Assembly: GCA_028277765.1 (NCBI GenBank)
Contig: JANQFQ010000076.1
Coordinates: 41,905 to 105,904 of the forward strand
DNA length: 64,000 nucleotides
DNA from: Desulfobacterales bacterium
GTDB lineage: Bacteria; Desulfobacterota; Desulfobacteria; Desulfobacterales; SURF-7
Direction: 5' to 3'
Each line of letters begins with the position of its first letter. Within the stretch, counting starts at the first letter, position 1. The position numbers were made by a program, and so were the translations under genes. Under the pieces are notes generated by a model. The model was not told the DNA's origin and searched no databases. It saw nothing but the letters and a program-made list of their open reading frames with translations. Positions 1 through 64,000 of the stretch are shown one piece after another.

Positions 1-181
1 CTTTTTCGCCCATGATTTTAGCCATTTTCTGATGAAACGCAAATCCTTCGTCATCAGAGTAGGTCGCTTCAAACCCGCCGCCGTGTTTAAATATCGTTGG
101 GGCTTCTTTCATAGCATCAGCGAAAAAATCCTCATAATACTCTTTAAGTTCCAATTCTTCTTTAGTTAACTTAAAATCCAT
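1..181 (-). CDS. Acyl-CoA dehydrogenase, N-terminal fragment cut by window edge
   Basis: Only the first 60 codons are present; the gene continues beyond position 1. The ATG read leftwards from 181 follows a strong AAGGAGGAA ribosome site seven bases away. The protein starts MDFKLTKEEL and has the charged N-terminal helix usual for acyl-CoA dehydrogenases, FAD enzymes that introduce the alpha-beta double bond of acyl-CoA thioesters. The segment GGGFEATYSDDEG fits a subgroup common in sulfate reducers, but substrate cannot be told from so little. It is divergent from the LprI/ankyrin gene to its right. The CoA-transferases and FabK-like flavoprotein 5-8 kb away suggest an acyl-CoA neighbourhood (inference). 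Confidence 0.7.
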   Translation of the reverse strand, partial: MDFKLTKEELELKEYYEDFFADAMKEAPTIFKHGGGFEATYSDDEGFAFHQKMAKIMGEK

Positions 182-562
182 AAAAATTCCTCCTTCAAGA
201 ACCGTTGACTTCCTTTTTTATTGTTAGTCTTCGGCCCCCAAGGTATGTACAACATACCTGTGTTTAAATTTATTAATTTATTGATTTTATTAGTTTTAAA
301 TATTATTTAAGTCCTTTGTTAAATTTAAGCTAAAAAGCATTACATACTTGTTTTAGGCTTTTTTTGTCAAGATAATAATTGCTTAATAGCACGCGGACAG
401 AACGGATTTCACGGATTTTCGCAGATAAATTCTTTATCCATCCATAAAGATCGGTTGCATCTGCGTATTTAGTGTTTTATTACTCTATTATAAAGAGATA
501 AAAACAAGAATACTCGACAGATTGAACATTAACCGTCCGATTATATATGGGGAATTATAACT
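182..562. other. Intergenic region between divergent genes, with a dispersed repeat fragment
   Basis: 381 bases without a gene. It is AT-rich and separates two divergent genes, so both promoters should lie here; no clear -35/-10 pair could be picked. At 391-428 is a fragment of the 'acggatttcacggatttt' type, a phrase that recurs in this window (see 5974-6015) and is known as a dispersed non-coding repeat in many bacterial genomes. Confidence 0.5.
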
Positions 563-2308
563 ATGAGATATGTACGGTTTACAATTATTTGTTCGTTTTT
601 GTTAATAATGACTGTAGCCTCAGCAGATTTTGTTTGTCTAGCCTCCCCAAGTTTTAATTGCCAGGCAAAATTAAATGATGTTGAAAGAAGTATTTGTGAA
701 AATTCAGATCTTATCAATCTTGATAACCAGCTGAATGAAAAATATCAAACTGTTAAATCATCTCAAAACAGAACAGCCAACAAACAACTTAAATATGACC
801 AGCTTACCTGGCTTAAAAAAAGGAATTCTTCCTGCAGCAAACCAGATAATGTTGCCTGTATTAAGAATATGTATAAAACCAGGGTAAAAATGCTGGATGA
901 AAAAATTGCGTTATTTGGGCAGAAAAGAAAGAAGATTAAAAGTAATCTTTTAAAAAAAGAATATTTTGAACCACAGGATTATCTGGAACTTCTGGACAAT
1001 TTTCATTTGAACAAAAAGACCATAACCGATCTTTTGATAAAAGATAATACTTATTTTTCAAAAACAGTTTTAGTTTATCTGCTCTATTCCCGTGAATTAA
1101 AAGAAGATAAGGACTATTTGAACACGTCCAGATTATTAAAAGAAGCCATGGAAACATTTGATGACCTCAGCACCAGCAGGTTTGAATATAAGAGTGTTTC
1201 AAAAGAAGAGGTATTACGATTATTCAGATATGTATTTGAGAAATGCACTATTCCCTGTTCGGTTATTGCGGCATATCCGAAAGACAGTTTTTATTATTTT
1301 GGTTGCTATTGGGGAGGTGGCAGGGATAACTGGCCGTATTTATGTGGAGATTATGATAGTATATTTACAATTGAGCCGGTTAAGGCTTTTCAGACAACCA
1401 TATATGAATTATACGGTGCCACTTGTCACCGTGGATCAATTGAAAGCTGTAAATGGAAGTCTCGTGCTGTTGGAAATATTATATATTCTTTACGCCCTGA
1501 AACTGTGGATGAATCTGATGAAGCGTATATTGCAAATGTTGAAAAGTTTCTTAAGCACTGGTCTCTACAGGGAATATGGAATTTTAATTTATATAAAGAC
1601 TATATGTCCGGTAAAAATAAAGCTGCTTTGAGCTTGACGGGACATTACAGGAAAAAAAACATTAATTTCCCAAAAGGTTATGAAACTCTGGCTAAAAATG
1701 TCATATCTAACTTAATTAAAAGTACCGTATATGTCTCTGCTGATGATTATCAGGAGGAAATGATAGGAAATCTTTTGCCGCATCTTAAGCTTAATGAAGC
1801 TGTGTTATATAAAGAGCCAGAAGATGTTGACAAAATCATCAATTTATATACAGCGAATGAACTGAAAATTAGTCTTTTATTAACAAGTTCGGGATTTCCA
1901 ACAGCAACAAAAAAACTTTTAGATAAAGGGGTTGATTCAAATTTTTGCAACTACTGGGGAAAGTCAGCATTAATGCAGGCCGCTCAATACAGCGATATTG
2001 CATCAGCCAAATTGTTATTAAACAAGGGCGCGAATATCAACGCAAGAACATTTGAACCGGAAAACTCATATTTTATGGCCTTATGCCTTAAGGCGTACTA
2101 TCGGACCGCGATGATGTATGCTGCATGGCAGGGAAATGAAGAAACAATTCTGTTTTTTATGAAAAATGCTCAGGCAAACACATTTAATATTGCAGATACA
2201 AACGGCCACAAGTGGAAAGACTATCTTAAAATAAATACGACGATTTCTAAGGACGCAAAAGATCGCATATTAAACAGATACAAACACATAGAATCTAAGT
2301 TAAAATAA
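563..2308 (+). CDS. Exported LprI-like (DUF1311) protein with C-terminal ankyrin repeats
   Basis: 581 aa. Residues 1-21 are a signal peptide (hydrophobic core ending VASA), so the protein is expected in the periplasm. Residues about 30-115 match the LprI/DUF1311 pattern: Cys-rich, CQAKLNDVERSICE followed by an amphipathic helix with LTWLKKRNSSC and CIKNMYKTRV. The middle (about 120-430) is not recognised. Residues about 433-560 carry ankyrin-like repeats (KKLLDKGVDSNFCNYWGKSA, SAKLLLNKGANINAR, TAMMYAAWQGNEE). LprI proteins are known lysozyme inhibitors; the ankyrins suggest protein binding. The fusion is uncommon. The next gene starts 10 bases downstream, so the two are probably co-transcribed. 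Function unproven. Confidence 0.75.
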   Translation: MRYVRFTIICSFLLIMTVASADFVCLASPSFNCQAKLNDVERSICENSDLINLDNQLNEKYQTVKSSQNRTANKQLKYDQLTWLKKRNSSCSKPDNVACIKNMYKTRVKMLDEKIALFGQKRKKIKSNLLKKEYFEPQDYLELLDNFHLNKKTITDLLIKDNTYFSKTVLVYLLYSRELKEDKDYLNTSRLLKEAMETFDDLSTSRFEYKSVSKEEVLRLFRYVFEKCTIPCSVIAAYPKDSFYYFGCYWGGGRDNWPYLCGDYDSIFTIEPVKAFQTTIYELYGATCHRGSIESCKWKSRAVGNIIYSLRPETVDESDEAYIANVEKFLKHWSLQGIWNFNLYKDYMSGKNKAALSLTGHYRKKNINFPKGYETLAKNVISNLIKSTVYVSADDYQEEMIGNLLPHLKLNEAVLYKEPEDVDKIINLYTANELKISLLLTSSGFPTATKKLLDKGVDSNFCNYWGKSALMQAAQYSDIASAKLLLNKGANINARTFEPENSYFMALCLKAYYRTAMMYAAWQGNEETILFFMKNAQANTFNIADTNGHKWKDYLKINTTISKDAKDRILNRYKHIESKLK

Positions 2309-2318
2309 TATTTTAAAA

Positions 2319-4937
2319 ATGAAATTAATCCAAAACCTTATCATAGTATTGATTCTATTGGCATTGTTTGCCTGCTCGGATCAGCCTTCAGTAACCAACC
2401 CATCAATGGTACATGGACAGCCTGTAACTGATCATAAGGACAGAGACCAGATTCAACAGCCGGTGTTTAAGCTTATAGATCAATTTGAAATCTATGTTGA
2501 CAATGAATCCTCTACCCGTAAAAGATCCTACCTGGATTGGGTTAAACCCTTTAAAGGTAATATTTTTTTTTACAGGTATGATAAAACAGGAAATGCAAAA
2601 GAAATTGTATACTATGATTTCTGGAACAAGAGAATGATTAATCAGTATAAACTGCCGTCCGCACATTCTCATAAATTAATATTGGCAACTGATGATTTTA
2701 TTATCGTATCAATTTATAAGAGGTTCATTGTTTATGATAGTAAAACAACCCAGGTTAAAAAAAAATTTAAAGACCATTTTAAAGGTGCAGTTATATATAA
2801 CCAGGAACTGGTGCTTCATAAATGGTTAGATATGAGCTCATCTGAACTGCAGTTTTATAATCTTAATAGTCTGGCGCGTAACAAAACAATTAAACTGGAC
2901 TGTTATGCCTCGACTCAAAATGATTCTACGTTACTTGCTGTTAACAACCATTTAATTGTCATCACAGGAAAACAGATTTATGTTATAAATGAATCCGGGC
3001 AGGTTGTTCATAAGGTTTATCATCCTGATTCAGGTAGAGGAAATAGTACATGTGGTCTTTTCAGTCCTGTGGCCACAGACACCTATCTGCTGTATAACGG
3101 TTATTGTGGCAAACTGATAGCACTTGACCCTGCAACAGGCATGGAAACTGTCTTTGATTACCTTGATTCTAGGCGGTTTCTTTCTATTGCGAGTGATGAC
3201 TCACTTGTTTTCATTGGCGATCATAACAGTAAACATCCGATAGAGATAATAGATCTAAAACAAAATAAACTTATTTATAAGCTTCCGTTTATATCAAAAC
3301 AGGTTTTTGTATTACAAGGAAAGCTTGTTACCGTTACTAACGAGGACAGGCGGCATACCATATTTAAAATTTATAGTATTAACAGCAAAGCCATACGTTC
3401 AAAAAAATATATTCGTGAGAGCATTACTGCGGCAAATATTGAGGCAAAAGAAGTATACCAGTCCTTTAAAGATGTTTACAAAGCAATTGATATATTGAAA
3501 ACAGCAAATACAGATCTTTTAGTGACGGATTCATATGACATGGAACCACACCTCAGGGCTTCCATTTTGAATAATTACGGATATTTTCTTTTACACAGCT
3601 TTGCGTATTATAAAGACGCGATCCCTGTTTTGGAAAAAGTCGTTGAAATTGCGCCGTCTTCCCATGTTGCATACCTAAACCTGGCAGATGTTTTCTGGAA
3701 GGATTTTCAAAGATCAGGGGATCACAGTAGTGCGAAAAAAGCGGTTGACTATTATAAAACCTATACATCTGTTTTGAAGTCAAATAGAAGGACCGGACCT
3801 CCTATTAAAAGAGATTATAACAAGCAGCGTGTGTCGGAAAGTACATTGCAGGGTATCTATTTTAAATCTACACCAGAAGATAAATGGTTTTTTGAAGATG
3901 ATTTTATCTTCAAAAGTGTCCGTGACTGTTATCAGCCTAATGGCAGCGTTCATATTGACATTCTTGACAGGCAGTCGCTTAAAAAAATTGATTCTATTCC
4001 CATCATATTATGTGATGGCCAGGAGGACCGTATCTCTAATATTGTTACTGCAGACGGGAAACTGTTTGTTTCAACGGTATGGCGCTATAAAGATCCAGAA
4101 AGAAATGGCATTTATATTTTTGATATAACAAGCAGAGCGCTTTTACAAAAAAGGAGCTTAAAAGAAGACCAGGGGATCAACCATTTATTTTTGGTGTCAG
4201 AGATGGTGTGGGCGGGAAATACCCGATTCAGCTTAATTGCTCCAAAAACACTTGAAGTTATAAAAGAGGTGGTGACTCTACCACCATTGATAGTGAATGC
4301 TCCGGAATTTGTTAAGCGAAAATACTTAGAAAAATTCAATTCCACGGAAAACCCTTCACATTTAGAAACATTTATAGGCTGTATAGGTGCAAGCAATCAA
4401 TATTTGGCAATAAAAGAGAATAGTCATAAAATAAATTTTTTGGATTTGAATACTTTTGAATCATCGGCCACGTATGAAGGAGATTTTTCCAGTTTACAAT
4501 TTCTGGCTGATCCTGGAAGAGTAGCTGTTTTTTCATCTGAAAACGAAGAAATAACGCTTACTGTTTTTGATATAAAGAAAAAGGGAAAAACAATACTCCT
4601 GAAAAAGCCCTTGGAAGACACATATAGAAGATATTCAAGATCTAAAGATACTAATCTGCATCTAACATCTAATTCAGAGTATATCTTTATTGGCACTGGT
4701 CGCGACTTTGTCGTTTACGACATGAACACCTATCAAGAGTTAATATATTTTAGACATATTGTTCCAGGACATAATTCAGACATTCAGAGCGAAACAAAAA
4801 ATGATCGTATTACCCGTCTACTTGTTGATCATGGCCGCCTTTTAATTTTTACGTATAACAGTCCAAACAGCAGAGCAGTTGACATATCAGTGATAAAGAA
4901 TATGATTGGCGCAGACATTAAAACAAAAGACAAATAA
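2319..4937 (+). CDS. Lipoprotein with beta-propeller-like halves and a TPR segment
   Basis: 872 aa. The N-terminus has a type II signal with lipobox ALFAC (Cys19 followed by Ser, no Asp at +2), so an outer-membrane destination is likely. Residues about 40-370 and 510-860 are rich in short beta-strand phrases of the propeller type (YDSKTTQVKKKF, IDLKQNKLIYKLP, FDITSRALLQKRS, YDMNTYQEL). Between them, about 400-490, is a TPR-like helical stretch (YKDAIPVLEKVVEIAPSS). It follows the LprI/ankyrin gene by 10 bases and overlaps the next start by one base (TAATG). Both proteins are exported and look like protein-binding scaffolds, so joint action in the envelope is plausible but inferred. No enzymatic motif is visible. 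Confidence 0.65.
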   Translation: MKLIQNLIIVLILLALFACSDQPSVTNPSMVHGQPVTDHKDRDQIQQPVFKLIDQFEIYVDNESSTRKRSYLDWVKPFKGNIFFYRYDKTGNAKEIVYYDFWNKRMINQYKLPSAHSHKLILATDDFIIVSIYKRFIVYDSKTTQVKKKFKDHFKGAVIYNQELVLHKWLDMSSSELQFYNLNSLARNKTIKLDCYASTQNDSTLLAVNNHLIVITGKQIYVINESGQVVHKVYHPDSGRGNSTCGLFSPVATDTYLLYNGYCGKLIALDPATGMETVFDYLDSRRFLSIASDDSLVFIGDHNSKHPIEIIDLKQNKLIYKLPFISKQVFVLQGKLVTVTNEDRRHTIFKIYSINSKAIRSKKYIRESITAANIEAKEVYQSFKDVYKAIDILKTANTDLLVTDSYDMEPHLRASILNNYGYFLLHSFAYYKDAIPVLEKVVEIAPSSHVAYLNLADVFWKDFQRSGDHSSAKKAVDYYKTYTSVLKSNRRTGPPIKRDYNKQRVSESTLQGIYFKSTPEDKWFFEDDFIFKSVRDCYQPNGSVHIDILDRQSLKKIDSIPIILCDGQEDRISNIVTADGKLFVSTVWRYKDPERNGIYIFDITSRALLQKRSLKEDQGINHLFLVSEMVWAGNTRFSLIAPKTLEVIKEVVTLPPLIVNAPEFVKRKYLEKFNSTENPSHLETFIGCIGASNQYLAIKENSHKINFLDLNTFESSATYEGDFSSLQFLADPGRVAVFSSENEEITLTVFDIKKKGKTILLKKPLEDTYRRYSRSKDTNLHLTSNSEYIFIGTGRDFVVYDMNTYQELIYFRHIVPGHNSDIQSETKNDRITRLLVDHGRLLIFTYNSPNSRAVDISVIKNMIGADIKTKDK

Positions 4938-5929
4938 TGAAAACAAGGGTATGCGACATACTAAATATTAAATATCCGATTATCCAGGGTGGTATGCTCT
5001 GGCTTGCGGATGTAAACCTTGCTTCAGCTGTTTCCAATGCAGGAGGGCTTGGTGTCATCAGCCCTTATGCAGGAATGGCCAAAGATGGCGAGCCTCTGGA
5101 AAATCTTGAGATTCAGATAGATAAAGCAGGGGTATTGACTGACAGTCCCTTTGGGGTAAATATCCCGCTAGATCTGAAACAATCTGGGAGCCTTATAGAT
5201 TTGATAATAAAAAAAGATGTCAATATTGTTATCACAGCAGCTGGTAATCCTGGCGATTATACTGAGCTGTTGAAGAATAACGGGAAAATAGTACTGCACG
5301 TAGTAAGTACTGTCAGACAGGCGAAAAAAGCTGAAGAGAGTGGTATTGATGCTGTTATTGCAGAAGGATTTGAAGCAGCAGGTCATATTGGTGCAGATGA
5401 GCTTACCCTTTTTTCACTTATTCCCCAGGTTGCAGACGCCATTAGTATGCCTGTTATTGCTGCAGGGGGTATTAGCGACACAAGGGGTTTTGTTGCAGCA
5501 ATGGCTCTTGGCGCGGAAGGAGTCCAGATGGGTACCCGGTTTGTCGCTGTTGATGAGAACCCTGCTGCAAAAGAATACAAACAGGCCATCATAGATGCTG
5601 ATGATACAGGTACTATCGTGACCTCAAGGAGTATATCGCCCGCTCGGAGCCTGAAAACAGTCTTTTCACAGCAGCTTACGGAAATGGACCGGTCCAATGC
5701 ATCTACTGAAGACATCCGAAAATTTATAGGATATCGCCGTTCACCAGATGCCCAGCTTGACGGCCGTCTTGACCAGGGTGAAGCGTTTGCAGGCGAATCC
5801 GCGGGACTGATAAAAAAGGTAGTGTCGGCGGCTATGGTTGTGGAGGAGATTGTGGAGGGATATGAAAAGGTGGTGACAAAGATTGAGAGATTGAAAAAAA
5901 CATTATTTAACAAGGATACACAGGATTAA
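4937..5929 (+). CDS. FabK/nitronate monooxygenase family FMN protein
   Basis: 330 aa TIM-barrel flavoprotein. Hallmarks: IIQGGMLWLAD near the start, SNAGGLGVIS, PFGVNIPL, AEGFEAAGHIG around residue 143, IAAGGISDTRG and GAEGVQMGTRF (phosphate-binding loop for FMN). The family holds enoyl-ACP reductase II (FabK) and nitronate monooxygenases; the GHIG motif and the start resemble FabK, but the two activities cannot be separated here. Its start codon overlaps the stop of the preceding lipoprotein gene (TAATG). The last eight codons and the stop lie within a perfect 26-bp inverted repeat arm, so the C-terminus (FNKDTQD) is written by a repeat. Two CoA-transferase genes follow, hinting at acyl-CoA or fatty acid metabolism. 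Confidence 0.85.
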   Translation: MKTRVCDILNIKYPIIQGGMLWLADVNLASAVSNAGGLGVISPYAGMAKDGEPLENLEIQIDKAGVLTDSPFGVNIPLDLKQSGSLIDLIIKKDVNIVITAAGNPGDYTELLKNNGKIVLHVVSTVRQAKKAEESGIDAVIAEGFEAAGHIGADELTLFSLIPQVADAISMPVIAAGGISDTRGFVAAMALGAEGVQMGTRFVAVDENPAAKEYKQAIIDADDTGTIVTSRSISPARSLKTVFSQQLTEMDRSNASTEDIRKFIGYRRSPDAQLDGRLDQGEAFAGESAGLIKKVVSAAMVVEEIVEGYEKVVTKIERLKKTLFNKDTQD

Positions 5930-5970
5930 AAAAATATCCTGTTCATCCTGTGTATCCTTGTTAAATAATG
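5901..5970. repeat. Perfect 26-bp inverted repeat at the 3' end of the FabK-like gene
   Basis: Arms 5901-5926 and 5945-5970 are exact reverse complements, separated by 18 bases. The left arm contains the last codons of the FabK-like gene. The phrase 'tcctgtgtatccttgtt' is typical of a dispersed non-coding repeat family. The transcript would form a very stable hairpin, possibly protecting or ending the upstream message. Confidence 0.85.
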
Positions 5971-5973
5971 TTT

Positions 5974-6015
5974 TGATCCGTGAAAATCAGTGACATCCGC
6001 GTCATCCGTGTGCTA
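5974..6015. repeat. Dispersed 'atccgtgaaaatcagtg' type repeat
   Basis: Contains 'gatccgtgaaaatcagtg' followed by 'catccgcgtcatccgtgtg', the same phrase family as 391-428. It lies between the FabK-like gene and the first CoA-transferase and is non-coding. Confidence 0.55.
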
Positions 6016-6030
6016 TATCAATAAAATACA

Positions 6031-7221
6031 ATGCTACAAAATCTTCAAATACTCGACCTTGCTGATGAAAAGGCTTCGTTTTGTTCGCGGCTTCTTTCAG
6101 ATATGGGCGCGCGGGTGATCAAGGTGGAACCGCCGGGTGGTTCATCTTCAAGAAAACAGGCTTCTTTTATAAACAGCACGCCAGGTCTTGAAAACAGCCT
6201 CCCCTTTTTATTTAGCAATAGTGGAAAACTCAGCATTACCCTGGATATGGGAAACAAGGCAGGCCAGGAACTCTTTTTCAGACTTCTTGAAAAAACAGAT
6301 GCTGTCATAGAAGCGTTTGAACCCGGATATATGGCAGAAATCGGACTCGGATTTGACGCTTTAATCAAAAAGAAACCAGACATTATCATGGCATCTGTAA
6401 CCGGCTTTGGTCAAACCGGCCCTAAAAGCGCCTATAAAGCCTGCGGTCTTATTGCCGAAGCAGCCGGCGGACAGATGCATGTGACTGGTTCACCTTTAGA
6501 TCAGCCCCTTAAGTCGCATGGTGACCAGCCATTTTATACGGCCTCACTATTCGCGGGGATAAGCATCCTCCTGGCGCTTAGAAAAAAGAAACAGACAGGG
6601 AAAGGTGACCATATTGATATCTCTCTACAGGAGGCTGTGACATCTACCCTTGAGCATGTAATGGTCAGGTATTTTTCTGAAAACAGGATATCTCAAAGAC
6701 AGGGCAGCCAAAACTGGAACAATGCTTTCTGCATCCTGCCGTGCAAAGACGGCTTTGTTCAGATATCCTTGTTTCAGCAGTGGGACACACTTTCTGAGTG
6801 GCTGGCATCTGAGGGTATGGCTGAGGATCTCTTGGAAGCTAAATGGAAGGAGAGGGATTTTCGTGAAGAAAACCGTGAGCATATTGTACAGGTCTTAGAG
6901 AAATGGACCCAACAGCACACGGTTAAAGAACTGATCGATCTTTCCCAGCTGATGCGACTCCCATGGGCGCCGGTACAAAAGCCCACACAGGTTCTTGAAT
7001 GCCCGCATCTTAAAGAACGCGGGTTTTTCATAGATATGGAACACTCGGAAACAAGTAAAATGATTAAAGTCCCAGGAATGCCGTTCAGGTCAGGTACAAT
7101 ACCGCTGAATACGGGCAAATACGCACCTCGGGTCGGCGAGCACAACAAACAGATATATGTTGAAGAGCTGGGAATAACAGAAGACGAACTTAAGCAGTTA
7201 GCTAAAAAAAGTATTATCTAG
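6031..7221 (+). CDS. Family III (CaiB/BaiF-like) CoA-transferase, catalytic Asp missing
   Basis: 396 aa, normal length for the family. Recognised by LLSDMGARVIKVEPPGG, the MASVTGFGQTGP motif and TGKGDHIDISLQEA. Family III enzymes move CoA between carboxylic acids through an enzyme-Asp anhydride; the Asp lies 21 residues before the TGxG motif (formyl-CoA transferase Asp169, GDSNTG). Counting back here gives Phe in QPFYTASLFAG, and no Asp sits at that point. So this subunit is either inactive alone or uses another residue. The next gene is a paralogue that keeps the Asp, suggesting a mixed complex (inference). The gene is preceded by repeats and has no clear ribosome site. Confidence 0.85.
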   Translation: MLQNLQILDLADEKASFCSRLLSDMGARVIKVEPPGGSSSRKQASFINSTPGLENSLPFLFSNSGKLSITLDMGNKAGQELFFRLLEKTDAVIEAFEPGYMAEIGLGFDALIKKKPDIIMASVTGFGQTGPKSAYKACGLIAEAAGGQMHVTGSPLDQPLKSHGDQPFYTASLFAGISILLALRKKKQTGKGDHIDISLQEAVTSTLEHVMVRYFSENRISQRQGSQNWNNAFCILPCKDGFVQISLFQQWDTLSEWLASEGMAEDLLEAKWKERDFREENREHIVQVLEKWTQQHTVKELIDLSQLMRLPWAPVQKPTQVLECPHLKERGFFIDMEHSETSKMIKVPGMPFRSGTIPLNTGKYAPRVGEHNKQIYVEELGITEDELKQLAKKSII

Positions 7222-7230
7222 CAAAAGGAT

Positions 7231-7302
7231 GGTGGGCACAGCCCACCCTACGAAGTTGGTACCCAAAACTGTATGCCTCCCGTAGGGTGGGCTGTGCCCA
7301 CC
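7231..7302. repeat. Paired 22-bp inverted repeat of the GGTGGGCACAGCCCACC family
   Basis: Arms 7231-7252 and 7281-7302 are exact reverse complements with a 28-base spacer; each arm is itself a palindrome (GGTGGGC-aca-GCCCACC). Copies or partial copies recur at 17365, 58731 and 61347. It may act as a bidirectional hairpin behind the first CoA-transferase gene. Confidence 0.85.
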
Positions 7303-7538
7303 AAACTGATAAGGGGCGGGAAAAAGATAGAAGCATGTAAGAGATGGAGGATTTAAGCCCCACAGGGGCGGGATTATCCCGCTTAAGAGACTTTGCGCCT
7401 TAGCGTCTTTTTGCAGTGAAACGGAAATCCCGCTATCCGGGGGCGTGAAAACGTCTGTGTTTATCTGTGTGGGTCTGTGGCTAAAATGTTTTTAAAAATT
7501 AGTGCCAATTCGTGCAATTTGTGGCTAAAAAAATAAAA
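7303..7538. other. Intergenic stretch with degenerate dispersed repeats
   Basis: With the palindrome at 7231-7302 this makes about 317 bases without a gene. It holds phrases seen elsewhere in the window: 'actttgcgccttagcgtc' near 7391 (compare about 60010) and 'ttagtgccaattcgtgca' near 7500. The GTG at 7512 belongs to the latter phrase and is unlikely to be a start codon. Confidence 0.5.
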
Positions 7539-8723
7539 ATGGACAATAACATTTTAAAAGACATAAGGGTATTAGATTTCACGCGAGTACTGGCTGGTCC
7601 GTTTGCTACAAGGATCCTGGCTGATTTTGGTGCTGAAGTCATAAAGGTACAGTCAGCATCCACGGCAACCGGGGCGGAATCAAATGACGGTGGATACTTT
7701 AACTACTGGAACCGGAACAAGAAGAGCATTACCCTTAACCTGAATAACATTGAAGCTATCGATATTATTCTACAACTTGCTGAAGTCAGTGATGTGATCA
7801 TCGAAAACTTTTCATCGCGTGTGATGACTAATTTTGGATTGAATTTCAAAAAACTAAAAGAGGTTAATCCGGATATTATCATGGCCAGCATGACCGGCTT
7901 CGGCCAGACAGGTCCTTGGAAGGACTATGTGGCGTTTGGCCCCACAGTTCAGTCGTTTGGAGGGCTCAATTATCTTACATCGTATGATGACAGCTCTCCG
8001 GTTGGTATGGGATTTTCATATGCAGATCCTGTTGTGGGTCTTTACGGCGCGTTTGCCGTACTTGCCGCCCTTGAGCACAGGGACAACACAGGTGAGGGAC
8101 AGTACATCGATATCTCGGGTTACGAGGCGGTTTGCGCATCTATTGGCCCCTCTCTTATGGAGGCATATGCTAATACGGGTGACGTTTTTCCGCATGGTAA
8201 CAGCCCAGGACATACGAAGGCGGCTCCTTATGGGTGCTTTAGGTGCGATGGTGATGATAAGTGGTGTGTTATCGCGGTTTATGATGACAATGAATGGGAA
8301 GCTTTGAAAAAAGTCGTTCATGTAAAAGGACTTTCAGACAAACGGTTTTTGTCTTCTCAGCTAAGAAGTGAAAACCTTGACGAGCTGCATGCTGTTATTG
8401 AAGCGTGGACACTGGAACACACATGTGAAGAGGTTGAACAGATACTCCAAATGGCAGGGATCCATGCCCATGCTGTACAAAACGCCAAAGACCTGGCTGG
8501 CGATCCGCATCTTCAGGCGGCTGGATTTTTTATAAGCCTTGGCCATCCGGTTCTTGGAAAAACAATTTCTGACACCACCCCGTTAAAACCTGACAAAAAG
8601 TCGATCTCATCATGGAAAAGCGCCCCTCTGTTAGGGGAAGACAACGATTATGTTTACATGGATCTTCTTGGTTTTTCTGAAGAAAAGATGAAGGATTATG
8701 TTGAAAGAGGGATTATTGGTTAA
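7539..8723 (+). CDS. Family III (CaiB/BaiF-like) CoA-transferase, active-site Asp present
   Basis: 394 aa. VLDFTRVLAGPFATRILADF at the N-terminus is the family signature; MASMTGFGQTGP and TGEGQYIDISGYEA follow. The catalytic Asp is in YADPVVG, exactly 21 residues before TGEG, as in formyl-CoA transferase. The start is placed at ATG 7539 (MDNNILKD); an in-frame GTG at 7512 lies in a dispersed repeat, and neither has a good ribosome site. It is a paralogue of the preceding gene. Substrate is unknown; the acyl-CoA dehydrogenase and FabK-like genes nearby point to acyl-CoA chemistry. Confidence 0.88.
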   Translation: MDNNILKDIRVLDFTRVLAGPFATRILADFGAEVIKVQSASTATGAESNDGGYFNYWNRNKKSITLNLNNIEAIDIILQLAEVSDVIIENFSSRVMTNFGLNFKKLKEVNPDIIMASMTGFGQTGPWKDYVAFGPTVQSFGGLNYLTSYDDSSPVGMGFSYADPVVGLYGAFAVLAALEHRDNTGEGQYIDISGYEAVCASIGPSLMEAYANTGDVFPHGNSPGHTKAAPYGCFRCDGDDKWCVIAVYDDNEWEALKKVVHVKGLSDKRFLSSQLRSENLDELHAVIEAWTLEHTCEEVEQILQMAGIHAHAVQNAKDLAGDPHLQAAGFFISLGHPVLGKTISDTTPLKPDKKSISSWKSAPLLGEDNDYVYMDLLGFSEEKMKDYVERGIIG

Positions 8724-8780
8724 CGTATTTTAAATGCCTAAAGTAAAAATATAGTGCCTAAAGTGCCTAAAATGCGCTAA

Positions 8781-8933
8781 AGTGCCTAAAGTTGTGGAAT
8801 TCTGCCATTTATATTTTAAAAAAGCAGAGCAAAGCGATATTACAAGGCACTATAGAGCACTTTTTTAAACCCGATCACGACCACGACTTTTTTAAAACTG
8901 ACAGAGCGAAGCGATACATCAACTTTAGGCACT
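8781..8933. repeat. MITE-like element with 13-bp terminal inverted repeats
   Basis: AGTGCCTAAAGTT at 8781-8793 is mirrored by AACTTTAGGCACT at 8921-8933. Inside are two related copies of 'cagagcgaagcgata' (about 8826 and 8902) and 'gatcacgaccacgacttt'. The same words in opposite orientation ('gtggtatcgcttcgctctg') occur at 23660-24005 and 35810-36060. No coding capacity; no transposase in the window. Confidence 0.7.
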
Positions 8934-8960
8934 TTTTTTTATACACTTCCAGAGGAACAC

Positions 8961-9542
8961 ATGAATTATTTGGCCCATCTATTTCTGGCAAAGAATACAG
9001 ACTATTCCAGGCTTGGAAATTTTCTCGGCGATTTTGTTAAGGGGCGTAGGGAAAAGCTTTTAGATACATATCACCCGGAAATTGTGGACGGTATCACCTC
9101 CCATCGGCAGGTAGATACTTATACAGATAGACATAACGCAGTTAAAGACGCGGTTGCCATACTGAAACCGAGTCAAGGTCTGTTTTCTGGCATTGTGGTG
9201 GATGTTCTTTTTGATTATTTCCTGTCAAATCATTGGGAAACGTTTTCAGATATTGACAGACGACGGTTTATTGATGACTGCTATCGGTCATTAAGTGTGC
9301 CATTACCTGATCTTCCCGCGAGCTTTAATAGATTTCTCCCGATCCTGAAAGATTATGATATTTTAGATTCTTATCGTTCTTTTGATGGTATTGACCACGC
9401 ATTTTACCGAATTGATCTTCGGTGCAGAAGAGAAACAAACCTTAGTGAAGCAGTGTCAGACATAAAAAGGCATTATAACGACCTGGAAACACAGTTCCTT
9501 AGTTTTTTTTCGGATATTTGCGGATTTTGTAATAAAGCATGA
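8961..9542 (+). CDS. Acyl carrier protein phosphodiesterase (AcpH) family protein
   Basis: 193 aa, the usual size. MNYLAHLFLA, GNFLGDFVKG and GITSHRQVDTYTDRH are the diagnostic motifs of AcpH, an HD-like metal-dependent hydrolase that removes 4'-phosphopantetheine from holo-ACP. His and Asp residues of HRQVDTYTDRH are candidate metal ligands. The start follows the ribosome site CCAGAGGAACAC. The gene stands alone between a MITE-like element and the 3D-domain lipoprotein gene. Many members of the family are annotated by similarity only, so activity on ACP is likely but not certain. Confidence 0.85.
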   Translation: MNYLAHLFLAKNTDYSRLGNFLGDFVKGRREKLLDTYHPEIVDGITSHRQVDTYTDRHNAVKDAVAILKPSQGLFSGIVVDVLFDYFLSNHWETFSDIDRRRFIDDCYRSLSVPLPDLPASFNRFLPILKDYDILDSYRSFDGIDHAFYRIDLRCRRETNLSEAVSDIKRHYNDLETQFLSFFSDICGFCNKA

Positions 9543-9659
9543 AAACAGGACAGTGCCAACAATTCTTGACGATATATTCTTTTTGAGATTAAATAGAGAA
9601 AAATTTAATCTGGATAAATATTCCGGGATGGGTGCTGGAAAAGCGGTTCATGTAACTAT

Positions 9660-10190
9660 ATGAAGAAGATAATACTATTTTCAATTCTTATCTGTTTTGT
9701 AATGACAATAGGGTGCGCCAGGCCCAGAGTTTCAAAAACCATGGAGGTAACCGGTTACTGTGGGTGCGGGGATTGCTGCGGATGGGAAAGGGGGAGCTGG
9801 AAATATCTAAAGCTGAATTTCTGGAACCGTTATGTAAAGGCAGGCAAAAATAAAGGGAAACATTACTCTGGCCGTACCGCGAGCGGTACAAAACCGCATG
9901 AACCTTATCCCGGTCTTTTTTCAAAGGACAGCATCAAGCATCCATGGATGATACCGATACGGATTGTCTTATTTCCCTGGTTGTTTCTACCAAGAGACGG
10001 CACTTTAGCGGCTGACACAAAATACTATCCATTTGGTACCAGGATTTATATCCCTGGCTATGGGTATGGGGTTGTGGAGGATCGCGGTTCTGCCATAAAG
10101 GGGGCAAGCCGGCTGGATGCTTATTATAATTCGCATAAAGAAGCGCTGAAGTGGGGGAGAAGAAAGGTCTATTGCCGAATTGAGAGATAA
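9660..10190 (+). CDS. 3D-domain lipoprotein (MltA/Rpf-like fold)
   Basis: 176 aa. Type II signal with lipobox MTIGC (Cys19). The C-terminal half has the 3D motif: GTLAADTKYYPFGTRIYIPG, then VVEDRGSAIKG and RLDAYYNSHKEAL, with the three Asp residues (AADT, VEDRG, RLDAY) that define this double-psi barrel family, found in lytic transglycosylase MltA and resuscitation factors. The N-terminal CGCGDCCGW also matches family members that begin VTGYCGC. Predicted envelope-bound peptidoglycan-active protein, but these small 3D proteins lack a proven activity. The TPR lipoprotein follows after 70 bases. Confidence 0.85.
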   Translation: MKKIILFSILICFVMTIGCARPRVSKTMEVTGYCGCGDCCGWERGSWKYLKLNFWNRYVKAGKNKGKHYSGRTASGTKPHEPYPGLFSKDSIKHPWMIPIRIVLFPWLFLPRDGTLAADTKYYPFGTRIYIPGYGYGVVEDRGSAIKGASRLDAYYNSHKEALKWGRRKVYCRIER

Positions 10191-10260
10191 CCGTGTTTTG
10201 ACTTTCATACGGTACAAGTATAATCTGGATTTTATAATAGTTCAAAACAGGACCACAACA

Positions 10261-11193
10261 ATGAGACAGATCACTATTCTATTTATACTTATGTATACTG
10301 CTTTTATCTGCTCATGCGGAGGTAGCAGCGGTCAGCGGCAGGGCCCCAGGCACCTCCAGGCCGGGATGAAGGAGATCCAGAAAGGAACTTTCTGGTATAA
10401 TAAAGGATGTTATGATCAAGCAATGGAGTATTTCTCAGCAGCTCACGAGATGTTTACAGCTTCAGATCAGATTAATGGCGTAGCCATCTGTATGAACAAT
10501 ATTGGCAATATCTACAGGGTGACAGGAGACATTGACAAAGCTGTCCTTTTTTTTGAAGAGGCGTATAATATTTATTCAAACATCAATGATGTAAAAGGGA
10601 CCATGCAGGCCCTGTCCAACAAGGCTGCTGTACTTATTGATGCAGGCCGCCTTAAAGATGCTGAAAAAATTCTGCAGCAGGTTGAAAATATTACAAAAAA
10701 TGCCAATTCAACCTTTCTTCCACTTCTGAATAACCAGGGGATATTGCTCACCAAGCAGAAAAAATTCAAACAGGCTGAGGAGATCTTAAATAAAGCACTT
10801 GGCAAAACCGTTGGGCATAATTATCATGAATACGCGTCAGTAAATTTTGCCATGGGGAGCCTTATGCTTGAAACCGGCAGAAATGAAAGCGCAGTCAGTT
10901 TTTTTAAAAAAGCATTAAAAGCAGACCGGCATGCAGGATTTTATCAGGGCATAGCTGAAGGACTTGCTGCGATCGGTTCAGCAAAAGTTAATATGGGCAG
11001 TTATAAAGAAGCGGCTGATTATTTTAAACGGAGCATAAAAATTTATGCCCTTACTGGAAGCAAGGGACGGGTTGAAGAGGTTTTAAAGCAGCTGGAAGAA
11101 GCCGCGGAAAAGTCGGATATGGACATAACCGTTACAAAACATTTTGCGGACGCTTGGATGGATGGGAAAACTATTGCTGGACCATGCAATTGA
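10261..11193 (+). CDS. TPR-repeat lipoprotein
   Basis: 310 aa from ATG 10261. This start is chosen over an upstream in-frame ATG at 10180 because it gives a clean lipoprotein signal, MRQITILFILMYTAFICSCG, with Cys19 as the lipidated residue; the longer form overlaps the previous gene. Residues about 35-290 form at least six TPR units (ICMNNIGNIYRVTGDIDKAV, LSNKAAVLIDAGRLKDAEKI, LLNNQGILLTKQKKFKQAEE, GSLMLETGRNESAVSFFKKA). TPRs bind partner proteins; the lipid anchor places it at the envelope, perhaps with the neighbouring 3D-domain lipoprotein. Partner unknown. Confidence 0.85.
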   Translation: MRQITILFILMYTAFICSCGGSSGQRQGPRHLQAGMKEIQKGTFWYNKGCYDQAMEYFSAAHEMFTASDQINGVAICMNNIGNIYRVTGDIDKAVLFFEEAYNIYSNINDVKGTMQALSNKAAVLIDAGRLKDAEKILQQVENITKNANSTFLPLLNNQGILLTKQKKFKQAEEILNKALGKTVGHNYHEYASVNFAMGSLMLETGRNESAVSFFKKALKADRHAGFYQGIAEGLAAIGSAKVNMGSYKEAADYFKRSIKIYALTGSKGRVEEVLKQLEEAAEKSDMDITVTKHFADAWMDGKTIAGPCN

Positions 11194-11334
11194 CACAAAC
11201 CTGGCTGGGTATAATTTTTTTTGCAGTAGCCGCTGAATCGATTTTTTCGAAATTCCTATGTTGAATTTTTATGCAACGTTAGGGTTAATCGAACTGATTG
11301 GTTCCGTGAAAAATCAATAAAGGAGATTTTAAAA

Positions 11335-11847
11335 ATGACATCACCAGAAAATTTAACAAAAGAAGAACTTGCCGCGCGTCTGGAAGAACTTGTTGATGAG
11401 TTTCCTGTAAACCAGCAGCTGCTATTGCTGAAGCATCTGATAAGGGGGAAGGTACAGGAATATCTTATAGAATTGATAAAAGGGCTTGCCGATGATAGAC
11501 AGATAACACTTTTAAAACAACTGGAGACCATAAGGGCTGAGCTGGGCAGAAAAAGTGTCAGGAAAGAATGCCAGTTTCGTGTGGATTATGAGACACAGGA
11601 CAGTAAGTTTAAAGATTATATCCAAGATTTAAGTACCAACGGTGTATTTATTAAAACCGCTGAAACCCTTGATGTGGGCCAGGAAGTAACCATGACATTA
11701 ACCCTGCCGGGCGCTGAGGAAGAGGTGAAAATCACAGGTGTGGTTGTCAGGAGTGAGCCTGATGGGTATGGTGTAAAATTCATAAACATGAATCCAGAGG
11801 GTGAGGACATTATTGAATCCTGCCTGCAGGATCTAAATGAAACCTGA
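11335..11847 (+). CDS. PilZ-domain protein
   Basis: 170 aa, preceded by a good AAGGAG site. The N-terminal 70 residues are helical (LAARLEELVDEFPVNQQLLL). Residues about 78-168 are a PilZ domain: the arginine-containing start (RKECQFRV), then DLSTNGVFIKT, the D/NxSxxG c-di-GMP-binding motif, and VVVRSEPDGYGVKFIN. The first motif is a variant of RxxxR, so c-di-GMP binding is likely but not assured. Cytoplasmic. No flagellar or pilus gene is adjacent, so the output is unknown. Confidence 0.85.
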   Translation: MTSPENLTKEELAARLEELVDEFPVNQQLLLLKHLIRGKVQEYLIELIKGLADDRQITLLKQLETIRAELGRKSVRKECQFRVDYETQDSKFKDYIQDLSTNGVFIKTAETLDVGQEVTMTLTLPGAEEEVKITGVVVRSEPDGYGVKFINMNPEGEDIIESCLQDLNET

Positions 11848-11901
11848 TCTTGCCATGATTATTCTTTAAAATTCAACCAACCAACTAGCCCTAATAGTGT
11901 C

Positions 11902-11930
11902 TTGACATCATCGTTGAATACCTGTATCCG
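11902..11930 (+). promoter_or_regulatory. Possible sigma70 promoter before the TraB-family gene
   Basis: TTGACA at 11902-11907, a 17-base spacer and TATCCG at 11925-11930. The -35 is consensus but the -10 is poor, so this is tentative. Confidence 0.3.
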
Positions 11931-11968
11931 GTTCACACACCTTTTACATTGTGCAATGGGAAATAAAT

Positions 11969-13132
11969 ATGAATGATGAAAACAGCATGATACACCGCCT
12001 TGAATTTAGAGGTAAAGAGATTGTCCTTTTAGGCACCGCGCATGTTTCAAGGGAGAGTGTAGATCTGGTCGCTGAAGTGATCAATGATGAGAAACCGGAT
12101 ACGGTCTGTGTTGAACTGTGCGAATCCCGTTTCCAGGCCATCCAGCAGAAAAATCGCTGGAAAGAGATGGATATTATAAAAGTGATCCGGGAGAAGAAAG
12201 CTTTTCTTCTTCTATCAAACCTCCTCCTGGTCTCTTTTCAGAAAAGAATAGCTGATAAGTTTGATATCAAACCTGGGGAAGAGATGCTCAGCGCTATTGA
12301 AAACGCTGAAAAAATAGGGGCAGACATCCACCTGGCGGACAGGGAAATACGGATAACCATGGCAAGAACATGGCGGGTTATGGGGATGTGGGAAAAGATG
12401 AAACTGCTTTTCCAGCTCCTGCTGTCCACAGGTGATGTGGATGACATCACAAAAGAAGATATTGAAAAGATGAAACAGGAGGATGTGCTGGAAACACTCC
12501 TCTCCGAGGTTGGAAAGTCCCATCCGGTATTAAGAGAGATTTTGATTGATGAAAGGGATAAATACCTGGCTGAAAAAATAAGAACCGCGCCAGGTAGCAA
12601 AATCGTAGCGGCAGTAGGCGCTGGCCATGTCCCTGGTATAAAGAAAAACTGGAATAACGCTATTGATTTACAGGAACTTGAAATTCTTCCTCCTAAAAGC
12701 AGGCTCTCCTATGTTTTTAAGTGGGGGCTTCCAACCGCTATCCTGGTTCTTTTTGGTGTAGGTTTTTTTGGGGGGGGAAAAGAGACCGGTACGGACATGG
12801 TGGCTTGGTGGTTTCTTGTGAACGGAGTCCTGGCTGGCCTTGGGGCCATCATAGCTGTAGCGCATCCAATGACAATTATTTCCGCGATCCTTGCGGCGCC
12901 ATTGACGTCCATGAACCCAACCATTGCGGCGGGATGGGTTTCAGGTCTGGTGGAGGCATTTCTCAGGAAGCCAAAAGTAAAGGACTTTGAAAGCCTTCCT
13001 AACGATATCCTGTCCGTAAAAGGCTTCTGGCAGAACAAAGTGACCCGGATTCTTCTGGTGGTAGTTTTTACAAACCTGGGGAGTTCTGTGGGTACCTTTG
13101 TTGCGCTTCCACTAATGCTGAAGCTGCTGTGA
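11969..13132 (+). CDS. TraB/PrgY family membrane protein
   Basis: About 387 aa from ATG 11969, picked because GGGAA precedes it at a workable distance; ATG 11951 is the alternative. The N-terminal half has the TraB domain signature: IVLLGTAHVSRESVDLV, VCVELCESRF, HLADREIRITMART and VAAVGAGHVPGI, resembling the GxxH and GHxPG motifs of the Tiki/TraB/EreA-like superfamily, thought to be metalloprotease-related. The last 150 residues hold four or five membrane segments. PrgY/TraB proteins shut down peptide pheromones in enterococci; the role in other bacteria is unknown. The gene is alone, convergent with purN. Confidence 0.85.
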   Translation: MNDENSMIHRLEFRGKEIVLLGTAHVSRESVDLVAEVINDEKPDTVCVELCESRFQAIQQKNRWKEMDIIKVIREKKAFLLLSNLLLVSFQKRIADKFDIKPGEEMLSAIENAEKIGADIHLADREIRITMARTWRVMGMWEKMKLLFQLLLSTGDVDDITKEDIEKMKQEDVLETLLSEVGKSHPVLREILIDERDKYLAEKIRTAPGSKIVAAVGAGHVPGIKKNWNNAIDLQELEILPPKSRLSYVFKWGLPTAILVLFGVGFFGGGKETGTDMVAWWFLVNGVLAGLGAIIAVAHPMTIISAILAAPLTSMNPTIAAGWVSGLVEAFLRKPKVKDFESLPNDILSVKGFWQNKVTRILLVVVFTNLGSSVGTFVALPLMLKLL

Positions 13133-13150
13133 TGTATATAAAGAACAAAG

Positions 13151-13942
13151 CTATTTAATCTTTACGATCGCCCGCTGATACGTATTCCCATTATCAAGTG
13201 TAAACGTCTCTTTTACGGTTTCAAGTCGGCCTTCAGCAAAAAGCTGGATGCATGAAGGATAAAGCTCCCATTCTTTTTCCAATCCTTTTTTCTTTATGGA
13301 ATCAAGGGTATCATCAGGTTCTATGGGAAAGCACCTTTGTCCGATAATCGGCCCAGAATCCTCACCATAGTCAATAAAATGTACAGTACAGCCGCCGACT
13401 TTGCTTCCATACCTAAAGGTGTCGCCATAACCGTCAACACCTGGAAAGGAGGGGAGTATGGCAGGATGAATATTCATAATCCGTGGATTGTCAGGGTCTG
13501 TGTTAATACGATCAATAAAATAAGGTGTCATGTTCCTCATAAAACCTGCAAGCACAATAAGGTCATATGGATATGCTTTCATCTCTTTAAGGAGGCCGGC
13601 CTCTGCTGCAGTTCTTGTGATTAAAAAGGCCTTTATCTTTTCGGGGTCATATCCCTCTGGAAAGAAAGACTGTTTTGATATTGCCTCATCCAGGTCAAAG
13701 TCATCAGGCAAATCAATCTGATCAGGGTCCTTTTTGTAAGTTTTGATTATTGAAGAATAATCGACGACAAAAGACGGGATGTTGTTTTTTTCAGCTCTTT
13801 CCAGCCCCCGTGCGCCGGGCTTGTCACATCCCACAAACGCCATTTTCCCATCAATATTGCCATTTTCACATGAATCGATAATAGCCTGAAGATTTGTTCC
13901 GCCGCCTGATATAAATGCGCCTATATGGATTGTTTCGCCCAT
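13151..13942 (-). CDS. purN: Phosphoribosylglycinamide formyltransferase (purN), with an insertion
   Basis: 263 aa. PurN transfers a formyl group from 10-formyl-THF to GAR, step three of purine synthesis. Seen here: substrate loop FISGGGTNLQAIIDSC, LIVLAGFMRNMTPYF, and the catalytic triad regions IMNIHPAILPSFPG (Asn and His) and DYGEDSGPII (Asp). It is about 50 residues longer than E. coli PurN; most of the extra lies between about residues 65 and 112, an acidic stretch with DLPDDFDLDEAISKQ, before the folate-binding region. The ATG follows GGGAGGTAGTAC, an excellent ribosome site. Convergent with the TraB-family gene, 18 bases apart. Confidence 0.93.
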   Translation of the reverse strand: MGETIHIGAFISGGGTNLQAIIDSCENGNIDGKMAFVGCDKPGARGLERAEKNNIPSFVVDYSSIIKTYKKDPDQIDLPDDFDLDEAISKQSFFPEGYDPEKIKAFLITRTAAEAGLLKEMKAYPYDLIVLAGFMRNMTPYFIDRINTDPDNPRIMNIHPAILPSFPGVDGYGDTFRYGSKVGGCTVHFIDYGEDSGPIIGQRCFPIEPDDTLDSIKKKGLEKEWELYPSCIQLFAEGRLETVKETFTLDNGNTYQRAIVKIK

Positions 13943-14103
13943 GTACTACCTCCCTGTAAGTATTTTTGGTATAATTCTGACAGGTAGCAGAACCGGACGG
14001 TTAAGTCAATAATGTCTACTCCTGGATAACCACAAATGCAAAAGGCTTGACTTGAAGTCGGGAGTATTATTCATTTAAACTATAAAAAAAATGCGGGTTA
14101 TTC

Positions 14104-14775
14104 ATGAATATCTTCCGTTTTTGCAAAATTCTGTTTGTTTTATCTATATTGTTGTCAATTCCCGGATGCGCGGCAAAAGTATCAGGGCCTTATCAAGCGT
14201 CCAAAACCATGACTGCAAAAACAATTTTTGTTACAAGCCATGGCTGGCACACCGGGATCGTCATACCTGTGCAGCATATTTCAAAAAAAATATGGCCCGA
14301 AAGCCAGGAGTTTAAAAATTTTGATTATATTGAAGTGGGCTGGGGAGATGAGGGTTTTTACCGTGCCAAAAAGGTTACAGCCAGGATTACACTCAAGGCA
14401 ATATTATGGCCGACCAAAAGTGTATTACATGTTGTTGGTTTTAATGGCCCTGTGGAGGCTTATTTTTCTGAAAGCGGTATTGTTGCTATTAACCTTTCGG
14501 AAAAAGGATTCAATGAATTGTGTGGATATATCAGCGAGGTATATTATAAAGATCAAACAGGCAAACAGCTTTTTCTTGGTAAAGGGCTTTATGGTAAAAG
14601 CAGATTTTACAGAGCAAATGGAAAATACTATTTTCCAAAGACGTGCAATGTATGGACAGCAAAAGTGCTGCGGGTCGCAGGATGTCCCATTAAACCGGTT
14701 TTTGCTCAACGGGCGGCAAATGTGCTTTCACAGACAAAGAAATTCGGTGTTGTTGTCCAGGAAGCTAAAAAGTAA
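14104..14775 (+). CDS. DUF2459 (TIGR02117) family lipoprotein
   Basis: 223 aa. Signal with possible lipobox SIPGC (Cys22). Family landmarks: TSHGWHTGIVIP, VGWGDEGFYR, LHVVGFNGPVE, LYGKSRFYRANGKYYFPKTC and CNVWTAKVLRVAGCPI. The His of SHGWHTG and the Cys/Asn of TCNVWTA are the conserved polar residues, which suggests a papain/NlpC-like or related fold, but the family has no proven activity. It is sometimes found near urease genes, none of which is here. Divergent from purN; converges on the decayed epimerase. Confidence 0.85.
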   Translation: MNIFRFCKILFVLSILLSIPGCAAKVSGPYQASKTMTAKTIFVTSHGWHTGIVIPVQHISKKIWPESQEFKNFDYIEVGWGDEGFYRAKKVTARITLKAILWPTKSVLHVVGFNGPVEAYFSESGIVAINLSEKGFNELCGYISEVYYKDQTGKQLFLGKGLYGKSRFYRANGKYYFPKTCNVWTAKVLRVAGCPIKPVFAQRAANVLSQTKKFGVVVQEAKK

Positions 14776-14796
14776 ATTTTTCATATAATATTCAGA

Positions 14797-15507
14797 TTAA
14801 TTTGACGCGTATTTATTCATCCGGTCTTTTCTTCGTGCAAGTTCGCTTGTATATTGCATGCCAAGGGTATCAGCATGTTTTTCTACCCATTTGGTCAGCT
14901 TGGTATCCCCGGCTGCAGGGGAATCGACCTGCAGAGTTCCGGACATAAGCCCCTTGATCTCTTCTTTGGTCAGAACAACGTCTCCTGTAAATTTGCCGAC
15001 AATCCTGGCAACCAGAAGCCCCATAGAGGGAGAGATTGATATAATGGGCCTTTTCTTTCCGATAATATCACCGGTCTTTGCAACCAGCTGTCTGTATGTA
15101 AATGTCTCCGGCCCAATCGCATCAATGATAATATTTCCCCTTTGTTCACCCTGTTCAACAGCAAGCTTGGCCAGATCATCCACATAAATCGGCTGGATAC
15201 CATAGGTGCCGTCCCCAAACACACCGAAAACTGGAAATTTTCTTAGCATCCAGGCGATATTGTTGATCAGAATATCTTCTTTGCCGAAAAGGACCGCAGG
15301 ACGGAGAATGGCATACGACAGACCGGACTTTATCAGGGCGTCTTCAAGAACCGCCTTGCCATGGAAATATTCAAGGCCTGATTCTAAAGATGGGTTTGTT
15401 ATGCTGACATGGACGATCCGTTCTACTCCTGCCTTTTTTGCAGCGTCAAAAAGGGTCAGTGTATTTTTTACGGCATCAGCATGCTTAAATAGTTTATGAT
15501 TAAATCT
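14797..15507 (-). pseudogene. 5'-truncated NAD-dependent epimerase / NDUFA9-like SDR remnant
   Basis: Open frame from RFNHKLFKHADAV (15507) down to the stop at 14797. It reads as the C-terminal two thirds of an atypical SDR/NmrA-like protein: AAKKAGVERIVHVSITNPS, YFHGKAVLEDALIKSGLSYA, ILRPAVLFGKEDILINNIAW, PIYVDDLAKLAVEQ. The N-terminal Rossmann strand with GxxGxxG is absent. Upstream of 15507 the same frame passes without homology into the stop-codon end of a 106-aa membrane gene. No start codon with a ribosome site serves the full remnant; ATG 15249 could give a 150-aa fragment. Best read as a gene cut by deletion or recombination near 15507-15518. Confidence 0.7.
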
Positions 15508-15515
15508 TATACTCG

Positions 15516-15836
15516 TTATGCTACTATTGAAAATAAAAGTCCCAAAAAGATGATCAAAATTCCATATAGTTTTGCACGTTCTTGTGTCATAAACTGTATT
15601 TTTGATTCATCTAATTTATTTTTAAATATTATTGAAATGAATCCATAAATAATCCAAAAAGGGCCAATAAAGCTAAAACTACCAGAATGAGGTATTAACG
15701 ATACAGAGAAAAAAGATGCAACTAAAAGTAAAATAAATCCTAAAATCATATCATATTTGTTACTTTTCCATATACCACGGCCCCAGAAATAAAATGAAAA
15801 AATAAACGGAATCATTAAAGGGTTAATAAAATGCAT
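15516..15836 (-). CDS. Small membrane protein, unknown function
   Basis: 106 aa with three or four hydrophobic helices (about 5-17, 29-46, 53-70, 89-105) and a charged loop KNKLDESKIQFMTQERAK. Not recognised. The start lies five bases after the stop of the 90-aa membrane gene, so the two are likely co-translated. Its stop codon falls at the breakpoint of the decayed epimerase, so it may mark the end of an inserted or rearranged segment. Confidence 0.5.
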   Translation of the reverse strand: MHFINPLMIPFIFSFYFWGRGIWKSNKYDMILGFILLLVASFFSVSLIPHSGSFSFIGPFWIIYGFISIIFKNKLDESKIQFMTQERAKLYGILIIFLGLLFSIVA

Positions 15837-15841
15837 AGATT

Positions 15842-16114
15842 TTATCGCTCATATATCAAGAAATTAAGCAGGCGCTTGAAGGCTGCCAGGAAAATTGAGG
15901 AAATAAGGAGTATTGGAATAATTACAACAAAACTAAGGTATAATAGAAGATACAGCACACCACAGTACTGAGACCAGGCATTAAACGAGGCTGTTCCGGA
16001 AAGTACGGATGTATATTCCCGAAAACCGAGCATATGGGTGCACGTAAAAAGCACGGACAGGGTAATTGCGTAAAACACAAATCGTTTGCAGGATAATGCT
16101 TTTGAATTATTCAT
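15842..16114 (-). CDS. Small membrane protein coupled to the upstream barrel-like gene
   Basis: 90 aa with two or three membrane helices (about 13-28 and 52-80). The ATG overlaps the end of the preceding gene by eight bases, and the ribosome site GAGAGGAGG lies inside that gene, so translation is coupled. No family recognised. Confidence 0.6.
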   Translation of the reverse strand: MNNSKALSCKRFVFYAITLSVLFTCTHMLGFREYTSVLSGTASFNAWSQYCGVLYLLLYLSFVVIIPILLISSIFLAAFKRLLNFLIYER

Positions 16115-17321
16115 AATTATTCCTCCTCTCTACTTCATCCCAGAGCGGCCCCAGAACCATGGCATACAGCATTACAGCATCACCCACAGGATTGCTTGCC
16201 ATATATCGCAGCCCGCTGTCAGATTCAGACGGAAATCCGACGAAATTTAACGACGTGAATAAACGGATTAAAAATTGTGTGTCATTAAATGCAGCAGCAG
16301 AAATAAGGGCAAGGCCGCTGGCGCTGGCACTGGCACCGAGTACAGGTATCACCGGACCGGAATCAACATCTGGCGTGCCTTCAATTACCAGGGGCCATTC
16401 GCGTGAAAAACCAAAGCCCAGAAAAGACCTGGCCAAATGCTCATGCGCCCGTTTATATTGATCTTCGGCAAACGGTTTGTCGATGAGTTGAAGCATGTTG
16501 CATGTCATCCAGATGGTGGAACCTTCAGGGCCATATCCGCTGTCAGCCGGGGTACCGTCAATACTGTATGCTGAAATCAGTAGCCCGGTTTCAGGGTTAA
16601 CAAGCTTTTGTTTAGCTGTTTCAAGCCATTGTTGAATAAAAGCAGAATTGCCGTTATTATCTAAGACGTCAGCGATGTGGATAGCTGCCAGACTGACAGT
16701 GTTGCAGAACAGCCAGCATTCGTCTGGATAGCTTTCCGCATTTTGTATCGGGCTCTGGCGCATGCGGAATATCATTTTATCCACTCTTTCAGATAGTATG
16801 GGTATATATGCTGGTTTTTCTTCTATAAGACGTCGGGCGCAAATCATGAGAGCGATCTCACCGTCAATAAACTGACTTCCGGACGGCTGGATTACCCAGC
16901 CACCCCTCCTGCCATACCCCATCAAGAAATGTGTAAATCCGTTTTTCTTTTCAACAGCCAGGGTGTTGTCAATAATGGCGTCAATGATTTCACAAGACTT
17001 AACTTTAAACGCTGTGTCTCGTAAGGCCATATTTGCCAGGGCCAGGACAAAATATGTGCGGCTCATGAAATCCCATTCAGGATTCAGGTTTTGCATTTTT
17101 TCAAGTTCAATATTTCGGAGGGATTCATTGGCCCATATTTCAAGATGTTTTGCGGCAATCATGTGCGCTTTTTGGGGTATTTGATCGGGACTATAATAAT
17201 ACGAAAGTTTCGGTTTGAAGATAAAGTGAACACACGGAAGCCAGATTGCCGTGGCTGTAATCAGTACAATTGTTTTGATTAAAAGTGATTTAATGAATGC
17301 AGGAGGATTGAAATTGTACAT
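16107..17321 (-). CDS. Membrane-anchored alpha/alpha-barrel-like protein, perhaps linalool dehydratase/isomerase-like
   Basis: 404 aa. One N-terminal membrane segment (about 12-33), then a helical repeat domain of alpha/alpha toroid style with paired helices and conserved aromatics: DFMSRTYFVLALANMAL, THFLMGYGRRGG, GEIALMICARRLIE, YPDECWLFCNTVSLAA and GPEGSTIWMTCNMLQLI. The order YPDECWLFCN then helices then GPEGS resembles the linalool dehydratase/isomerase-like family, but I cannot verify this; a six-hairpin glycosidase-like fold is the alternative. It starts the three-gene set with the two small membrane genes, behind the YkuD operon and on the same strand, separated from it by 66 bases with a palindromic repeat. 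Confidence 0.55.
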   Translation of the reverse strand: MYNFNPPAFIKSLLIKTIVLITATAIWLPCVHFIFKPKLSYYYSPDQIPQKAHMIAAKHLEIWANESLRNIELEKMQNLNPEWDFMSRTYFVLALANMALRDTAFKVKSCEIIDAIIDNTLAVEKKNGFTHFLMGYGRRGGWVIQPSGSQFIDGEIALMICARRLIEEKPAYIPILSERVDKMIFRMRQSPIQNAESYPDECWLFCNTVSLAAIHIADVLDNNGNSAFIQQWLETAKQKLVNPETGLLISAYSIDGTPADSGYGPEGSTIWMTCNMLQLIDKPFAEDQYKRAHEHLARSFLGFGFSREWPLVIEGTPDVDSGPVIPVLGASASASGLALISAAAFNDTQFLIRLFTSLNFVGFPSESDSGLRYMASNPVGDAVMLYAMVLGPLWDEVERRNNYE

Positions 17322-17364
17322 TAGTTATTCTCCTTATACAGAATAAGATTTTCAGCCGGAGAAT

Positions 17365-17381
17365 GGTGGGCTGTGTCCACC
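17365..17381. repeat. Single palindrome GGTGGGCTGTGTCCACC
   Basis: One slightly altered arm of the GGTGGGC-family repeat, lying just after the stop of the YkuD gene. It can fold as a short hairpin and may separate the two minus-strand transcription units. Confidence 0.65.
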
Positions 17382-17387
17382 AATGTT

Positions 17388-17915
17388 CTAAGGTTTAATT
17401 TCAATTGTTGCCCCGTTTGGCACCAGCTTCCATATCTCTTCGATCTCTTTGTTTGTTACGGCAATACACCCTTCGGTCCAATCTGAAAAGCGGTGCAGGC
17501 GGCCGAGCCATCTCCATTTTCCTGCTAAACCATGTATCGTGATATCTCCGCCAGGAGAGACCCCGAGTCTTTTCGCGTTCAGTTTATCCTCCGCGTCCGG
17601 ATAGGAGATGTGCAGGGATAGATGGCATATGCTTTTCGAGTTCCGATAATCAATAATATATGTCCCTTCAGGCGTTTTACCATCACCCTGTTTTTCTTTA
17701 TGACCTTTGGGTGTTCGTCCAAGTGAAATTTTATATTTCTTTATCTGTTTCCCTTTTGACATCAGGTGCAGACGCCTTTTACTTTTTTCAACAATGATTT
17801 TATCTGCTTTAATTCCTTTTTTGACAGGATCGTCTCGTTTTTTAGCATAAGCATTAATGGCAATGGCAGCGATAACTATCAAGAGAATACTGATCAAATA
17901 TTTTATGCATTTCAT
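17388..17915 (-). CDS. L,D-transpeptidase (YkuD) family protein
   Basis: 175 aa. N-terminal signal or anchor (residues 6-24). The YkuD domain covers about 38-175: DKIIVEKSKRRLHLMSKGK, GKTPEGTYIIDYRN, the conserved His in DITIHGLAG and the catalytic motif SDWTEGCIAV with the nucleophilic Cys. These enzymes form or exchange 3-3 cross-links in peptidoglycan or attach proteins to it, in the periplasm. The ATG overlaps the stop of the YiiX-like gene by four bases, so this is the last gene of a tight four-gene operon. Confidence 0.9.
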   Translation of the reverse strand: MKCIKYLISILLIVIAAIAINAYAKKRDDPVKKGIKADKIIVEKSKRRLHLMSKGKQIKKYKISLGRTPKGHKEKQGDGKTPEGTYIIDYRNSKSICHLSLHISYPDAEDKLNAKRLGVSPGGDITIHGLAGKWRWLGRLHRFSDWTEGCIAVTNKEIEEIWKLVPNGATIEIKP

Positions 17916-18547
17916 TTTTTTATTTCCTTTTTAGAATAAACTGTTTTCAGCAGCTTTGAATGATATATTCCGGCCGGCGATATGACGGTTTCTTCCAGGG
18001 GCAGGTCTTCACCAAAACGTTCTTTAAGCTTAGCTTTAACCACTGGATGGGAGAGATCAAATGTTTTAAACTTCTGAGGTTTGCCTAGCTCCAGGTTTAA
18101 TGCCTGTTTATAAATCTTCCAGATCAGTTCAGAGCAGTATATCCTATTATCAGACCATTCAAAATAAGGATCATAATTTTTGCCGATATACGATTGACTG
18201 ATTTTTTTCATTTTGGTTATTATTTTTGGTGTGAGGAGTTTGTCTGCGTTTTTCAGGCGTTTAACAACAAATCCAGAGGCGTTGCCACGTTTGATCCATT
18301 CATCAACCCTTGAAAGCCTGACCGGTTGTACTGCTTCAAGGACAAAGTATTTGTTGCCTTCTATAAAAATGATACCACAATGGTTGTAAGGTGAATCCGT
18401 TGCTAATTGAATGGCCTGGCTTTGGGATGAATTGGAAGAATGAAAAATAATGTCTCCGTTTTTAAGCAGTGTTTTATTTGCTGCAGAGGCTCCGCTAACA
18501 TAAAAAAACAGAACAATTGATAAGATTAATAGTATTTTCCTGAACAT
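17912..18547 (-). CDS. YiiX/YebB-like NlpC/P60-related cysteine hydrolase
   Basis: 211 aa. Signal peptide 1-22 (ends SGASA). Permuted papain-like motifs: KNGDIIFHSS near the N-terminus, the His in SPYNHCGIIFIEGN, YVLEA-type FVLEAVQPV, and the candidate nucleophile in NRIYCSELIWKIY. YiiX-like proteins are predicted amidases/peptidases acting on cell-wall peptides or lipids. Three bases separate it from the GH18-like gene upstream and it overlaps the YkuD gene downstream, strong evidence for a joint role in the wall. Confidence 0.85.
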   Translation of the reverse strand: MFRKILLILSIVLFFYVSGASAANKTLLKNGDIIFHSSNSSQSQAIQLATDSPYNHCGIIFIEGNKYFVLEAVQPVRLSRVDEWIKRGNASGFVVKRLKNADKLLTPKIITKMKKISQSYIGKNYDPYFEWSDNRIYCSELIWKIYKQALNLELGKPQKFKTFDLSHPVVKAKLKERFGEDLPLEETVISPAGIYHSKLLKTVYSKKEIKK

Positions 18548-18550
18548 AAA

Positions 18551-19537
18551 TTATTCTCCTGTAAAATTATTTTTTAAATACACCCATTCATCAGAATCCA
18601 TTTCCCATTCAGAATATATAGCGATGCCCTGATAACAGGGCGGTATTTTTTCAAATCTGCTAAGCCCTGCATTTATTCCGAGAAGACTGTTTTTTAGGTT
18701 TTCAACACGCGGGGTATGATAAGCAACCCCGAAATCATCATATACTGGCACACCCAGTAAAATTTTCGAATCTCCACCCCACAGAAGAACGTCTTCGGTC
18801 CATGACGCCATTAGGTTTTGATAGACTTTTTGGAGCTGAAGGGCTGTGTCATACATCATCACTGCCATCTGATCTACGGTTGAAGAAATTGTTTTAAAAT
18901 AATCTTCTTCCCAGTGGACCTTTACAGCCGGCTGAAGTAGCGACGGGGGAGGGTAGGCAGCGATAGAAAGGAGTTTTCCTTCTGGAAGAGCATTTTTCAG
19001 TTCGTTTAGCAGAAGTAAAAAATCCTTGTTGCCAGATGGCATTGGTTCAATATTGATATGAATTCCTGCAAGCCCAGGATACGCAGTGAGCAGTTCTTTT
19101 GCTGAAGCAATAAATGCTTTCCGCCATTTTTCCGATTCAGGGAAACAGTGCACATTCAGACGGCCGCCTATCCAAGGCATGACCCTAAATTCGCTGAAGT
19201 ACGTTAGGAATCTTTCCGTTTGCTTGTGATCAACCGAAGAGATCCTGCCGGTAGGTGAACACGGGCACAAGTGGGGATAAATATCCCGGATATTATGGGC
19301 TTCTAATTTTTTTGCCAGTTCATAAATTTTGCTTTGATCACGAAAAAGAGTTTTATCTTTACCTGTTTTCGCGAACCATTTGTCGTCCCCAAGCCATCCA
19401 TGCTGGAGCCAGATCCCGTTTGTTTTTAAATTGTGGTCGCCGCTGTTTGCTATTTTGCCTGGTGTCCAGATGGTATAGGTAATCACACCAACCAGTGCTA
19501 TTATCAATATAATATAAATTGTTTTTTTCTTTTTCAT
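18551..19537 (-). CDS. Membrane-anchored glycoside hydrolase 18-like TIM-barrel protein
   Basis: 328 aa. N-terminal anchor (about 5-24). The rest reads as a TIM barrel: GIWLQHGWLGDD, HNIRDIYPHLCP, FRVMPWIGG, GLAGIHINIEPMPSGN around residue 160, LLSIAAYPPP, VDQMAVMMYDTA and KILLGVPVYDDFG. The HINIEP strand takes the place of the DxxDxE catalytic strand of GH18, keeping the final Glu but not the first Asp, and MMYD is the typical next strand. It may cleave or bind GlcNAc-containing wall polymer; an inactive lectin-like form is possible. Its ATG overlaps the DUF1287 stop by four bases. Confidence 0.7.
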   Translation of the reverse strand: MKKKKTIYIILIIALVGVITYTIWTPGKIANSGDHNLKTNGIWLQHGWLGDDKWFAKTGKDKTLFRDQSKIYELAKKLEAHNIRDIYPHLCPCSPTGRISSVDHKQTERFLTYFSEFRVMPWIGGRLNVHCFPESEKWRKAFIASAKELLTAYPGLAGIHINIEPMPSGNKDFLLLLNELKNALPEGKLLSIAAYPPPSLLQPAVKVHWEEDYFKTISSTVDQMAVMMYDTALQLQKVYQNLMASWTEDVLLWGGDSKILLGVPVYDDFGVAYHTPRVENLKNSLLGINAGLSRFEKIPPCYQGIAIYSEWEMDSDEWVYLKNNFTGE

Positions 19538-20244
19538 TGATTAACCTTTTGCATTTCACTTATTCGAAAATGGCCCAAAATTTTCCATTTCTTAATTCGT
19601 ATACCCATTTTTGTGATACCGGTCAGGACATCTTGTTCTGCTGTTTTGCCGGGCAAGAAAAAAGGGACATATCTCATGTTATGGATGACCAATGGCCTAC
19701 CGGTTAGCCGAGACCGTTTATCTGATATAATACCGATATGGAGATGGGCTTTTGAGCCAGTATCCCAGATCACAATATCGCCGGGAAGCCAGTGTTTGTT
19801 TTTTTTGTCTGTTTTAACAGAGAGTTTTTTATAGTTTCGGTTAAAATATCGTAACAGCAGCCATACCCTTCTGTGGTCGATATATTTATCGGGCTGTTTT
19901 ACGCCATAATATGTTTTGTTCTTCACAATATCCTCATGTACAAGTTTCTGAAGATCAACACCCGCGTTTCTATACGCTCTTACAACAAGGTCAGAGCATA
20001 CACCCTGTATGGGATTAACATCGCCGTTTGGATAGATGCTTATATCATACTTTTTTCCATTTAAGTATGTGGGCGGATAATATGTTTTCAGCATTTTAGT
20101 ATTGTATTTTGTTTTGTTGGTAACTTCTTTTTTTGCGCCTTCAAGGACTTTTTGATTTAAATTGTCACATAATGCCGGCTTTATAAAACAAAAAAACAAT
20201 AGAATGAATAAAGCTATTATAAATGAGTTTGAATGTTTGTTCAT
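19534..20244 (-). CDS. DUF1287 family exported protein (NlpC/P60-like)
   Basis: 236 aa. Signal peptide 1-26. Family landmarks: YDISIYPNGDVNPIQGVCSD, DLVVRAYRNAGVDLQKLVHE, IDHRRVWLLLRYF, GDIVIWDTGSKAHLHIGIIS and LVIHNMRYVP. The Cys in GVCSDLVVRAY and the His in AHLHIGI fit an NlpC/P60-like catalytic pair, so a cell-wall peptidase or amidase is suspected; no activity is established. First gene of the operon DUF1287, GH18-like, YiiX-like, YkuD. A terminator-like hairpin separates it from creD. Confidence 0.88.
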   Translation of the reverse strand: MNKHSNSFIIALFILLFFCFIKPALCDNLNQKVLEGAKKEVTNKTKYNTKMLKTYYPPTYLNGKKYDISIYPNGDVNPIQGVCSDLVVRAYRNAGVDLQKLVHEDIVKNKTYYGVKQPDKYIDHRRVWLLLRYFNRNYKKLSVKTDKKNKHWLPGDIVIWDTGSKAHLHIGIISDKRSRLTGRPLVIHNMRYVPFFLPGKTAEQDVLTGITKMGIRIKKWKILGHFRISEMQKVNQ

Positions 20245-20264
20245 GATATTTTCCTGGTTAAAAA

Positions 20265-20310
20265 GGGAGAAACGGGGAAACAGTTTATATGTACTGTTCC
20301 CCCTTTTCCC
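20265..20310 (-). terminator. Intrinsic terminator after creD
   Basis: On the minus strand a long imperfect stem forms between 20293-20310 and 20265-20284 (core GGGGAACAGT against ACTGTTTCCCC, one bulge), with an eight-base AT loop, followed by five T residues (20264-20260). It lies between the creD stop and the DUF1287 start. Confidence 0.75.
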
Positions 20311-20316
20311 AACATA

Positions 20317-21660
20317 TTAATCCTTTTTCTCAAATTTAATCGCATACCAGTCGATTTTTCTGGTCATGTACATAACGATACTCAGCATCACAAACAGACC
20401 GATACTCCCCATGGAGAGTGTATAGTCCTTAAGCTGCAAGAGTATGTACATATAAGAATAAAGTGCGATAAGGACACTACAAACCATGGCTGATAATTTT
20501 GTGTTTTTAAGAATGCTTTTTGCATAGCCGGTTATCAAAAGAATGATTGATATACTAGATACAGCATAGGCTATGTTAAAGTTTATATGTTCTGATAAGG
20601 AAATCAGAAGGGAGTAAAAGACAATTATCGCAAGGCCGATCAGTAAATACTGTATGGGATGCACTCTTAATTTGTTCATAACTTCAGATATAAAGAACGC
20701 TGTAAATGTAAGCACAATAAACAATAAGGCATATTTTGTTGTTCGCATTGATTTCTGATAAATATCTACAGGGATATACAGGTTAACGCCAAACGCAGAT
20801 TTTTGCAAACGGTATCTTCCGCCGGTCCAGGTTTGCGGATAATCTCTGTTTAAATGAAGGATTTTCCATTCCGCGTTAAATCCTTTTTCCTCTTTTTCTC
20901 TGATGGTATACTTCAACGGCATATAGGCACCGCAAAAACTTGGATTTGTCCAGGTTGACTTCATTTTAACGGTTGTTGTTTTGCCAACCGGTATAAAATC
21001 AATTTTATGGCAGCCATTAAGATTGATAATGAATTTAAAAGGGTATTTTTTATTCATTTCATCAAGACTTATTTTTGAGCTGATACCGGAACAGATAATA
21101 TCATTTGATTCAATACCTGGGCTCATGGAAAGTGAATGATCGTTAAATGTTGCCATAATCTGATCTTTTATGCCGCGCATATCTGTGATACCAATAGAAA
21201 TAGACGCGCCAGACCAGAGAATATTCTCAGGAGGAATATTGATCCCTTTTATTTGTGGACATGAAAAGTTGCCGGTTAATTCTAATTTAGCATTATATAA
21301 GGCCACTTCATAAATTCCTCTGTGCCGCGGAACAGGCGAGATGTCACTCGCTATAACAATATCATCAGGGAGAATATGTATAAAACTGGTGGCAGCTATC
21401 TTTCTTCCCCTTGAATCAATCTGGTTTGTCCTATACGGTATAGAAATGATCGGTCCTGTTATGGTCTGCTCATGGCCCCACTTTGAACTGATTTCATTGA
21501 TAACTGCCTTCTTTCTCCCTTCTCTTTCACGGATTAGAGATTTAATCATCGGGGTCGGTATCAGCAGGATCAGGATCAGGATAACGATGGTAACAATTTT
21601 AAAGCTTACTGAATTGTTCATGGTAATAGGTAATTTTTTAAAAGGTTTTGGTTGCTCCAT
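20317..21660 (-). CDS. creD: Inner-membrane protein CreD
   Basis: 447 aa. N-terminal membrane helix (about 20-44), a large periplasmic domain with KAVINEISSKWGHEQTITGP, ISIPYRTNQIDSRG and RHRGIYEVALYNAKL, then five or six C-terminal helices (about 325-437). This is the CreD layout; it is the classic target of the CreBC two-component system and its overproduction changes envelope properties in E. coli. The ATG follows AAAAAGGAGGTAATAAC, an excellent site. The likely CreB operator is 78-115 bases upstream. creBC itself is 2.4 kb further upstream, with an NlpC-like gene, a small gene and an exosortase in between. Confidence 0.92.
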   Translation of the reverse strand: MEQPKPFKKLPITMNNSVSFKIVTIVILILILLIPTPMIKSLIREREGRKKAVINEISSKWGHEQTITGPIISIPYRTNQIDSRGRKIAATSFIHILPDDIVIASDISPVPRHRGIYEVALYNAKLELTGNFSCPQIKGINIPPENILWSGASISIGITDMRGIKDQIMATFNDHSLSMSPGIESNDIICSGISSKISLDEMNKKYPFKFIINLNGCHKIDFIPVGKTTTVKMKSTWTNPSFCGAYMPLKYTIREKEEKGFNAEWKILHLNRDYPQTWTGGRYRLQKSAFGVNLYIPVDIYQKSMRTTKYALLFIVLTFTAFFISEVMNKLRVHPIQYLLIGLAIIVFYSLLISLSEHINFNIAYAVSSISIILLITGYAKSILKNTKLSAMVCSVLIALYSYMYILLQLKDYTLSMGSIGLFVMLSIVMYMTRKIDWYAIKFEKKD

Positions 21661-21737
21661 GTTATTACCTCCTTTTTATCTAAAGCGTTAAATAGCTATG
21701 AGCTTTGTCCCTTTTAGCTTCAGAGTAAATCATAAGT

Positions 21738-21775
21738 TTGAAATAATGATGAAAGAACTGTGAATTTTTCATGAA
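21738..21775. promoter_or_regulatory. Predicted CreB operator upstream of creD (four half-sites)
   Basis: On the + strand: TTGAA 21738-21742, ATGAA 21749-21753, GTGAA 21760-21764, ATGAA 21771-21775, each separated by exactly six bases. Read on the coding strand these are TTCAT-N6-TTCAC-N6-TTCAT-N6-TTCAA, close to the established cre tag TTCAC-N6-TTCAC. The 11-bp phase puts all half-sites on one helix face. The same pattern in the same order precedes the exosortase gene. Confidence 0.75.
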
Positions 21776-21938
21776 AATGTGTCTCCTGAAAATTGTAGAT
21801 TATCATCCGAATAATCCGCCAAAAAAGGAAACGGGCCTTTGCTAAAAGTGGTTTAACGAAAAATTGCGCAATATCTCAAACCCCAAACTTTTTTGGTCGG
21901 AGTTCATTCGTGGTTAGCTTCTAAATCAATTTTTCTTT

Positions 21939-22670
21939 TTAAAAATAGTCATAATTGATGAAAAATTCTTGGTTAAGTAACCATTTCTCAATCATAGATT
22001 CATCAAATAGTTTCCCAAATACAATATAATCAGAGCTCAATAATGTCGGCGAAAAATTCGGGTACTCGGAGAGTACAAATAGATATCCATGTGCATGAGT
22101 AAAACGAATCTTATCATTAAGGTTCAAGATAAATCCAACATGAGAATCTAAACCAATTATATAAATACCTTCACCCATTTTTTTTATATGATTTTTTAGA
22201 GTATCAATAGAAATATGAGAAAATCTTTTGACATAATTACTCTGAATAAGATTTTTGATAATATTTTCAGAGGGTTGAATCGCCATTTTAGAATTAATAT
22301 TAAAATTACAATTTCGAAGAACATGAACAACAAAAAATCCGCATGCTATAGTTCCATCTAAAGGATATTCGGCATCTCCATTAAACGACCATGGTGTACC
22401 ATACCATGCAGGTAATACTGTATCTGAAATTACTTGGTTAAGATAATTTTGAATTTCTTTATATAATTTTTCTTTTTCTTGTTTTGATGAAGCAAGTTTA
22501 TAGGATTTGACAAATTTGATCTTTTTATTCTTAATCTCTTCTAATGTTTCTGGATATTTATATTTATTCCAAATGCAACATCCACCAAATATTAAAACCG
22601 AACAAATAATGGAGAATCCGAAAGTAATTAAAAATCTTTTTAAAAGTAGTATAAAATTCTTTGATAACAT
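21939..22670 (-). CDS. Exported NlpC/P60-like cysteine protein, function unknown
   Basis: 243 aa. N-terminal anchor, possibly a lipoprotein signal (FGGC, Cys31). After a helical linker comes a region with WYGTPWSFNGDAEYPLDGT and IACGFFVVHVLRNCN, where the Cys of IACGFFV is the candidate nucleophile, then GLDSHVGFIL with the candidate His. This Cys/His order is that of NlpC/P60 or related papain-like folds. Flanked by creD and the exosortase region on the same strand, but 36 bases from the small gene upstream and with no operator of its own visible, so it may be read with the exosortase. Base composition is more AT-rich than its neighbours. Confidence 0.65.
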   Translation of the reverse strand: MLSKNFILLLKRFLITFGFSIICSVLIFGGCCIWNKYKYPETLEEIKNKKIKFVKSYKLASSKQEKEKLYKEIQNYLNQVISDTVLPAWYGTPWSFNGDAEYPLDGTIACGFFVVHVLRNCNFNINSKMAIQPSENIIKNLIQSNYVKRFSHISIDTLKNHIKKMGEGIYIIGLDSHVGFILNLNDKIRFTHAHGYLFVLSEYPNFSPTLLSSDYIVFGKLFDESMIEKWLLNQEFFINYDYF

Positions 22671-22706
22671 ATCTGATTCTATCTTCGGAAGCTAACATTC
22701 AGGGTA

Positions 22707-22958
22707 TCAACTCCCTGGTAATTTTCTTATCAAAGAGACGGTTGAACATTTAATATCATTACTCCGGCAATCTAACCTTTCTGTCGCTTTTTTGAGCCTT
22801 TTGTTGCTTTGTGCCAACCGCTTTTTATTAAGTCCCTCTTTGTTGTAGACTTGGATTAACGCGTGCATAACACTGTAATACCGGTGACAGTCGCTTGAAA
22901 TCGCTAAAAAAATCAGAAAAGGGTTTTCGATCCATTTTATCTTATGGGTTTCGTGCAT
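22707..22958 (-). CDS. Small basic protein translationally coupled to the exosortase
   Basis: 83 aa, basic, with many Lys/Arg in the second half (LNKKRLAQSNKRLKKATERL). Not recognised. Supported by context: the ATG overlaps the end of the exosortase gene by 17 bases and a GGAGG ribosome site sits seven bases ahead of it, inside that gene. The frame is otherwise unremarkable, so a non-coding alternative remains possible. Confidence 0.45.
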   Translation of the reverse strand: MHETHKIKWIENPFLIFLAISSDCHRYYSVMHALIQVYNKEGLNKKRLAQSNKRLKKATERLDCRSNDIKCSTVSLIRKLPGS

Positions 22959-23568
22959 ATATGCCTCCTTTGAGCAGAAAAAATAAAAAGATTAAAAAAA
23001 ACAGATACACAAACATGCCCTCTGCCATATGGAGCTTGTCTGCTATTTTGCTTGATGAGAAAATATCCTGAACAGGTGCCAATGACATGGCACCAAGAAT
23101 TCTTGATGTGTTAGCTGCTATGGTTATGCAGTAAGCGACAAAGACAGACTGAACAAGTATGATTGTTTTTTTAAAAGGGGCGATTTTTATATGAAGAGAA
23201 GTATAAACCGCCAGAGAAACAGATATGGCAAGGAAGTTTATTCCTGAACATCCTTTATTTATTAAAACAAGCGAATCAGCCCTCATGAATCCCTGACCAT
23301 TAATAAAAAGAAAGGATTCACCGGAAAACAGGCTTACCAACTTTGACGTTGGATAGAGTATCCACAGCAGGTCAACAACTTCAGCGGTCTGGTACCAGAG
23401 TTTCAATGTTAAAACACCCACAAAAGCAGTCAGTGCAAAAATAAATTCCAGGGAAAAAATGGTTTCCTGGATTTTACACGCTGAATCGCTTAACCGGTTG
23501 TCTGTAAGCCTGAAATTGTTCATCATCCTGTTCCATTTGTTTAACGTTTTGTCTGCCTTAAGACACAT
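22942..23568 (-). CDS. xrtK: Exosortase, XrtK-like
   Basis: 208 aa with about six membrane helices. Exosortases are membrane cysteine enzymes that process C-terminal sorting signals of exported proteins. The catalytic triad is visible: Cys in LINKGCSGINFLAI, Arg in AANTSRILGAM, and His in DKLHMAEGMFVYL. The N-terminal LKLWYQTAEVVDLLWILYPT fits the short exosortase K type, which from memory partners MSEP-CTERM proteins; no such substrate is in the window. Start uncertain: ATG 23568, or the double ATG about 42 bases downstream. Upstream lies a CreB-type operator identical in layout to that of creD, and creCB is the next complete locus. Confidence 0.8.
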   Translation of the reverse strand: MCLKADKTLNKWNRMMNNFRLTDNRLSDSACKIQETIFSLEFIFALTAFVGVLTLKLWYQTAEVVDLLWILYPTSKLVSLFSGESFLFINGQGFMRADSLVLINKGCSGINFLAISVSLAVYTSLHIKIAPFKKTIILVQSVFVAYCITIAANTSRILGAMSLAPVQDIFSSSKIADKLHMAEGMFVYLFFLIFLFFLLKGGIYARNP

Positions 23569-23615
23569 GTTCAGAGGCTTTGCGTCTTGTTTTGATTTTA
23601 TTGTAGGTGAAGACT

Positions 23616-23653
23616 TTGAAAAAATTATGAATGAAATGTGAATTGTGTATGAA
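23616..23653. promoter_or_regulatory. Predicted CreB operator upstream of the exosortase gene
   Basis: On the + strand: TTGAA 23616-23620, ATGAA 23627-23631, GTGAA 23638-23642, ATGAA 23649-23653, all spaced by six bases. The half-sites, their order and their phase are the same as at 21738-21775, while the spacer bases differ, as expected for a conserved binding site rather than a copied sequence. It is 48-85 bases before the start codon. Confidence 0.75.
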
Positions 23654-23659
23654 AAACAA

Positions 23660-24005
23660 AGTGCCTAGAGTGCCTAAAGTGCGCTAAAGTGCCTAAAGTT
23701 GTGGTGTCGCTTCGCTCTGCCAGTTTTAAAAAGTCGTGATAGTTACAAGTGCCTTAAGTTATAAGTGCCTAAAGTTGTGGTATCGCTCCACTCTGCCAGT
23801 TTATAAAAGTCGTGATTGGGTTAGAAACAGTGATTAGTAATTAGAGAAGAGATAGAGGGCTTATGGTATTATTGTATAGGGTGTATGGCGGGATTCCTCC
23901 CGCTATGTTGTTATCTAGTACCCAGCATCCAGTATCTAGTAGTAAGTGCCTAAAGTTGTGGTATCGCTTCGCTCTGTTAGTTTTAAAAAGTCGTGGTCAG
24001 CGGAG
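23660..24005. repeat. Array of degenerate 'gtgcctaaagttgtggtatcg' repeats
   Basis: Most of the gap between the exosortase and creC. The phrase 'agtgcctaaagttgtgg' appears three times or more (about 23686, 23766, 23941), each followed by 'tatcgcttcgctctg' and 'gttttaaaaagtcgtg', the same words as the MITE-like element at 8781. Between copies sits 'acccagcatccagtatcta' (about 23921), another dispersed phrase. Non-coding. Confidence 0.65.
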
Positions 24006-24020
24006 CGGTGGCGTAAAAGC

Positions 24021-25457
24021 TTAGGAACGTTTTAACGGTAGTGTTAATACAGCCCGGGCACCTTGGGGAGTGCGGTTTTCAAGGTGGATGCTCCCGTTGT
24101 GAAGGTTGGCGATCTCTTTGACAAAGTTCAGGCCAAGGCCGGTGCTTTTTTTTCCGTTTCCAGGCCGCTGCATGGAGAAGAATTTTTCAAACACTTTTTC
24201 ATGGGCAAAATCCTGCAGGCCTGGGCCCTGGTCTTCAACAATAAACTGTAGGTTGTCTTTTTCAGTTTTGATCGTTATGGTGAGTTGGCTGTCCGGCGGA
24301 CTGAAATCTGAGGCATTTTGAACCAGGTTGGAGACAGCCTGCCTAAGGAGAAAGGAGTCTCCCATAATGGTAACGTCTTTTTCATAATTTTTAACCATTT
24401 TAAGCCTGTTTTGCGACAGGATGGGCATGATGCTTTCAAGAACGTCATCCACCAGTTCTTTAAAAGGGACAGCCTCGTTCTTGTCAAGGGAGTTCCGGCT
24501 TTCAAGGGAAGAGAGGGCGAGCATCCTGTCCACAAGCTGCTGTATCCGGTCTGTTTCATTTTGAATATTGGTTAAGAATCTTGACCGCTGCTCTGGGGGC
24601 ATCTCTTCTTCAAGCAGTTCCGAAGCGCCCTGGATGGCTGAAATTGGGCTTTTAATTTCATGGGTCAGGGCCTGTACGTATTTTTCAACGTACTTTTTAC
24701 CTTCAAGGGCCTCCCGCATTTTTTCAAACGCCCGGCCCATATCCCCGATTTCGCTCCGGTCGAGTTTCGGCAATTCAGCCTTTTTACCTTCACGAATATA
24801 ATTGGCATACCGGGTCAGGAGCTTAATCGGCCTTGTAATCAGTAGCATGATAATGATACTCGCACTTATTACAAAGAATATTACAGCAAAGCTCCGTATC
24901 TTTATCCTTAATTTTGCGATTTTAAGAAAATTGTTGATGCTGGTAGTTGGTTTGGCTACCGTAAGAACCCCGCCAATGTCATTGTTGATCATTATTGGGG
25001 CCGCGACAAACAGGGTTGAGGTGGCAGGATTATATGGATCTTCCTGGGTGGAACGGGCGCCGTATTTTCCCTGAAGTGTTAAATGAACATCTCTCCACTG
25101 TGAATAATCACTTCCAATTGCATCCTTTTTTTTTGAATCAAAAATCAGAATGCCGTTTTTATCGGTTATGTATACCCTGACATCAACCCTTTCTTTATTC
25201 ATCTTATAAATTTGAGCGGACAGTTTGGTGCCGTAAATCCGGCCAAACAGCATATGGAGTTTTTCAGGGGAAAAATTATCGGCTTCAATTTCGCTGGATA
25301 TAAAGGAAGCGAGAACACGCGCCTGATCCACAAGCGCGTCTTCTACACCCTCAAGATAACGGAAACGGATGTTCTGGCGTTCACCATGCACCAGAAAATA
25401 GATGCCGAGACTGAATATGAGGAGGTAGCTTAATAGAATCTTGCTTCCTAATTTCAT
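24021..25457 (-). CDS. creC: Sensor histidine kinase CreC
   Basis: 478 aa. Membrane helix near the N-terminus (about 7-22), a periplasmic sensing domain with YGARSTQEDP typical of CreC, a second helix (about 187-207), HAMP linker, then the dimerisation domain with the phosphorylated His in ALTHEIKSPISAIQG, N box SNLVQNASDFSPP, G1 VEDQGPG and G2 STGLGLNFVKEI. Autophosphorylates and passes phosphate to CreB. The start overlaps the creB stop by four bases (ATGA). The signal is unknown; in enterobacteria it responds to carbon and fermentation state and to wall stress. Likely controls creD and the exosortase here. Confidence 0.92.
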   Translation of the reverse strand: MKLGSKILLSYLLIFSLGIYFLVHGERQNIRFRYLEGVEDALVDQARVLASFISSEIEADNFSPEKLHMLFGRIYGTKLSAQIYKMNKERVDVRVYITDKNGILIFDSKKKDAIGSDYSQWRDVHLTLQGKYGARSTQEDPYNPATSTLFVAAPIMINNDIGGVLTVAKPTTSINNFLKIAKLRIKIRSFAVIFFVISASIIIMLLITRPIKLLTRYANYIREGKKAELPKLDRSEIGDMGRAFEKMREALEGKKYVEKYVQALTHEIKSPISAIQGASELLEEEMPPEQRSRFLTNIQNETDRIQQLVDRMLALSSLESRNSLDKNEAVPFKELVDDVLESIMPILSQNRLKMVKNYEKDVTIMGDSFLLRQAVSNLVQNASDFSPPDSQLTITIKTEKDNLQFIVEDQGPGLQDFAHEKVFEKFFSMQRPGNGKKSTGLGLNFVKEIANLHNGSIHLENRTPQGARAVLTLPLKRS

Positions 25458-26146
25458 AGATCCTCTTTAAGGGAATATCCGAGGCTCCGGTGGGTCTGAA
25501 TAGGATCCAAATCTGGCTTTATTTCTTTTAGTTTTCTTCTGATATTTTTTATGTGCGCGTCAACCGCCCTGTCCATGCTCATCTCCGGTTCATCCCATAC
25601 CAGATCCATTAAATGCTCCCGGGAAAAAATATGGCCGGGCCGGTTGATAAAAATGCAGAGGAGTTTGTATTCATACCTGGACAGGTCGATTTTTTCTGAA
25701 AAATAGGATATCTGGAAACGGTCCTCATCCACCTGAAAAGCCTTAGAAAGGTTCTCTTTTGATGCATAAGAAGACACGGACTGTGTTCGTCTCAGGATCG
25801 CCCGGACCCTGGCAGCAAGTTCTCGTGGACTGAAAGGTTTTACAATATAATCATCAGCCCCTATTTCAAGGCCCACAACACGGTCGATTTCTTGTGAACG
25901 CGCGGTCAGAAAAACAATCGGGACAGTATGGTGTTTTCTTATATCCCTGCACAGTTCAGTTCCGCTGATATCAGGGAGGCCTATATCGAGCACAACCAGG
26001 TCAACAGGCTCATCTGATAGCAAAGCAAGGACATCTTTACCACAAGAGTGCCACACAGTTTCAAACCCTTCTGTTTCCAGGGCGAATTTAATATTGTCGG
26101 CTATGGCTGGTTCATCTTCTACTATAAGGATTTTTGGTTTCATCAT
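25454..26146 (-). CDS. creB: Response regulator CreB (OmpR/PhoB type)
   Basis: 230 aa. Receiver domain 1-120 with acidic pair VEDEP, phosphorylated Asp in VVLDIGLPD, Thr in VFLTARS and Lys in IVKPFSPREL. Residues about 135-230 are a winged helix (LSRYEYKLLCIFINRPGHIF, SMDRAVDAHIKNIRRKLKEI). DNA target in enterobacteria is TTCAC-N6-TTCAC; arrays of that type occur before creD and the exosortase gene but none was found ahead of creB itself. A second in-frame ATG three bases in is an equal start candidate. Confidence 0.92.
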   Translation of the reverse strand: MMKPKILIVEDEPAIADNIKFALETEGFETVWHSCGKDVLALLSDEPVDLVVLDIGLPDISGTELCRDIRKHHTVPIVFLTARSQEIDRVVGLEIGADDYIVKPFSPRELAARVRAILRRTQSVSSYASKENLSKAFQVDEDRFQISYFSEKIDLSRYEYKLLCIFINRPGHIFSREHLMDLVWDEPEMSMDRAVDAHIKNIRRKLKEIKPDLDPIQTHRSLGYSLKEDL

Positions 26147-26754
26147 TCGCTGGATAAATAAAGGTTCAGATTTTTAAAACATCTTGGTGTTTTCAGCAAC
26201 TTATATGATACCATGTATAACCCCGGAGCAGCGTGATAGCAATAAGAATTTTAATCCAATTTAAAATCATGGCCCATCGGGTCAGGTCAGCGTTCAGTGG
26301 CTTTGCCATCTGAACGACAGGTTATTTGAATGTATAAAAGTACTAGAGTGATCCTTGCAGGCTGGTTGTGCCGATGCCCGTCATCCCGGCCAAGTGCGGT
26401 GGAGCGGAACGCGAGCCGGGATCCATTGTCGCTTGAATCGGAATATTGTTCTGGATTCCGGGTCTTGGCCCAAAAAGGCTGGCCCGCCCGGAATGACATG
26501 ATTTTTTAGCAGTGACTGATGAAAAAACTAACCCGATGAATTTATGTGATTTTATGAATAAACCCTTTTAGGATTCGTTCAAGGCCTGGCCCTCTGGGCC
26601 AGGATCTTTACTAACCACTACCATCCCGTCATTCGGCTCTACTAATTAAACCAACTACGCCTAATTTTTTTACCCCTAAAGCATATTGCGAATTAACACC
26701 CTGTTATCACAGCCAATATTTTTTGTTGCAGCCATGAAACAGTTGTGCAGAAGG
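26147..26754. other. Long intergenic region with an 'ATTCCGGG/CCCGGAATGAC' type repeat
   Basis: About 600 bases with no supported gene between creB and the trxA promoter. At about 26373-26500 is a degenerate palindromic repeat: 'gtcatcccggccaagtgcgg' and 'gagccgggatccattgtc' followed by 'tctggattccgggtc' and 'cccgcccggaatgac', familiar as a dispersed repeat of many proteobacteria. Nothing else recognised. Confidence 0.6.
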
Positions 26755-26783
26755 TTGACAAAACCGATTCCCATTACTATACT
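26755..26783 (+). promoter_or_regulatory. Sigma70 promoter of trxA-trxB-bamD
   Basis: TTGACA at 26755-26760, a spacer of exactly 17 bases and TATACT at 26778-26783: consensus -35 and near-consensus -10. The start codon of trxA is 38 bases downstream. Confidence 0.8.
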
Positions 26784-26820
26784 AGACCGGTTATAAATAT
26801 AACACAAAGAGGAACGCATT

Positions 26821-27147
26821 ATGGCAGAGGGAATTATTGAAGTAAGTGACAGTAGTTTTGAGGAAGAGGTCATAAAGTCTGACAAGCTTGTTCTGGTCGA
26901 TTTTTGGGCGCCCTGGTGTGGACCGTGCAGGGCAATGGCACCTATTCTTGAAGAGGTTGCAGCTGATTTTAGCGAAAAAGTAAAGGTCGCGAAATGTAAT
27001 ATTGATGATAATCCGGCAACACCGATCCAGTTTGCGATCCGTTCCATACCCACACTGATTTTTTTCAAGGAAGGAAATGCAGCGGAACAGATGATCGGCA
27101 TGGTTACCAAGTCAAAACTTGAAGAAATGATAAACAGCCTGGCATAG
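26821..27147 (+). CDS. trxA: Thioredoxin
   Basis: 108 aa. The redox site is WAPWCGPCRAMAP (Cys-Gly-Pro-Cys); the cis-Pro lies in RSIPTLIFFKEG. Cytoplasmic disulfide reductase, recycled by the thioredoxin reductase encoded 11 bases downstream. The ATG follows AAAGAGGAACGC. A near-consensus promoter lies directly upstream, so high constitutive expression is expected. DNIDDNPATPIQFAIRS region replaces the usual DENP..A..Y.I and is normal for delta-type thioredoxins. Confidence 0.97.
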   Translation: MAEGIIEVSDSSFEEEVIKSDKLVLVDFWAPWCGPCRAMAPILEEVAADFSEKVKVAKCNIDDNPATPIQFAIRSIPTLIFFKEGNAAEQMIGMVTKSKLEEMINSLA

Positions 27148-27158
27148 GATACCTCTGG

Positions 27159-28082
27159 ATGGAAAAGACAGATTTTGATTTAGTTATAATTGGTGGTGGT
27201 CCAGCCGGCCTTACGGCAGGCATATATGCCTCCCGGGCAAGGCTGAATACGATTATGTTTGAAAAAGCCGCAAAAGGCGGTCAGATTATTATTACTGATT
27301 GGGTTGAAAACTATCCAGGATTTCCGGAAGGTATCAGTGGTTATGATCTTGGTCAAAAAATGACCGAGCAGGCGGAACAGTTTGGCCTTAAAACAGAGTT
27401 TAATGAAGTTACGGGCCTGGATCTTTCAGGGGCAGTAAAAAAGATAATGCTCGCGGATAAAGAGATAAACGCGTCATCAATTATCATCGCAGCAGGATCA
27501 TCACCCCAGAAACTGGGGATACCAGGTGAAGCGCAAATGTTCGGCAAAGGGGTTTCATCATGCGCGACCTGTGACGGTCCGATGTTGCGAGATAAGGTCG
27601 TTGCTGTGGTCGGGGGCGGCAACACCGCGGTTCAGGAGAGCATTTACCTTACAAAATTTGTGGAAAAAGTCTTTCTTATTCACAGGCGTGATGAACTCAG
27701 GGCAACCAAAATTCTTCAGGAGCGGGCATTTGAAAACGATAAAATTGAAATAGTCTGGGATACGGTTGTAACGTCCATTGAAGGGCTTTTTGGGGTTGAA
27801 AAAATCGTCGTTAAAAATGTAAAAACAGATGAAATCAGCGACATTCCAGTGGATGGATGTTTTGTGCTGATCGGTTATGTCCCTAACACTGATTTTCTGG
27901 GTGATGCCGTGGCTATGGATGAAAAAAGGTTTGTACTGGCAGATTCAAACATGGCGACAAATGTTCCTGGTGTTTTCGCGGCCGGAGATGTAAGGAACAC
28001 GCCCCTACGCCAGGTTGCTACTGCTGTGGGAGACGGTGCCATTGCAGCGTTTTCAGCCGGCCATTATTTAGAGAACTTATGA
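27159..28082 (+). CDS. trxB: Thioredoxin reductase
   Basis: 307 aa. FAD-binding IIGGGPAGLTAGIYASRA near the N-terminus, redox pair in SSCATCDGP, NAD(P)H-binding VVGGGNTAVQES followed by LIHRRDELRATKI (the HRR that favours NADPH), and the C-terminal FAD motif GVFAAGDVRNTPLRQV. Reduces thioredoxin with NADPH; partner gene trxA is directly upstream. Its stop overlaps the bamD start by four bases. Confidence 0.96.
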   Translation: MEKTDFDLVIIGGGPAGLTAGIYASRARLNTIMFEKAAKGGQIIITDWVENYPGFPEGISGYDLGQKMTEQAEQFGLKTEFNEVTGLDLSGAVKKIMLADKEINASSIIIAAGSSPQKLGIPGEAQMFGKGVSSCATCDGPMLRDKVVAVVGGGNTAVQESIYLTKFVEKVFLIHRRDELRATKILQERAFENDKIEIVWDTVVTSIEGLFGVEKIVVKNVKTDEISDIPVDGCFVLIGYVPNTDFLGDAVAMDEKRFVLADSNMATNVPGVFAAGDVRNTPLRQVATAVGDGAIAAFSAGHYLENL

Positions 28083-28807
28083 AAACAATACGTATACACA
28101 TATTAATGATAATCCTGGTGTTTTTGTGCTCCTCTGTTTTCCAAGGTTGCTCATGGTTTAAAAACCAAGGGGAAAAAACAGCCCAGGAACTGGTTAACGA
28201 AGGGGTGAAAGCGTTTAACAAGAAACGGTACAGGCAGTCCATAGAATCTTTTACAACCCTTAAGGACTGGTATCCTTTCAGCAAATATGCCATTGTGGCT
28301 GAGCTGAAAATTGCTGACGCTTATTACAATCTTAAAGAATATGAGGAGGCTGTTTTTGCCTATGAGGAATTTGAAAGCCTTCACCCTCGAAATGAAGCTA
28401 CACCTTATGTTGTATACCAGATAGGCAAGTGTTATTTTGATCGGATGGATGCTCCGGACCGGGACCAGGATACGGCCAGAAAAGCGCTTGATACGTTTAA
28501 CCGCATGATCGTTCAGTTTCCTGAAAGTCAGTACACGAACAAGGCACAGGAACATATAAATGCATGCATCAGAAGCCTTGCTGAAAATGAATTGTATGTT
28601 GGACGTTTTTACTTCAGGTCAAAACATTTTAAGGCTGCATTGAACCGTTTCAAGAAAATAATTGCAGATTATCCGGATGTGGGTGTCCACTCTGAGGCGC
28701 TTTTGTATATACCTGTTTGTGAAGCAGAGATTGAAAAAAAAGAAGCTGAACTTGAAAAACTGAAGATAGAGGAAGAAAATAATAAAATAGAAACCGCGGA
28801 CAGTTGA
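28079..28807 (+). CDS. bamD: Outer-membrane assembly lipoprotein BamD
   Basis: 242 aa. Lipoprotein signal with VFQGC (Cys22 or so). Five TPR-like repeats follow: AQELVNEGVKAFNKKRYRQS, ADAYYNLKEYEEAVFAYEEF, YVVYQIGKCYFDRM, IVQFPESQYTNKAQEHINAC and YFRSKHFKAALNRFKKIIAD, with the C-terminal coiled, Lys/Glu-rich tail. BamD is the essential lipoprotein of the BAM complex that inserts beta-barrel proteins in the outer membrane. Overlaps trxB by four bases (ATGA), so it is co-transcribed with the thioredoxin genes. Confidence 0.93.
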   Translation: MKTIRIHILMIILVFLCSSVFQGCSWFKNQGEKTAQELVNEGVKAFNKKRYRQSIESFTTLKDWYPFSKYAIVAELKIADAYYNLKEYEEAVFAYEEFESLHPRNEATPYVVYQIGKCYFDRMDAPDRDQDTARKALDTFNRMIVQFPESQYTNKAQEHINACIRSLAENELYVGRFYFRSKHFKAALNRFKKIIADYPDVGVHSEALLYIPVCEAEIEKKEAELEKLKIEEENNKIETADS

Positions 28808-28819
28808 TCCGGGTTTTTT
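28791..28819 (+). terminator. Probable intrinsic terminator after bamD
   Basis: AAACCGCGGA (28791-28800) can pair with TCCGGGTTT (28808-28816), one bulged G, seven-base loop, running into TTTTTT. It overlaps the last codons and stop of bamD. Confidence 0.5.
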
Positions 28820-28896
28820 CTTGACGGCTTTTGTGTTTTCGCCGTGTTGAAACAATAAAAAACGCTTTACTTACACTTTTTTTTGTTGTATTAGCC

Positions 28897-28922
28897 ACAT
28901 TCCATATAAAAAAATGGAATGT
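28897..28922 (+). promoter_or_regulatory. 9-bp inverted repeat in the rpmB leader
   Basis: ACATTCCAT (28897-28905) and ATGGAATGT (28914-28922) are exact reverse complements around an eight-base A-rich loop, 29 bases before the rpmB start codon. It may be a leader hairpin or an operator; nothing decides between them. Confidence 0.45.
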
Positions 28923-28951
28923 AAAATTATTGGAATTAAGGGAGACCAGAT

Positions 28952-29143
28952 ATGTCAAAGGAATGTAAAATATGCGGGAAAAAACCGCTTGTTGGCAATA
29001 ATGTGAGTCATGCGCATAATGTTACAAAACGGAAGTTCAATCCAAACCTTCAGAATGTCCGAGCGCTTCACAACGGGAAAGTACAGAAAATGAAGGTCTG
29101 TACTAATTGTATTAAATCAGGTCGTGTTGTTAAGGCTCCTTAA
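28952..29143 (+). CDS. rpmB: 50S ribosomal protein L28
   Basis: 63 aa. Zinc-binding form: CKICGKKP at the start and CTNCIKSG near the end give the four Cys; between them [20 protein letters not shown] is the L28 signature. Good ribosome site (AAGGGAGACCAG). Stand-alone gene, convergent with rel. Confidence 0.97.
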
Positions 29144-29199
29144 AAACTGTGATAGTTAAGATTTATCTTTAAAGGTAGTGTAGTGTTGGCCAAGTCACC

Positions 29200-31347
29200 T
29201 TAACTGCTGGCAAGTCTTATCACATCATGTACGTACTTCACTTTCCTTATGTCTGATAAAATTCTTTTCAGATGTTCTGTATCTTCAACCGCAATTGTGA
29301 AATACATATTAACTCCCGTGTCTTCATTGGTTTCAGTATTGGCGTGAATAATATTTGAGCTGTGTTTACTAATGGTGGCAGTAATGTCCGCCAGCAGCCC
29401 GAACCGGTCCTGGGAGCGGATTCGGATTTTCACTGGATATGTTTCCGGTAGTGTTTTGTCCCACTCAACTTCAACCCTTCTTTCTGGGGAGAGTTTCAGG
29501 ATATTGGTGCAGTTGTAACGGTGAATAGTCACTCCGCGACCGCGGGTGATATAGCCAGTTATTTGGTCTCCGGGGACTGGCTGGCAGCACTTGCTAAAGC
29601 GTATAAGGATATCGTCAATGCCTTTAACCACTACCCCGTCACTGGTTTTTTTCTTCTTTACTCTGCCTATCAGCCGGTTAAGAATAGATTCATCACTTTC
29701 ATGTTTTTCAGGTGTGGCAGTAAATTTGCCAATAATTTGCAATGGTGTGATTTTTCCATATCCCACATGGGCGATCATGTCATCAAGGGTTTTAAAATTG
29801 AATTCCTTTACAACAGCTTTCATCTCTTCAGTCTTTGACAGGCTGATAAAATTGAGATTGTTTTTTCTAAAAGCCTTTTCACACATCTCTCTGCCCAGCG
29901 ACGTGCTCCGTTCCTTTTCCTGGGTTTTTATCCAGTGCCGAATACGTGACCGGGCCTTTACAGTTTTCACAAAATTAAGCCAATCTTTGCTGGGATTATG
30001 TCCTTTTGTTGTCATTACTTCAACGGTATCACCCGTGTTCAGGCTTGTATTAAGCGGAATCATTCGGCCGTTTACCTTGGCTCCTGTACACTGGTTTCCC
30101 ACTTCCGAGTGAATCAGATAGGCAAAGTCCACAGGCGTGGCGCCTTTTGGCAGGGCCTTAATCTCTCCCCGGGGCGTGAATACATATATTTCATCAGGGA
30201 AAAGATCAATCCGGACGTTTTCCATAAACTCCCCTGGATCCCTGAAATTTTCCTGATTTTCAACAAGGTTCTGAATCCACGCGTAGGCTGTGTTTGCTTT
30301 TTCATCAATGCTCTTCCCTTCCTTGTAGCTCCAGTGCGCAGCAATACCGGATTTTGCCACCTCATCCATCTCTTTTGTCCGTATCTGGATTTCAACCCGT
30401 TCACCAAATGGTCCGATAACGGTTGTATGAAGGGACTGGTACATGTTTGCCTTAGGTACAGCAATATAATCTTTGAATTTTTTCGCAACCGGCTGCCACA
30501 GGGCGTGAATTAGCCCGAGAGCCTCATAGCATTGGGGGGTAGTATCAAGGATTATTCTGAAACCAATAATATCGTATACTTCTTCAAAATCGAGATTCTG
30601 GGTAAGCATTTTATTATAAATACTATAGAAATGTTTATAGCGGCCTTTGACCAGGCATTTCAGGCCAGCACTGTCCATCTCTTTTTGAATGATATCTCTA
30701 ACGCTTTCAACATATTCTTTACGGGCGTCTTTGTCCTTCCTGATCCGTTTCTTGATCCTGTTAAACTCTTCAGGTTCGATATATTGGAAGGAAATATCCT
30801 CAAGCTCCTGTTTTATCCAGTAGATTCCGAGACGCGATGCTATGGGGGCGTATATATCCATGGTCTCCTGGGCGATCCTTGCCCTTTTGTGCTCTTTTTG
30901 GAATTCAAGGGTTCTCATGTTATGAAGACGGTCAGCAAACTTGATCAGAATGACCCTGATATCATCAGCCATCGCAAGGATCATTTTCCTGATACTTTCC
31001 GCCTGCCGGGCCTGGGAACTTGAAAATTTCAGTCTGCTCAGTTTGGTTACACCAGAAACAATATGAAGTGTTTCTTGACCGAACATCTCACCTAGTTCAT
31101 CAACAGAAACATGTCCGTCTTCAAGAACATCATGCAGAAGTCCAGAAGCGACACTTACATCATCCAGATTCATACCGGCCAGAATCCCGGCAACTTCAAG
31201 AGGATGCGAAAGGTAGGGTTCTCCGGAGAGCCTTACCTGGCCGTCATGGACGCGGGCGGAATAAACATATGCCCGCTCAATTAAATCCAGGTCTGCCTCA
31301 GGATTGAAGTCAGTTATTTTATCGAGTATGTCGTTTATCCGGATCAT
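29200..31347 (-). CDS. Bifunctional (p)ppGpp synthetase/hydrolase (Rel/SpoT)
   Basis: 715 aa, full length. HD hydrolase domain (about 30-180) with the metal motif SGLLHDVLEDG and RLHNMRTLEFQ intact; synthetase domain (about 235-345) with GRYKHFYSIYNKM, YDIIGFRIIL and ALGLIHALWQPVAKKFKDYI; TGS domain (about 385-445, DEIYVFTPRGEIKALPKGAT); a zinc-finger/RIS-like stretch with RFSKCCQPVPGD; and a C-terminal ACT domain. So both making and breaking of the alarmone are expected, with ribosome sensing through the C-terminal half. It follows proS by eight bases, forming ispG-proS-rel on the minus strand. Confidence 0.95.
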   Translation of the reverse strand: MIRINDILDKITDFNPEADLDLIERAYVYSARVHDGQVRLSGEPYLSHPLEVAGILAGMNLDDVSVASGLLHDVLEDGHVSVDELGEMFGQETLHIVSGVTKLSRLKFSSSQARQAESIRKMILAMADDIRVILIKFADRLHNMRTLEFQKEHKRARIAQETMDIYAPIASRLGIYWIKQELEDISFQYIEPEEFNRIKKRIRKDKDARKEYVESVRDIIQKEMDSAGLKCLVKGRYKHFYSIYNKMLTQNLDFEEVYDIIGFRIILDTTPQCYEALGLIHALWQPVAKKFKDYIAVPKANMYQSLHTTVIGPFGERVEIQIRTKEMDEVAKSGIAAHWSYKEGKSIDEKANTAYAWIQNLVENQENFRDPGEFMENVRIDLFPDEIYVFTPRGEIKALPKGATPVDFAYLIHSEVGNQCTGAKVNGRMIPLNTSLNTGDTVEVMTTKGHNPSKDWLNFVKTVKARSRIRHWIKTQEKERSTSLGREMCEKAFRKNNLNFISLSKTEEMKAVVKEFNFKTLDDMIAHVGYGKITPLQIIGKFTATPEKHESDESILNRLIGRVKKKKTSDGVVVKGIDDILIRFSKCCQPVPGDQITGYITRGRGVTIHRYNCTNILKLSPERRVEVEWDKTLPETYPVKIRIRSQDRFGLLADITATISKHSSNIIHANTETNEDTGVNMYFTIAVEDTEHLKRILSDIRKVKYVHDVIRLASS

Positions 31348-31355
31348 TCTATGTT

Positions 31356-32882
31356 TTAATATGCCTTAGAAAAAATAACCCTTCCGGTACTTTTATTTCC
31401 GCAGCAGATACATTTGCCTTGTTCACCAGTGCTGTCAGTCTCAAAGGGTATGCATCTTATGGTAACCATAAGGTCCTCTTTGATTTTTGTTTCACAGTCT
31501 TCTGATCCGCACCAGTGCGACATAGAAAAGCCGCCATGAATTTCAGGTTTTTCCGGATTTTTTGGTGTATAGAAATTATAGAAATCGTCTTTTCCGTCAA
31601 TGACTACCGTATTATCTTTTCTGAAAGCCAGGGCCCGATCATAAAGGTTTTTCTGTATATTGTCCAAGATGCTCGTAATCTCTTTGATAAACACATCCCT
31701 TTTTATGGATGTTTTGTCCCTGTGGCCCTTATCTCTCCGTCCTACAAACACAGAATCTTCCTTGATGTCTCTTGGTCCAATTTCAACACGGATGGGTATT
31801 CCCTTTTTTATCCATTCCCAGCCTCTGGCGCCGCCTATTTCCCTGTCATCAATTTCAACACGGATTCTCTGCTGATGATATGTCAGAGCACTGAGTTCCT
31901 TTGCTAGGCTTTTTGTAAATGTCATGACCTTTTGCCGGTCATCTGGTTTGCGGAAAATAGGAAGAAGAACCACGTGGGCGGAGGCGATTTTAGGTGGAAG
32001 CACGATACCGTCATCATCCCCGTGCCTCATGATAAGGCCGCCGATCAGTCTTGTGGAAACGCCCCAGGATGTTGTCCAGGCGTACTCTTCATTCTCTTCT
32101 GCTGATTGAAACTTGATTTCCGACGCTTTTGCGAAATTCTGGCCCAGGAAGTGGGATGTGCCTGCCTGAAGCGCTTTTCTGTCCTGCATCATCGCTTCAA
32201 TACAAGTAGTGTCAACAGCTCCGGGAAACCTTTCAGATGGAGATTTTCTGCCTGTAATCACAGGCATAGCAAGATACTCTTCAGCGAATTTCCTGTAGAC
32301 CGCCAGCATCATATGGGTACGCTCGATGGCCTCTTCTTTATCAGCATGAGCGGTGTGCCCTTCCTGCCATAGGAATTCACTTGTTCGTAAAAAGATCCGT
32401 GTGCGCATTTCCCATCGAACAACGTTTGCCCACTGGTTGATAAGGACAGGGAGATCACGGTAGCTTGTTATCCACCGGGCAAAGGAATCACCAATGATTG
32501 TTTCTGAAGTGGGCCTTACGATCAGGGGTTCTGTCAGCTTTCCAGCCGGCACCAGTCCCCCCTCTCCTGATTGTTCAAGCCGGTGGTGTGTTACAACCGC
32601 GCATTCTTTTGCAAATCCCTCAACATGCTCGGCCTCTTTTTCAAGAAAGTTGAGCGGGATAAACAGGGGGAAGTAGGCGTTTTTAACACCGGTCTCCTTG
32701 AACATGTTGTCAAGTACACTTGAAACGTTTTCCCACAGGGCGTAACCCCATGGCTTTATAACCATACAACCCCTTACAGGCGATCTTTCCGCCAGGTCAG
32801 ATGCCTTCACAACCTGCTGGTACCATTCAGGATAATCTTCAGCACGGGTTGGCTCAATAGCTGTTTTTTCTTTTTTTCCCAT
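31356..32882 (-). CDS. proS: Prolyl-tRNA synthetase, archaeal/eukaryotic-type
   Basis: 508 aa from ATG 32882 (MGKKEKTAIEP), which follows AAAGGACATT; an in-frame ATG 51 bases upstream lacks a ribosome site. Class II motifs: GCMVIKPWGYALWENV, motif 2 WEMRTRIFLRTSEFLWQEGH and motif 3 WGVSTRLIGGLIMRHGDDDG. There is no bacterial editing insertion between motifs 2 and 3; instead the C-terminus has the extra zinc-type domain of the archaeal form (HWCGSEDCETKIKED, CICCGNKSTGRV) ending in Tyr. Charges tRNA-Pro. Located between ispG and rel. Confidence 0.95.
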   Translation of the reverse strand: MGKKEKTAIEPTRAEDYPEWYQQVVKASDLAERSPVRGCMVIKPWGYALWENVSSVLDNMFKETGVKNAYFPLFIPLNFLEKEAEHVEGFAKECAVVTHHRLEQSGEGGLVPAGKLTEPLIVRPTSETIIGDSFARWITSYRDLPVLINQWANVVRWEMRTRIFLRTSEFLWQEGHTAHADKEEAIERTHMMLAVYRKFAEEYLAMPVITGRKSPSERFPGAVDTTCIEAMMQDRKALQAGTSHFLGQNFAKASEIKFQSAEENEEYAWTTSWGVSTRLIGGLIMRHGDDDGIVLPPKIASAHVVLLPIFRKPDDRQKVMTFTKSLAKELSALTYHQQRIRVEIDDREIGGARGWEWIKKGIPIRVEIGPRDIKEDSVFVGRRDKGHRDKTSIKRDVFIKEITSILDNIQKNLYDRALAFRKDNTVVIDGKDDFYNFYTPKNPEKPEIHGGFSMSHWCGSEDCETKIKEDLMVTIRCIPFETDSTGEQGKCICCGNKSTGRVIFSKAY

Positions 32883-33010
32883 AATGTCCTTTAACCTTTG
32901 TTTGTGTAAAAAGTCTTTAGCTACGAATGGCACAAATAGCCACGAATATTTTTTTAAATAAATGAAAAAGAGTTTTCAGTTCTCCTCTCTAAGCTCGTTG
33001 ATTTAAACTT

Positions 33011-34102
33011 TCAAGCTTGTTTTTCAAACTTCTCAATCTCCTCAAGTAGAACATCAACCAGTTGTTCCTGGGGGAACTTTTTAATGACTATCCCTTTTTT
33101 GAAAAGCACGCCTGTTCCGTCTCCGCCGGCAATACCGATGTCCGCCTCTTTTGCCTCGCCCGGACCGTTTACAACACATCCCATGATCGCCAGCTTTATT
33201 GGAAGGGGCTTTAACATAATTGCCTGTTCAACTTTCTCCAGAATATCAAACAGGTTGATATTGCAGCGGCCACATGTGGGGCAGGAAATAATATCAGGGC
33301 CGTGCCTCCGTATATCCAGCGCTTTAAGAATTTCATACCCTACACGCACTTCTTCCACTGGATCGCGGGTCAAAGAGACCCTTATGGTGTCACCGATTCC
33401 TTCGGCGAGAAGTATCCCTATGCCGATGGCGGATTTTACTATTCCAGGGTAGAGGCCACCGGCTTCTGTAACACCTACATGCAGGGGAAAGTCGGTTTTC
33501 CGGGAAAGCATCCTGTATGATTCTATGGTCCTTGGAACGTCTGATGCTTTTATTGAAACTTTTATCTGTTCAAAATCGAAAGACTGCAGCAGTTCAATGT
33601 TCCGTATGGCGCTTTCAACCATAGCCTCTGCAGTAACACCAGTATGCTTTTTTTGGATATCCTTTTCAAGGGAACCAGAATTAATCCCGATCCGTATGGG
33701 AATATTATATTCTTTTGCGCAGTCCACAACGGCTTTTACTTTTTTACCACCGCCAATATTTCCCGGGTTGATTCTCAGGCCGTCAGCGCCTGCATTGGCC
33801 GAGGCTATGGCGAGGCGGTGATCAAAATGGACATCAGCAATAAGGGGTATGGATATGTTTTCTTTTATAGATGAAACAGCCTTTGCAGCTTCCATATCAG
33901 GTACCGCAACTCTGACAACTTCGCAGCCAGCCTCCTCAAGCTGTTTTATCTGGGAGATTGTCGCCGGGATATCTTGTGTATATGTATTTGTCATGGACTG
34001 GACGGAAATTGGCGCACAACCGCCAATTTTAACATTGCCGATCTGTATCTGGCGTGTTTCTTTCTTTTTTATACGCATAGGCATGCCCAATCCAATATTC
34101 AT
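33011..34102 (-). CDS. ispG: 4-hydroxy-3-methylbut-2-enyl diphosphate synthase (IspG/GcpE)
   Basis: About 363 aa. Barrel domain: APISVQSMTNTYTQD, EEAGCEVVRVAVPDMEAA, PLIADVHFDHRLA, LRINPGNIGG and IRIGINSGSLEKDI. C-terminal iron-sulfur domain with the cluster Cys in SCPTCGRCNINLF and MGCVVNGPGEA. Converts MEcPP to HMBPP in the MEP isoprenoid pathway. Start uncertain: ATG 34102, 34084 or 34078; only the last ones sit behind a weak GGATTGGGC. First gene of ispG-proS-rel; 128 bases to proS, containing a degenerate 'acgaatggcacaaatagcc' phrase. Confidence 0.95.
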   Translation of the reverse strand: MNIGLGMPMRIKKKETRQIQIGNVKIGGCAPISVQSMTNTYTQDIPATISQIKQLEEAGCEVVRVAVPDMEAAKAVSSIKENISIPLIADVHFDHRLAIASANAGADGLRINPGNIGGGKKVKAVVDCAKEYNIPIRIGINSGSLEKDIQKKHTGVTAEAMVESAIRNIELLQSFDFEQIKVSIKASDVPRTIESYRMLSRKTDFPLHVGVTEAGGLYPGIVKSAIGIGILLAEGIGDTIRVSLTRDPVEEVRVGYEILKALDIRRHGPDIISCPTCGRCNINLFDILEKVEQAIMLKPLPIKLAIMGCVVNGPGEAKEADIGIAGGDGTGVLFKKGIVIKKFPQEQLVDVLLEEIEKFEKQA

Positions 34103-34347
34103 TCGCAATATCCGGATTTATTGTCTGACCATTGATCCTTTTTTAATTCAAGCGCTTATCTAATATAAAGTCAAAACTTTTTTTAAATATCAGACAGGTG
34201 TATTTTGTTCAAGTGAAATAGCTCGATTTAATTGTTTTTAACGGGGATATGATGTAAAATAATTAGTTAAACTTTTGCCAAAGCGAATTATTAGCCCGGG
34301 AAAAAAAGGGTCTGGCACGTGCGTGGCATTAAAATGCCGCAGGAGAA

Positions 34348-35796
34348 ATGGTGGTGACGTTTTCAAACAATCAACATATAATTAAAACCTGTATGGTTAT
34401 CACCGTTTTTATTACTCTGATTATCCTTACGGTTTACTTTTGCTACGAACCTTATCCTGTTCTTAAAAAGATTTTAGCTGAAAAGAAAATTACGCTTATC
34501 ACACGCAACAATTCCCATTGTTACTATAACTACCGTGGAACGGAAATGGGTTTTGAATATGATCTTGCTAAAGCGTTTGCCGAGTATCTAGGTGTGAAGC
34601 TCAACGTAAAAGTCGCGGAAAAATGGAATGAAATGATACCCGAGCTGATTGAAGAAACCGGCGCTTTTATAGGGGCGAGTATGACAATCACGCCGTCACG
34701 AAAAGAACAGGTCAAGTTTTCCGACGGATATCTGACGATTCAGCAGCATATTATTGTCAACCGGAAAAACTGGAAAATTAAGAATATCAGGGATCTTGCC
34801 GGAAAAGAAGTGTATATCAGGCAAGGAACATCCTACCAGGAACAGCTGGAACAAATCAAGAAGTCAGGGGTGGACATTACCATTAAGACTCTTGAAGACA
34901 TTTCAACCCAGGAACTGATTGCTGACGTTGCAGACGGGAAGATTGATATAACCATAGCAGATACAAACATTGCCCTTCTTAACCGGCGCTATTATCCCAA
35001 CATCATTATTACAGGGACCATTAATGAAAAAGAACCCCTTGGCTGGGCTGTTGCCCCTAACGCGCCCGGGCTTCTTAACAGCATTAATTCTTTTTTTGCA
35101 AAAATAAAGAATGATGGCACATTTGATAAGATATATAACCGGTATTATTCGGATGTTGAATCTTTTGATTATGTTGATCTTAGAGTTTATCATATTCGGC
35201 TAAACACAAGGCTTCCCAAATACAAAAAAATTATAATGACTGCTGCGGAACGGAATGGCTTTGACTGGAGATTGATTGCTGCCCAGGCATACCAGGAGTC
35301 GCATTTTGATAGTGAAGCCAAAAGCTATGCCGGGGCCTGTGGTTTGATGCAGCTTACCCGGTCAACCGCTAAAAGCCTAGGTGTAGAAGATATTACTGAT
35401 CCTGAACAGAACATCAATGCGGGCGTGAATTATCTGAAGAATTTGTATTCACTTTTTGATATGGTTGAAGGTGAGGACAGGATGTATGTTGCATTGGCAG
35501 CTTACAATGTAGGACAGGGACATATTTATGACGCACGCAGGCTGGCAAAAAAAATGGGACTTGATCCTCACAAATGGCATTCCATGGAAATAACCCTCCC
35601 TCTTTTGCAGAAATCCGAATTTTATAAAGCAAGTGATGTAAAATATGGATACTGCCGAGGCACTGAGCCTATCCAGTATATCAAGCAAATCATGAAATAC
35701 TATGATATCCTGAAACAACAGGGGGTTGAATATGAATATAAAGGACTTGTGCTTAACGAGGAGAAAGAGGCTTCTGAGCCGGTGCCTGAGGGATAA
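34348..35796 (+). CDS. mltF: MltF-like membrane-bound lytic transglycosylase
   Basis: 482 aa. N-terminal anchor (about 15-33). Residues about 45-275 are a periplasmic amino-acid-binding-protein-like domain (GFEYDLAKAFAEYLGVKLNV, SMTITPSRKEQVKFSDGY, VYIRQGTSYQEQLEQI). Residues about 290-430 are a family 1 SLT domain: DWRLIAAQAYQESHFDSEAK with catalytic Glu, GACGLMQLTRSTA, INAGVNYLKNLY and VALAAYNVGQGHI. This two-domain order defines MltF, which cleaves the glycan strand to 1,6-anhydro products. The start follows AGGAGA closely; a GTG three bases later is possible. Stands alone between ispG and a repeat region. Confidence 0.92.
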   Translation: MVVTFSNNQHIIKTCMVITVFITLIILTVYFCYEPYPVLKKILAEKKITLITRNNSHCYYNYRGTEMGFEYDLAKAFAEYLGVKLNVKVAEKWNEMIPELIEETGAFIGASMTITPSRKEQVKFSDGYLTIQQHIIVNRKNWKIKNIRDLAGKEVYIRQGTSYQEQLEQIKKSGVDITIKTLEDISTQELIADVADGKIDITIADTNIALLNRRYYPNIIITGTINEKEPLGWAVAPNAPGLLNSINSFFAKIKNDGTFDKIYNRYYSDVESFDYVDLRVYHIRLNTRLPKYKKIIMTAAERNGFDWRLIAAQAYQESHFDSEAKSYAGACGLMQLTRSTAKSLGVEDITDPEQNINAGVNYLKNLYSLFDMVEGEDRMYVALAAYNVGQGHIYDARRLAKKMGLDPHKWHSMEITLPLLQKSEFYKASDVKYGYCRGTEPIQYIKQIMKYYDILKQQGVEYEYKGLVLNEEKEASEPVPEG

Positions 35797-36166
35797 TACT
35801 GATTTTAAGTGCCTTAAGTTATAAGTTACAAGTGCCTAAAGTTGTGGTATCGCTCCGCTCTGTCATTTTTAAAAAATCGTGTTCGTGATCGTGGTCAGCG
35901 AAACGGTGGTCGTGGTCGGTTTAGGAAAAGTAGTAGGTTGGGTAGAGCCGAAAAATTATGGTTGGGTTGAAAAACGTAACTCAACTTATGCTTTAGGTGT
36001 TTGCGTGATATGAGTGGTGATGAGGCGAAACCCAACATTACTTTAGAGTAAAGTGCCTTGAGGAATTCTGTCAGAGTTTAAGCGCCTTAAGTTATAAGGT
36101 ATCCAGACAATTTTATTTTAAAAAGACAGAATGGAACACTGCTTCAATAAAATACGGAGTTTGTCC
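35797..36166. repeat. Intergenic repeat cluster between mltF and gpsA
   Basis: 370 bases without a gene. At 35806-35920 are the words 'gtgccttaagttataag', 'agtgcctaaagttgtgg', 'tatcgctccgctctgtc' and 'cgtgatcgtggtcagcg' of the family at 8781 and 23660. At 35935-36040 follows a different family, 'gtaggttgggta' and 'atggttgggttgaaaaa' with 'gcgaaacccaaca' as the opposing arm. Two convergent genes end here, so hairpins could serve as terminators. Confidence 0.6.
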
Positions 36167-37312
36167 TTACCGCCAGAATCGATACCGCAACAATTCTATG
36201 GTTTCCCTGAACCGGCTGAATTCCGGGTCTGCGTTATAGTGTGACAGGATGTCCCGGAAACATTCTTTGGGCTGCTTGCCGTTGTGCATGACATGGTACA
36301 TTTCATAAAAGATCTTAAAATGTTTTTTAGCAAACCCCTGGCCCATTTTGTTGAACAACCTGTACAGGGCTATTGATGTATTAACCCCCTCAGCAGTACC
36401 GATCTTATTGTTATAATTGATTCTTCCATGCTTTGCCAGATGTACGCCGGCAGAATAGTTCCTGCTGAGGCCGGCATTGGCTGTCATGATAAAGTCAGGA
36501 AACCCGGCATCCTGAAAACAGGTTGCTCTTTGTCCGCCCAGGAAAAGTACCAATTTCTGTGTCTCTATAAACGCTTTACCAATAAAGGTGTTTCTTGCTC
36601 CCTCGCTTTTTTCTGCCTCAGACAGGTAGCCTGAACCGATGGCCACAATGTTCTTAAGTGCACCGAGGATTTCCGTTCCTACTATGTCGGTAGATGTATG
36701 CAGGTTGAATCGATCCCTTATTGACAGCCGTGCTGCTGTTTCTGCTGCCAGTTTTTTGTCGGACATGGCTACTGTTGCTGAAAGATTGTGTCCTTCGATT
36801 ATTTCCTTTGCAAACGTGGCACCTGCGATAACGCCAAAGTTTTTCTTGTCCACCCATGGGAGCTCTTCCATAAGAATCTCCGTGGGCCTTTTCGCAGTAT
36901 CTACCTCGATCCCTTTCATTCCGCTTATAATAATCGTGTTCTTATGAATCAGGGTGCCAAGATTCTCTTTGGTCCTGTCATTAAGTTCACGGACAGCCCG
37001 CCGGAGATATTTTACCGGAAGGATGAAAATGAGCATCTCTTTGTCAACAGCTGCTTTATAGTCTTCCATTACGTAGAGGTTCCTGTTTATTCTGCATCCG
37101 TTCAACACCTTGGGATTTTCCCTGTGCTGTTGAAGATGTTCAAGGAGAGGCGTGTCATCATCAAGTATGGCTTCCTTCCGAATGCCAAGCGTTACCTGGT
37201 TATTTTCTGACAACAGGTTGGCAATTGCCGTTCCAAATGCCCCGGCGCCTATGACGCCTATCCGGACACCCCGGGGCATTGTATGTTGTTTGTTTTGGTA
37301 TGAGGTTTTCAT
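36167..37312 (-). CDS. gpsA: NAD(P)-dependent glycerol-3-phosphate dehydrogenase
   Basis: 381 aa. N-terminal Rossmann motif VRIGVIGAGAFGTAIANLLS; FILPVKYLRRAVREL, SGMKGIEVDT, FGVIAGATFAKEI with the catalytic Lys, LGALKNIVAIGSGYL and RNTFIGKAFIE follow in GpsA order. Makes sn-glycerol-3-phosphate for phospholipid synthesis. It is 40-50 residues longer than E. coli GpsA, mostly as a C-terminal tail (HVMHNGKQPKECFRDILSHY). Nine bases after the yiaA-like gene, so in a unit with it and probably pspA. Confidence 0.88.
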   Translation of the reverse strand: MKTSYQNKQHTMPRGVRIGVIGAGAFGTAIANLLSENNQVTLGIRKEAILDDDTPLLEHLQQHRENPKVLNGCRINRNLYVMEDYKAAVDKEMLIFILPVKYLRRAVRELNDRTKENLGTLIHKNTIIISGMKGIEVDTAKRPTEILMEELPWVDKKNFGVIAGATFAKEIIEGHNLSATVAMSDKKLAAETAARLSIRDRFNLHTSTDIVGTEILGALKNIVAIGSGYLSEAEKSEGARNTFIGKAFIETQKLVLFLGGQRATCFQDAGFPDFIMTANAGLSRNYSAGVHLAKHGRINYNNKIGTAEGVNTSIALYRLFNKMGQGFAKKHFKIFYEMYHVMHNGKQPKECFRDILSHYNADPEFSRFRETIELLRYRFWR

Positions 37313-37320
37313 TTTTCTAC

Positions 37321-37599
37321 CTATAGGTCACTGGTATACTCCTTGAGAATCTTTTCAGTTTTTACATCACTGATTTTGTTTACAATCTTGTTAGCTTCAT
37401 GTTCATCCCTTAAAGTTTTTGAAAGTGTAATTGAAGATCCTACGGTAAAAAGTGTGCCCATGGTCATGTATCCCTTTACCCAGAGTTCACAGGGCATAAA
37501 AAAGATACCGCATGCCATTGCCGTAAGCGCACTTAAAAATGTAATTTTTACAAAAAACAGCCACGCGGCTGAATCTTTTTGAATACCATATTCTTCCAT
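37321..37599 (-). CDS. YiaAB family two-helix inner-membrane protein
   Basis: 92 aa. The YiaAB domain is clear: DSAAWLFFVKITFLSALTAM, then PCELWVKGYMTMGTLFTVGS and TLSKTLRDEHEANKIVN. Two membrane helices and a charged cytoplasmic tail. The ATG stands behind a textbook AAAGGAGGTTGTC. Function unknown; its place between pspA and gpsA suggests a membrane-homeostasis role (inference). Confidence 0.88.
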   Translation of the reverse strand: MEEYGIQKDSAAWLFFVKITFLSALTAMACGIFFMPCELWVKGYMTMGTLFTVGSSITLSKTLRDEHEANKIVNKISDVKTEKILKEYTSDL

Positions 37600-37620
37600 G
37601 ACAACCTCCTTTTGTTAAAA

Positions 37621-37690
37621 TTTAAATCCGAAGCACGAAATCCGAAATCCGAAACAATATCAAATGACCAAAATACAAATGAGGGAAATA
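37621..37690. repeat. 'aatccgaaatccgaaac' type dispersed repeat
   Basis: A degenerate tandem phrase, 'aatccgaagcacgaaatccg' then 'aaatccgaaacaatatc', of a kind common in non-coding DNA of related genomes. It lies between the pspA-like and yiaA-like genes on the minus strand. Confidence 0.5.
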
Positions 37691-37714
37691 ACAACCAACC
37701 ATTTCAACATATTG

Positions 37715-38398
37715 TTATGCAGAATCGGTGACAATAAATTGCTTCTTTAATGCAGCCAGTTCTGCTTCCACATCGTATTCTGCCTCCATTATTTCATATT
37801 GTCGGGCAAGGGACTCTTCTTCGTGGTCAAGCTCGTCCATGGCCTCGGCCATTGCTTCCATATCCATTACCTTTGATTCCATACGGGAGAATTCACTCTG
37901 AATATTATGTGCGTTCTTAAAATCGTTCAAAGAAGAGTTTATCCGTCCCCTTGCTTCAGCTGCTCGCTGACGGGCCTTTAATGATACCGCTTTCCTCCTG
38001 GCCTCTTCCAGCTTTCCACACATCTGTTGAATCTGAAATTTTAATTTCTCATTGGTCTTTACAGCTACTGCCAGGCTGCCGGCCAGACCTTCAGCCATGG
38101 TTTCATGCTCTTTTTTCCTCAGAAGTGCCTGACGGGCCATCTCTTCATCACCAGTCTTAACACTGAATTCAGCTCTTTTAAGCCATCTGTTAACTTCTGC
38201 ACGGTTAAAGTTTAATTCCCTCTCCAGCTTTTTTTCTGATGTAATCACTTCCCCAGCATCCCGCCTCGCATAGCAGATACTCTCTTCCATTTCCCTTATA
38301 ATCTGCCTGATCATCTTTTCAGGATCCTCTGCCTGGTCAATCATCGCGTTTATGTTTGCTGATAAAATGTCTGAAATCCGTCTGAATATGTGTTTCAT
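37715..38398 (-). CDS. pspA: PspA/IM30 family protein
   Basis: 227 aa from ATG 38398; the ATG at 38401 is only two bases from the GGAGG site, so the second is preferred. Entirely helical: HIFRRISDILSANINAMIDQ amphipathic helix, AEDPEKMIRQIIREMEES, then long coiled coil to about residue 205 and the acidic end DVEAELAALKKQF. PspA/IM30 proteins form ESCRT-III-like assemblies on stressed inner membranes. No pspBC or pspF is present; the leader contains two competing hairpins (38460-38494) but no clear sigma54 site. Confidence 0.93.
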   Translation of the reverse strand: MKHIFRRISDILSANINAMIDQAEDPEKMIRQIIREMEESICYARRDAGEVITSEKKLERELNFNRAEVNRWLKRAEFSVKTGDEEMARQALLRKKEHETMAEGLAGSLAVAVKTNEKLKFQIQQMCGKLEEARRKAVSLKARQRAAEARGRINSSLNDFKNAHNIQSEFSRMESKVMDMEAMAEAMDELDHEEESLARQYEIMEAEYDVEAELAALKKQFIVTDSA

Positions 38399-38459
38399 CA
38401 TGACCTCCTGTGTTTACAATCAATTTTAAATACGAAATATACGATCTCTATCAGTTTTT

Positions 38460-38494
38460 GGGGGATTTCCTGTTTCTGATCCCCCACCAGAAAC
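38460..38494 (-). promoter_or_regulatory. Two mutually exclusive hairpins in the pspA leader
   Basis: GGGGGAT (38460-38466) pairs with ATCCCCC (38479-38485), and GTTTCTG (38472-38478) pairs with CAGAAAC (38488-38494). The two stems interlock, so only one can form (or a pseudoknot). They lie 62-96 bases upstream of the pspA start. Confidence 0.45.
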
Positions 38495-39035
38495 TAAAAT
38501 AAAAAAAGTCTGGTGTAACATTTTTTATCAATATCCTTGTTTTTAATAATAACATCCGTGTATCTGTTGAGTTTTAAAAGAGCAATGAGTGTGCCAGAGG
38601 CGATGCTGTGGCCATAACATATTGAAATCTAAATTAAAAAAGGTAAAGGGCCAGGTGTGGCGTTCTCGAAAAATGGAGGCTTTAAGTTCGTTTTATGTAT
38701 GCATAGGGTACATATGTTGTGCAAAGTAATTGTTACTAGGTATTCGAGGCTAGATCCTGGTTTCTAGATCCTAGATGTTGATGCTATATGCAGTTTCTAC
38801 TCTGAGTTTTCTGCTATTTGCTCATATCTAGTGTCGTGTCAATAATGAAACGACATATTTTTGGATAATCGTTATCGCTATCGAAATCGGGATCGAAATC
38901 GAAAAAAGTCGATCCCGATTTCGATTTCGATCCCGATTTCGATAAAGAGGCTTCTATGCAAACCCAGCATCCAGGATCTAGCATCCTCGTCAAACAACGC
39001 AGGATATTGTCTTCCCTTTAATAGCACAGCTTTGT
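38495..39035. other. Intergenic region with a 24-bp inverted repeat and degenerate phrases
   Basis: About 540 bases without a gene. 38750-38780 and 38961-38990 hold 'ctagatcctggtttctag' and 'cccagcatccaggatctag', one dispersed phrase in opposite orientations. The 'cgatttcgat' palindrome is listed separately. A reading frame over it translates to low-complexity Arg/Ser/Ile runs and is not a gene. Confidence 0.55.
38879..38944. repeat. Perfect 24-bp inverted repeat of 'cgaaatcgggat' units
   Basis: 38879-38902 and 38921-38944 are exact reverse complements with an 18-base spacer. Each arm is built from the near-tandem words 'tatcgaaatcgg' and 'gatcgaaatcga', so the element is both tandem and palindromic. 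Confidence 0.8.
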
Positions 39036-40451
39036 TTAAAAGCCATCTAGATATTCTTCCAGTTCATCAAGGAGCCGGACCTGTTCGCTGTCCAGGTTTC
39101 CTTGTTTTCTGATTTCTGCGATTTCAGCTTTTGCTGAGGCTGGGGTTGTGCGGGGAATTCCTCTGTAGTCTAAAAGCGGATCCTGGTTTTTGGCGGGATT
39201 GACTTTTTTCATGTATGTTTTAAATCTTTTCTTTATTGCTCTGGGCAGTTTTAAATCAAAATTTCTGCAAAGAATTCTTCCTGCCAGCTCCTGGGTTGCT
39301 GGTGAGGGAAACTGGCTGACAAGTTCTGCTTTTTTTTCCAAAGGAACCTCGTGAAACCGGCGGCAGAGTTCCTGTTCTTTTCTTGAAAGAAAACCGTTCT
39401 GATAAAGGGCTGCATCTGGATCAAGGTCTGGAATTTCAGAATATGCGTAATTGGCGTGATAATGAATAATATCCATAAACAGTTCGGGTTTTGATTTGAG
39501 CCAGCGAAGGTTCTCTTCAGCCAGCCTGCGCCTTTCTTCCCCCAATTTGTTCCAGTAATGATCACGGGGCGGCAGTATGATCGGGGGCTCTGCCAGCCGT
39601 TTACGTATTACCCAGGTTTTTGTATCTATGGTTTCAGGTGTGGTTTCCTTAAGCTCCTCCCTGTCCAGCCTCAGCCAGAGCATCTGATTGCTATAGGGGA
39701 TGGAGTTACCGAGTAACAAGGCCGGGGCCTGAAAACTATCTTCCGGGCCAAAGTCTCCGGCAACAAGAAGAGAAAGGAGATGTCTCCCATTTGCACTTTT
39801 AAAAGAGACCGGAAGCCCGGCGATCCGGTTTTTTTCTTCTGCCTTAATAAAACAACCGTCAAGGTATTCCCATGTCTCTTTCTCTTTTTTAAACCGGCGC
39901 GCCAGCTCCACGGTCGCCTCCACGTCCACCATGGCATCATGGGCCCGACCATCTGCCAGGTTGTTGGCCGAGCTGAGATATTCCAGCTTCATACTCGGTC
40001 TTCCGTTTGGCTCTGGCCAGGTTAGAACGTTCCTTTTATAAAGGGAGTAAATAACGGTCATGGGAAACAGGTCCATACGGCGACATCCCCGGCTGTACTG
40101 GTGGGTATAAGGCTGGAGAAGGTTCCGATGAAAGGAGAACCGGAGGACTTCATCATCAAATCCAAGAGAATTGTAACCAATGCTGATAGTGCCAAACTCA
40201 TTCATCATACCGTGAATTTTTTTTATTGCCTCATATTCGCTGACGCCGGTCATCGCTTTTTCAATAGAAATCCGGCTGGTAATGATAGCTCCAGGAGAAT
40301 AAATAATGTCCGGTCGAAGCCGGATAAAGATATTATGCCTTTCAATCTCCTTAAGGGCCATATCCGTGCGGATCGACGCGAACTGAAGGGGCTGGTCAAG
40401 AGCCCTGTTCAGTCCGGTGGTCTCAATGTCATAGAAAAGATAAGTGTTCAT
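39036..40451 (-). CDS. sbcB: Exodeoxyribonuclease I
   Basis: 471 aa. DnaQ-like core: YLFYDIETTGLNRALDQPLQ (DxE), SIGYNSLGFDDEVLRFSFHR and the HD pair in GRAHDAMVDVEATVELARRF. The C-terminal part matches the ExoI SH3-like and helical domains (RLAEENLRWLKSKPELFMDI, YSEIPDLDPDAALYQNGFLS). Digests single-stranded DNA 3' to 5' in recombination and mismatch repair. Alone, divergent from the cyclase gene. No oddities. Confidence 0.95.
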   Translation of the reverse strand: MNTYLFYDIETTGLNRALDQPLQFASIRTDMALKEIERHNIFIRLRPDIIYSPGAIITSRISIEKAMTGVSEYEAIKKIHGMMNEFGTISIGYNSLGFDDEVLRFSFHRNLLQPYTHQYSRGCRRMDLFPMTVIYSLYKRNVLTWPEPNGRPSMKLEYLSSANNLADGRAHDAMVDVEATVELARRFKKEKETWEYLDGCFIKAEEKNRIAGLPVSFKSANGRHLLSLLVAGDFGPEDSFQAPALLLGNSIPYSNQMLWLRLDREELKETTPETIDTKTWVIRKRLAEPPIILPPRDHYWNKLGEERRRLAEENLRWLKSKPELFMDIIHYHANYAYSEIPDLDPDAALYQNGFLSRKEQELCRRFHEVPLEKKAELVSQFPSPATQELAGRILCRNFDLKLPRAIKKRFKTYMKKVNPAKNQDPLLDYRGIPRTTPASAKAEIAEIRKQGNLDSEQVRLLDELEEYLDGF

Positions 40452-40718
40452 TATTTATAAGTGTAGTTCAGTTGAAGATATGACACATGTATAACTTATT
40501 AATTCTATCCAAAGAGGATCCCGTATGATGATGGATTTCTCTCTCTTTTTAATTATATTAAAAAGAATATAGCCATATTTATTAATTGGTATCAAGCGCC
40601 AATTTTTTGTACTTGCAGTTTTATAAAAAATATTTTTAAATCTTTATAATATTATATGCTGGTTTAAAAAAGCTACATCAATTTTTTATTCTTCTGGAAA
40701 GATTCAAGGAAACAAACC

Positions 40719-41477
40719 ATGATCACCATAATCGACTTAAGCCTTCCCCTGGAGAGCTGTCCGAGTGAGCCGTTGCAGCCTGAAATAGATAATGAGCCCC
40801 ATGAAAAGAGCGCTGAACTCATGTCCATGTTTTTCGGGTGCGAAATAGGGGATCTGCCTGATGGTTTGGGCTGGGCCAATGATACTGTAAAGATGATTTC
40901 ACACGCAGGAACCCATGTGGATGCTCCCTGGCATTATGCGCCTGTTTCAGAAGGGAAGAAAGCCAGGTCAATTGACGAGATTCCCCTGGACTGGTTTTTT
41001 CATGATGGTGTTGTACTTGATATGCGGCACAAAGAACCAGGATCCGGTATTGTCATTGATGATCTTAAAAGAGCGCTTGCAAGAATCGATTATGAACTAA
41101 AACCTTGGGATATCGTCCTGATACAGACAGGGGCGGACAGGCTCTGGGGCGATCCGGAATATTTTAACGCGGGCTGCGGGATGACCAGAGAGTCTACCTT
41201 GTGGCTGATTGACCAGGGTTGCAGGGTTATGGGGATTGACGCATGGGGGTGGGACAGGCCGTTCTGGGCTATAAAGGAAGCGTTCAAAAAAACAGGCAAC
41301 AGGAATGTGCTGTGGGGCGCTCATTACGCAGGTATTGAAAAAGAGTACTGTCATATCGAAAAGCTGGCCAACCTGGATAAGCTGCCTGAGCCTTTTGGAT
41401 TCAAAGTCGCTTGTTTACCGGTCAAGCTTTCAGGGGGAAGTGCTGGCTGGTGTCGCGCGGCTGCTATTTTTGATTAG
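40719..41477 (+). CDS. Metal-dependent cyclase family protein (kynurenine formamidase-like)
   Basis: 252 aa. The zinc motif HxGTHxDxPxH is present as SHAGTHVDAPWHYAP; IDLSLPLESCPSEP opens the domain and IQTGADRLWGDPEYF, GIDAWGWDRPFW and HYAGIEKEY follow. Family members hydrolyse N-formylkynurenine, isatin or similar amides, or act as polyketide-type cyclases; the substrate here cannot be named. Isolated gene with 240-270 AT-rich bases upstream in which no promoter is obvious. Confidence 0.88.
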   Translation: MITIIDLSLPLESCPSEPLQPEIDNEPHEKSAELMSMFFGCEIGDLPDGLGWANDTVKMISHAGTHVDAPWHYAPVSEGKKARSIDEIPLDWFFHDGVVLDMRHKEPGSGIVIDDLKRALARIDYELKPWDIVLIQTGADRLWGDPEYFNAGCGMTRESTLWLIDQGCRVMGIDAWGWDRPFWAIKEAFKKTGNRNVLWGAHYAGIEKEYCHIEKLANLDKLPEPFGFKVACLPVKLSGGSAGWCRAAAIFD

Positions 41478-41625
41478 CCAATATATTGGTTTTATTGGTT
41501 GAATTGGATAAAACAGAAAAGAACTTTGCATCTTAGCGGCATTGCGTGAAGGAATCAAAAGGAAAAGACCAGATTTCATATCAATGTTGTAAAGGTTCGG
41601 TAAAACTGATAAAATAATAATTAAC

Positions 41626-41997
41626 ATGACAAGAATTCTCATCATAGATGATGAACCAGAAATCCTTGAGGCGCTTAGTGACGTATTTGAACATAAAGGC
41701 TACAACGTCGACGTTGCCCTGGGCGGCAGGGAAGGGATAGAAATATATAAAGAAAACCCAGCAGATGTCGTTGTCCTTGATATTATTATGCCGATTAAAG
41801 ACGGTTATGAAACAATAAATGAATTAAAAGAAAAATTTTCTGATGTTAACATCATCGCCATCTCAGGCGGAGGTACTGTTGGACCTGAAAAGTATTTAGA
41901 AGTTGTCAGGCATTATGGCGTGAAATATGCGTTTAAAAAACCAATAGGATACAAAGAGCTTTTAGCGGCAGTTGAAGACCTTTGTGAAAAAACATAG
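41626..41997 (+). CDS. Single-domain response regulator (CheY-like), copy 1
   Basis: 123 aa, receiver domain only. Acidic pair IDDEPE, phosphorylated Asp in VVLDIIMPIKDG, Thr/Ser position in IAISGGG, Lys in FKKPIGYKEL. No output domain and no kinase nearby. Closely related in DNA and protein to the next gene (244 bases downstream), showing a tandem duplication. The start has no clear ribosome site (taattaac ATG). Confidence 0.92.
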   Translation: MTRILIIDDEPEILEALSDVFEHKGYNVDVALGGREGIEIYKENPADVVVLDIIMPIKDGYETINELKEKFSDVNIIAISGGGTVGPEKYLEVVRHYGVKYAFKKPIGYKELLAAVEDLCEKT

Positions 41998-42241
41998 CGT
42001 TTGATAGTATAATTTTTTTCAAGTGCTTCTGATAAAGGCCCGAACAGGTCGTGAACCTGTCCTTGCTCACGAACACGATTTTTCATTGTTTTCTTAGATT
42101 AAATAAAATAAACTTTGTACATTTGGTGAAGGATTTAGAGAATATTTCATGAAATTTTATATCAGATAATTATTACATGATAGGCCCTGGTATCATAACA
42201 CTGTTGCAATGGCAGAGCAAAACTGATAAGGAGAAAATATC

Positions 42242-42613
42242 ATGTCTAGAATTCTCATCATAGATGATGAACCAGAAATCCTTGAGGCGCTGAAAGAAGT
42301 ATTTGAAAAAGAGGGATACGAAGTCGATGTTGCTTTAGACGGCAGGGAAGGGCTAATAATATATAATCAAAGACCGGCAGATGTTGTTATCCTTGATATT
42401 ATTATGCCCGATAAAGACGGTTTTGAAACAATAAATGAATTAAAAGAAAAATTTTCTGATGTTAACATCATCGCCATCTCAGGTGGCGGTGCTATTACAG
42501 CTGAGAAGTATTTAGAAATTATTAAGCATTATGGCGTAAAATATACATTTCGAAAACCTATCGGAAAAGAAAAGCTTATAGAGGCAGTAAAAGAAATATT
42601 AGGGGAAAAATAA
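42242..42613 (+). CDS. Single-domain response regulator (CheY-like), copy 2
   Basis: 123 aa. Same residues as copy 1: IDDEPE, VILDIIMPDKDG, IAISGGG, FRKPIGKEKL. Long blocks of DNA are identical to copy 1 (for example around 42429-42480 versus 41813-41864), with most changes at the C-terminal third, so the pair is young or under conversion. Unlike copy 1 it has a strong AAGGAGAAAATATC site. Confidence 0.92.
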   Translation: MSRILIIDDEPEILEALKEVFEKEGYEVDVALDGREGLIIYNQRPADVVILDIIMPDKDGFETINELKEKFSDVNIIAISGGGAITAEKYLEIIKHYGVKYTFRKPIGKEKLIEAVKEILGEK

Positions 42614-42679
42614 TTTCTTTGGCAGATTTAAAGTTTGAATTTATTTTCAATCACGATTTTTTTTCATTTAAATCCAATC

Positions 42680-43120
42680 TCAGAAAGTATACATAACCTG
42701 TTCTGATCCCCATTTGACTCCGCAATGGGGACAGCGATCTCCAGCTCTTGAAGAGCCTGGGACACTTTTTCCGCAACCGCCACAGCTTTTTGATGTCATG
42801 GTTATGGTGGTGTCATAGGTAATATTTTCAGGTGTAAAAGCGAATTTTTTTCCATTATGATCCAGAATGTCCTGGGGTTCTAGATATCCTGTTCTAACCA
42901 AATCATCCAGACTTGGAGCGCTGTGCCCTCTTTCCACTAAAAACATCTGAGTGGCCGATTCAATAATCTTCAATTTAACCTTGTCCTGTTGTGTCAGCGC
43001 GTTTTCTCTTATAGAGGATATGATCGCCATTTCCTCATCTGAGTTATGAGTCATAAAAAGAGCAATAAACAAAAAGGCAATCAATGCTCCTGCTAAATAG
43101 GTAAAGGTCTTCTTTGACAT
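42680..43120 (-). CDS. Small membrane-anchored protein with C-terminal zinc ribbon
   Basis: 146 aa. One N-terminal membrane helix (about 7-23), a helical stretch KVKLKIIESATQMFLVERGH and SLDDLVRTGYLEPQDILDHN resembling the body of type II secretion pseudopilins, then a four-Cys zinc ribbon CGGCGKSVPGSSRAGDRCPH followed by CG. The combination is not one I can name. It sits next to tRNA-Thr on the same strand. Function unknown. Confidence 0.7.
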   Translation of the reverse strand: MSKKTFTYLAGALIAFLFIALFMTHNSDEEMAIISSIRENALTQQDKVKLKIIESATQMFLVERGHSAPSLDDLVRTGYLEPQDILDHNGKKFAFTPENITYDTTITMTSKSCGGCGKSVPGSSRAGDRCPHCGVKWGSEQVMYTF

Positions 43121-43148
43121 GATTCTGTTAGTGTCTTTTAAACATTTA

Positions 43149-43224
43149 TGGAGCCGACGAGCGGAATTGAACCGCTGACCTGCTGATTACGAATCAGCTG
43201 CTCTACCATCTGAGCTACGTCGGC
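43149..43224 (-). tRNA. tRNA-Thr (anticodon CGT)
   Basis: 76 nt with all arms: acceptor GCCGACG paired to CGTCGGC, discriminator T and an encoded CCA at 43149-43151; D arm AGCTC/GAGC; anticodon stem GCTGA/TCAGC with loop TTCGTAA giving anticodon CGT (43189-43191), reading ACG; T arm with GGTTCAATTCC. Lies alone between the zinc-ribbon gene and mfd. Confidence 0.97.
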
Positions 43225-43379
43225 TGAATGTTTATGTTAATATCACGGGGCTTTTCCGGGGGTCAAGAGAAGAATAACATCCTGCTAAAATTCTGTTTTT
43301 TCTCTGAGTGCTCTGTGAGCTCTGTGAGAGCAATTTTTTTTATGGTAAACCGTCAGAAAAGAATGTATTAAAAAATGTT

Positions 43380-46300
43380 ATGACAAACACACTTGAAAAT
43401 CCAGCCATAACTTTTTTAAAAGAAAGTTTCAGTGAGGGCCGCAGCATACCTGAATTTTCAGGGATGGTTGGAGCTGAAAGGGCTTTTTTTGTTTCTAAAA
43501 TACACGATATGCTCCAAAGGCCTATACTTGTTGTAACCCCTGATATAAAACAGGCTGAAAAATTTATTAAAGATCTTCGGTTTTTTTCTGGTAGACGGGA
43601 AAAGCCCATATTGTTTTTCCCGCCATACAACATACAGCCGTTTAAGGCACTTTCCTACCACAGTGAAACAGCTGCAAAGCGGATCAGCATACTTTTTCAG
43701 CTCATTAGCGGCGGTGTACCACCGGTGGTTGTGACCACTGTGAGTGCGATGCTCCAGAAACTGGTGCCGAAGAAAGAGATCCGTGATTTTGCCGAGCTTG
43801 TGATGTTAGGCGAGGAGCTGGACAGGGACAATCTCATAAAAAAAATGATTTCAGGTGGCTATGTAAGATCATCCTTTGTTGAAGAACCAGGAGATTTCAG
43901 TGTCCGGGGCGGCATTGTTGATGTTTTTTCTCCGAACTATCCAGACCCTATAAGGATAGAACTGTTTGGGGAAACGGTCGATGCATTAAGGTTTTTCTCA
44001 GCTGTCACCCAAAGGAAAACAGAGGATATAAGAGAGGCAGTTATCCTGCCTGCCCGGGAAGTGATTTTAAAAAAGGAAAACCTGCTGGATCTTATCGGTA
44101 GGGTTAGAAAGCAGGCTGAAACCCTTGTGATGCATGAAGAAAATGTCGGAAATTTTATTGAAAAGTTAAAGACCGAGGGGCTTTTTCCCGGCATAGAGAG
44201 CCTTCTACCTCTTATATACCCTGAACCTGACACCCTTTTTGACTATCTGCCGGACAACACCTGTTATGTGCTTTCCGAACCAGGTGAACTTAAAGAAGCA
44301 GCAGAAGAGACATATCAGCAGGGAGAGAAAAGTTTTCTTGCCGCCTGCGGAGAAAACAGGTTTTGCGTTGAGCCTGACAGCCTCTATATCAGCATGGATA
44401 TGGTAATCGGTTTTATGCTACAAAAACCGCACTTGAAGCTAACAACGCTTCCTGTGTCTGGAATTTTGAGTGGATCAAGCCAGTTTCATGTAAATGTAAA
44501 AGATAACACAGATGTCAGCCATGAGCTTTTAAACCCCGCAGCAGAGGAAAATATCCTTCAGCCGCTTGCGGACTGGATAATGAAAAGGAAAAAAGAAAAC
44601 TGTGTCACAGTGGTAACGTGCGGCACAGGGCCTCAGGCAGATAGAATAGCTTCTCTTATGGAGCCATATGACATACGGTTGCGGCTTTCAGATAATTTTC
44701 CTGATATCATGAGGAACAGGGGGCTTGTTTACGTGTGCATTGGCCATGTGTCATCAGGATTTTCATGGCCGGAAGCAAGCCTCGCGGTGATCACTGAAGA
44801 TGAAATATTCGGGCAGAAACGGAGAAGGAAAAAGGTCAGCAGACAAAAGGCTGTGGCAGAGCTACTCGGGGTGGAAGACCTGAAAAAAGGTGATCTTCTT
44901 GTTCATGAGGAGCATGGTATTGGTCAGTATCAGGGACTGGAAAAGCTGGATATTGAAGGTATTTCAAATGATTTTATCCTGATAACATATAAAGATGATG
45001 ACCGTCTCTACTTGCCGGTTGACCGGATGAATGTAGTGAAAAAGTATATTGGTATCGAAGGGATGGCCCCTGTGCTTGATAAAATGGGGGGCAAGACATG
45101 GGACCGCGTCAAGAAGAAAGCCAAAAAAGAGGTTGAAAAGATCGCCAAAGAACTTCTCGGGTTGTATGCTGCGCGTAAGGTGAACAATGGGCATGCATTT
45201 GGAAAAGCAGACCGGTATTTCAGGGATTTTGAGGCGGGTTTCCAGTATGAAGAGACCCCTGACCAGTATAACGCTATTGATGATGTGCTTGATGATATGG
45301 AAAAACCAATACCAATGGACCGGCTTGTTTGCGGGGATGTGGGGTATGGGAAAACAGAGGTCGCCCTCAGGGCGTCATTCAAGGCGGTAAGCGATAGCAA
45401 GCAGGTTGCTGTGCTGGTACCGACAACCATACTCGCGGAACAGCACTTTCGTACGTTTTTAGACCGTTTTGAACGGTATCCTGTTAATGTGGCCTGCATG
45501 AACAGGTTCCGTTCGAGAAAAGAACAGCGCATGATCAGGGAAGACCTTAAAAACGGGAAAACAGATATTGTTATCGGCACGCACAGGCTTATCCAGAAAG
45601 ATATTTTTTTTAAAGATCTCGGGCTTGTAATACTGGATGAAGAACAGCGTTTCGGTGTTAAGCAGAAGGAGAAGCTGAAAAAGCTGAGAAATACCGTTGA
45701 TGTCCTTGCGCTGACCGCTACACCAATTCCCAGAACACTTCATCTATCGCTCATGAGTGTTCGTGATATCAGTGTGATTTCTACACCGCCTGAAGAAAGG
45801 CATTCGATAATCACGTATATTTCAGAATTTGAAGAGAGCCTTGTGGCTGAAGCAGTGAGAAAAGAGCTTAAAAGAAATGGCCAGATATTTTTTATACATA
45901 ATAATATTAACAGTATACAAAGAATGGCCAGAAAGCTAAAGGCGCTTGTGCCGGAAGCCCGATTTGGGGTGGCGCATGGACGGCTTGATGAAAACGAGCT
46001 TGAAGACGTCATGCTCAGTTTTCTGGAAAAAGAGATTGACGTACTGGTTTGCACAACCATTGTTGAATCAGGTCTGGATATTCCTTCTGCGAATACTATT
46101 ATTGTTAACAGGGCTGACAGGTTCGGCCTTGCCCAGATCTATCAGCTACGCGGCAGAGTAGGTCGCGCTGATGAACAGGCATACGCGTATCTTTTGATTC
46201 CCCCTGAAAGCATACTCGGCAGAGACGCGCAGAAGCGGCTGAAAGTCCTGATGGAGCACAGCGATCTTGGATCAGGATTCCAGATCGCCATGAGCGACCT

Positions 46301-46883
46301 ACAGATAAGGGGCGGAGGGTCGGCCCTTGGGATTTCACAATCAGGCCATATTGCCGCTGTAGGATATGACATGTTCCTTCAACTTATGGAAAAAAGCGTG
46401 TCTGAACTGAAAGGTGAACCGGTTATTGAAGATCTTGAACCAGAGATCAATATTCCGGTTTCAGCCTATATACCGGAAAACTATATGCAGGATATTGATC
46501 AGAGGCTTTCTGCGTACCGACGCCTTGCAAAAATGTCTGAACTGAGTGAGATTGCTGATTTCAAGGATGAGATAATTGACCGGTATGGCCCCCTTCCAGG
46601 TGAGGCAGCCAGCTTGCTCCTGAAAATGATGCTCAAAGTCCTGTCAATGAAAGGAGGCGTAAAGAGACTTGACCTGAGCGGACAACACCTTTCTCTTCAG
46701 TTTTCTGAGGCACATCAGAAGAATCCTTTTGGTCTGGTTGACATGATAACAGAGGCGCCTGATCATTTCAGGTTTACCCCGGATAACATTTTAAAGGTCC
46801 GTCTAGATGAAAAGAATGCTAAAAAATCAATGGCTTTTGCCAAAAACATCTTGAAAGAAATTGCCCGGCATGTTAACGGCTAA
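43380..46883 (+). CDS. mfd: Transcription-repair coupling factor Mfd
   Basis: 1167 aa from ATG 43380. A longer frame from GTG 43308 exists, but its first codons are the dispersed phrase 'gtgctctgtgagctctgtg', so it is rejected. Domains in order: UvrB-like UvrA-binding module (FFPPYNIQPFKALSYHSETA, GDFSVRGGIVDVFSPNYPDP), RNA-polymerase-interacting CarD-like domain (LVHEEHGIGQYQGLEKLDIE), translocase with Walker A CGDVGYGKTEVALRA, DEEQRFGVKQKE, TATPIPRTLHLSLM and QLRGRVGRADEQAYAYLL, and the C-terminal TRCF domain. Removes stalled RNA polymerase and recruits UvrA. Not in an evident operon; SurA-like genes follow. Confidence 0.96.
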   Translation: MTNTLENPAITFLKESFSEGRSIPEFSGMVGAERAFFVSKIHDMLQRPILVVTPDIKQAEKFIKDLRFFSGRREKPILFFPPYNIQPFKALSYHSETAAKRISILFQLISGGVPPVVVTTVSAMLQKLVPKKEIRDFAELVMLGEELDRDNLIKKMISGGYVRSSFVEEPGDFSVRGGIVDVFSPNYPDPIRIELFGETVDALRFFSAVTQRKTEDIREAVILPAREVILKKENLLDLIGRVRKQAETLVMHEENVGNFIEKLKTEGLFPGIESLLPLIYPEPDTLFDYLPDNTCYVLSEPGELKEAAEETYQQGEKSFLAACGENRFCVEPDSLYISMDMVIGFMLQKPHLKLTTLPVSGILSGSSQFHVNVKDNTDVSHELLNPAAEENILQPLADWIMKRKKENCVTVVTCGTGPQADRIASLMEPYDIRLRLSDNFPDIMRNRGLVYVCIGHVSSGFSWPEASLAVITEDEIFGQKRRRKKVSRQKAVAELLGVEDLKKGDLLVHEEHGIGQYQGLEKLDIEGISNDFILITYKDDDRLYLPVDRMNVVKKYIGIEGMAPVLDKMGGKTWDRVKKKAKKEVEKIAKELLGLYAARKVNNGHAFGKADRYFRDFEAGFQYEETPDQYNAIDDVLDDMEKPIPMDRLVCGDVGYGKTEVALRASFKAVSDSKQVAVLVPTTILAEQHFRTFLDRFERYPVNVACMNRFRSRKEQRMIREDLKNGKTDIVIGTHRLIQKDIFFKDLGLVILDEEQRFGVKQKEKLKKLRNTVDVLALTATPIPRTLHLSLMSVRDISVISTPPEERHSIITYISEFEESLVAEAVRKELKRNGQIFFIHNNINSIQRMARKLKALVPEARFGVAHGRLDENELEDVMLSFLEKEIDVLVCTTIVESGLDIPSANTIIVNRADRFGLAQIYQLRGRVGRADEQAYAYLLIPPESILGRDAQKRLKVLMEHSDLGSGFQIAMSDLQIRGGGSALGISQSGHIAAVGYDMFLQLMEKSVSELKGEPVIEDLEPEINIPVSAYIPENYMQDIDQRLSAYRRLAKMSELSEIADFKDEIIDRYGPLPGEAASLLLKMMLKVLSMKGGVKRLDLSGQHLSLQFSEAHQKNPFGLVDMITEAPDHFRFTPDNILKVRLDEKNAKKSMAFAKNILKEIARHVNG

Positions 46884-46981
46884 AAGCAAACAATGTATTC
46901 AATTTGCCTTGGAAACCGATAAATGATGTTGTAAGATAATGCGGGTCCATGCAGCAGTATAAACGAGAGAAAAAGTGCTAT

Positions 46982-47680
46982 ATGAAAACAAAACATGTTT
47001 ACATGTCGATTTTCCTGAAGTTGACTGTTTTAATATATTTGTGTGCGCCAGGGTGTTCTGATTTAAAGAAGGTGGACGGGGATTTATATCTTATTCGAGT
47101 GGGGGATGAAGTAGTGACCGTACTTGATTACAATACAGCACTTGAAATTGCCAAGACAGCGTATCCACACAACGTGATTCAGGATCCAGAAGCGTTTAAG
47201 GATGTAAAGCTGAGACTCTTAAATCAAATGATAGAAGAGCTGATTCTTTTCGCAAAGGCACGAGAACTGAATATTGTTGTTACTGATGAAGATGTTGAGG
47301 CTGCTGTGGCGGGTATTAAAAAAGATTATCCTGAAGGCGGGTTTGAAGATGCCTTGCTTGAAAACGCTGTGTCGTATAATACATGGAAAAAAAGATTGAA
47401 AGTTAATCTGCTTATGCAGAGAGTTATTACGGAGGAACTGGAGGATAAGGTAAAAATAACGACAGAGGATATAGCTGCGTATTATCAGAAGCATTACGGG
47501 AGCAAAGCGGCAGGTGGTGAACCGATAGATGAACCTGAAAATATTACTGAAATAATAATAAAAAATTTGCGGCGGCAGAAAGCGGAAGAAGCATACAAGC
47601 CGTGGCTGAAGAAAATCCAGAAGGACTATACAATTGAAATAAACAAAGAGCTTTGGCAAAAAATATTCATTGAACAATAA
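46982..47680 (+). CDS. SurA N-terminal-domain lipoprotein
   Basis: 232 aa from ATG 46982 (MKTKHVYM), which gives a proper lipoprotein signal ending LCAPGC; an ATG 33 bases upstream adds a basic leader and is less likely. The helical SurA_N pattern follows: VVTVLDYNTALEIAK, LLNQMIEELILFAKARELNI, VTDEDVEAAVAGIKKDYP, TWKKRLKVNLLMQRVI and ITTEDIAAYYQKHYG. There is no PpiC parvulin domain, so it is a chaperone-only form. Its stop and a possible start of the next gene overlap (TAATG). A second SurA-like protein with PpiC follows. Confidence 0.82.
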   Translation: MKTKHVYMSIFLKLTVLIYLCAPGCSDLKKVDGDLYLIRVGDEVVTVLDYNTALEIAKTAYPHNVIQDPEAFKDVKLRLLNQMIEELILFAKARELNIVVTDEDVEAAVAGIKKDYPEGGFEDALLENAVSYNTWKKRLKVNLLMQRVITEELEDKVKITTEDIAAYYQKHYGSKAAGGEPIDEPENITEIIIKNLRRQKAEEAYKPWLKKIQKDYTIEINKELWQKIFIEQ

Positions 47681-47712
47681 TGCTGAACCTGAAAAGCACA
47701 AGAAATATAGTT

Positions 47713-48720
47713 ATGAAAAAAGAAAAAAGTAATAAACGGTTTAAAGATGTTAGAACCTGGGGATTTTCAGTGGTTTTTTTCCTGACACTGCTATTTTTAT
47801 CTCCGTTAGCTAAAGGGACTGAGGTGGTTGACAGGATTGTCGCTATCGTAAATGAAGATATTATTACGCTTTCAGAATTGAAAGAGATCCTCAAACCTTA
47901 TGAAGAGAAGATTTTTTCTCTAGAATATCCTGAGGAACAGGAGAAAAAACTGCTTTTCAAGGTAAGGGAGGAGAAGCTGAATCTAATGATCGAGCAGAGA
48001 CTTGCCGACCAAGAGATCAAAAAAATGGACATCACTGTTGGTGAGGCTGAAATTGACGGCACAATAGAAAGAATAAAAAAAGCAAATTTTTTAACAGATG
48101 AGACCATGAGAGAAGCGCTGGCCAGAGAAGGCTCCAGCTATGAGAAACTCCGGGAGCAGATTAAAGAACAGATTCTCAGGACAAGGCTTGTCCATTACAA
48201 GATTAAATCAAAAATAGTTATCACAGAAGAAGACATGAAAGCGTATTATGATAAAAAAAGTGATACATATGGTGGAGCGATTAATTATTACCTAAAGAAT
48301 ATATACATGTCAGTATCTTCTTCAGACATCGAAGCCAAGAAAAAGACCCTGAGAAAAATGAAAAAGGTTCTTAAGGAGCTAAAAAAGGGACGTCCTTTTG
48401 AGGATGCGGCCAGGGAGTACTCAGAATCACCATATGCCCATAAAGGGGGAGATCTTGGCCGTTTTGAGCTTAAAGAACTTGCGCCGCAGATAAGGAAAGC
48501 TGTCCAGGATTTAAAACCAGGCGAACACACACAGGTTATTGATACTGAACAGGGATATCAGATTTTTCTTGTCAAGGATATTTCAAGGGCCGGGGGTGTA
48601 TCTTTTGAGTCGGTTGCAGCTGAAATTGAGGAAAAACTATACAATGACATCGTTGATGAAAAATATTCTGAATGGATTAGGGATCTCCGAAAGAATTCTC
48701 ATATTAAGATAATCAACTAA
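47713..48720 (+). CDS. surA: SurA-like periplasmic chaperone with one PpiC domain
   Basis: 335 aa from ATG 47713; ATG 47680, overlapping the previous stop, is the alternative. Signal peptide with core WGFSVVFFLTLLFLSPLAKG. SurA_N domain (VDRIVAIVNEDIITLSELKE, LNLMIEQRLADQEIKKMDIT, ILRTRLVHYKIKSKI), then one parvulin-type prolyl isomerase domain: KELKKGRPFEDAAREYSESP, HKGGDLGRFELKELAPQI and LKPGEHTQVIDTEQGYQIFL. Guides outer-membrane proteins through the periplasm to BAM. E. coli SurA has two PpiC domains; one is usual in this phylum. Confidence 0.88.
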   Translation: MKKEKSNKRFKDVRTWGFSVVFFLTLLFLSPLAKGTEVVDRIVAIVNEDIITLSELKEILKPYEEKIFSLEYPEEQEKKLLFKVREEKLNLMIEQRLADQEIKKMDITVGEAEIDGTIERIKKANFLTDETMREALAREGSSYEKLREQIKEQILRTRLVHYKIKSKIVITEEDMKAYYDKKSDTYGGAINYYLKNIYMSVSSSDIEAKKKTLRKMKKVLKELKKGRPFEDAAREYSESPYAHKGGDLGRFELKELAPQIRKAVQDLKPGEHTQVIDTEQGYQIFLVKDISRAGGVSFESVAAEIEEKLYNDIVDEKYSEWIRDLRKNSHIKIIN

Positions 48721-48759
48721 CCGCGGAAGCTTTTTAGCCGAGCAGGACAGACAGATATA

Positions 48760-49515
48760 GTGAAAATGGCTACTGAGAAGGATAACTTTTCATTTGGGAA
48801 CTATCTTAAATCTGCGAGAATTGAAAAGGGGATCAGTGTTGGGGACGTGTCAGCAACCATATGTGTAGGTACGGATATTTTATATCTGATAGAAGAGGAG
48901 GACCACGAGAACCTTCCTGAAGAAGTTTTTGTAAAAAGTTTTTTGAGGTCCTACGCTCAGGTTGTGGGTGTTAACGGTGATAGGGTCGTCCATGATTATC
49001 TTGCTGATCTCCATTCATTCAGGCAGATCGAAAAAATGGAAGCAGAACTGCTGAAAAGCAGTGAATTTTTCTGGCTCCGCCTGGCTTTTTTTTTCGGCGG
49101 GTTGTTCTGCTTAATGGCAATATCTGTTTTAGTGCTCAGCCCGGCATCAGGTCCGGAGAGTCTGCACAACAAGCCTGTTTCACAGACAGAAAACCTGGAA
49201 ATTACAGAAGATGAAAAAAGACCAATAGCTGGCAGAGGGATTAAGGAAAAAACTGATAACCGGCGTATAGAAAGTACTTTAGACAACTTAACCCTGAAAG
49301 TGACGACACTTGAAGAGACATGGATAACCATTACCGTTGATAATCAGGATCCAAAAGAATATATTCTTAATCCTGAAGACAGGATAGAGTTGTCCACGAC
49401 ATCTGGATTTTTAATCCGCATAGGGAACACCAGGGGAATCCGGATCATGGTTAATGGTGAGCCGTTTAATCTTCCTGTTAACAATGAAGGACCTTTGACC
49501 GTCAGGATACCTTAG
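48760..49515 (+). CDS. RodZ-like helix-turn-helix membrane protein (DUF4115)
   Basis: 251 aa, start GTG 48760 or ATG 48766. Residues about 12-80 are a Cro-like HTH: YLKSARIEKGISVGDVSATI, YLIEEEDHENLPEEVFVKSF, LRSYAQVVGVNGDRVV. One membrane helix at about 108-126, a polar linker, and a beta-rich DUF4115 periplasmic domain (VTTLEETWITITVDNQDPKE, GFLIRIGNTRGIRIMVNGEP). RodZ links MreB to the elongation machinery; no mre gene is in the window. Stands between surA and mgtE. Confidence 0.85.
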   Translation: MKMATEKDNFSFGNYLKSARIEKGISVGDVSATICVGTDILYLIEEEDHENLPEEVFVKSFLRSYAQVVGVNGDRVVHDYLADLHSFRQIEKMEAELLKSSEFFWLRLAFFFGGLFCLMAISVLVLSPASGPESLHNKPVSQTENLEITEDEKRPIAGRGIKEKTDNRRIESTLDNLTLKVTTLEETWITITVDNQDPKEYILNPEDRIELSTTSGFLIRIGNTRGIRIMVNGEPFNLPVNNEGPLTVRIP

Positions 49516-49604
49516 GCCGAGTATTTTATGAGACATCAGGGATAGAACAAGTGTAAAGGGAATTAATAATAACATGACCGGCAAAAAGAAAAAGGTTAAC
49601 TATC

Positions 49605-50957
49605 ATGCAATCTGATCGAGGGAGAGTTTTGCTGGACAGTATTAAGCGGCTGCTCAGGAGGGGGAGCACTTCTCATCTGCGCAAAATTGTGAATAAAACG
49701 CACGCGGCAGACCTTTCCGTTATTTTCCGTGCCCTTACGCTCAGCAACCAGAGAAAACTTTTTAGTCTGATTTTAGATATTGAACACAAGGGCACCCTCT
49801 TAGGTGAGCTTGATGAAGACACCTCCCAGCAGTTTATTGAAGGGATGAGCCTGGAAGAAATCGTTGAGGTTCTGGAAGTAATGCCGAATGATGATGTGGC
49901 TGATATTCTAGGACGGCTTCCCCAGGAAAAATCAGACGCGATTCTCGAAAGAATGGAACAAGAGGATTCTGAAGAAGTTGAAGGGCTGCTCAGTTATGAT
50001 GATGATACTGCAGGCGGTATCATGGTGCCTGATTTTATCGCGCTTAAAGAGAATGTGAGTGCCGGGGAAGCGATTAAATCTCTTCAAAAAGAGCATCAGG
50101 ATGTTGAGATGCCTTTTTATCTCTATGTGGTGGATGACCATGAAAGACTCGTTGGGGTCAGTTCTCTCAGACAGCTTGTCGTTGTTCAGCCGGAAACTCC
50201 CCTTAAACAATTTATGACAACTGATGTGTTTTCAGTACAGACAAGTATGGACCAGGAAGAGGTTGCGAAGATTGTGGCGCGATATGATATCCTGGCGGTT
50301 CCGGTTGTGGATGATACAAACAGGCTGGTCGGTATTGTCACAGTCGATGACGTCATCGATATTTTCAGGCAGGAAGCAACCGAGGACATTCTGAAAATGG
50401 CGGGTGTGGGTGAAGAATTTGTAGAAACGAAATCGGTTATGAGGAGTACGCGGATCCGGTTCCCATGGCTTTTTGCAAGCTGCTTCGGGGGCATCATCGC
50501 TTTTTTTATTATAGGCGGTTTTGAGGAGAGCTTAAAAAAGTTCACCTTTCTTGCTGCGTTTATCCCGGTTATCATGGGAATGGGTGGTAACATCGGCACA
50601 CAGTCTTCGACCATTGTGGTAAGGGGGCTTGCAACCGGAAGGCTTCATGTAAGGGATTTGGGACAGGTTGTCTTTAAAGAGCTTCTTATTGGTTTAATTC
50701 TTGGTGTCATTTACGGGATCCTGATTGGCACAGTGGCACATCTCCAGTACAGCATACATGCCCTGGCCATATCTGTCAGTCTTGCTGTGATATCGTCTAT
50801 GTCGGTGGCCGCGCTTGTAGGGTCATTAGTCCCTATGATTTTTGCCAAAATAAACATAGATCCAGCAGTAGCTACAGGGCCGTTTGTAACCACGGCAATC
50901 GATATTATCAGTGTGTTTTTCTATTTTCAGATTGCCACTATCCTTCTTGGTATTTAA
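49605..50957 (+). CDS. mgtE: Magnesium transporter MgtE
   Basis: 450 aa. N-terminal helical Mg-sensing domain (SLEEIVEVLEVMPNDDVADI, GRLPQEKSDAILERM), two CBS domains (GGIMVPDFIALKENVSAGEA; MTTDVFSVQTSMDQEEVAKI, VGIVTVDDVIDIF), then five membrane helices with MGGNIGTQSSTIVVRGLATG and DPAVATGPFVTTAIDIISVF, where the Asp of the last motif lines the Mg pore. Inner-membrane Mg2+ channel that closes at high internal Mg2+. No M-box leader was seen in the 89 bases upstream. Confidence 0.95.
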   Translation: MQSDRGRVLLDSIKRLLRRGSTSHLRKIVNKTHAADLSVIFRALTLSNQRKLFSLILDIEHKGTLLGELDEDTSQQFIEGMSLEEIVEVLEVMPNDDVADILGRLPQEKSDAILERMEQEDSEEVEGLLSYDDDTAGGIMVPDFIALKENVSAGEAIKSLQKEHQDVEMPFYLYVVDDHERLVGVSSLRQLVVVQPETPLKQFMTTDVFSVQTSMDQEEVAKIVARYDILAVPVVDDTNRLVGIVTVDDVIDIFRQEATEDILKMAGVGEEFVETKSVMRSTRIRFPWLFASCFGGIIAFFIIGGFEESLKKFTFLAAFIPVIMGMGGNIGTQSSTIVVRGLATGRLHVRDLGQVVFKELLIGLILGVIYGILIGTVAHLQYSIHALAISVSLAVISSMSVAALVGSLVPMIFAKINIDPAVATGPFVTTAIDIISVFFYFQIATILLGI

Positions 50958-50987
50958 AACTTCTTTATGATAAATCCAGGCTAATAG

Positions 50988-51752
50988 ATGTCTAGTTTAT
51001 CCACCCAGGCCATCCTGCTCCGAAGAATTGATCACAGTGATTTTGATATTATCATCACGTTTTTTACAAGGGACAGGGGCAAGATTCCTGTGATAGCAAA
51101 GGCAGCAAAAAAAAGTGTTAAACGGTTCTCTGGGATTCTTGAACTCTTTTCAGTTTTACATATCGTATACACTACAGGCCGTAATAAGGGACTTCCTGTA
51201 CTCCAGGAAGCGGACATAGAGAAACCTTTTGCGGGGATAAGGACTGATATAAAAAAAACAGCATATGCAAGTTACTGGGCGGAGCTAATTTACCTCTGGG
51301 CTGAAGAAGGGAAACAGCTGTCAGACCTTTACTATTTGCTTTATCATGTTTTGGAAGGGTTGGATTTAAACCGGATACCTGATGAGGAATTGAGTGTATT
51401 CTTCCAGGTAAGGTTCCTGGCAAAGGCGGGTCTTTCACCGTATCTGTCAGGATGCGGTTCTTGCGGCAAAGATATGGACAGACTGAATCAGGCCCTTTTT
51501 ATGTTTGACCTTGCAAAAGGAAGCCTGGTGTGCGAAAAATGTTTTTCAAATCATTCAGGAGGGATACGCTTGTCAAAAGGGACGGTTAAACAGCTGATCT
51601 GGGCTGGCAGCGGAGACCTGAAAAAAGCCGGCAGGGCCAGGTTTTCCAAGACCGCATTAAAGGAGAGCCAGGGGCTGCTTGAAGCATTCATCCCTTATCA
51701 TCTGGGCCGGGAACCGAAAAGCCTTATTTTTTTGAGGTCGATAAGAAAGTGA
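50988..51752 (+). CDS. recO: DNA repair protein RecO
   Basis: 254 aa. N-terminal OB fold (TQAILLRRIDHSDFDIIITF, FTRDRGKIPVIAKAAKKSVK), helical middle (ASYWAELIYLWAEEGKQLSD) and a zinc finger made by CGSCGKDM and CEKC. RecO anneals SSB-coated strands and loads RecA in the RecFOR pathway. It overlaps the GHMP kinase gene by four bases (GTGA), beginning a tight run recO-GHMP kinase-glyQ-glyS. Confidence 0.92.
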   Translation: MSSLSTQAILLRRIDHSDFDIIITFFTRDRGKIPVIAKAAKKSVKRFSGILELFSVLHIVYTTGRNKGLPVLQEADIEKPFAGIRTDIKKTAYASYWAELIYLWAEEGKQLSDLYYLLYHVLEGLDLNRIPDEELSVFFQVRFLAKAGLSPYLSGCGSCGKDMDRLNQALFMFDLAKGSLVCEKCFSNHSGGIRLSKGTVKQLIWAGSGDLKKAGRARFSKTALKESQGLLEAFIPYHLGREPKSLIFLRSIRK

Positions 51753-52846
51753 AAGTGCCTAAAGTTAATGAAAGAAACATTAATAGAATTTTAAAGTCGG
51801 GGCCGATAATCGCGTCAGCGCCGTGTCGGGTTGATATGGGGGGGACGCTTGATATCAGCACTTTTTATTATCCTCTCAGGCATCTGGCTCCCTGCACATT
51901 TAACGCGGCTATCGATTTGAGGACTGAAGTAAAACTTTTTCCCTATAAAAAAGGGATCGTAAAAATATCTTCCCAGGGGTTCAAAAGCGCGGAATATCCA
52001 TTGGACAGAGTCCCTTTTTCTCATCCTCTTGGGCTGATGTTTGCTGTTGCTGCCTATTTCAGGGCTTCAGGCGTCCATATTGATATTCATTCCACGTCTC
52101 CCCCCCGAAGCGCGCTTGGCGGTTCATCTGTAGCAGCTGCGGCGCTCATAGCTGCTTTTACGGCTATTTCTCGGTTAAAGGGGGAGAAGCCGGTTTCTGC
52201 AAGGGAAACAGCGATATTGGCTCACGCGATTGAGGAGAATGTTGCTGGTGTGCCCTGTGGCATTCAAGACCAGCTGGCAGCTGTATATGGAGGAGTGAAC
52301 GCGTGGTACTGGCCTGGGAGTATTAGGGATTCCCGTTTCAGAAAGAAAACAATTATTCAGAAAAGGGCGCATCATCAATTTGAAAAACATATGGCCCTTG
52401 CATACTGCGGGATACCCCATGCATCAAAGAATATTAATGGGCAGTGGGTCAAGCAGTTTCTTTCCGGCAAGTATAGGGAAGAATGGGTTAAAATTGTCGA
52501 CTGTTGTAAAAAGTTTATTGAAGCTTTGTCTGTCTTGAATTATAAGGAAGCATCAGAACTAATGAACAGGGAGTTGGCTATAAGACGAAAAATGACTCCT
52601 GAAGTGCTTGACAGTATGGGGAAAAAACTGGTTAATTCTGCTGCTAGGCATAGCTGCGGTGCCAGGTTTACGGGCGCTGGCGGCGGTGGCTGTATATGGG
52701 CCGTGGGGGAAAGCACGGACATAACTGATTTGAAAGAGGTTTGGCGCAGGATACTCTCCAAGAGAAAAGGGGCGCGGCTGCTTGATGTGAATATTGCCCA
52801 TGAAGGAATCCGTGTGGAGAAAAAGAATATGATTAGGGATAAATAA
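51749..52846 (+). CDS. GHMP-family sugar kinase
   Basis: 365 aa, GTG start inside the recO end. Motif 1 [18 protein letters not shown], motif 2 [19 protein letters not shown] (ATP loop PxxxGLGSS-like), motif 3 [38 protein letters not shown] and [20 protein letters not shown] place it with galactokinase/heptose kinase-like members such as HddA, but the sugar is not known. It is sandwiched between recO and glyQ and shares overlapping codons with both, which is odd for a sugar kinase; co-expression with tRNA charging is unexplained. Confidence 0.85.
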
Positions 52847-53727
52847 TGAACTTTCAGGATGTCATATTAACATTACAGAAATACTGGTCGAAAAAGGGGT
52901 GTGTGCTTGTACAGCCGTATGACCTGGAGGTCGGGGCTGGGACCTTTCACCCTTCAACCCTGCTGAGGTCTTTAGGGCCGGAACCTTGGGATACGGCGTA
53001 TGTTCAGCCTTCCAGGAGACCCACGGACGGCCGCTACGGTGAAAACCCAAACAGGCTTCAGCATTACTATCAGTTCCAGGTTATTCTTAAGCCTTCACCG
53101 CAAAATGTTCAGGAATTATATCTTAACAGCTTGAAAGCGCTTGGTGTGGATCCTCTTGAACATGACATCAGATTTGTGGAAGATGACTGGGAATCGCCCA
53201 CCCTGGGTGCGGCAGGCCTTGGCTGGGAAGTATGGCTGGACGGTATGGAAATAACCCAGTTTACGTATTTCCAGATGGCCGGGAGTATTGAACTTAAACC
53301 GGTTACCGCTGAAATAACATACGGTCTTGAGCGGATAGCCATGTATCTTCAGGGCATTGATAATGTATACGATCTAAAATGGAATGACCGTATCCATTAT
53401 GGTGATGTTCACCATCAGCAGGAGGTTGAACAGTCGACATATAATTTTGAGTCAGCTGACGTTGACATGCTTCTTAGCCTTTTTAATCAATATGAGGCAG
53501 AAGCAGGACGGACGATAAAACAAGCTCTTGTACTGCCGGCTTATGAATACTGTCTGAAATGTTCCCATACGTTTAATCTTCTTGACGCGCGGGGCGCCAT
53601 TAGTGTTACTGAAAGGACCGGCTATATTGCCAGGATAAGAAACCTTGCGCGGTCCTGTGCTGAAGAGTATTTGAACCAGCGTGAGCAGATGGGATTTCCT
53701 CTGCTCAGTAAGAAAGAGAACGGGTAA
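52846..53727 (+). CDS. glyQ: Glycyl-tRNA synthetase alpha subunit
   Basis: 293 aa. [19 protein letters not shown] and [20 protein letters not shown] are unmistakable, with [20 protein letters not shown] and [20 protein letters not shown]. Class II catalytic subunit of the alpha2beta2 enzyme. Its ATG overlaps the GHMP kinase stop (TAATG). glyS follows after nine bases. Confidence 0.97.
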
Positions 53728-53736
53728 ATAGCAGAT

Positions 53737-55839
53737 ATGGATATAACAGAAAACATTAAGACGCGTTCCCTTTTGCTTGAAATAGGAACCGAAGAAATTC
53801 CAGCAGGGTATATAGGGCCGGCGCTAAAAGCGCTGTCATCAACGCTTTTAAAGCGGCTGGAAGATGTTAGAATTGAGCATGGAAAGGCCAGGACCTTTGG
53901 TACGCCGATGAGACTGGCGATTCAGGTCATGGAGGTGGCTGAAAAACAGACGTCTCTCAGCAAGGAAGTCACAGGCCCCCCGGAAAAAGTCAGTTTTGAT
54001 GAGGATGGCAAGCCGACAATGGCAGCTGTAAAATTCGCTGAGAAAGTCGGGATTCCTTTGAAAAAAATCAAGATAAAAGAGACAAAAAAGGGTGCTTATC
54101 TTTCAGCTGACGTTACTGAAAAAGGGATTGCTGCGAAAAAGCTTTTGAAAAACATACTGCCTGAAGTTATTCTGTCTCTTCCCTTCCCAAAAACCATGCG
54201 GTGGTCGGATCTTGATATTAGTTTTGCCCGGCCCATACATTCGATCTTAGCTCTTTTTGGTAAGGATATTATCTCTTTTCCTATGGGAGACCTTAAAAGC
54301 GGGAGAAAAACTTTTGGGCACAGGTTTATGAGGCCAGGAAAGATGGTTGTCAGTGATATTAGGACTTATTGTGATTCTCTCCGGGAGGCATCTGTTATCG
54401 CTGATATTGAAGAAAGGAAAAAACGTGTCCTGGAAGAGATAGAAAAAGTTGCTAAAGAATTCGGAGGCAGTGTACTGCCGGATGAAGAATTAGTGGATAT
54501 TGTTACCAACCTGGTAGAATTACCTTTTGCCATAGCTGGCAATTTTGATGATAAATTTCTTGAACTCCCTGAAGAGGTACTGATTACTGCCATGCGTGAG
54601 CATCAGAAATATTTTGCCGTTATTAACAAAGACGGCAGCCTGATGCCCTGGTTTATCGCGGTGAACAATACCCGGGCAAAGGACATGGACCTGGTCGCCA
54701 AAGGCCATGGAAGGGTTTTAAGAGCCAGGCTCGAAGATGCGATTTTCTTTTTTCGGAATGATATTAAAGAATCCCTTGAAAATATGTCTGAAAAACTGAA
54801 AGGGGTCCTTTTCCAGGCAAAGCTGGGGTCCATGCACGAAAAGATCGTCAGGGTAAGTGAGATCGGAAAATATATAGCTACTGAAATGGGCGGTAGCGAG
54901 GAGCTGGCGGAGGATGTTCAGCGGGCGGCACAGCTGTGCAAAGCTGACCTGGTAAGCCAGGTGGTTGTTGAGTTTCCTAAACTCCAGGGGGTCATGGGAA
55001 GAATCTATGCTGCCAAGGACGGAGAAACAGAACAGGTGTCGACCGCTATTGAGGAGCATTACCGGCCTGTTCGTTCAGGAGGGGAACTCCCGGAAACCGA
55101 TATAGGATCTGTGCTCAGTATAGCGGATAAGATGGATTCAATTTGCGGGTGTTTTAGCGCTGGATTTGTTCCCACAGGAGCGGCTGACCCTTATGCACTC
55201 AGACGGCAGGGTATCGGGATTGTCCAGATCATGCACAATAGAAAGCTTAAGTTTTCATTAAGTTCCTTGATTGAAAAATCTGTATCTCTTTTTGAAAAAA
55301 GCGATGCTGAGCGGGTCAGTGAGATTTCAGGTGATGTTTATAATTTCCTAAGTAGCAGGATTTCACATTTGATGGCTGAAGAAGGATTCTCAAAAGATGT
55401 GATATCCGCTGTGACCAGTGTATCGGTTGACTGCTTGCCGGATGCCTGGGAAAAGGTAAAAGCCCTTGAAAAGTTGAAAAACGAACCTGACTTTGAACCG
55501 CTGGCAATATCTTTCAAACGGGTGGCAAATATCATTAAGAAAGCTAAAGGATACAGCGCGGGCAGGGTTGATAAAACACTTTTCCAGGAAGAAAGCGAAG
55601 AAAACCTTTATTCGGACCTGGAGGATGTGACCCGGCATGTTTCGGAAAATCTTGAATCAGGGCACTTTTCACAGGCGCTTTATGATATTGCGTCCCTTAA
55701 GAATTCAGTGGACACTTTCTTTGATGATGTTCTTGTAATGGATGATAATATTAAGATCCGTAACAACAGGCTCTCTCTGCTGGGTGAAGTGGCATCACTT
55801 TTTGAGAATATCGCGGATTTTTCCATGATTTCAACATAA
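53737..55839 (+). CDS. glyS: Glycyl-tRNA synthetase beta subunit
   Basis: 700 aa, full length. LLLEIGTEEIPAGYIGPALK at the start, RTFGTPMRLAIQV, FPKTMRWSDLDISFARPIHS, FLELPEEVLITAMREHQKYF, the HD-like region and GAADPYALRRQGIGIVQIMH, and the C-terminal DALR-type anticodon-binding helices (FFDDVLVMDDNIKIRNNRLS). Binds tRNA-Gly for the GlyQ catalytic subunit. Last gene of the recO-glyS run; a weak terminator hairpin lies 116 bases downstream. Confidence 0.97.
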   Translation: MDITENIKTRSLLLEIGTEEIPAGYIGPALKALSSTLLKRLEDVRIEHGKARTFGTPMRLAIQVMEVAEKQTSLSKEVTGPPEKVSFDEDGKPTMAAVKFAEKVGIPLKKIKIKETKKGAYLSADVTEKGIAAKKLLKNILPEVILSLPFPKTMRWSDLDISFARPIHSILALFGKDIISFPMGDLKSGRKTFGHRFMRPGKMVVSDIRTYCDSLREASVIADIEERKKRVLEEIEKVAKEFGGSVLPDEELVDIVTNLVELPFAIAGNFDDKFLELPEEVLITAMREHQKYFAVINKDGSLMPWFIAVNNTRAKDMDLVAKGHGRVLRARLEDAIFFFRNDIKESLENMSEKLKGVLFQAKLGSMHEKIVRVSEIGKYIATEMGGSEELAEDVQRAAQLCKADLVSQVVVEFPKLQGVMGRIYAAKDGETEQVSTAIEEHYRPVRSGGELPETDIGSVLSIADKMDSICGCFSAGFVPTGAADPYALRRQGIGIVQIMHNRKLKFSLSSLIEKSVSLFEKSDAERVSEISGDVYNFLSSRISHLMAEEGFSKDVISAVTSVSVDCLPDAWEKVKALEKLKNEPDFEPLAISFKRVANIIKKAKGYSAGRVDKTLFQEESEENLYSDLEDVTRHVSENLESGHFSQALYDIASLKNSVDTFFDDVLVMDDNIKIRNNRLSLLGEVASLFENIADFSMIST

Positions 55840-55954
55840 GAACGAAAAAAACAGGTTTCGAAAAATATAACCAATATTTTAATATTGATACTTGATACTC
55901 GAAGCCTGATGTTTTATGTTAATATTCATCAGGGTTAATTATCTGTATACTGAT

Positions 55955-55975
55955 AACCGGAAACACGGTTTTTTT
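55955..55975 (+). terminator. Possible intrinsic terminator after glyS
   Basis: AACCG (55955-55959) and CGGTT (55966-55970) flank the loop GAAACA and run into TTTTT. Short stem, so moderate support. A second hairpin, CCTGATG and CATCAGG, lies at about 55905-55933. Confidence 0.4.
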
Positions 55976-56046
55976 GAATATATATTAACAACCATTTTAA
56001 AAATTAGGCAATGAAACGCCCATCCGGCTCGGTTTTATTAATAAAC

Positions 56047-56088
56047 ACCGCAGTAGCTCTTACATCGGACTTTCCGGTAATCTGCGGT
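56047..56088 (+). promoter_or_regulatory. Nested hairpin in the leader of the 85-aa gene
   Basis: Outer stem ACCGCAG (56047-56053) with CTGCGGT (56082-56088); inside it TTAC with GTAA and CGGA with TCCG can stack, giving a 42-nt two-tier structure. It ends 19 bases before the start codon, next to the GGAGG site. Confidence 0.45.
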
Positions 56089-56107
56089 TAAGTGAACGGA
56101 GGATAAC

Positions 56108-56365
56108 ATGGCAGGATATGACCCGTCAAAGGATGAGAAAATTAAAGAATGGAGATCTCCAGACACATTTCTTGTGGTTTCAATCAACAGGTATGCAGAA
56201 GGACAGCCAAAGGTCCAGATCGGTCCCAGAATATATAAAAAGCAGGACGGCTCAGACCGGGCGCCTGTAAGGGCCGGTCGCCTCAGCCTGGAGGACATGG
56301 ACTGGTTTATGGGGATTGCTGATGAGGTTATGGAGAACCTTAAAAGCCTTATCCCTCCTGAATAG
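56108..56365 (+). CDS. Small conserved-looking protein, unknown
   Basis: 85 aa, behind the strong site ACGGAGGATAAC. Mixed alpha/beta: WRSPDTFLVVSINRYAEGQP and KVQIGPRIYKK are strand-like, LSLEDMDWFMGIADEVMENL is a C-terminal helix. The strand-strand-strand-helix order is vaguely like the PC4/YdbC single-stranded DNA-binding fold, and the neighbour is a DNA ligase, but this is a weak hint. The leader can fold into a nested hairpin. No signal peptide, so cytoplasmic. Confidence 0.7.
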   Translation: MAGYDPSKDEKIKEWRSPDTFLVVSINRYAEGQPKVQIGPRIYKKQDGSDRAPVRAGRLSLEDMDWFMGIADEVMENLKSLIPPE

Positions 56366-56457
56366 CAGTAAAGAAAGCGTAAAAAAATGTGTCCGCCAGG
56401 ATGACACAGGTCTGCATATTTTTTATGAGGAAGCGTAAAAAATTTTAGTTGCAGATC

Positions 56458-58299
56458 ATGACTGATCAGGCGGCAATCCCTATGGACGATATTAAAGCCC
56501 TGGCTGAAAAGCTGGCAACGTATAACGAAGCTTACAGAAGCGGGAAACCGCTGGTAAGTGACCACGAATATGACACACTTGTCGAGCAACTTAGGGAGCT
56601 TGACCCTGTTCATCCTTTCCTTCATTCTGTAGAACCCGAAAAATTTGAATCAAAAACAGAGGTGCGTCATCCTGTTCCTATGCTTTCGATTGAAAAAGCG
56701 TATACACAGGATGACCTGGAACGGTTTGTCAACCGTGTATTAAAAGAGGTAGGCGGGAGGGATATTCTGTTCCGGGTAACCCCGAAACTAGACGGGCTTG
56801 CTGGCCGGGATGATGGCCGTGTTTTTGCTACGCGGGGCAATGGCGAGGTTGGTTATGAAATAAGCCGCGCGTTTACAAAAGGCGTGATACCTATTGGCGG
56901 AAGGGGGCGCGGAATCGGGGAGATCGTCATTGTCCAGTCCTATTTTGACGAACATATGTCTGAAGAATTCGAACACCCGCGAAATATGGTTGTCGGCATC
57001 ATCTCTTCTGATAATTTGAATGAGTTCGCAAAAAAAGCACTTGAGGATGAAAAGGTTCATTTTGTCCCGTATGCGGTCCTTCCGGGCTGGGAGGGGTCAG
57101 CTGAAGAACTGATGAAACATATCAAAGATATTACCGCTGATCTTAAAAGACAGACCGATTACCCCATAGACGGCATGGTGGCGTCGGTTACCAGTGAAAA
57201 AATCAGGGAACAGATGGGGGCGACCTCCCATCATTACCGGTGGCAGGTGGCTGTTAAGACAAAAGGGGATACAGCTGCTACATCAGTTAATGGGATCGTG
57301 TGGCAGGTGGGGCGAACAGGAAATGTTACGCCTGTTCTTGAAATTGAGCCAGTATCCCTTTCCGGGGCCACGATCAAACGGGTGACTGCGCATCACGCCG
57401 GCATGGTAAAGGAGAAACAGATAGGGCCGGGCGCGGAGATTGAGGTAATCAGGAGCGGAGAAGTGATCCCTAAGATTGAAAAGATTATCACCGGATCCGC
57501 AGAGGTGGTTGTTCCTGAAACATGCCCATCCTGCGGGGAGGCGCTCAAGTGGGAAAACGACTTTTTGAAATGCAATGGCAGTCATTGTCCGGCAAAAGTG
57601 GTCCAGGCCATCAGTCACTGGTTTAAAACCCTTGGCAATGCAGACTGGTTCGGTATAAAGAGCATCGAAAAACTTGTTGAAAAAGGGCATGATTCCCTTG
57701 AGGTCATATACAGTATGTCTGAAGAAGATTTTGTTGGGGTGGGATTTGGACCAGTCCAGTCGAAAAATCTTTTTGAAGCGATTAATATCAGTCTGACAAA
57801 GCTGGTTGAAGACTGGCGATTTCTCGCGGCATTCGGGATTTCCGATCTTGGCAAGGGAGACAGTAGAAAGCTTCTGGCAGAAGTAAGGCTTGAGGATCTT
57901 CCTGGAATAAAAGAGGAAGAGATAAACCAGATACACGGTTTTGGGAGTATTACCAGCCGGGCAATCGTAAAAGGGATCGCAGAGATAAAAGAGACCATGC
58001 ATCATATGCTCTCTTTGGGTTTTAATCTTGAAAAAACACCGCTTTCAAGCGAGGGGGAGAGGGTTGACAGCCCGATTGCCGGTAAAGGGATTGTGTTTAC
58101 GGGAAAAATGAAGCGGGGCAGCAGGGAGGCGATGCAGGCTGAAGCAAGGCGGCTAGGTGCTAAGGTCCAGACATCGGTTTCCGGAAAGACGGATTTTCTT
58201 GTTTGCGGTGAGAAGACAGGTAAGAGCAAAATTGAAAAAGCAGAGAAAAAGGGCGCAAAAATAATTTCAGAGGAAGAATATTATGAAATGATGTCATGA
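56458..58299 (+). CDS. Divergent NAD-dependent DNA ligase (LigA paralogue)
   Basis: 613 aa from ATG 56458 (a TTG at 56449 is possible); LigA is usually near 670. All LigA domains can be traced: Ia (YRSGKPLVSDHEYDTLVEQL), adenylation domain with the AMP-accepting Lys in TPKLDGLAG, OB (WQVGRTGNVTPVLEIEPVSL, RSGEVIPKIEKI), zinc finger CPSCGEAL and CNGSHCPAK, helix-hairpin-helix region, and C-terminal BRCT (GKGIVFTGKMKRGSREAMQA). But conserved motifs are changed: CExKLDG is VTPKLDG, TRGDG is TRGNG, IDGVVIK is IDGMVAS, and the NPRNAAAGSLRQ loop is HPRNMVVGIIS. So it is probably not the main replicative ligase; repair use or lost activity are both open. Confidence 0.85.
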   Translation: MTDQAAIPMDDIKALAEKLATYNEAYRSGKPLVSDHEYDTLVEQLRELDPVHPFLHSVEPEKFESKTEVRHPVPMLSIEKAYTQDDLERFVNRVLKEVGGRDILFRVTPKLDGLAGRDDGRVFATRGNGEVGYEISRAFTKGVIPIGGRGRGIGEIVIVQSYFDEHMSEEFEHPRNMVVGIISSDNLNEFAKKALEDEKVHFVPYAVLPGWEGSAEELMKHIKDITADLKRQTDYPIDGMVASVTSEKIREQMGATSHHYRWQVAVKTKGDTAATSVNGIVWQVGRTGNVTPVLEIEPVSLSGATIKRVTAHHAGMVKEKQIGPGAEIEVIRSGEVIPKIEKIITGSAEVVVPETCPSCGEALKWENDFLKCNGSHCPAKVVQAISHWFKTLGNADWFGIKSIEKLVEKGHDSLEVIYSMSEEDFVGVGFGPVQSKNLFEAINISLTKLVEDWRFLAAFGISDLGKGDSRKLLAEVRLEDLPGIKEEEINQIHGFGSITSRAIVKGIAEIKETMHHMLSLGFNLEKTPLSSEGERVDSPIAGKGIVFTGKMKRGSREAMQAEARRLGAKVQTSVSGKTDFLVCGEKTGKSKIEKAEKKGAKIISEEEYYEMMS

Positions 58300-58376
58300 A
58301 TTTCATAAAGAAAAAGACAACATAATATTTTTTACCACGAAGAGCACGAAGAACACGAAGAGGAAAAGGAGGAGCC

Positions 58377-58658
58377 ATGGATAACGGGGTTAGGGCTCAT
58401 GCTATTATCAGCGGAAGGGTTCAGGGGGTCTGTTTCAGGCTGGAGACCAGGGATGCGGCCAATATTCACGGTGTTTTGGGGTGGGTGAAAAATCTGCCGG
58501 ACGGACGTGTTGAGGCTGTATTTGAAGGTGATAAAGAAGCCGTTGAATCTGTATTAAAATGGTGTCACCAAGGGCCCCCGATTTCAAAGGTGAATAGTGT
58601 TGAGGTCGAATGGGAAGACTATACTGGCAGATTTGAGCGGTTTGATATTACATATTAA
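58377..58658 (+). CDS. acyP: Acylphosphatase
   Basis: 93 aa. IISGRVQGVCFRLETRDAAN holds the phosphate-binding loop and catalytic Arg; GVLGWVKNLPDGRVEAVFEG contains the catalytic Asn. Hydrolyses acyl phosphates. The ATG follows AAAAGGAGGAGCC. The bases just before (about 58333-58362) are a dispersed phrase 'cacgaagagcacgaagaac', so the ribosome site abuts a repeat. Confidence 0.95.
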   Translation: MDNGVRAHAIISGRVQGVCFRLETRDAANIHGVLGWVKNLPDGRVEAVFEGDKEAVESVLKWCHQGPPISKVNSVEVEWEDYTGRFERFDITY

Positions 58659-58730
58659 TGAGACGACCACGATCACGCCCACAACTGGCAAGGCGTTCTT
58701 TATCAATGAAATAATGAAAACATTACAATA

Positions 58731-58804
58731 GTAGGGTGGGCTGTGCCCACCAAAAAGGCAGAATACTTTATAGGTCAGTTGCTGGTGGGCACAGCCCCCC
58801 CTAC
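58731..58804. repeat. Paired GGTGGGC-family inverted repeat, one mismatch
   Basis: GTAGGGTGGGCTGTGCCCACC (58731-58751) faces its near-complement at 58784-58804, which has one A-to-C change. Order of arms is inverted relative to 7231-7302. Lies between acylphosphatase and the PH-like gene. Confidence 0.8.
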
Positions 58805-58859
58805 ATATTGTATTTTGAAAAGTTATTAACGGCAGGAAGATAAAAGTAAAAGGTTTTCT

Positions 58860-59312
58860 ATGCTATTATATTTAATTATCGGTGTCGCAGCATGTCTATC
58901 CGTGCCTATCATTTGGTTTTTTGTATATCTAAAGCGAAGGCAGGATGAAGTAGAGGAGAATTTTCAACGGCTGTTTGCCGGAAAGAATATCAGGATGCTG
59001 GATAAAACGGCCATGTATATTGCTCAAGAATCAGATGGCTATTCTCATGTTCGTAGTATTGGCATTCTGGTCCTGACAGACAAAGAACTCTATTTTGAAA
59101 GGCGGGTTGTTGCTAAGGTACTGCACATACCGGTCTCCGCAATTACGGACGTTGGAGAGACAAAACGGCTTGGTGGTCAAAATCCCATAAAAACAATGCT
59201 GAAAATTAGTTTTAAAGATCACAATGGCCGTGATGATTCATTTGCATTATGTGTTAAAGAATTAGAGCAGTGGATAAACGAAATAAAAACCGTAATGGCT
59301 GAAAAAGCATGA
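58860..59312 (+). CDS. Membrane-anchored PH/GRAM-like domain protein
   Basis: 150 aa. N-terminal membrane helix (about 3-24), a basic/acidic linker KRRQDEVEENFQRLFAGKNI, then a beta-rich domain: SIGILVLTDKELYFERRVVA, KVLHIPVSAITDVGETKRLG, MLKISFKDHNGRDDSFALCV and a final helix ELEQWINEIKTVMA. This reads as a bacterial PH/GRAM-like fold. Function unknown. kptA begins 19 bases downstream and may be co-transcribed. Confidence 0.7.
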   Translation: MLLYLIIGVAACLSVPIIWFFVYLKRRQDEVEENFQRLFAGKNIRMLDKTAMYIAQESDGYSHVRSIGILVLTDKELYFERRVVAKVLHIPVSAITDVGETKRLGGQNPIKTMLKISFKDHNGRDDSFALCVKELEQWINEIKTVMAEKA

Positions 59313-59331
59313 ACAGTGACTGTATAGTGAG

Positions 59332-59892
59332 ATGAATCGGAGATTGGTTAAAACAAGCAAATTTTTAAGTTTTGTTCTCAGGCATAAACCAGAAGAAATA
59401 AATCTTCATCTTGACGAACAGGGATGGGCATCTGTAGATGAGCTGATTGATACCGCACGGAAGCATGGTAAAAAACTGGATCAAGAACTGATTAGGGAAG
59501 TTGTCGCGACCAATGATAAGAAGCGGTTTACATTATCAAAAGATGGTAAAAAAATCAGAGCTAATCAGGGGCATTCCATAAACGTTGATCTTGGTTTGAA
59601 AGTAACTGTGCCGCCCCAATTCCTGTTTCACGGCACAGCTGAAAGATATTTGAAATCGATTACTCAGGAGGGATTGAAACCTTCTGGCCGGCATCATGTC
59701 CATTTATCAGCAGATTATGATACAGCCATAAAAGTCGGCATGAGGCATGGTCGTCCAGTGGTCCTGCGCATTGAAGCAGGACTAATGAATACTGATGGCG
59801 CAGCATTTTTTCTGTCTGAAAATGGCGTCTGGCTGACAGATAAGGTTGACCCAAAATATTTTTCAATTGTTAAAAAACAACATAATAGATAA
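59332..59892 (+). CDS. kptA: RNA 2'-phosphotransferase KptA/Tpt1
   Basis: 186 aa. LSFVLRHKPEEINLHLDEQG opens the domain, then VVATNDKKRFTLSKDGKKIR, RANQGHSINVDLGL, FLFHGTAERYLKSITQEGLK, HHVHLSADYDTAIKVGMRHG and LSENGVWLTDKV. The Arg-His-Arg-Arg set of the family is present (Arg17-His18, Arg65, Arg138). Transfers an internal RNA 2'-phosphate to NAD+. In eukaryotes it finishes tRNA splicing; bacteria have no such splicing, so its natural substrate here is unknown. Follows the PH-like gene by 19 bases. Confidence 0.93.
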   Translation: MNRRLVKTSKFLSFVLRHKPEEINLHLDEQGWASVDELIDTARKHGKKLDQELIREVVATNDKKRFTLSKDGKKIRANQGHSINVDLGLKVTVPPQFLFHGTAERYLKSITQEGLKPSGRHHVHLSADYDTAIKVGMRHGRPVVLRIEAGLMNTDGAAFFLSENGVWLTDKVDPKYFSIVKKQHNR

Positions 59893-59977
59893 AACTTTAA
59901 AATTGTGAAGGAAGAAAGTTGATAGAGGGACAATCGGTAAGCCCTGTTGTTTTAAATAACAGATAACTTAAGGTTGT

Positions 59978-60001
59978 GTTGGGTTGAAAACATAACCCAA
60001 C
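59978..60001. repeat. Inverted repeat GTTGGGTT / AACCCAAC
   Basis: GTTGGGTT (59978-59985) and AACCCAAC (59994-60001) form a short hairpin after kptA. The same pair recurs at 60488-60512, and related words at 35935-36040. Confidence 0.65.
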
Positions 60002-60052
60002 CTACGAACATTGCGCCTTTGCGTCTTAAGCGAAGCGGGCGTGAGGGGAAAA

Positions 60053-60370
60053 ATGAAATGCTCTGTTAGTCTTATCGTACTATTTATTTTCATGGGGTGC
60101 AGTATGCACGAAGCAAAGATTTATAAATTCAGTGATCATCTTCCGAGTATTAAATGGCTGGATGAACTGCCCGCAGGATATTTAACCAATGAGGTTGATT
60201 TAACTAATGACACGGTAAGCATCACAAGGGAAGGCCAGGATTATGTTATTTATGTCGGCCCGATTGATCCCTATCAAGGAGGAAGCGCGATTACCGTTAT
60301 ATTAGATGAAGATTTGAAATTAAAAGAATTTGTAGATGAGATGCTGGTGCCAGAACCGGATATTGAATAG
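60053..60370 (+). CDS. Small lipoprotein, unknown function
   Basis: 105 aa from ATG 60053, chosen because GAGGGGAAAA precedes it and it yields a clean lipoprotein signal MKCSVSLIVLFIFMGC; an upstream frame start at 60011 lies in a repeat-like phrase. The mature part (about 88 residues) has FSDHLPSIKWLDELPAGYLT and VYVGPIDPYQGG-like strands and an acidic C-terminus (MLVPEPDIE). No family recognised. Flanked on both sides by GTTGGGTT hairpins. Confidence 0.65.
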   Translation: MKCSVSLIVLFIFMGCSMHEAKIYKFSDHLPSIKWLDELPAGYLTNEVDLTNDTVSITREGQDYVIYVGPIDPYQGGSAITVILDEDLKLKEFVDEMLVPEPDIE

Positions 60371-60487
60371 CTGTATTTTAGAACATTGTAAACTGGAGTT
60401 GTGTTGCTTTGGTTAAACCAATACCTTTTCGACCTCGATCACGACCACGGCTTAAAAGGATGAACTTGGACAAACAGTATGATCTGT

Positions 60488-60512
60488 GTTGGGTTGTGTT
60501 TTTTAACCCAAC
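60488..60512. repeat. Inverted repeat GTTGGGTT / AACCCAAC upstream of the methyltransferase
   Basis: Arms 60488-60495 and 60505-60512. It ends eight bases before the AAAGGAG ribosome site of the methyltransferase gene, so it may affect translation or end the upstream transcript. Confidence 0.65.
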
Positions 60513-60533
60513 GGTTTTTTAAAGGAGATGAAT

Positions 60534-61283
60534 ATGGAACAGGATCAATACATAAATGCACTGATTGAATTACACTGTGAGATGGAGAGGCAAGGGCCTG
60601 GGGATGAAGTGTTTTCAAAACATATCTTATCCCTGCTCCCTGAATTGCCGGAAAAGCCTCGTATTGTTGATCTTGGATGCGGTTCCGGTGCCGGAACACT
60701 TGTTTTGGCTGAAACGTTTAATACAACTATTACAGCAGTAGATTTTTCAGGGCCGTTCCTTGTGGAGCTGGAGAACCGTGCTAAAGCAAAGGGGATGGAT
60801 CACCTTGTTCAAATCCTGGAATGTGATATGGGCAATCTGGATTGGCCGGCAGGATCTGTTGATCTGTTGTGGTCAGAGGGGGCGGCATATAACCTGACAT
60901 TTGCGGGCGCTTTAAAATACTGGCGGCCGCTAATGGCACCCGGAGGCATAGCGGTTGTATCAGAAATAACCTGGTTTACTGATGACATACCAGAACCTGT
61001 CTTTGAGTATTGGCAGAACGCATATCCGGAAATCGCCAGTGAAAATGAAAATGCCAAACGCGCGGAAGCTGCGGGCTTTAAAGTATTGGATGTTCATCGT
61101 TTGTCCTCTAGTGCATGGTGGACCAATTATTACGATCCCCTGATAGAGCGGATGAATACACTTCGGCCATCTGCTGATACCATTATGCAGGACGTTATCA
61201 AAGAGACCGAGGAAGAAATCGAAATGTTTCGGAACTATGATGATATCTATGGTTATTCGTTTTATCTACTGAAGGGAGTATAG
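60534..61283 (+). CDS. Class I SAM-dependent methyltransferase
   Basis: 249 aa from ATG 60534, six bases after AAAGGAG; the ATG at 60528 is too close to that site. Motif I is RIVDLGCGSGAGTLVLAETF, motif II TAVDFSGPFLVELE, then QILECDMGNLDWPAGSVDLL and WSEGAAYNLTFAGALKYWRP. The C-terminal part (FEYWQNAYPEIASENENAKR, HRLSSSAWWTNYYDPLIERM) is typical of small-molecule type methyltransferases. Substrate unknown; no operon partner. Confidence 0.88.
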   Translation: MEQDQYINALIELHCEMERQGPGDEVFSKHILSLLPELPEKPRIVDLGCGSGAGTLVLAETFNTTITAVDFSGPFLVELENRAKAKGMDHLVQILECDMGNLDWPAGSVDLLWSEGAAYNLTFAGALKYWRPLMAPGGIAVVSEITWFTDDIPEPVFEYWQNAYPEIASENENAKRAEAAGFKVLDVHRLSSSAWWTNYYDPLIERMNTLRPSADTIMQDVIKETEEEIEMFRNYDDIYGYSFYLLKGV

Positions 61284-61346
61284 CTGTTTTGGAGAGAGAT
61301 GTAAAATGAAGCAGTAGCACGGATCTCGGTTTTACTGCAGACAAAT

Positions 61347-61444
61347 GGTGGGCACAGCCCACCCTACAATGTTGGTGATTTTCAGGGGTAAATATTATGT
61401 AGGGTGGGCTGTGCCCACCATTTTCGACTGTAGGGTGCCCACCA
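61347..61444. repeat. GGTGGGC-family inverted pair plus a deleted third copy
   Basis: Arms at 61347-61367 and 61399-61421 are reverse complements. A third, shortened copy at about 61431-61444 (TAGGGTG joined to CCCACC) has lost its centre. Placed between the convergent methyltransferase and porin genes. Confidence 0.8.
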
Positions 61445-61453
61445 AATTCCAGG

Positions 61454-62746
61454 TTAAAAATAAAACGTTAATTTCGCGGCAAACAGTTTCCAGTTCTTTT
61501 CATAACGGTCGCCTTCTGTCACAGGTGGATGGTCCAGGCGATTCAGATATGCTGAACCGTCAAAGGTATGCCCTTCAAGTTTGAGTATCCAGTTCTGATT
61601 TAAATCAAAGCGTAATGTCACACATTTATCCCTGCGCCATGCTTTGTGAACAGGATCATACGGTGTTAGAGTCCCATCTTTATCATTCTTATCTGTATAG
61701 TGTTTGGAATAGTATGCTCCGAGTTCAAACCAATGATTAAACCGGTAGGCCGCGCTGTAATAATATCCTTCAGGATCTTGACGTTTGTGGGTTTCTGTAG
61801 GCCCCTCGGTGCTGGAGAAAGTTGTGTCTATACTTCTTTGTGTCTGTCGCGTATATTCAGCAACCAGAAAAAGATCATTCCAAGTATAATCAACAGAATA
61901 AACCGATTGTTTTAATGATTCGTATTGGGTAATCAATTTGTCGCCCTCTTGGACTAAGGTTTTAGATATCAGCATTGCCGGCGGCGGACCTGGAGGATCA
62001 ATCATGAAACTTATTATAACATCCTCTGTAAAATGGGTAATGACTTTTAAGTCTGTTTCAACAGTGGTAAAGCTAAATCGGAGTCCCTCAAGAGGAGTCT
62101 CCCAGTTAAAGTGAAAGAGGGTTCTGCTGTCAAACTCAAAATCGTCAATTTCAACAGGCAGGAATTCCGGTATGGCCCCTTCAATGGTTCTTGCCATGCC
62201 GCTGTCAAGTTCAAGTTCTAAAGTCCCATGTACGAACATGTATGAAAGCTTCCCAAGATTTTTTGTATTCAAAGATCCGTAAACCGCACCACCGTCTATG
62301 GCAAGCACGCCATCACGAAACGGTTCAAGATATACACTTTGCGGTAGCAGGATCCAGGTCCTTAGCATATCAACATCACGTATTTCATTATATATTCCCA
62401 GGGGGGTCTTGATCCTGCCGATCTTGAAACCTAACCAGTCTTGCCAGCGCCAATCAATTACCGCCCAGTCAATTTCCACTTCATTGTCACCAGTTACGCC
62501 GATATCATTTGCAAAGAGCTGAAAGCCTGCGTATAAGCCTGGTTTGATCCATTTGCCAAAATTAATTCCTATCTCCCTGAATTGAAACGTTCCGTCTTCA
62601 GAGTCATTGGCAAGAATATTGTTGTCACTACTGTCAAGATAGCCCTGTGAGATGAAGCCGTGTATTTCACCTCCACCTGCTTCAAGTGCCAGAGCGTTTC
62701 CAGCCGGAATGATAAATATCAGTAATATAAAAATAATTTTTTTCAT
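61454..62746 (-). CDS. Outer-membrane beta-barrel (porin-like) protein
   Basis: 430 aa. Signal peptide 1-20 (GNALA). Mature start EAGGGEIHGFISQGYLDSSD is typical of porin O/P-like barrels; alternating strands run throughout (LYAGFQLFANDIG, WLGFKIGRIKTPLGIYNEIR, YYYSAAYRFNHWFELGAYYS, WILKLEGHTFDGSAYLN) and the chain ends in Phe (LTFYF), the BAM recognition signal. Probable channel, selectivity unknown. It lies 14 bases after a phosphate-binding-protein-like gene and is probably co-transcribed with it. Confidence 0.85.
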   Translation of the reverse strand: MKKIIFILLIFIIPAGNALALEAGGGEIHGFISQGYLDSSDNNILANDSEDGTFQFREIGINFGKWIKPGLYAGFQLFANDIGVTGDNEVEIDWAVIDWRWQDWLGFKIGRIKTPLGIYNEIRDVDMLRTWILLPQSVYLEPFRDGVLAIDGGAVYGSLNTKNLGKLSYMFVHGTLELELDSGMARTIEGAIPEFLPVEIDDFEFDSRTLFHFNWETPLEGLRFSFTTVETDLKVITHFTEDVIISFMIDPPGPPPAMLISKTLVQEGDKLITQYESLKQSVYSVDYTWNDLFLVAEYTRQTQRSIDTTFSSTEGPTETHKRQDPEGYYYSAAYRFNHWFELGAYYSKHYTDKNDKDGTLTPYDPVHKAWRRDKCVTLRFDLNQNWILKLEGHTFDGSAYLNRLDHPPVTEGDRYEKNWKLFAAKLTFYF

Positions 62747-62760
62747 TATTTAGTCCCCCT

Positions 62761-63216
62761 TTATTTGTCTGTAATCCGAATAAACTTGATGGTCTTTGAG
62801 TTTGATTTTGAAGATATATAACCGATCGCGCCTTCTGTATTTGATACATAATCGATCAAGTCTTTTTCTGTCTTAAAATTCTTCGGCAGCACACCTTTAC
62901 CGCTAAAGACCTGTTTTATCCAGTAGCTTCTAAATTGTGCAGGGGATTTGTTTGTATATTTTCTGGCAAATTCTTGATGGACATCTTCGATTTCCAGGGT
63001 TGTAAGCTTTATCTGCTGCCCATTGTTCCATTTTACCGTTACGCCCGTATAAATGGATTTTAAAGATGACTTGCTTAGTGTGTTAACATCAACAGAGGGA
63101 TGAGTAATAATAAACACCTCGGCTTGAGCTGCTTTGATTTGCATACCAACAGGAAATAACGAAAATATTCCTGCTGCGCATGCAAAACAGATGATTTTGA
63201 CTAATTTGTCTTTCAT
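62761..63216 (-). CDS. Short PstS-like periplasmic binding protein
   Basis: 151 aa from ATG 63216, behind GGGAGGAGCACGT; an in-frame ATG 15 bases upstream is itself next to that site and rejected. Signal peptide 1-31 (ends AAQAEV). VFIITHPSVDVNTLSKSSLK, SIYTGVTVKWNNGQQIKLTT, FRSYWIKQVFSGKGVLPKNF and SNTEGAIGYISSKS are the one-lobe PstS-like pattern often annotated as phosphate ABC substrate-binding. It is too short for a full two-lobe transporter receptor and no pst genes are near; pairing with a porin is common for this type. Confidence 0.85.
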   Translation of the reverse strand: MKDKLVKIICFACAAGIFSLFPVGMQIKAAQAEVFIITHPSVDVNTLSKSSLKSIYTGVTVKWNNGQQIKLTTLEIEDVHQEFARKYTNKSPAQFRSYWIKQVFSGKGVLPKNFKTEKDLIDYVSNTEGAIGYISSKSNSKTIKFIRITDK

Positions 63217-63520
63217 ACGTGCTCCTCCCATACAGTTTTGTAAAAGCGGTTCATAATGTTTAAAGCAATTGATTAAAAAATAAAAAATGGAATAATTATG
63301 ATAAAAAAAACTGGAACAAAAAGAACATCTGGAAATTAGATATGTTTAAAAGCATATAATATACGAGAATTGATTACAAGGGATAAAGGATATAATAGAA
63401 CAGACAAAATATTCTTTTATCGTAGGGGCGAATCTTGTATTCGCCTTTTTGTGCGGACAAACAACATTATTTATTAAATCGACAAAGGCGATCACAAGGA
63501 TCGCCCCTGCCAGTATAAAA
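63217..63520. other. Intergenic region with a 'gtaggggcgaatcttgtattcgcc' type repeat
   Basis: With the terminator to 63587 this is about 370 bases without a gene. The first 200 bases are AT-rich and should hold the promoter of the porin pair; none is clear. At 63421-63451 and 63486-63511 are 'gtaggggcgaatcttgta' and 'aaggcgatcacaaggatcgc', opposing arms of another dispersed palindrome family. Confidence 0.55.
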
Positions 63521-63567
63521 AATTAAGGCGGCTGACCTGTACGTTAATACAGGTGAGCCGCCTAATT
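63521..63567 (-). terminator. Strong hairpin terminator after the HU gene
   Basis: 63549-63567 and 63521-63540 form a stem of about 18 bp with one mismatch and one bulged base (core AGGCGGCT and AGCCGCCT), loop ACGTTAAT. On the minus strand it runs into TTTTTTATAC; on the plus strand into nine T residues, so it can work both ways. Confidence 0.85.
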
Positions 63568-63587
63568 TTTTTTTCCGCAAGGATAAG

Positions 63588-63860
63588 CTAGATAGCTTCT
63601 TTTAGAGCTTTGCCGGCTTTGAACTTTACTACATTGCGGGCTTTGATCTTGATCGGTTTGCCTGTCTGGGGATTCCGGCCTTTGCGTGCTTTGCGACGCG
63701 TTTTCTGGAATGTGCCAAAGCCTACCAGGGTTATCTTGCCGTCCTTTTTCTTGAGTGATTTTTTTACACCGTCTACGAAAGAATCAATTGCCTTACCGGC
63801 TGCAACTTTTGAAATCTTTGCGTCCTTAGCCATTTTTGCTACCAGGTCTGCTTTTGTCAT
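63588..63860 (-). CDS. hup: HU-family DNA-binding protein
   Basis: 90 aa, usual length. MTKADLVAKMAKDAKISKVA, SFVDGVKKSLKKKDGKITLV, GFGTFQKTRRKARKGRNPQT (the DNA-binding arm with the Pro at its tip) and VVKFKAGKALKEAI. Histone-like protein that bends and compacts DNA. Strong GGGGGAAAGCAC site before the ATG and a strong terminator after the stop. HU rather than IHF by overall sequence, though this cannot be settled without alignment. Confidence 0.95.
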   Translation of the reverse strand: MTKADLVAKMAKDAKISKVAAGKAIDSFVDGVKKSLKKKDGKITLVGFGTFQKTRRKARKGRNPQTGKPIKIKARNVVKFKAGKALKEAI

Positions 63861-63938
63861 GTGCTTTCCCCCATCTTTGTTGGTTGTTATTAATAAAGGC
63901 TACCTCTAAAAATTGCCTTTTGGCTCGATTACGGCGTT

Positions 63939-63997
63939 ATGCGAAAATTTTAATCCTCAAAATACTCAATGTATTCCTCCGGTTAAAATTTTCGCAT
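63939..63997. repeat. 15-bp inverted repeat at the right edge
   Basis: ATGCGAAAATTTTAA (63939-63953) and TTAAAATTTTCGCAT (63983-63997) are exact reverse complements, 29 bases apart. The element lies upstream of the HU gene and may continue beyond the window. Confidence 0.7.
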
Positions 63998-64000
63998 GCC

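What the first reader, a model, noticed from the sequence alone, without database searches (positions are those of the whole stretch)
23616..23653. Identical operator layout before an exosortase gene: exosortase predicted in the CreBC regulon
The same ordered set TTGAA-N6-ATGAA-N6-GTGAA-N6-ATGAA appears 48-85 bases before the XrtK-like gene. All four half-sites match those before creD base for base while the spacers differ, which is the pattern of selection on a binding site. Exosortases are usually viewed as housekeeping sorting enzymes; control by a stress-type two-component system would be a new link between CreBC and protein sorting or surface remodelling.
Basis: partly seen in the sequence, partly recalled or inferred. 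Interest (0 to 1): 0.8.

Follow-up and report, generated by a model that had tools for sequence, protein, structure and literature searches.

The report
Stress-switch operator before exosortase gene
A four-copy DNA motif sits in front of an exosortase (protein-sorting) gene, and the same motif stands before exosortase cassettes that also carry the CreBC stress-sensor genes in many related bacteria, so this sorting enzyme is likely switched on by CreBC, in relatives together with the surface protein it is predicted to process.

Summary
In detail: both arrays are exact, 20 of 20 half-site bases agree, 7 of 18 spacer bases differ. In gene direction they read TTCAT-N6-TTCAC-N6-TTCAT-N6-TTCAA, four tandem cre-tag-like half-sites. 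The genome has three exact arrays: before creD, before xrtK, and upstream of a MoxR/VWA operon.

Relatives support and extend the interpretation. XrtK passes its cut-off in 31 of 389 genomes of the order; 29 of 31 have CreC, against 17 of 358 without XrtK. In 27 of 30 fetched loci the array precedes a VIT/VWA protein gene with a PEP-type tail, then xrtK, mostly then creB-creC; the other three are two contig ends and an N gap. A -10-like hexamer lies 11 nt after the array. Of 11 XrtK loci with no CreB in view, none has an array. In two genomes the whole cassette is missing behind a kept array.

So XrtK and its target look like one CreBC-controlled sorting cassette. Against it: exact arrays also occur in 34 of 343 genomes without CreC, and no tailed target was found in the window's genome. 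Binding and expression are untested.

The parts
23616..23653 (-). predicted CreB operator of xrtK: TTCAT-N6-TTCAC-N6-TTCAT-N6-TTCAA, four half-sites with 11-bp period
   Evidence: exact match; one of three exact sites in the genome; same kind of array before VIT/VWA-xrtK genes in 27 of 30 order loci
23600..23605 (-). -10-like hexamer TACAAT, 11 nt after the last TTCA of the array
   Evidence: sequence read; 11-nt spacing
22942..23568 (-). xrtK, exosortase K, 208 aa; Cys107, Arg156 and His180 invariant in 31 of 31 aligned XrtK; no C-terminal extension
   Evidence: TIGR04287 108.5 bits against cut-off 55; alignment; extension not found in 21601-24100 by tblastn
21738..21775 (-). predicted CreB operator of creD, same four half-sites
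21722..21727 (-). -10-like hexamer TACTCT, 11 nt after the last TTCA
   Evidence: sequence read
20317..21660 (-). creD
   Evidence: NF008712 489.6 bits against cut-off 275; PF06123
24021..25457 (-). creC, sensor kinase
   Evidence: NF008312 568.3 bits against cut-off 356
25454..26146 (-). creB, response regulator; 47% identical to E. coli CreB
   Evidence: NF008296 321.7 bits against cut-off 273; BLASTP
21939..22670 (-). 243-aa ORF between xrtK and creD, no family match; possibly co-transcribed with xrtK
   Evidence: no hit in NCBIfam or Pfam
16107..20244 (-). five genes on the same strand after creD: DUF1287, GH18, YiiX-like C92, YkuD-domain, unassigned; possible creD operon of envelope enzymes
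   Evidence: operon inferred from strand and spacing only

Best explanation
The four tandem TTCAN half-sites at 23616-23653 are likely a CreB operator that would recruit RNA polymerase to xrtK, because they end 11 nt before a -10-like hexamer (TACAAT) and the same array with the same spacing stands before creD and before exosortase cassettes beside creBC in relatives. Inferred working: CreC senses an envelope or metabolic disturbance and phosphorylates CreB. CreB dimers, probably two, occupy the 11-bp repeats in place of a -35 element and activate transcription. In relatives the first gene behind the array encodes a VIT/VWA protein with a PEP-CTERM-like tail, the second is xrtK, the third and fourth are mostly creB and creC. 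The stress would thus raise the substrate, its sorting enzyme and its own regulator together. Shown here: arrays, spacing, gene order, tail, co-occurrence, absence of the cassette as a block in two genomes of one genus. Inferred: CreB binding, activation, cleavage of the tail by XrtK, nature of the signal. In the window genome the array stands directly before xrtK and no tailed target was found, so there the promoter is probably kept while the original target has been lost, moved or missed by the assembly.
For: (1) Arrays exact and rare. (2) creD, described as the common tightly controlled CreBC gene (PMC4689548, passages: tag TTCACN6TTCAC upstream of creD; TTCACN6TTCAA in S. maltophilia), has the same array here. 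Of 13 full-length or nearly full-length creD loci of relatives read, 7 have a 0-1 mismatch array directly before creD (L269, L270, L273, L276, L281, L302, L303) and in 2 the array overlaps the 5' end of the longest frame (L278, L291). (3) 27 of 30 order XrtK loci have the array before the VIT/VWA gene, 22 with 0 and 5 with 1 mismatch; the 31 XrtK genomes fall in 17 families. (4) The -10-like hexamer was not part of the search pattern: A at its second place in 30 of 30 and T at its sixth in 25 of 30 arrays; in a second set of 20 arrays 19 and 14. (5) CreC in 29 of 31 XrtK genomes against 17 of 358 others, Fisher p about 1e-29, not corrected for kinship. (6) Among 80 named loci XrtK with CreB: 10 of 11 have an array (the miss is L121, the same place as L055); XrtK without CreB in view: 0 of 11, plus L138, cut after xrtK, with an array. 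(7) Phylum sample: 4 of 4 further XrtK loci have the cassette behind an array with 0-2 mismatches. (8) In G233 and G300, of the genus of G120, flanks 87-93% identical to G120 continue without about 5.1 kb, from just after the -10 region to the last bases of creC: array kept, VIT/VWA-xrtK-creB-creC absent as a block. (9) E. coli K-12 creD has TTCAC-N6-TTCAC, a further TTCA, then 11 nt and CATAGT.
Against: No binding or expression data. The motif is not exclusive to CreB genomes: 34 of 343 genomes without CreC also have an exact array. creD has no array within 3 mismatches in G128 and G093 and none within 1 in L279 and L282. The window's own creB has no array (no site with up to 2 mismatches nearby). 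The window genome lacks a tailed target, and its XrtK is the shortest not cut by a contig end and lacks the C-terminal part conserved in 29 of 31. In L059 and L069 xrtK has the array and VIT gene but no creB in the 1.6 and 2.4 kb that follow. The genomes are related, so counts are not independent.
Confidence: 0.82

Rival explanations
1. The array belongs to another OmpR/PhoB-type regulator with the same 11-bp repeat, and its place beside creBC is due to gene clustering.
For: Exact arrays occur in 34 of 343 genomes without CreC. G317, which has CreBC, also has two TTCAC-type arrays in a region with an efflux-like gene and another kinase gene (L088; efflux gene named by eye).
Against: In the named loci the array goes with CreB: 10 of 11 XrtK loci with CreB have it, 0 of 11 without CreB in view. 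It also stands before creD in genomes that have CreBC but no XrtK and about 350-440 bp upstream of creB in G082 (L085), where xrtK and creBC are on different contigs. Some arrays without CreC are left-overs: empty sites in G233 and G300, a broken VIT gene in G152, creD in G315.
Confidence: 0.1
2. In the window the xrtK array is a relic: the VIT/VWA target gene was lost, xrtK is decaying, and control by CreBC no longer matters in this genome.
For: No tailed target found; XrtK is short and differs at positions 104-105, conserved in 29 of 31; relatives of G120 show that an array can stand without its cassette.
Against: Reading frame and Cys/Arg/His are intact, all four half-sites and the -10-like hexamer are kept, and the assembly is 92% complete, so a target may be missing from it.
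Confidence: 0.35
3. The two arrays in the window are a recent local duplication and carry no regulatory meaning for xrtK.
For: Same half-sites in the same order, 1.9 kb apart.
Against: Spacers differ at 7 of 18 bases and the printed flanks do not resemble each other; relatives whose VIT/VWA proteins are 52-67% identical to the first sequence of the alignment keep the array, most of them in genomes without creD.
Confidence: 0.03

Closest known systems
CreBC/BlrAB two-component system and its cre/blr tag (E. coli, Aeromonas, Pseudomonas, Stenotrophomonas)
   Same: CreB, CreC and CreD over the curated cut-offs; TTCAN half-sites with 11-bp period before creD; 11 nt from the last TTCA to a -10-like hexamer, as seen in E. 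coli creD
   Different: Four half-sites instead of the published two; in the XrtK genomes the array serves a VIT/VWA-exosortase cassette, and only 6 of 31 match PF06123, one with a fragment
Proteobacterial dedicated sortase system (TIGR03784/03785/03787/03788)
   Same: One VIT/VWA target beside its own sorting enzyme and a two-component pair (system make-up from model names and PMC3237569 passages); 4 of 4 targets tested match TIGR03788 over most of their length (395-421 bits)
   Different: Sorting enzyme is an exosortase and the tail PEP-like instead of LPXTG; regulators are CreBC; target scores lie below the TIGR03788 cut-off of 551.65
PEP-CTERM/EpsH systems with PrsK/PrsR (PMC1569441, passages)
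   Same: A two-component system linked by a shared upstream DNA motif to PEP-CTERM genes
   Different: PrsR is a sigma-54-interacting regulator and the motif holds a sigma-54 site; here an OmpR-type regulator, an array in the place of the -35, and one target per cassette
VIT/VWA proteins with GlyGly-CTERM, LPXTG or PEP-CTERM tails (PMC3237569, passages)
   Same: The same protein family with exchangeable sorting tails, PEP-CTERM with an exosortase in Verrucomicrobium spinosum
   Different: The passages read name neither XrtK nor CreBC
XrtN system VIT protein (TIGR04477)
   Same: VIT protein assigned to one exosortase
   Different: Different exosortase family; known here only as an NCBIfam model name

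Membership tests
Exosortase K (TIGR04287) | score over curated cut-off | tested here: met
   108.5 bits against 55
Exosortase K (TIGR04287) | Cys, Arg, His of the exosortase active site | tested here: met
   C107, R156, H180 invariant in 31 of 31 aligned; conserved Cys, Arg, His of the family named in PMC1569441
Exosortase K (TIGR04287) | PEP-tailed VIT/VWA target beside it (feature of relatives, not of the model) | tested here: not met
   30 of 30 fetched order loci have it (29 read PEP, L049 AEP), the window does not; none found in the genome
Exosortase K (TIGR04287) | cleavage of the target tail | not testable with these tools
   needs an assay
CreBC regulon | true CreB and CreC in the genome | tested here: met
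   321.7 against 273 and 568.3 against 356 bits
CreBC regulon | published tag TTCACN6TTCAC, exact, upstream of the gene | tested here: not met
   xrtK array is TTCATN6TTCACN6TTCATN6TTCAA; each neighbouring pair differs from the tag in at least one base; the S. maltophilia variant TTCACN6TTCAA shows that the tag is not strict
CreBC regulon | same operator as creD of the same genome | tested here: met
   20 of 20 half-site bases
CreBC regulon | CreB binding and CreB-dependent expression | not testable with these tools
   needs footprint or reporter
Proteobacterial dedicated sortase system | target over TIGR03788 cut-off | tested here: not met
   395.8-420.8 bits in 4 of 4 targets given, cut-off 551.65
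Proteobacterial dedicated sortase system | LPXTG tail and TIGR03784 sortase | tested here: not met
   tails are xEP, membrane segment, basic end in 30 of 30 and the adjacent gene is XrtK; TIGR03784 itself was not searched for

The most novel reading that the evidence does not exclude
CreBC is the built-in switch of a self-contained, stress-responsive surface-display cassette: one operator turns on a VIT/VWA protein, its private exosortase and the sensor pair that controls them, and the whole block is gained and lost as a unit. The VIT/VWA protein is an envelope-stress effector whose anchor is exchangeable in evolution (LPXTG sortase, rhombosortase, XrtK, an XrtQ-like exosortase in Methylomonas), while CreBC and the operator stay with it in Desulfobacterota and some Gammaproteobacteria. 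creD and VIT/VWA-exosortase would then be alternative outputs of one ancient CreB operator.
Probability: 0.5. Interest if true: 0.8.

Novelty: new variant of a known kind. Interest (0 to 1): 0.68.

Why it matters
It gives XrtK a predicted single target and a predicted regulator, both directly testable. It widens CreBC, known mainly from beta-lactamase control, metabolism and CreD in gamma-proteobacteria, to protein sorting at the cell surface. The 2006 PEP-CTERM paper (PMC1569441, passage) said that further regulatory proteins and DNA motifs remained to be found for such systems; this is a candidate with a defined operator and a fixed promoter geometry.

Tried and rejected
PEP-CTERM target in the window genome: seven VPEP[E/D/G]-coding sites, none in a C-terminal tail with a membrane segment and basic end (variants such as TPEP or AEP were not searched that way); PF07589 no match over cut-off; tail profile A2 gave the first 16 positions of the C65 VIT/VWA protein (E 2e-5) and four hits at E 0.1 or worse, not followed. 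The VIT/VWA proteins found in the genome carry other ends: C65 an AgmX/PglI-like C-terminal domain, just under the NF033768 cut-off, and C22 lies beside a rhombosortase gene. The XrtK C-terminal extension was not found around the window's xrtK.

Window XrtK as a protein query: only itself and one weak relative, and no genome contig by degenerate patterns; the family model and the target alignment worked instead. A tblastn of CreB against plasmids gave no use.

A tandem-repeat origin of the array is rejected for the xrtK and creD sites, since the spacers within each differ, but fits several of the 68 array-bearing genomes (identical units, for example G006, G266, G284); these were left in the counts. 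In loci with more than four half-sites (L047, L060) the downstream register was taken for the promoter alignment.

Papers: searches for exosortase with CreBC, XrtK (no relevant paper), exosortase with two-component and von Willebrand, proteobacterial dedicated sortase, exosortase with VIT domain, exosortase K gave nothing on this link; the library holds open-licence papers only. PMC3256604 (archaeosortases and exosortases) and PMC2395042 (cited by PMC4689548 among its CreBC references) are not held, so a mention of XrtK or of longer cre arrays there cannot be excluded. No paper was read whole: passages only, listings otherwise.

Full report
OBSERVATION. Both arrays are present exactly as described: 23616-23653 and 21738-21775, 0 mismatches, no other match at up to 3 mismatches in the window, shuffle mean 0.01. 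The half-sites agree at 20 of 20 bases, the spacers at 11 of 18. Since xrtK, creD, creC and creB are all on the minus strand, the array reads TTCAT-N6-TTCAC-N6-TTCAT-N6-TTCAA in gene direction, which is the form of the published cre/blr tag TTCACN6TTCAC and of the S. maltophilia variant TTCACN6TTCAA (PMC4689548, passages read), but with four half-sites.

WHOLE GENOME. Three exact TTCA-N7 x4 sites exist in the 4.89-Mb assembly: before creD, before xrtK, and at G000:C6:259-295 upstream of an operon with a MoxR ATPase, an ABC transporter pair (named by eye), a DUF58 protein and two VWA proteins. With one mismatch allowed there are five sites and no backward-read control hit; with two mismatches 15 and 3.

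RELATIVES. XrtK passes its cut-off in 31 of 389 genomes of the order, 54 match at E 0.001; the 31 are spread over 17 families. I fetched 30 loci, all but the window's own. A VIT/VWA gene lies directly upstream of xrtK in 30 of 30 (partial at contig ends in L048 and L054, shortened in L060). All 30 end in xEP, a hydrophobic stretch and basic residues, as a PEP-CTERM signal does; 29 read PEP, L049 AEP. creB was found beside xrtK in 27 of 30. Of the others, L071 is cut at a contig end (another contig of that genome holds an xrtK end with creB-creC, L299), while L059 (1.6 kb seen) and L069 (2.4 kb seen) have no creB there; the genome of L069 has creBC on another contig, with an array some 350-440 bp upstream of creB (L085). 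In L066 creBC point towards xrtK instead of following it. The array stands before the VIT/VWA gene in 27 of 30, 22 with 0 and 5 with 1 mismatch; the other three are contig ends (L048, L054) and a locus with a 100-N run at the gene's start (L055). In some loci the longest frame of the VIT/VWA gene starts upstream of the array (for example L065, L310, L312); start codons were not verified.

PROMOTER GEOMETRY. Aligning 30 arrays (27 loci, the two of the window, and C6) on the TTCA letters shows one further conserved block that the search had not asked for: a hexamer like yATAAT, 11 nt after the last TTCA, with A at its second place in 30 of 30 and T at its sixth in 25 of 30. The mean match to TATAAT peaks at that offset (3.93 of 6; offsets 0-34 otherwise 0.83-2.30). 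A second set of 20 arrays (creD, creD-like and named VIT loci) peaks at the same offset (3.45), with 19 and 14 of 20 at the two places; the runner-up there is offset 9 at 2.90. The window's own hexamers are TACAAT for xrtK and TACTCT for creD. E. coli K-12 creD shows TTCAC-N6-TTCAC, then a TTCA one base out of phase, then 11 nt and CATAGT. The array thus ends where a -35 element would be, the layout of an activator-dependent promoter as known for PhoB-type regulators (recalled). A plain sigma-70 consensus scan gives no support for an ordinary promoter here: two 9-of-12 matches overlap the xrtK array region, and the region as a whole has 12 matches against 9.2 (sd 3.2) in shuffles.

CO-OCCURRENCE. 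CreC over cut-off is in 46 of 389 genomes. It is in 29 of 31 XrtK genomes and 17 of 358 without XrtK (Fisher p about 1e-29, not corrected for kinship). The two exceptions are G019 (79% complete) and G084 (only fragments of creB and creC near a contig end). Exact arrays occur in 34 of 46 CreC genomes and 34 of 343 without CreC. The second number matters: the letters alone are not a CreB signature. Of those 34, G019 and G084 have XrtK; some are plain tandem repeats; G152 has a broken VIT gene and G315 creD behind the array; G233 and G300 are empty sites (below); behind the arrays of G105, G247 and G143 I recognised no family; several are TTCAC-type arrays that I did not work out. Among CreC genomes without XrtK, creD follows the array in L269, L270, L273, L276 and L281, and an unassigned gene in L271, L272, L274 and L275, followed in three of these by a gene with the C-terminal part of CreD. 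So creD and the VIT/VWA-xrtK genes look like alternative users of one operator. Not all creD genes have it: none within 3 mismatches for G128 and G093, none within 1 in L279 and L282.

LOSS AS A BLOCK. G233 and G300, of the same genus as G120, have neither XrtK nor CreC over the cut-off but carry the array of G120 letter for letter. BLAST against G120 shows the two flanks, 87-93% identical, with about 5.1 kb of G120 missing between them (G120 coordinates 5787-10895 in the reversed locus L053): it starts just behind the -10 region and ends within the last bases of creC, so VIT/VWA, xrtK, creB and creC are absent together. The junction is the same in both, so this is one event, and its direction (loss or gain) is inferred from the array left in place.

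NAMED LOCI AS A CONTRAST. A scan with the VIT/VWA alignment gave 80 named loci, the best 80 of 548. By script and by reading of its exceptions: 55 loci show neither XrtK nor an EP tail; 1 of them has an array (L125, cut within the VIT gene), 54 have none (a few of these are also cut at the end, and L152 has no upstream sequence). 23 have XrtK. Of these, 11 have CreB in view, 10 with array (L121, the same place as L055, has none). 11 have no CreB in view and no array (Acidobacteria, Lachnospiraceae, Nitrospirae, a Sorangium, a Desulfobulbaceae; in L185 and L199 about 1 kb or less is seen downstream; L131 has another regulator-kinase pair behind xrtK, its regulator at 135.7 bits against the CreB cut-off of 273). 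One, L138, has the array and is cut after xrtK. L182 and L197 (Gammaproteobacteria, the latter Methylomonas) have the array and a tailed VIT/VWA protein with a different exosortase, nearest to XrtQ but under its cut-off (182.7 and 194.6 against 270); L197 has creB-creC in front. Seven of the 80 repeat order loci (six by equal contig length, L121 by near-equal length), so only part is independent; the four other CreB loci have the array in 4 of 4 against 0 of 11 (Fisher p 0.0007). The script's tail rule missed L122 and L151, whose tails I read by eye (L122 from L053).

REPLICATION. A phylum sample of 395 genomes gave, besides the window's own, four XrtK genomes outside the order. All four have array, VIT/VWA gene, xrtK, creB, creC; arrays with 0, 1, 1 and 2 mismatches, each followed after 11 nt by a hexamer starting TA. 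One of them, L311, is the same contig as L126 by length.

THE WINDOW'S SPECIAL CASE. Here creB-creC lie upstream of xrtK, the VIT/VWA gene is absent, and the array stands directly before xrtK. No tailed target was found in the genome. XrtK keeps Cys107, Arg156 and His180 but lacks the C-terminal part conserved in 29 of 31. I read this as a cassette that has lost or displaced its target, with the promoter kept, or a target missed in a 92% complete assembly. This is the weakest part of the case.

VERDICT. The better description is that XrtK and its VIT/VWA target form a CreBC-linked sorting cassette, an exosortase counterpart of the dedicated Gram-negative sortase cassette. Binding, activation, processing and signal are inferred.

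Noticed in passing
G000:C22 (L115, 955-3755): The window's genome has a VIT/VWA protein directly followed by a rhombosortase gene (TIGR03902 102.7 bits, cut-off 84), another sorting solution for the same protein family.
   Followed up: partly
G000:C65 (L113, 1477-3921): Another VIT/VWA protein (815 aa) keeps the QPLPLP..VSNYAVG stretch of the XrtK targets but carries an AgmX/PglI-like domain (39.6 bits, cut-off 40) in place of the PEP tail; the 54 untailed named loci score best with this protein.
   Followed up: partly
G000:C6:259-295 (L017): Third exact array, upstream of a MoxR-DUF58-VWA-ABC operon: a further predicted CreBC target.
   Followed up: partly
L182:4615-5963 and L197:9992-11283: Gammaproteobacterial cassettes with an XrtQ-like exosortase followed by a small protein resembling the C-terminal part of XrtT.
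   Followed up: partly
L190, L192, L195, L199: Lachnospiraceae (Gram-positive) with VIT/VWA proteins ending in a SEP-type tail and an adjacent XrtK-like gene, without CreB in view or array.
   Followed up: no
L104 (G019:C81): Exact array before a NagZ-like beta-N-acetylhexosaminidase (NF003740 161.8 bits, below its cut-off of 207).
   Followed up: no
L271, L272, L274, L275: In CreC genomes without XrtK an array precedes an unassigned protein of about 400-540 aa; in L271, L274 and L275 the next gene matches the C-terminal part of the CreD family.
   Followed up: partly
23680-24000: Short repeats (gtgcctaaagttgtggtatcgct...) between creC and the array; the same phrase is seen on the reverse strand near the C6 array.
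   Followed up: no
21939-22670: 243-aa ORF between xrtK and creD, by eye AT-rich and like an NlpC/P60-type enzyme, no family match.
   Followed up: no
L286, L288, L289: Broken VIT/VWA remains behind intact arrays: L288 in a genome with a full cassette elsewhere; L286 an array with the first 72 residues, perhaps the displaced 5' end of the gapped gene in L055; L289 (G247), by eye, an array with only the first codons of a VIT-like start.
   Followed up: partly
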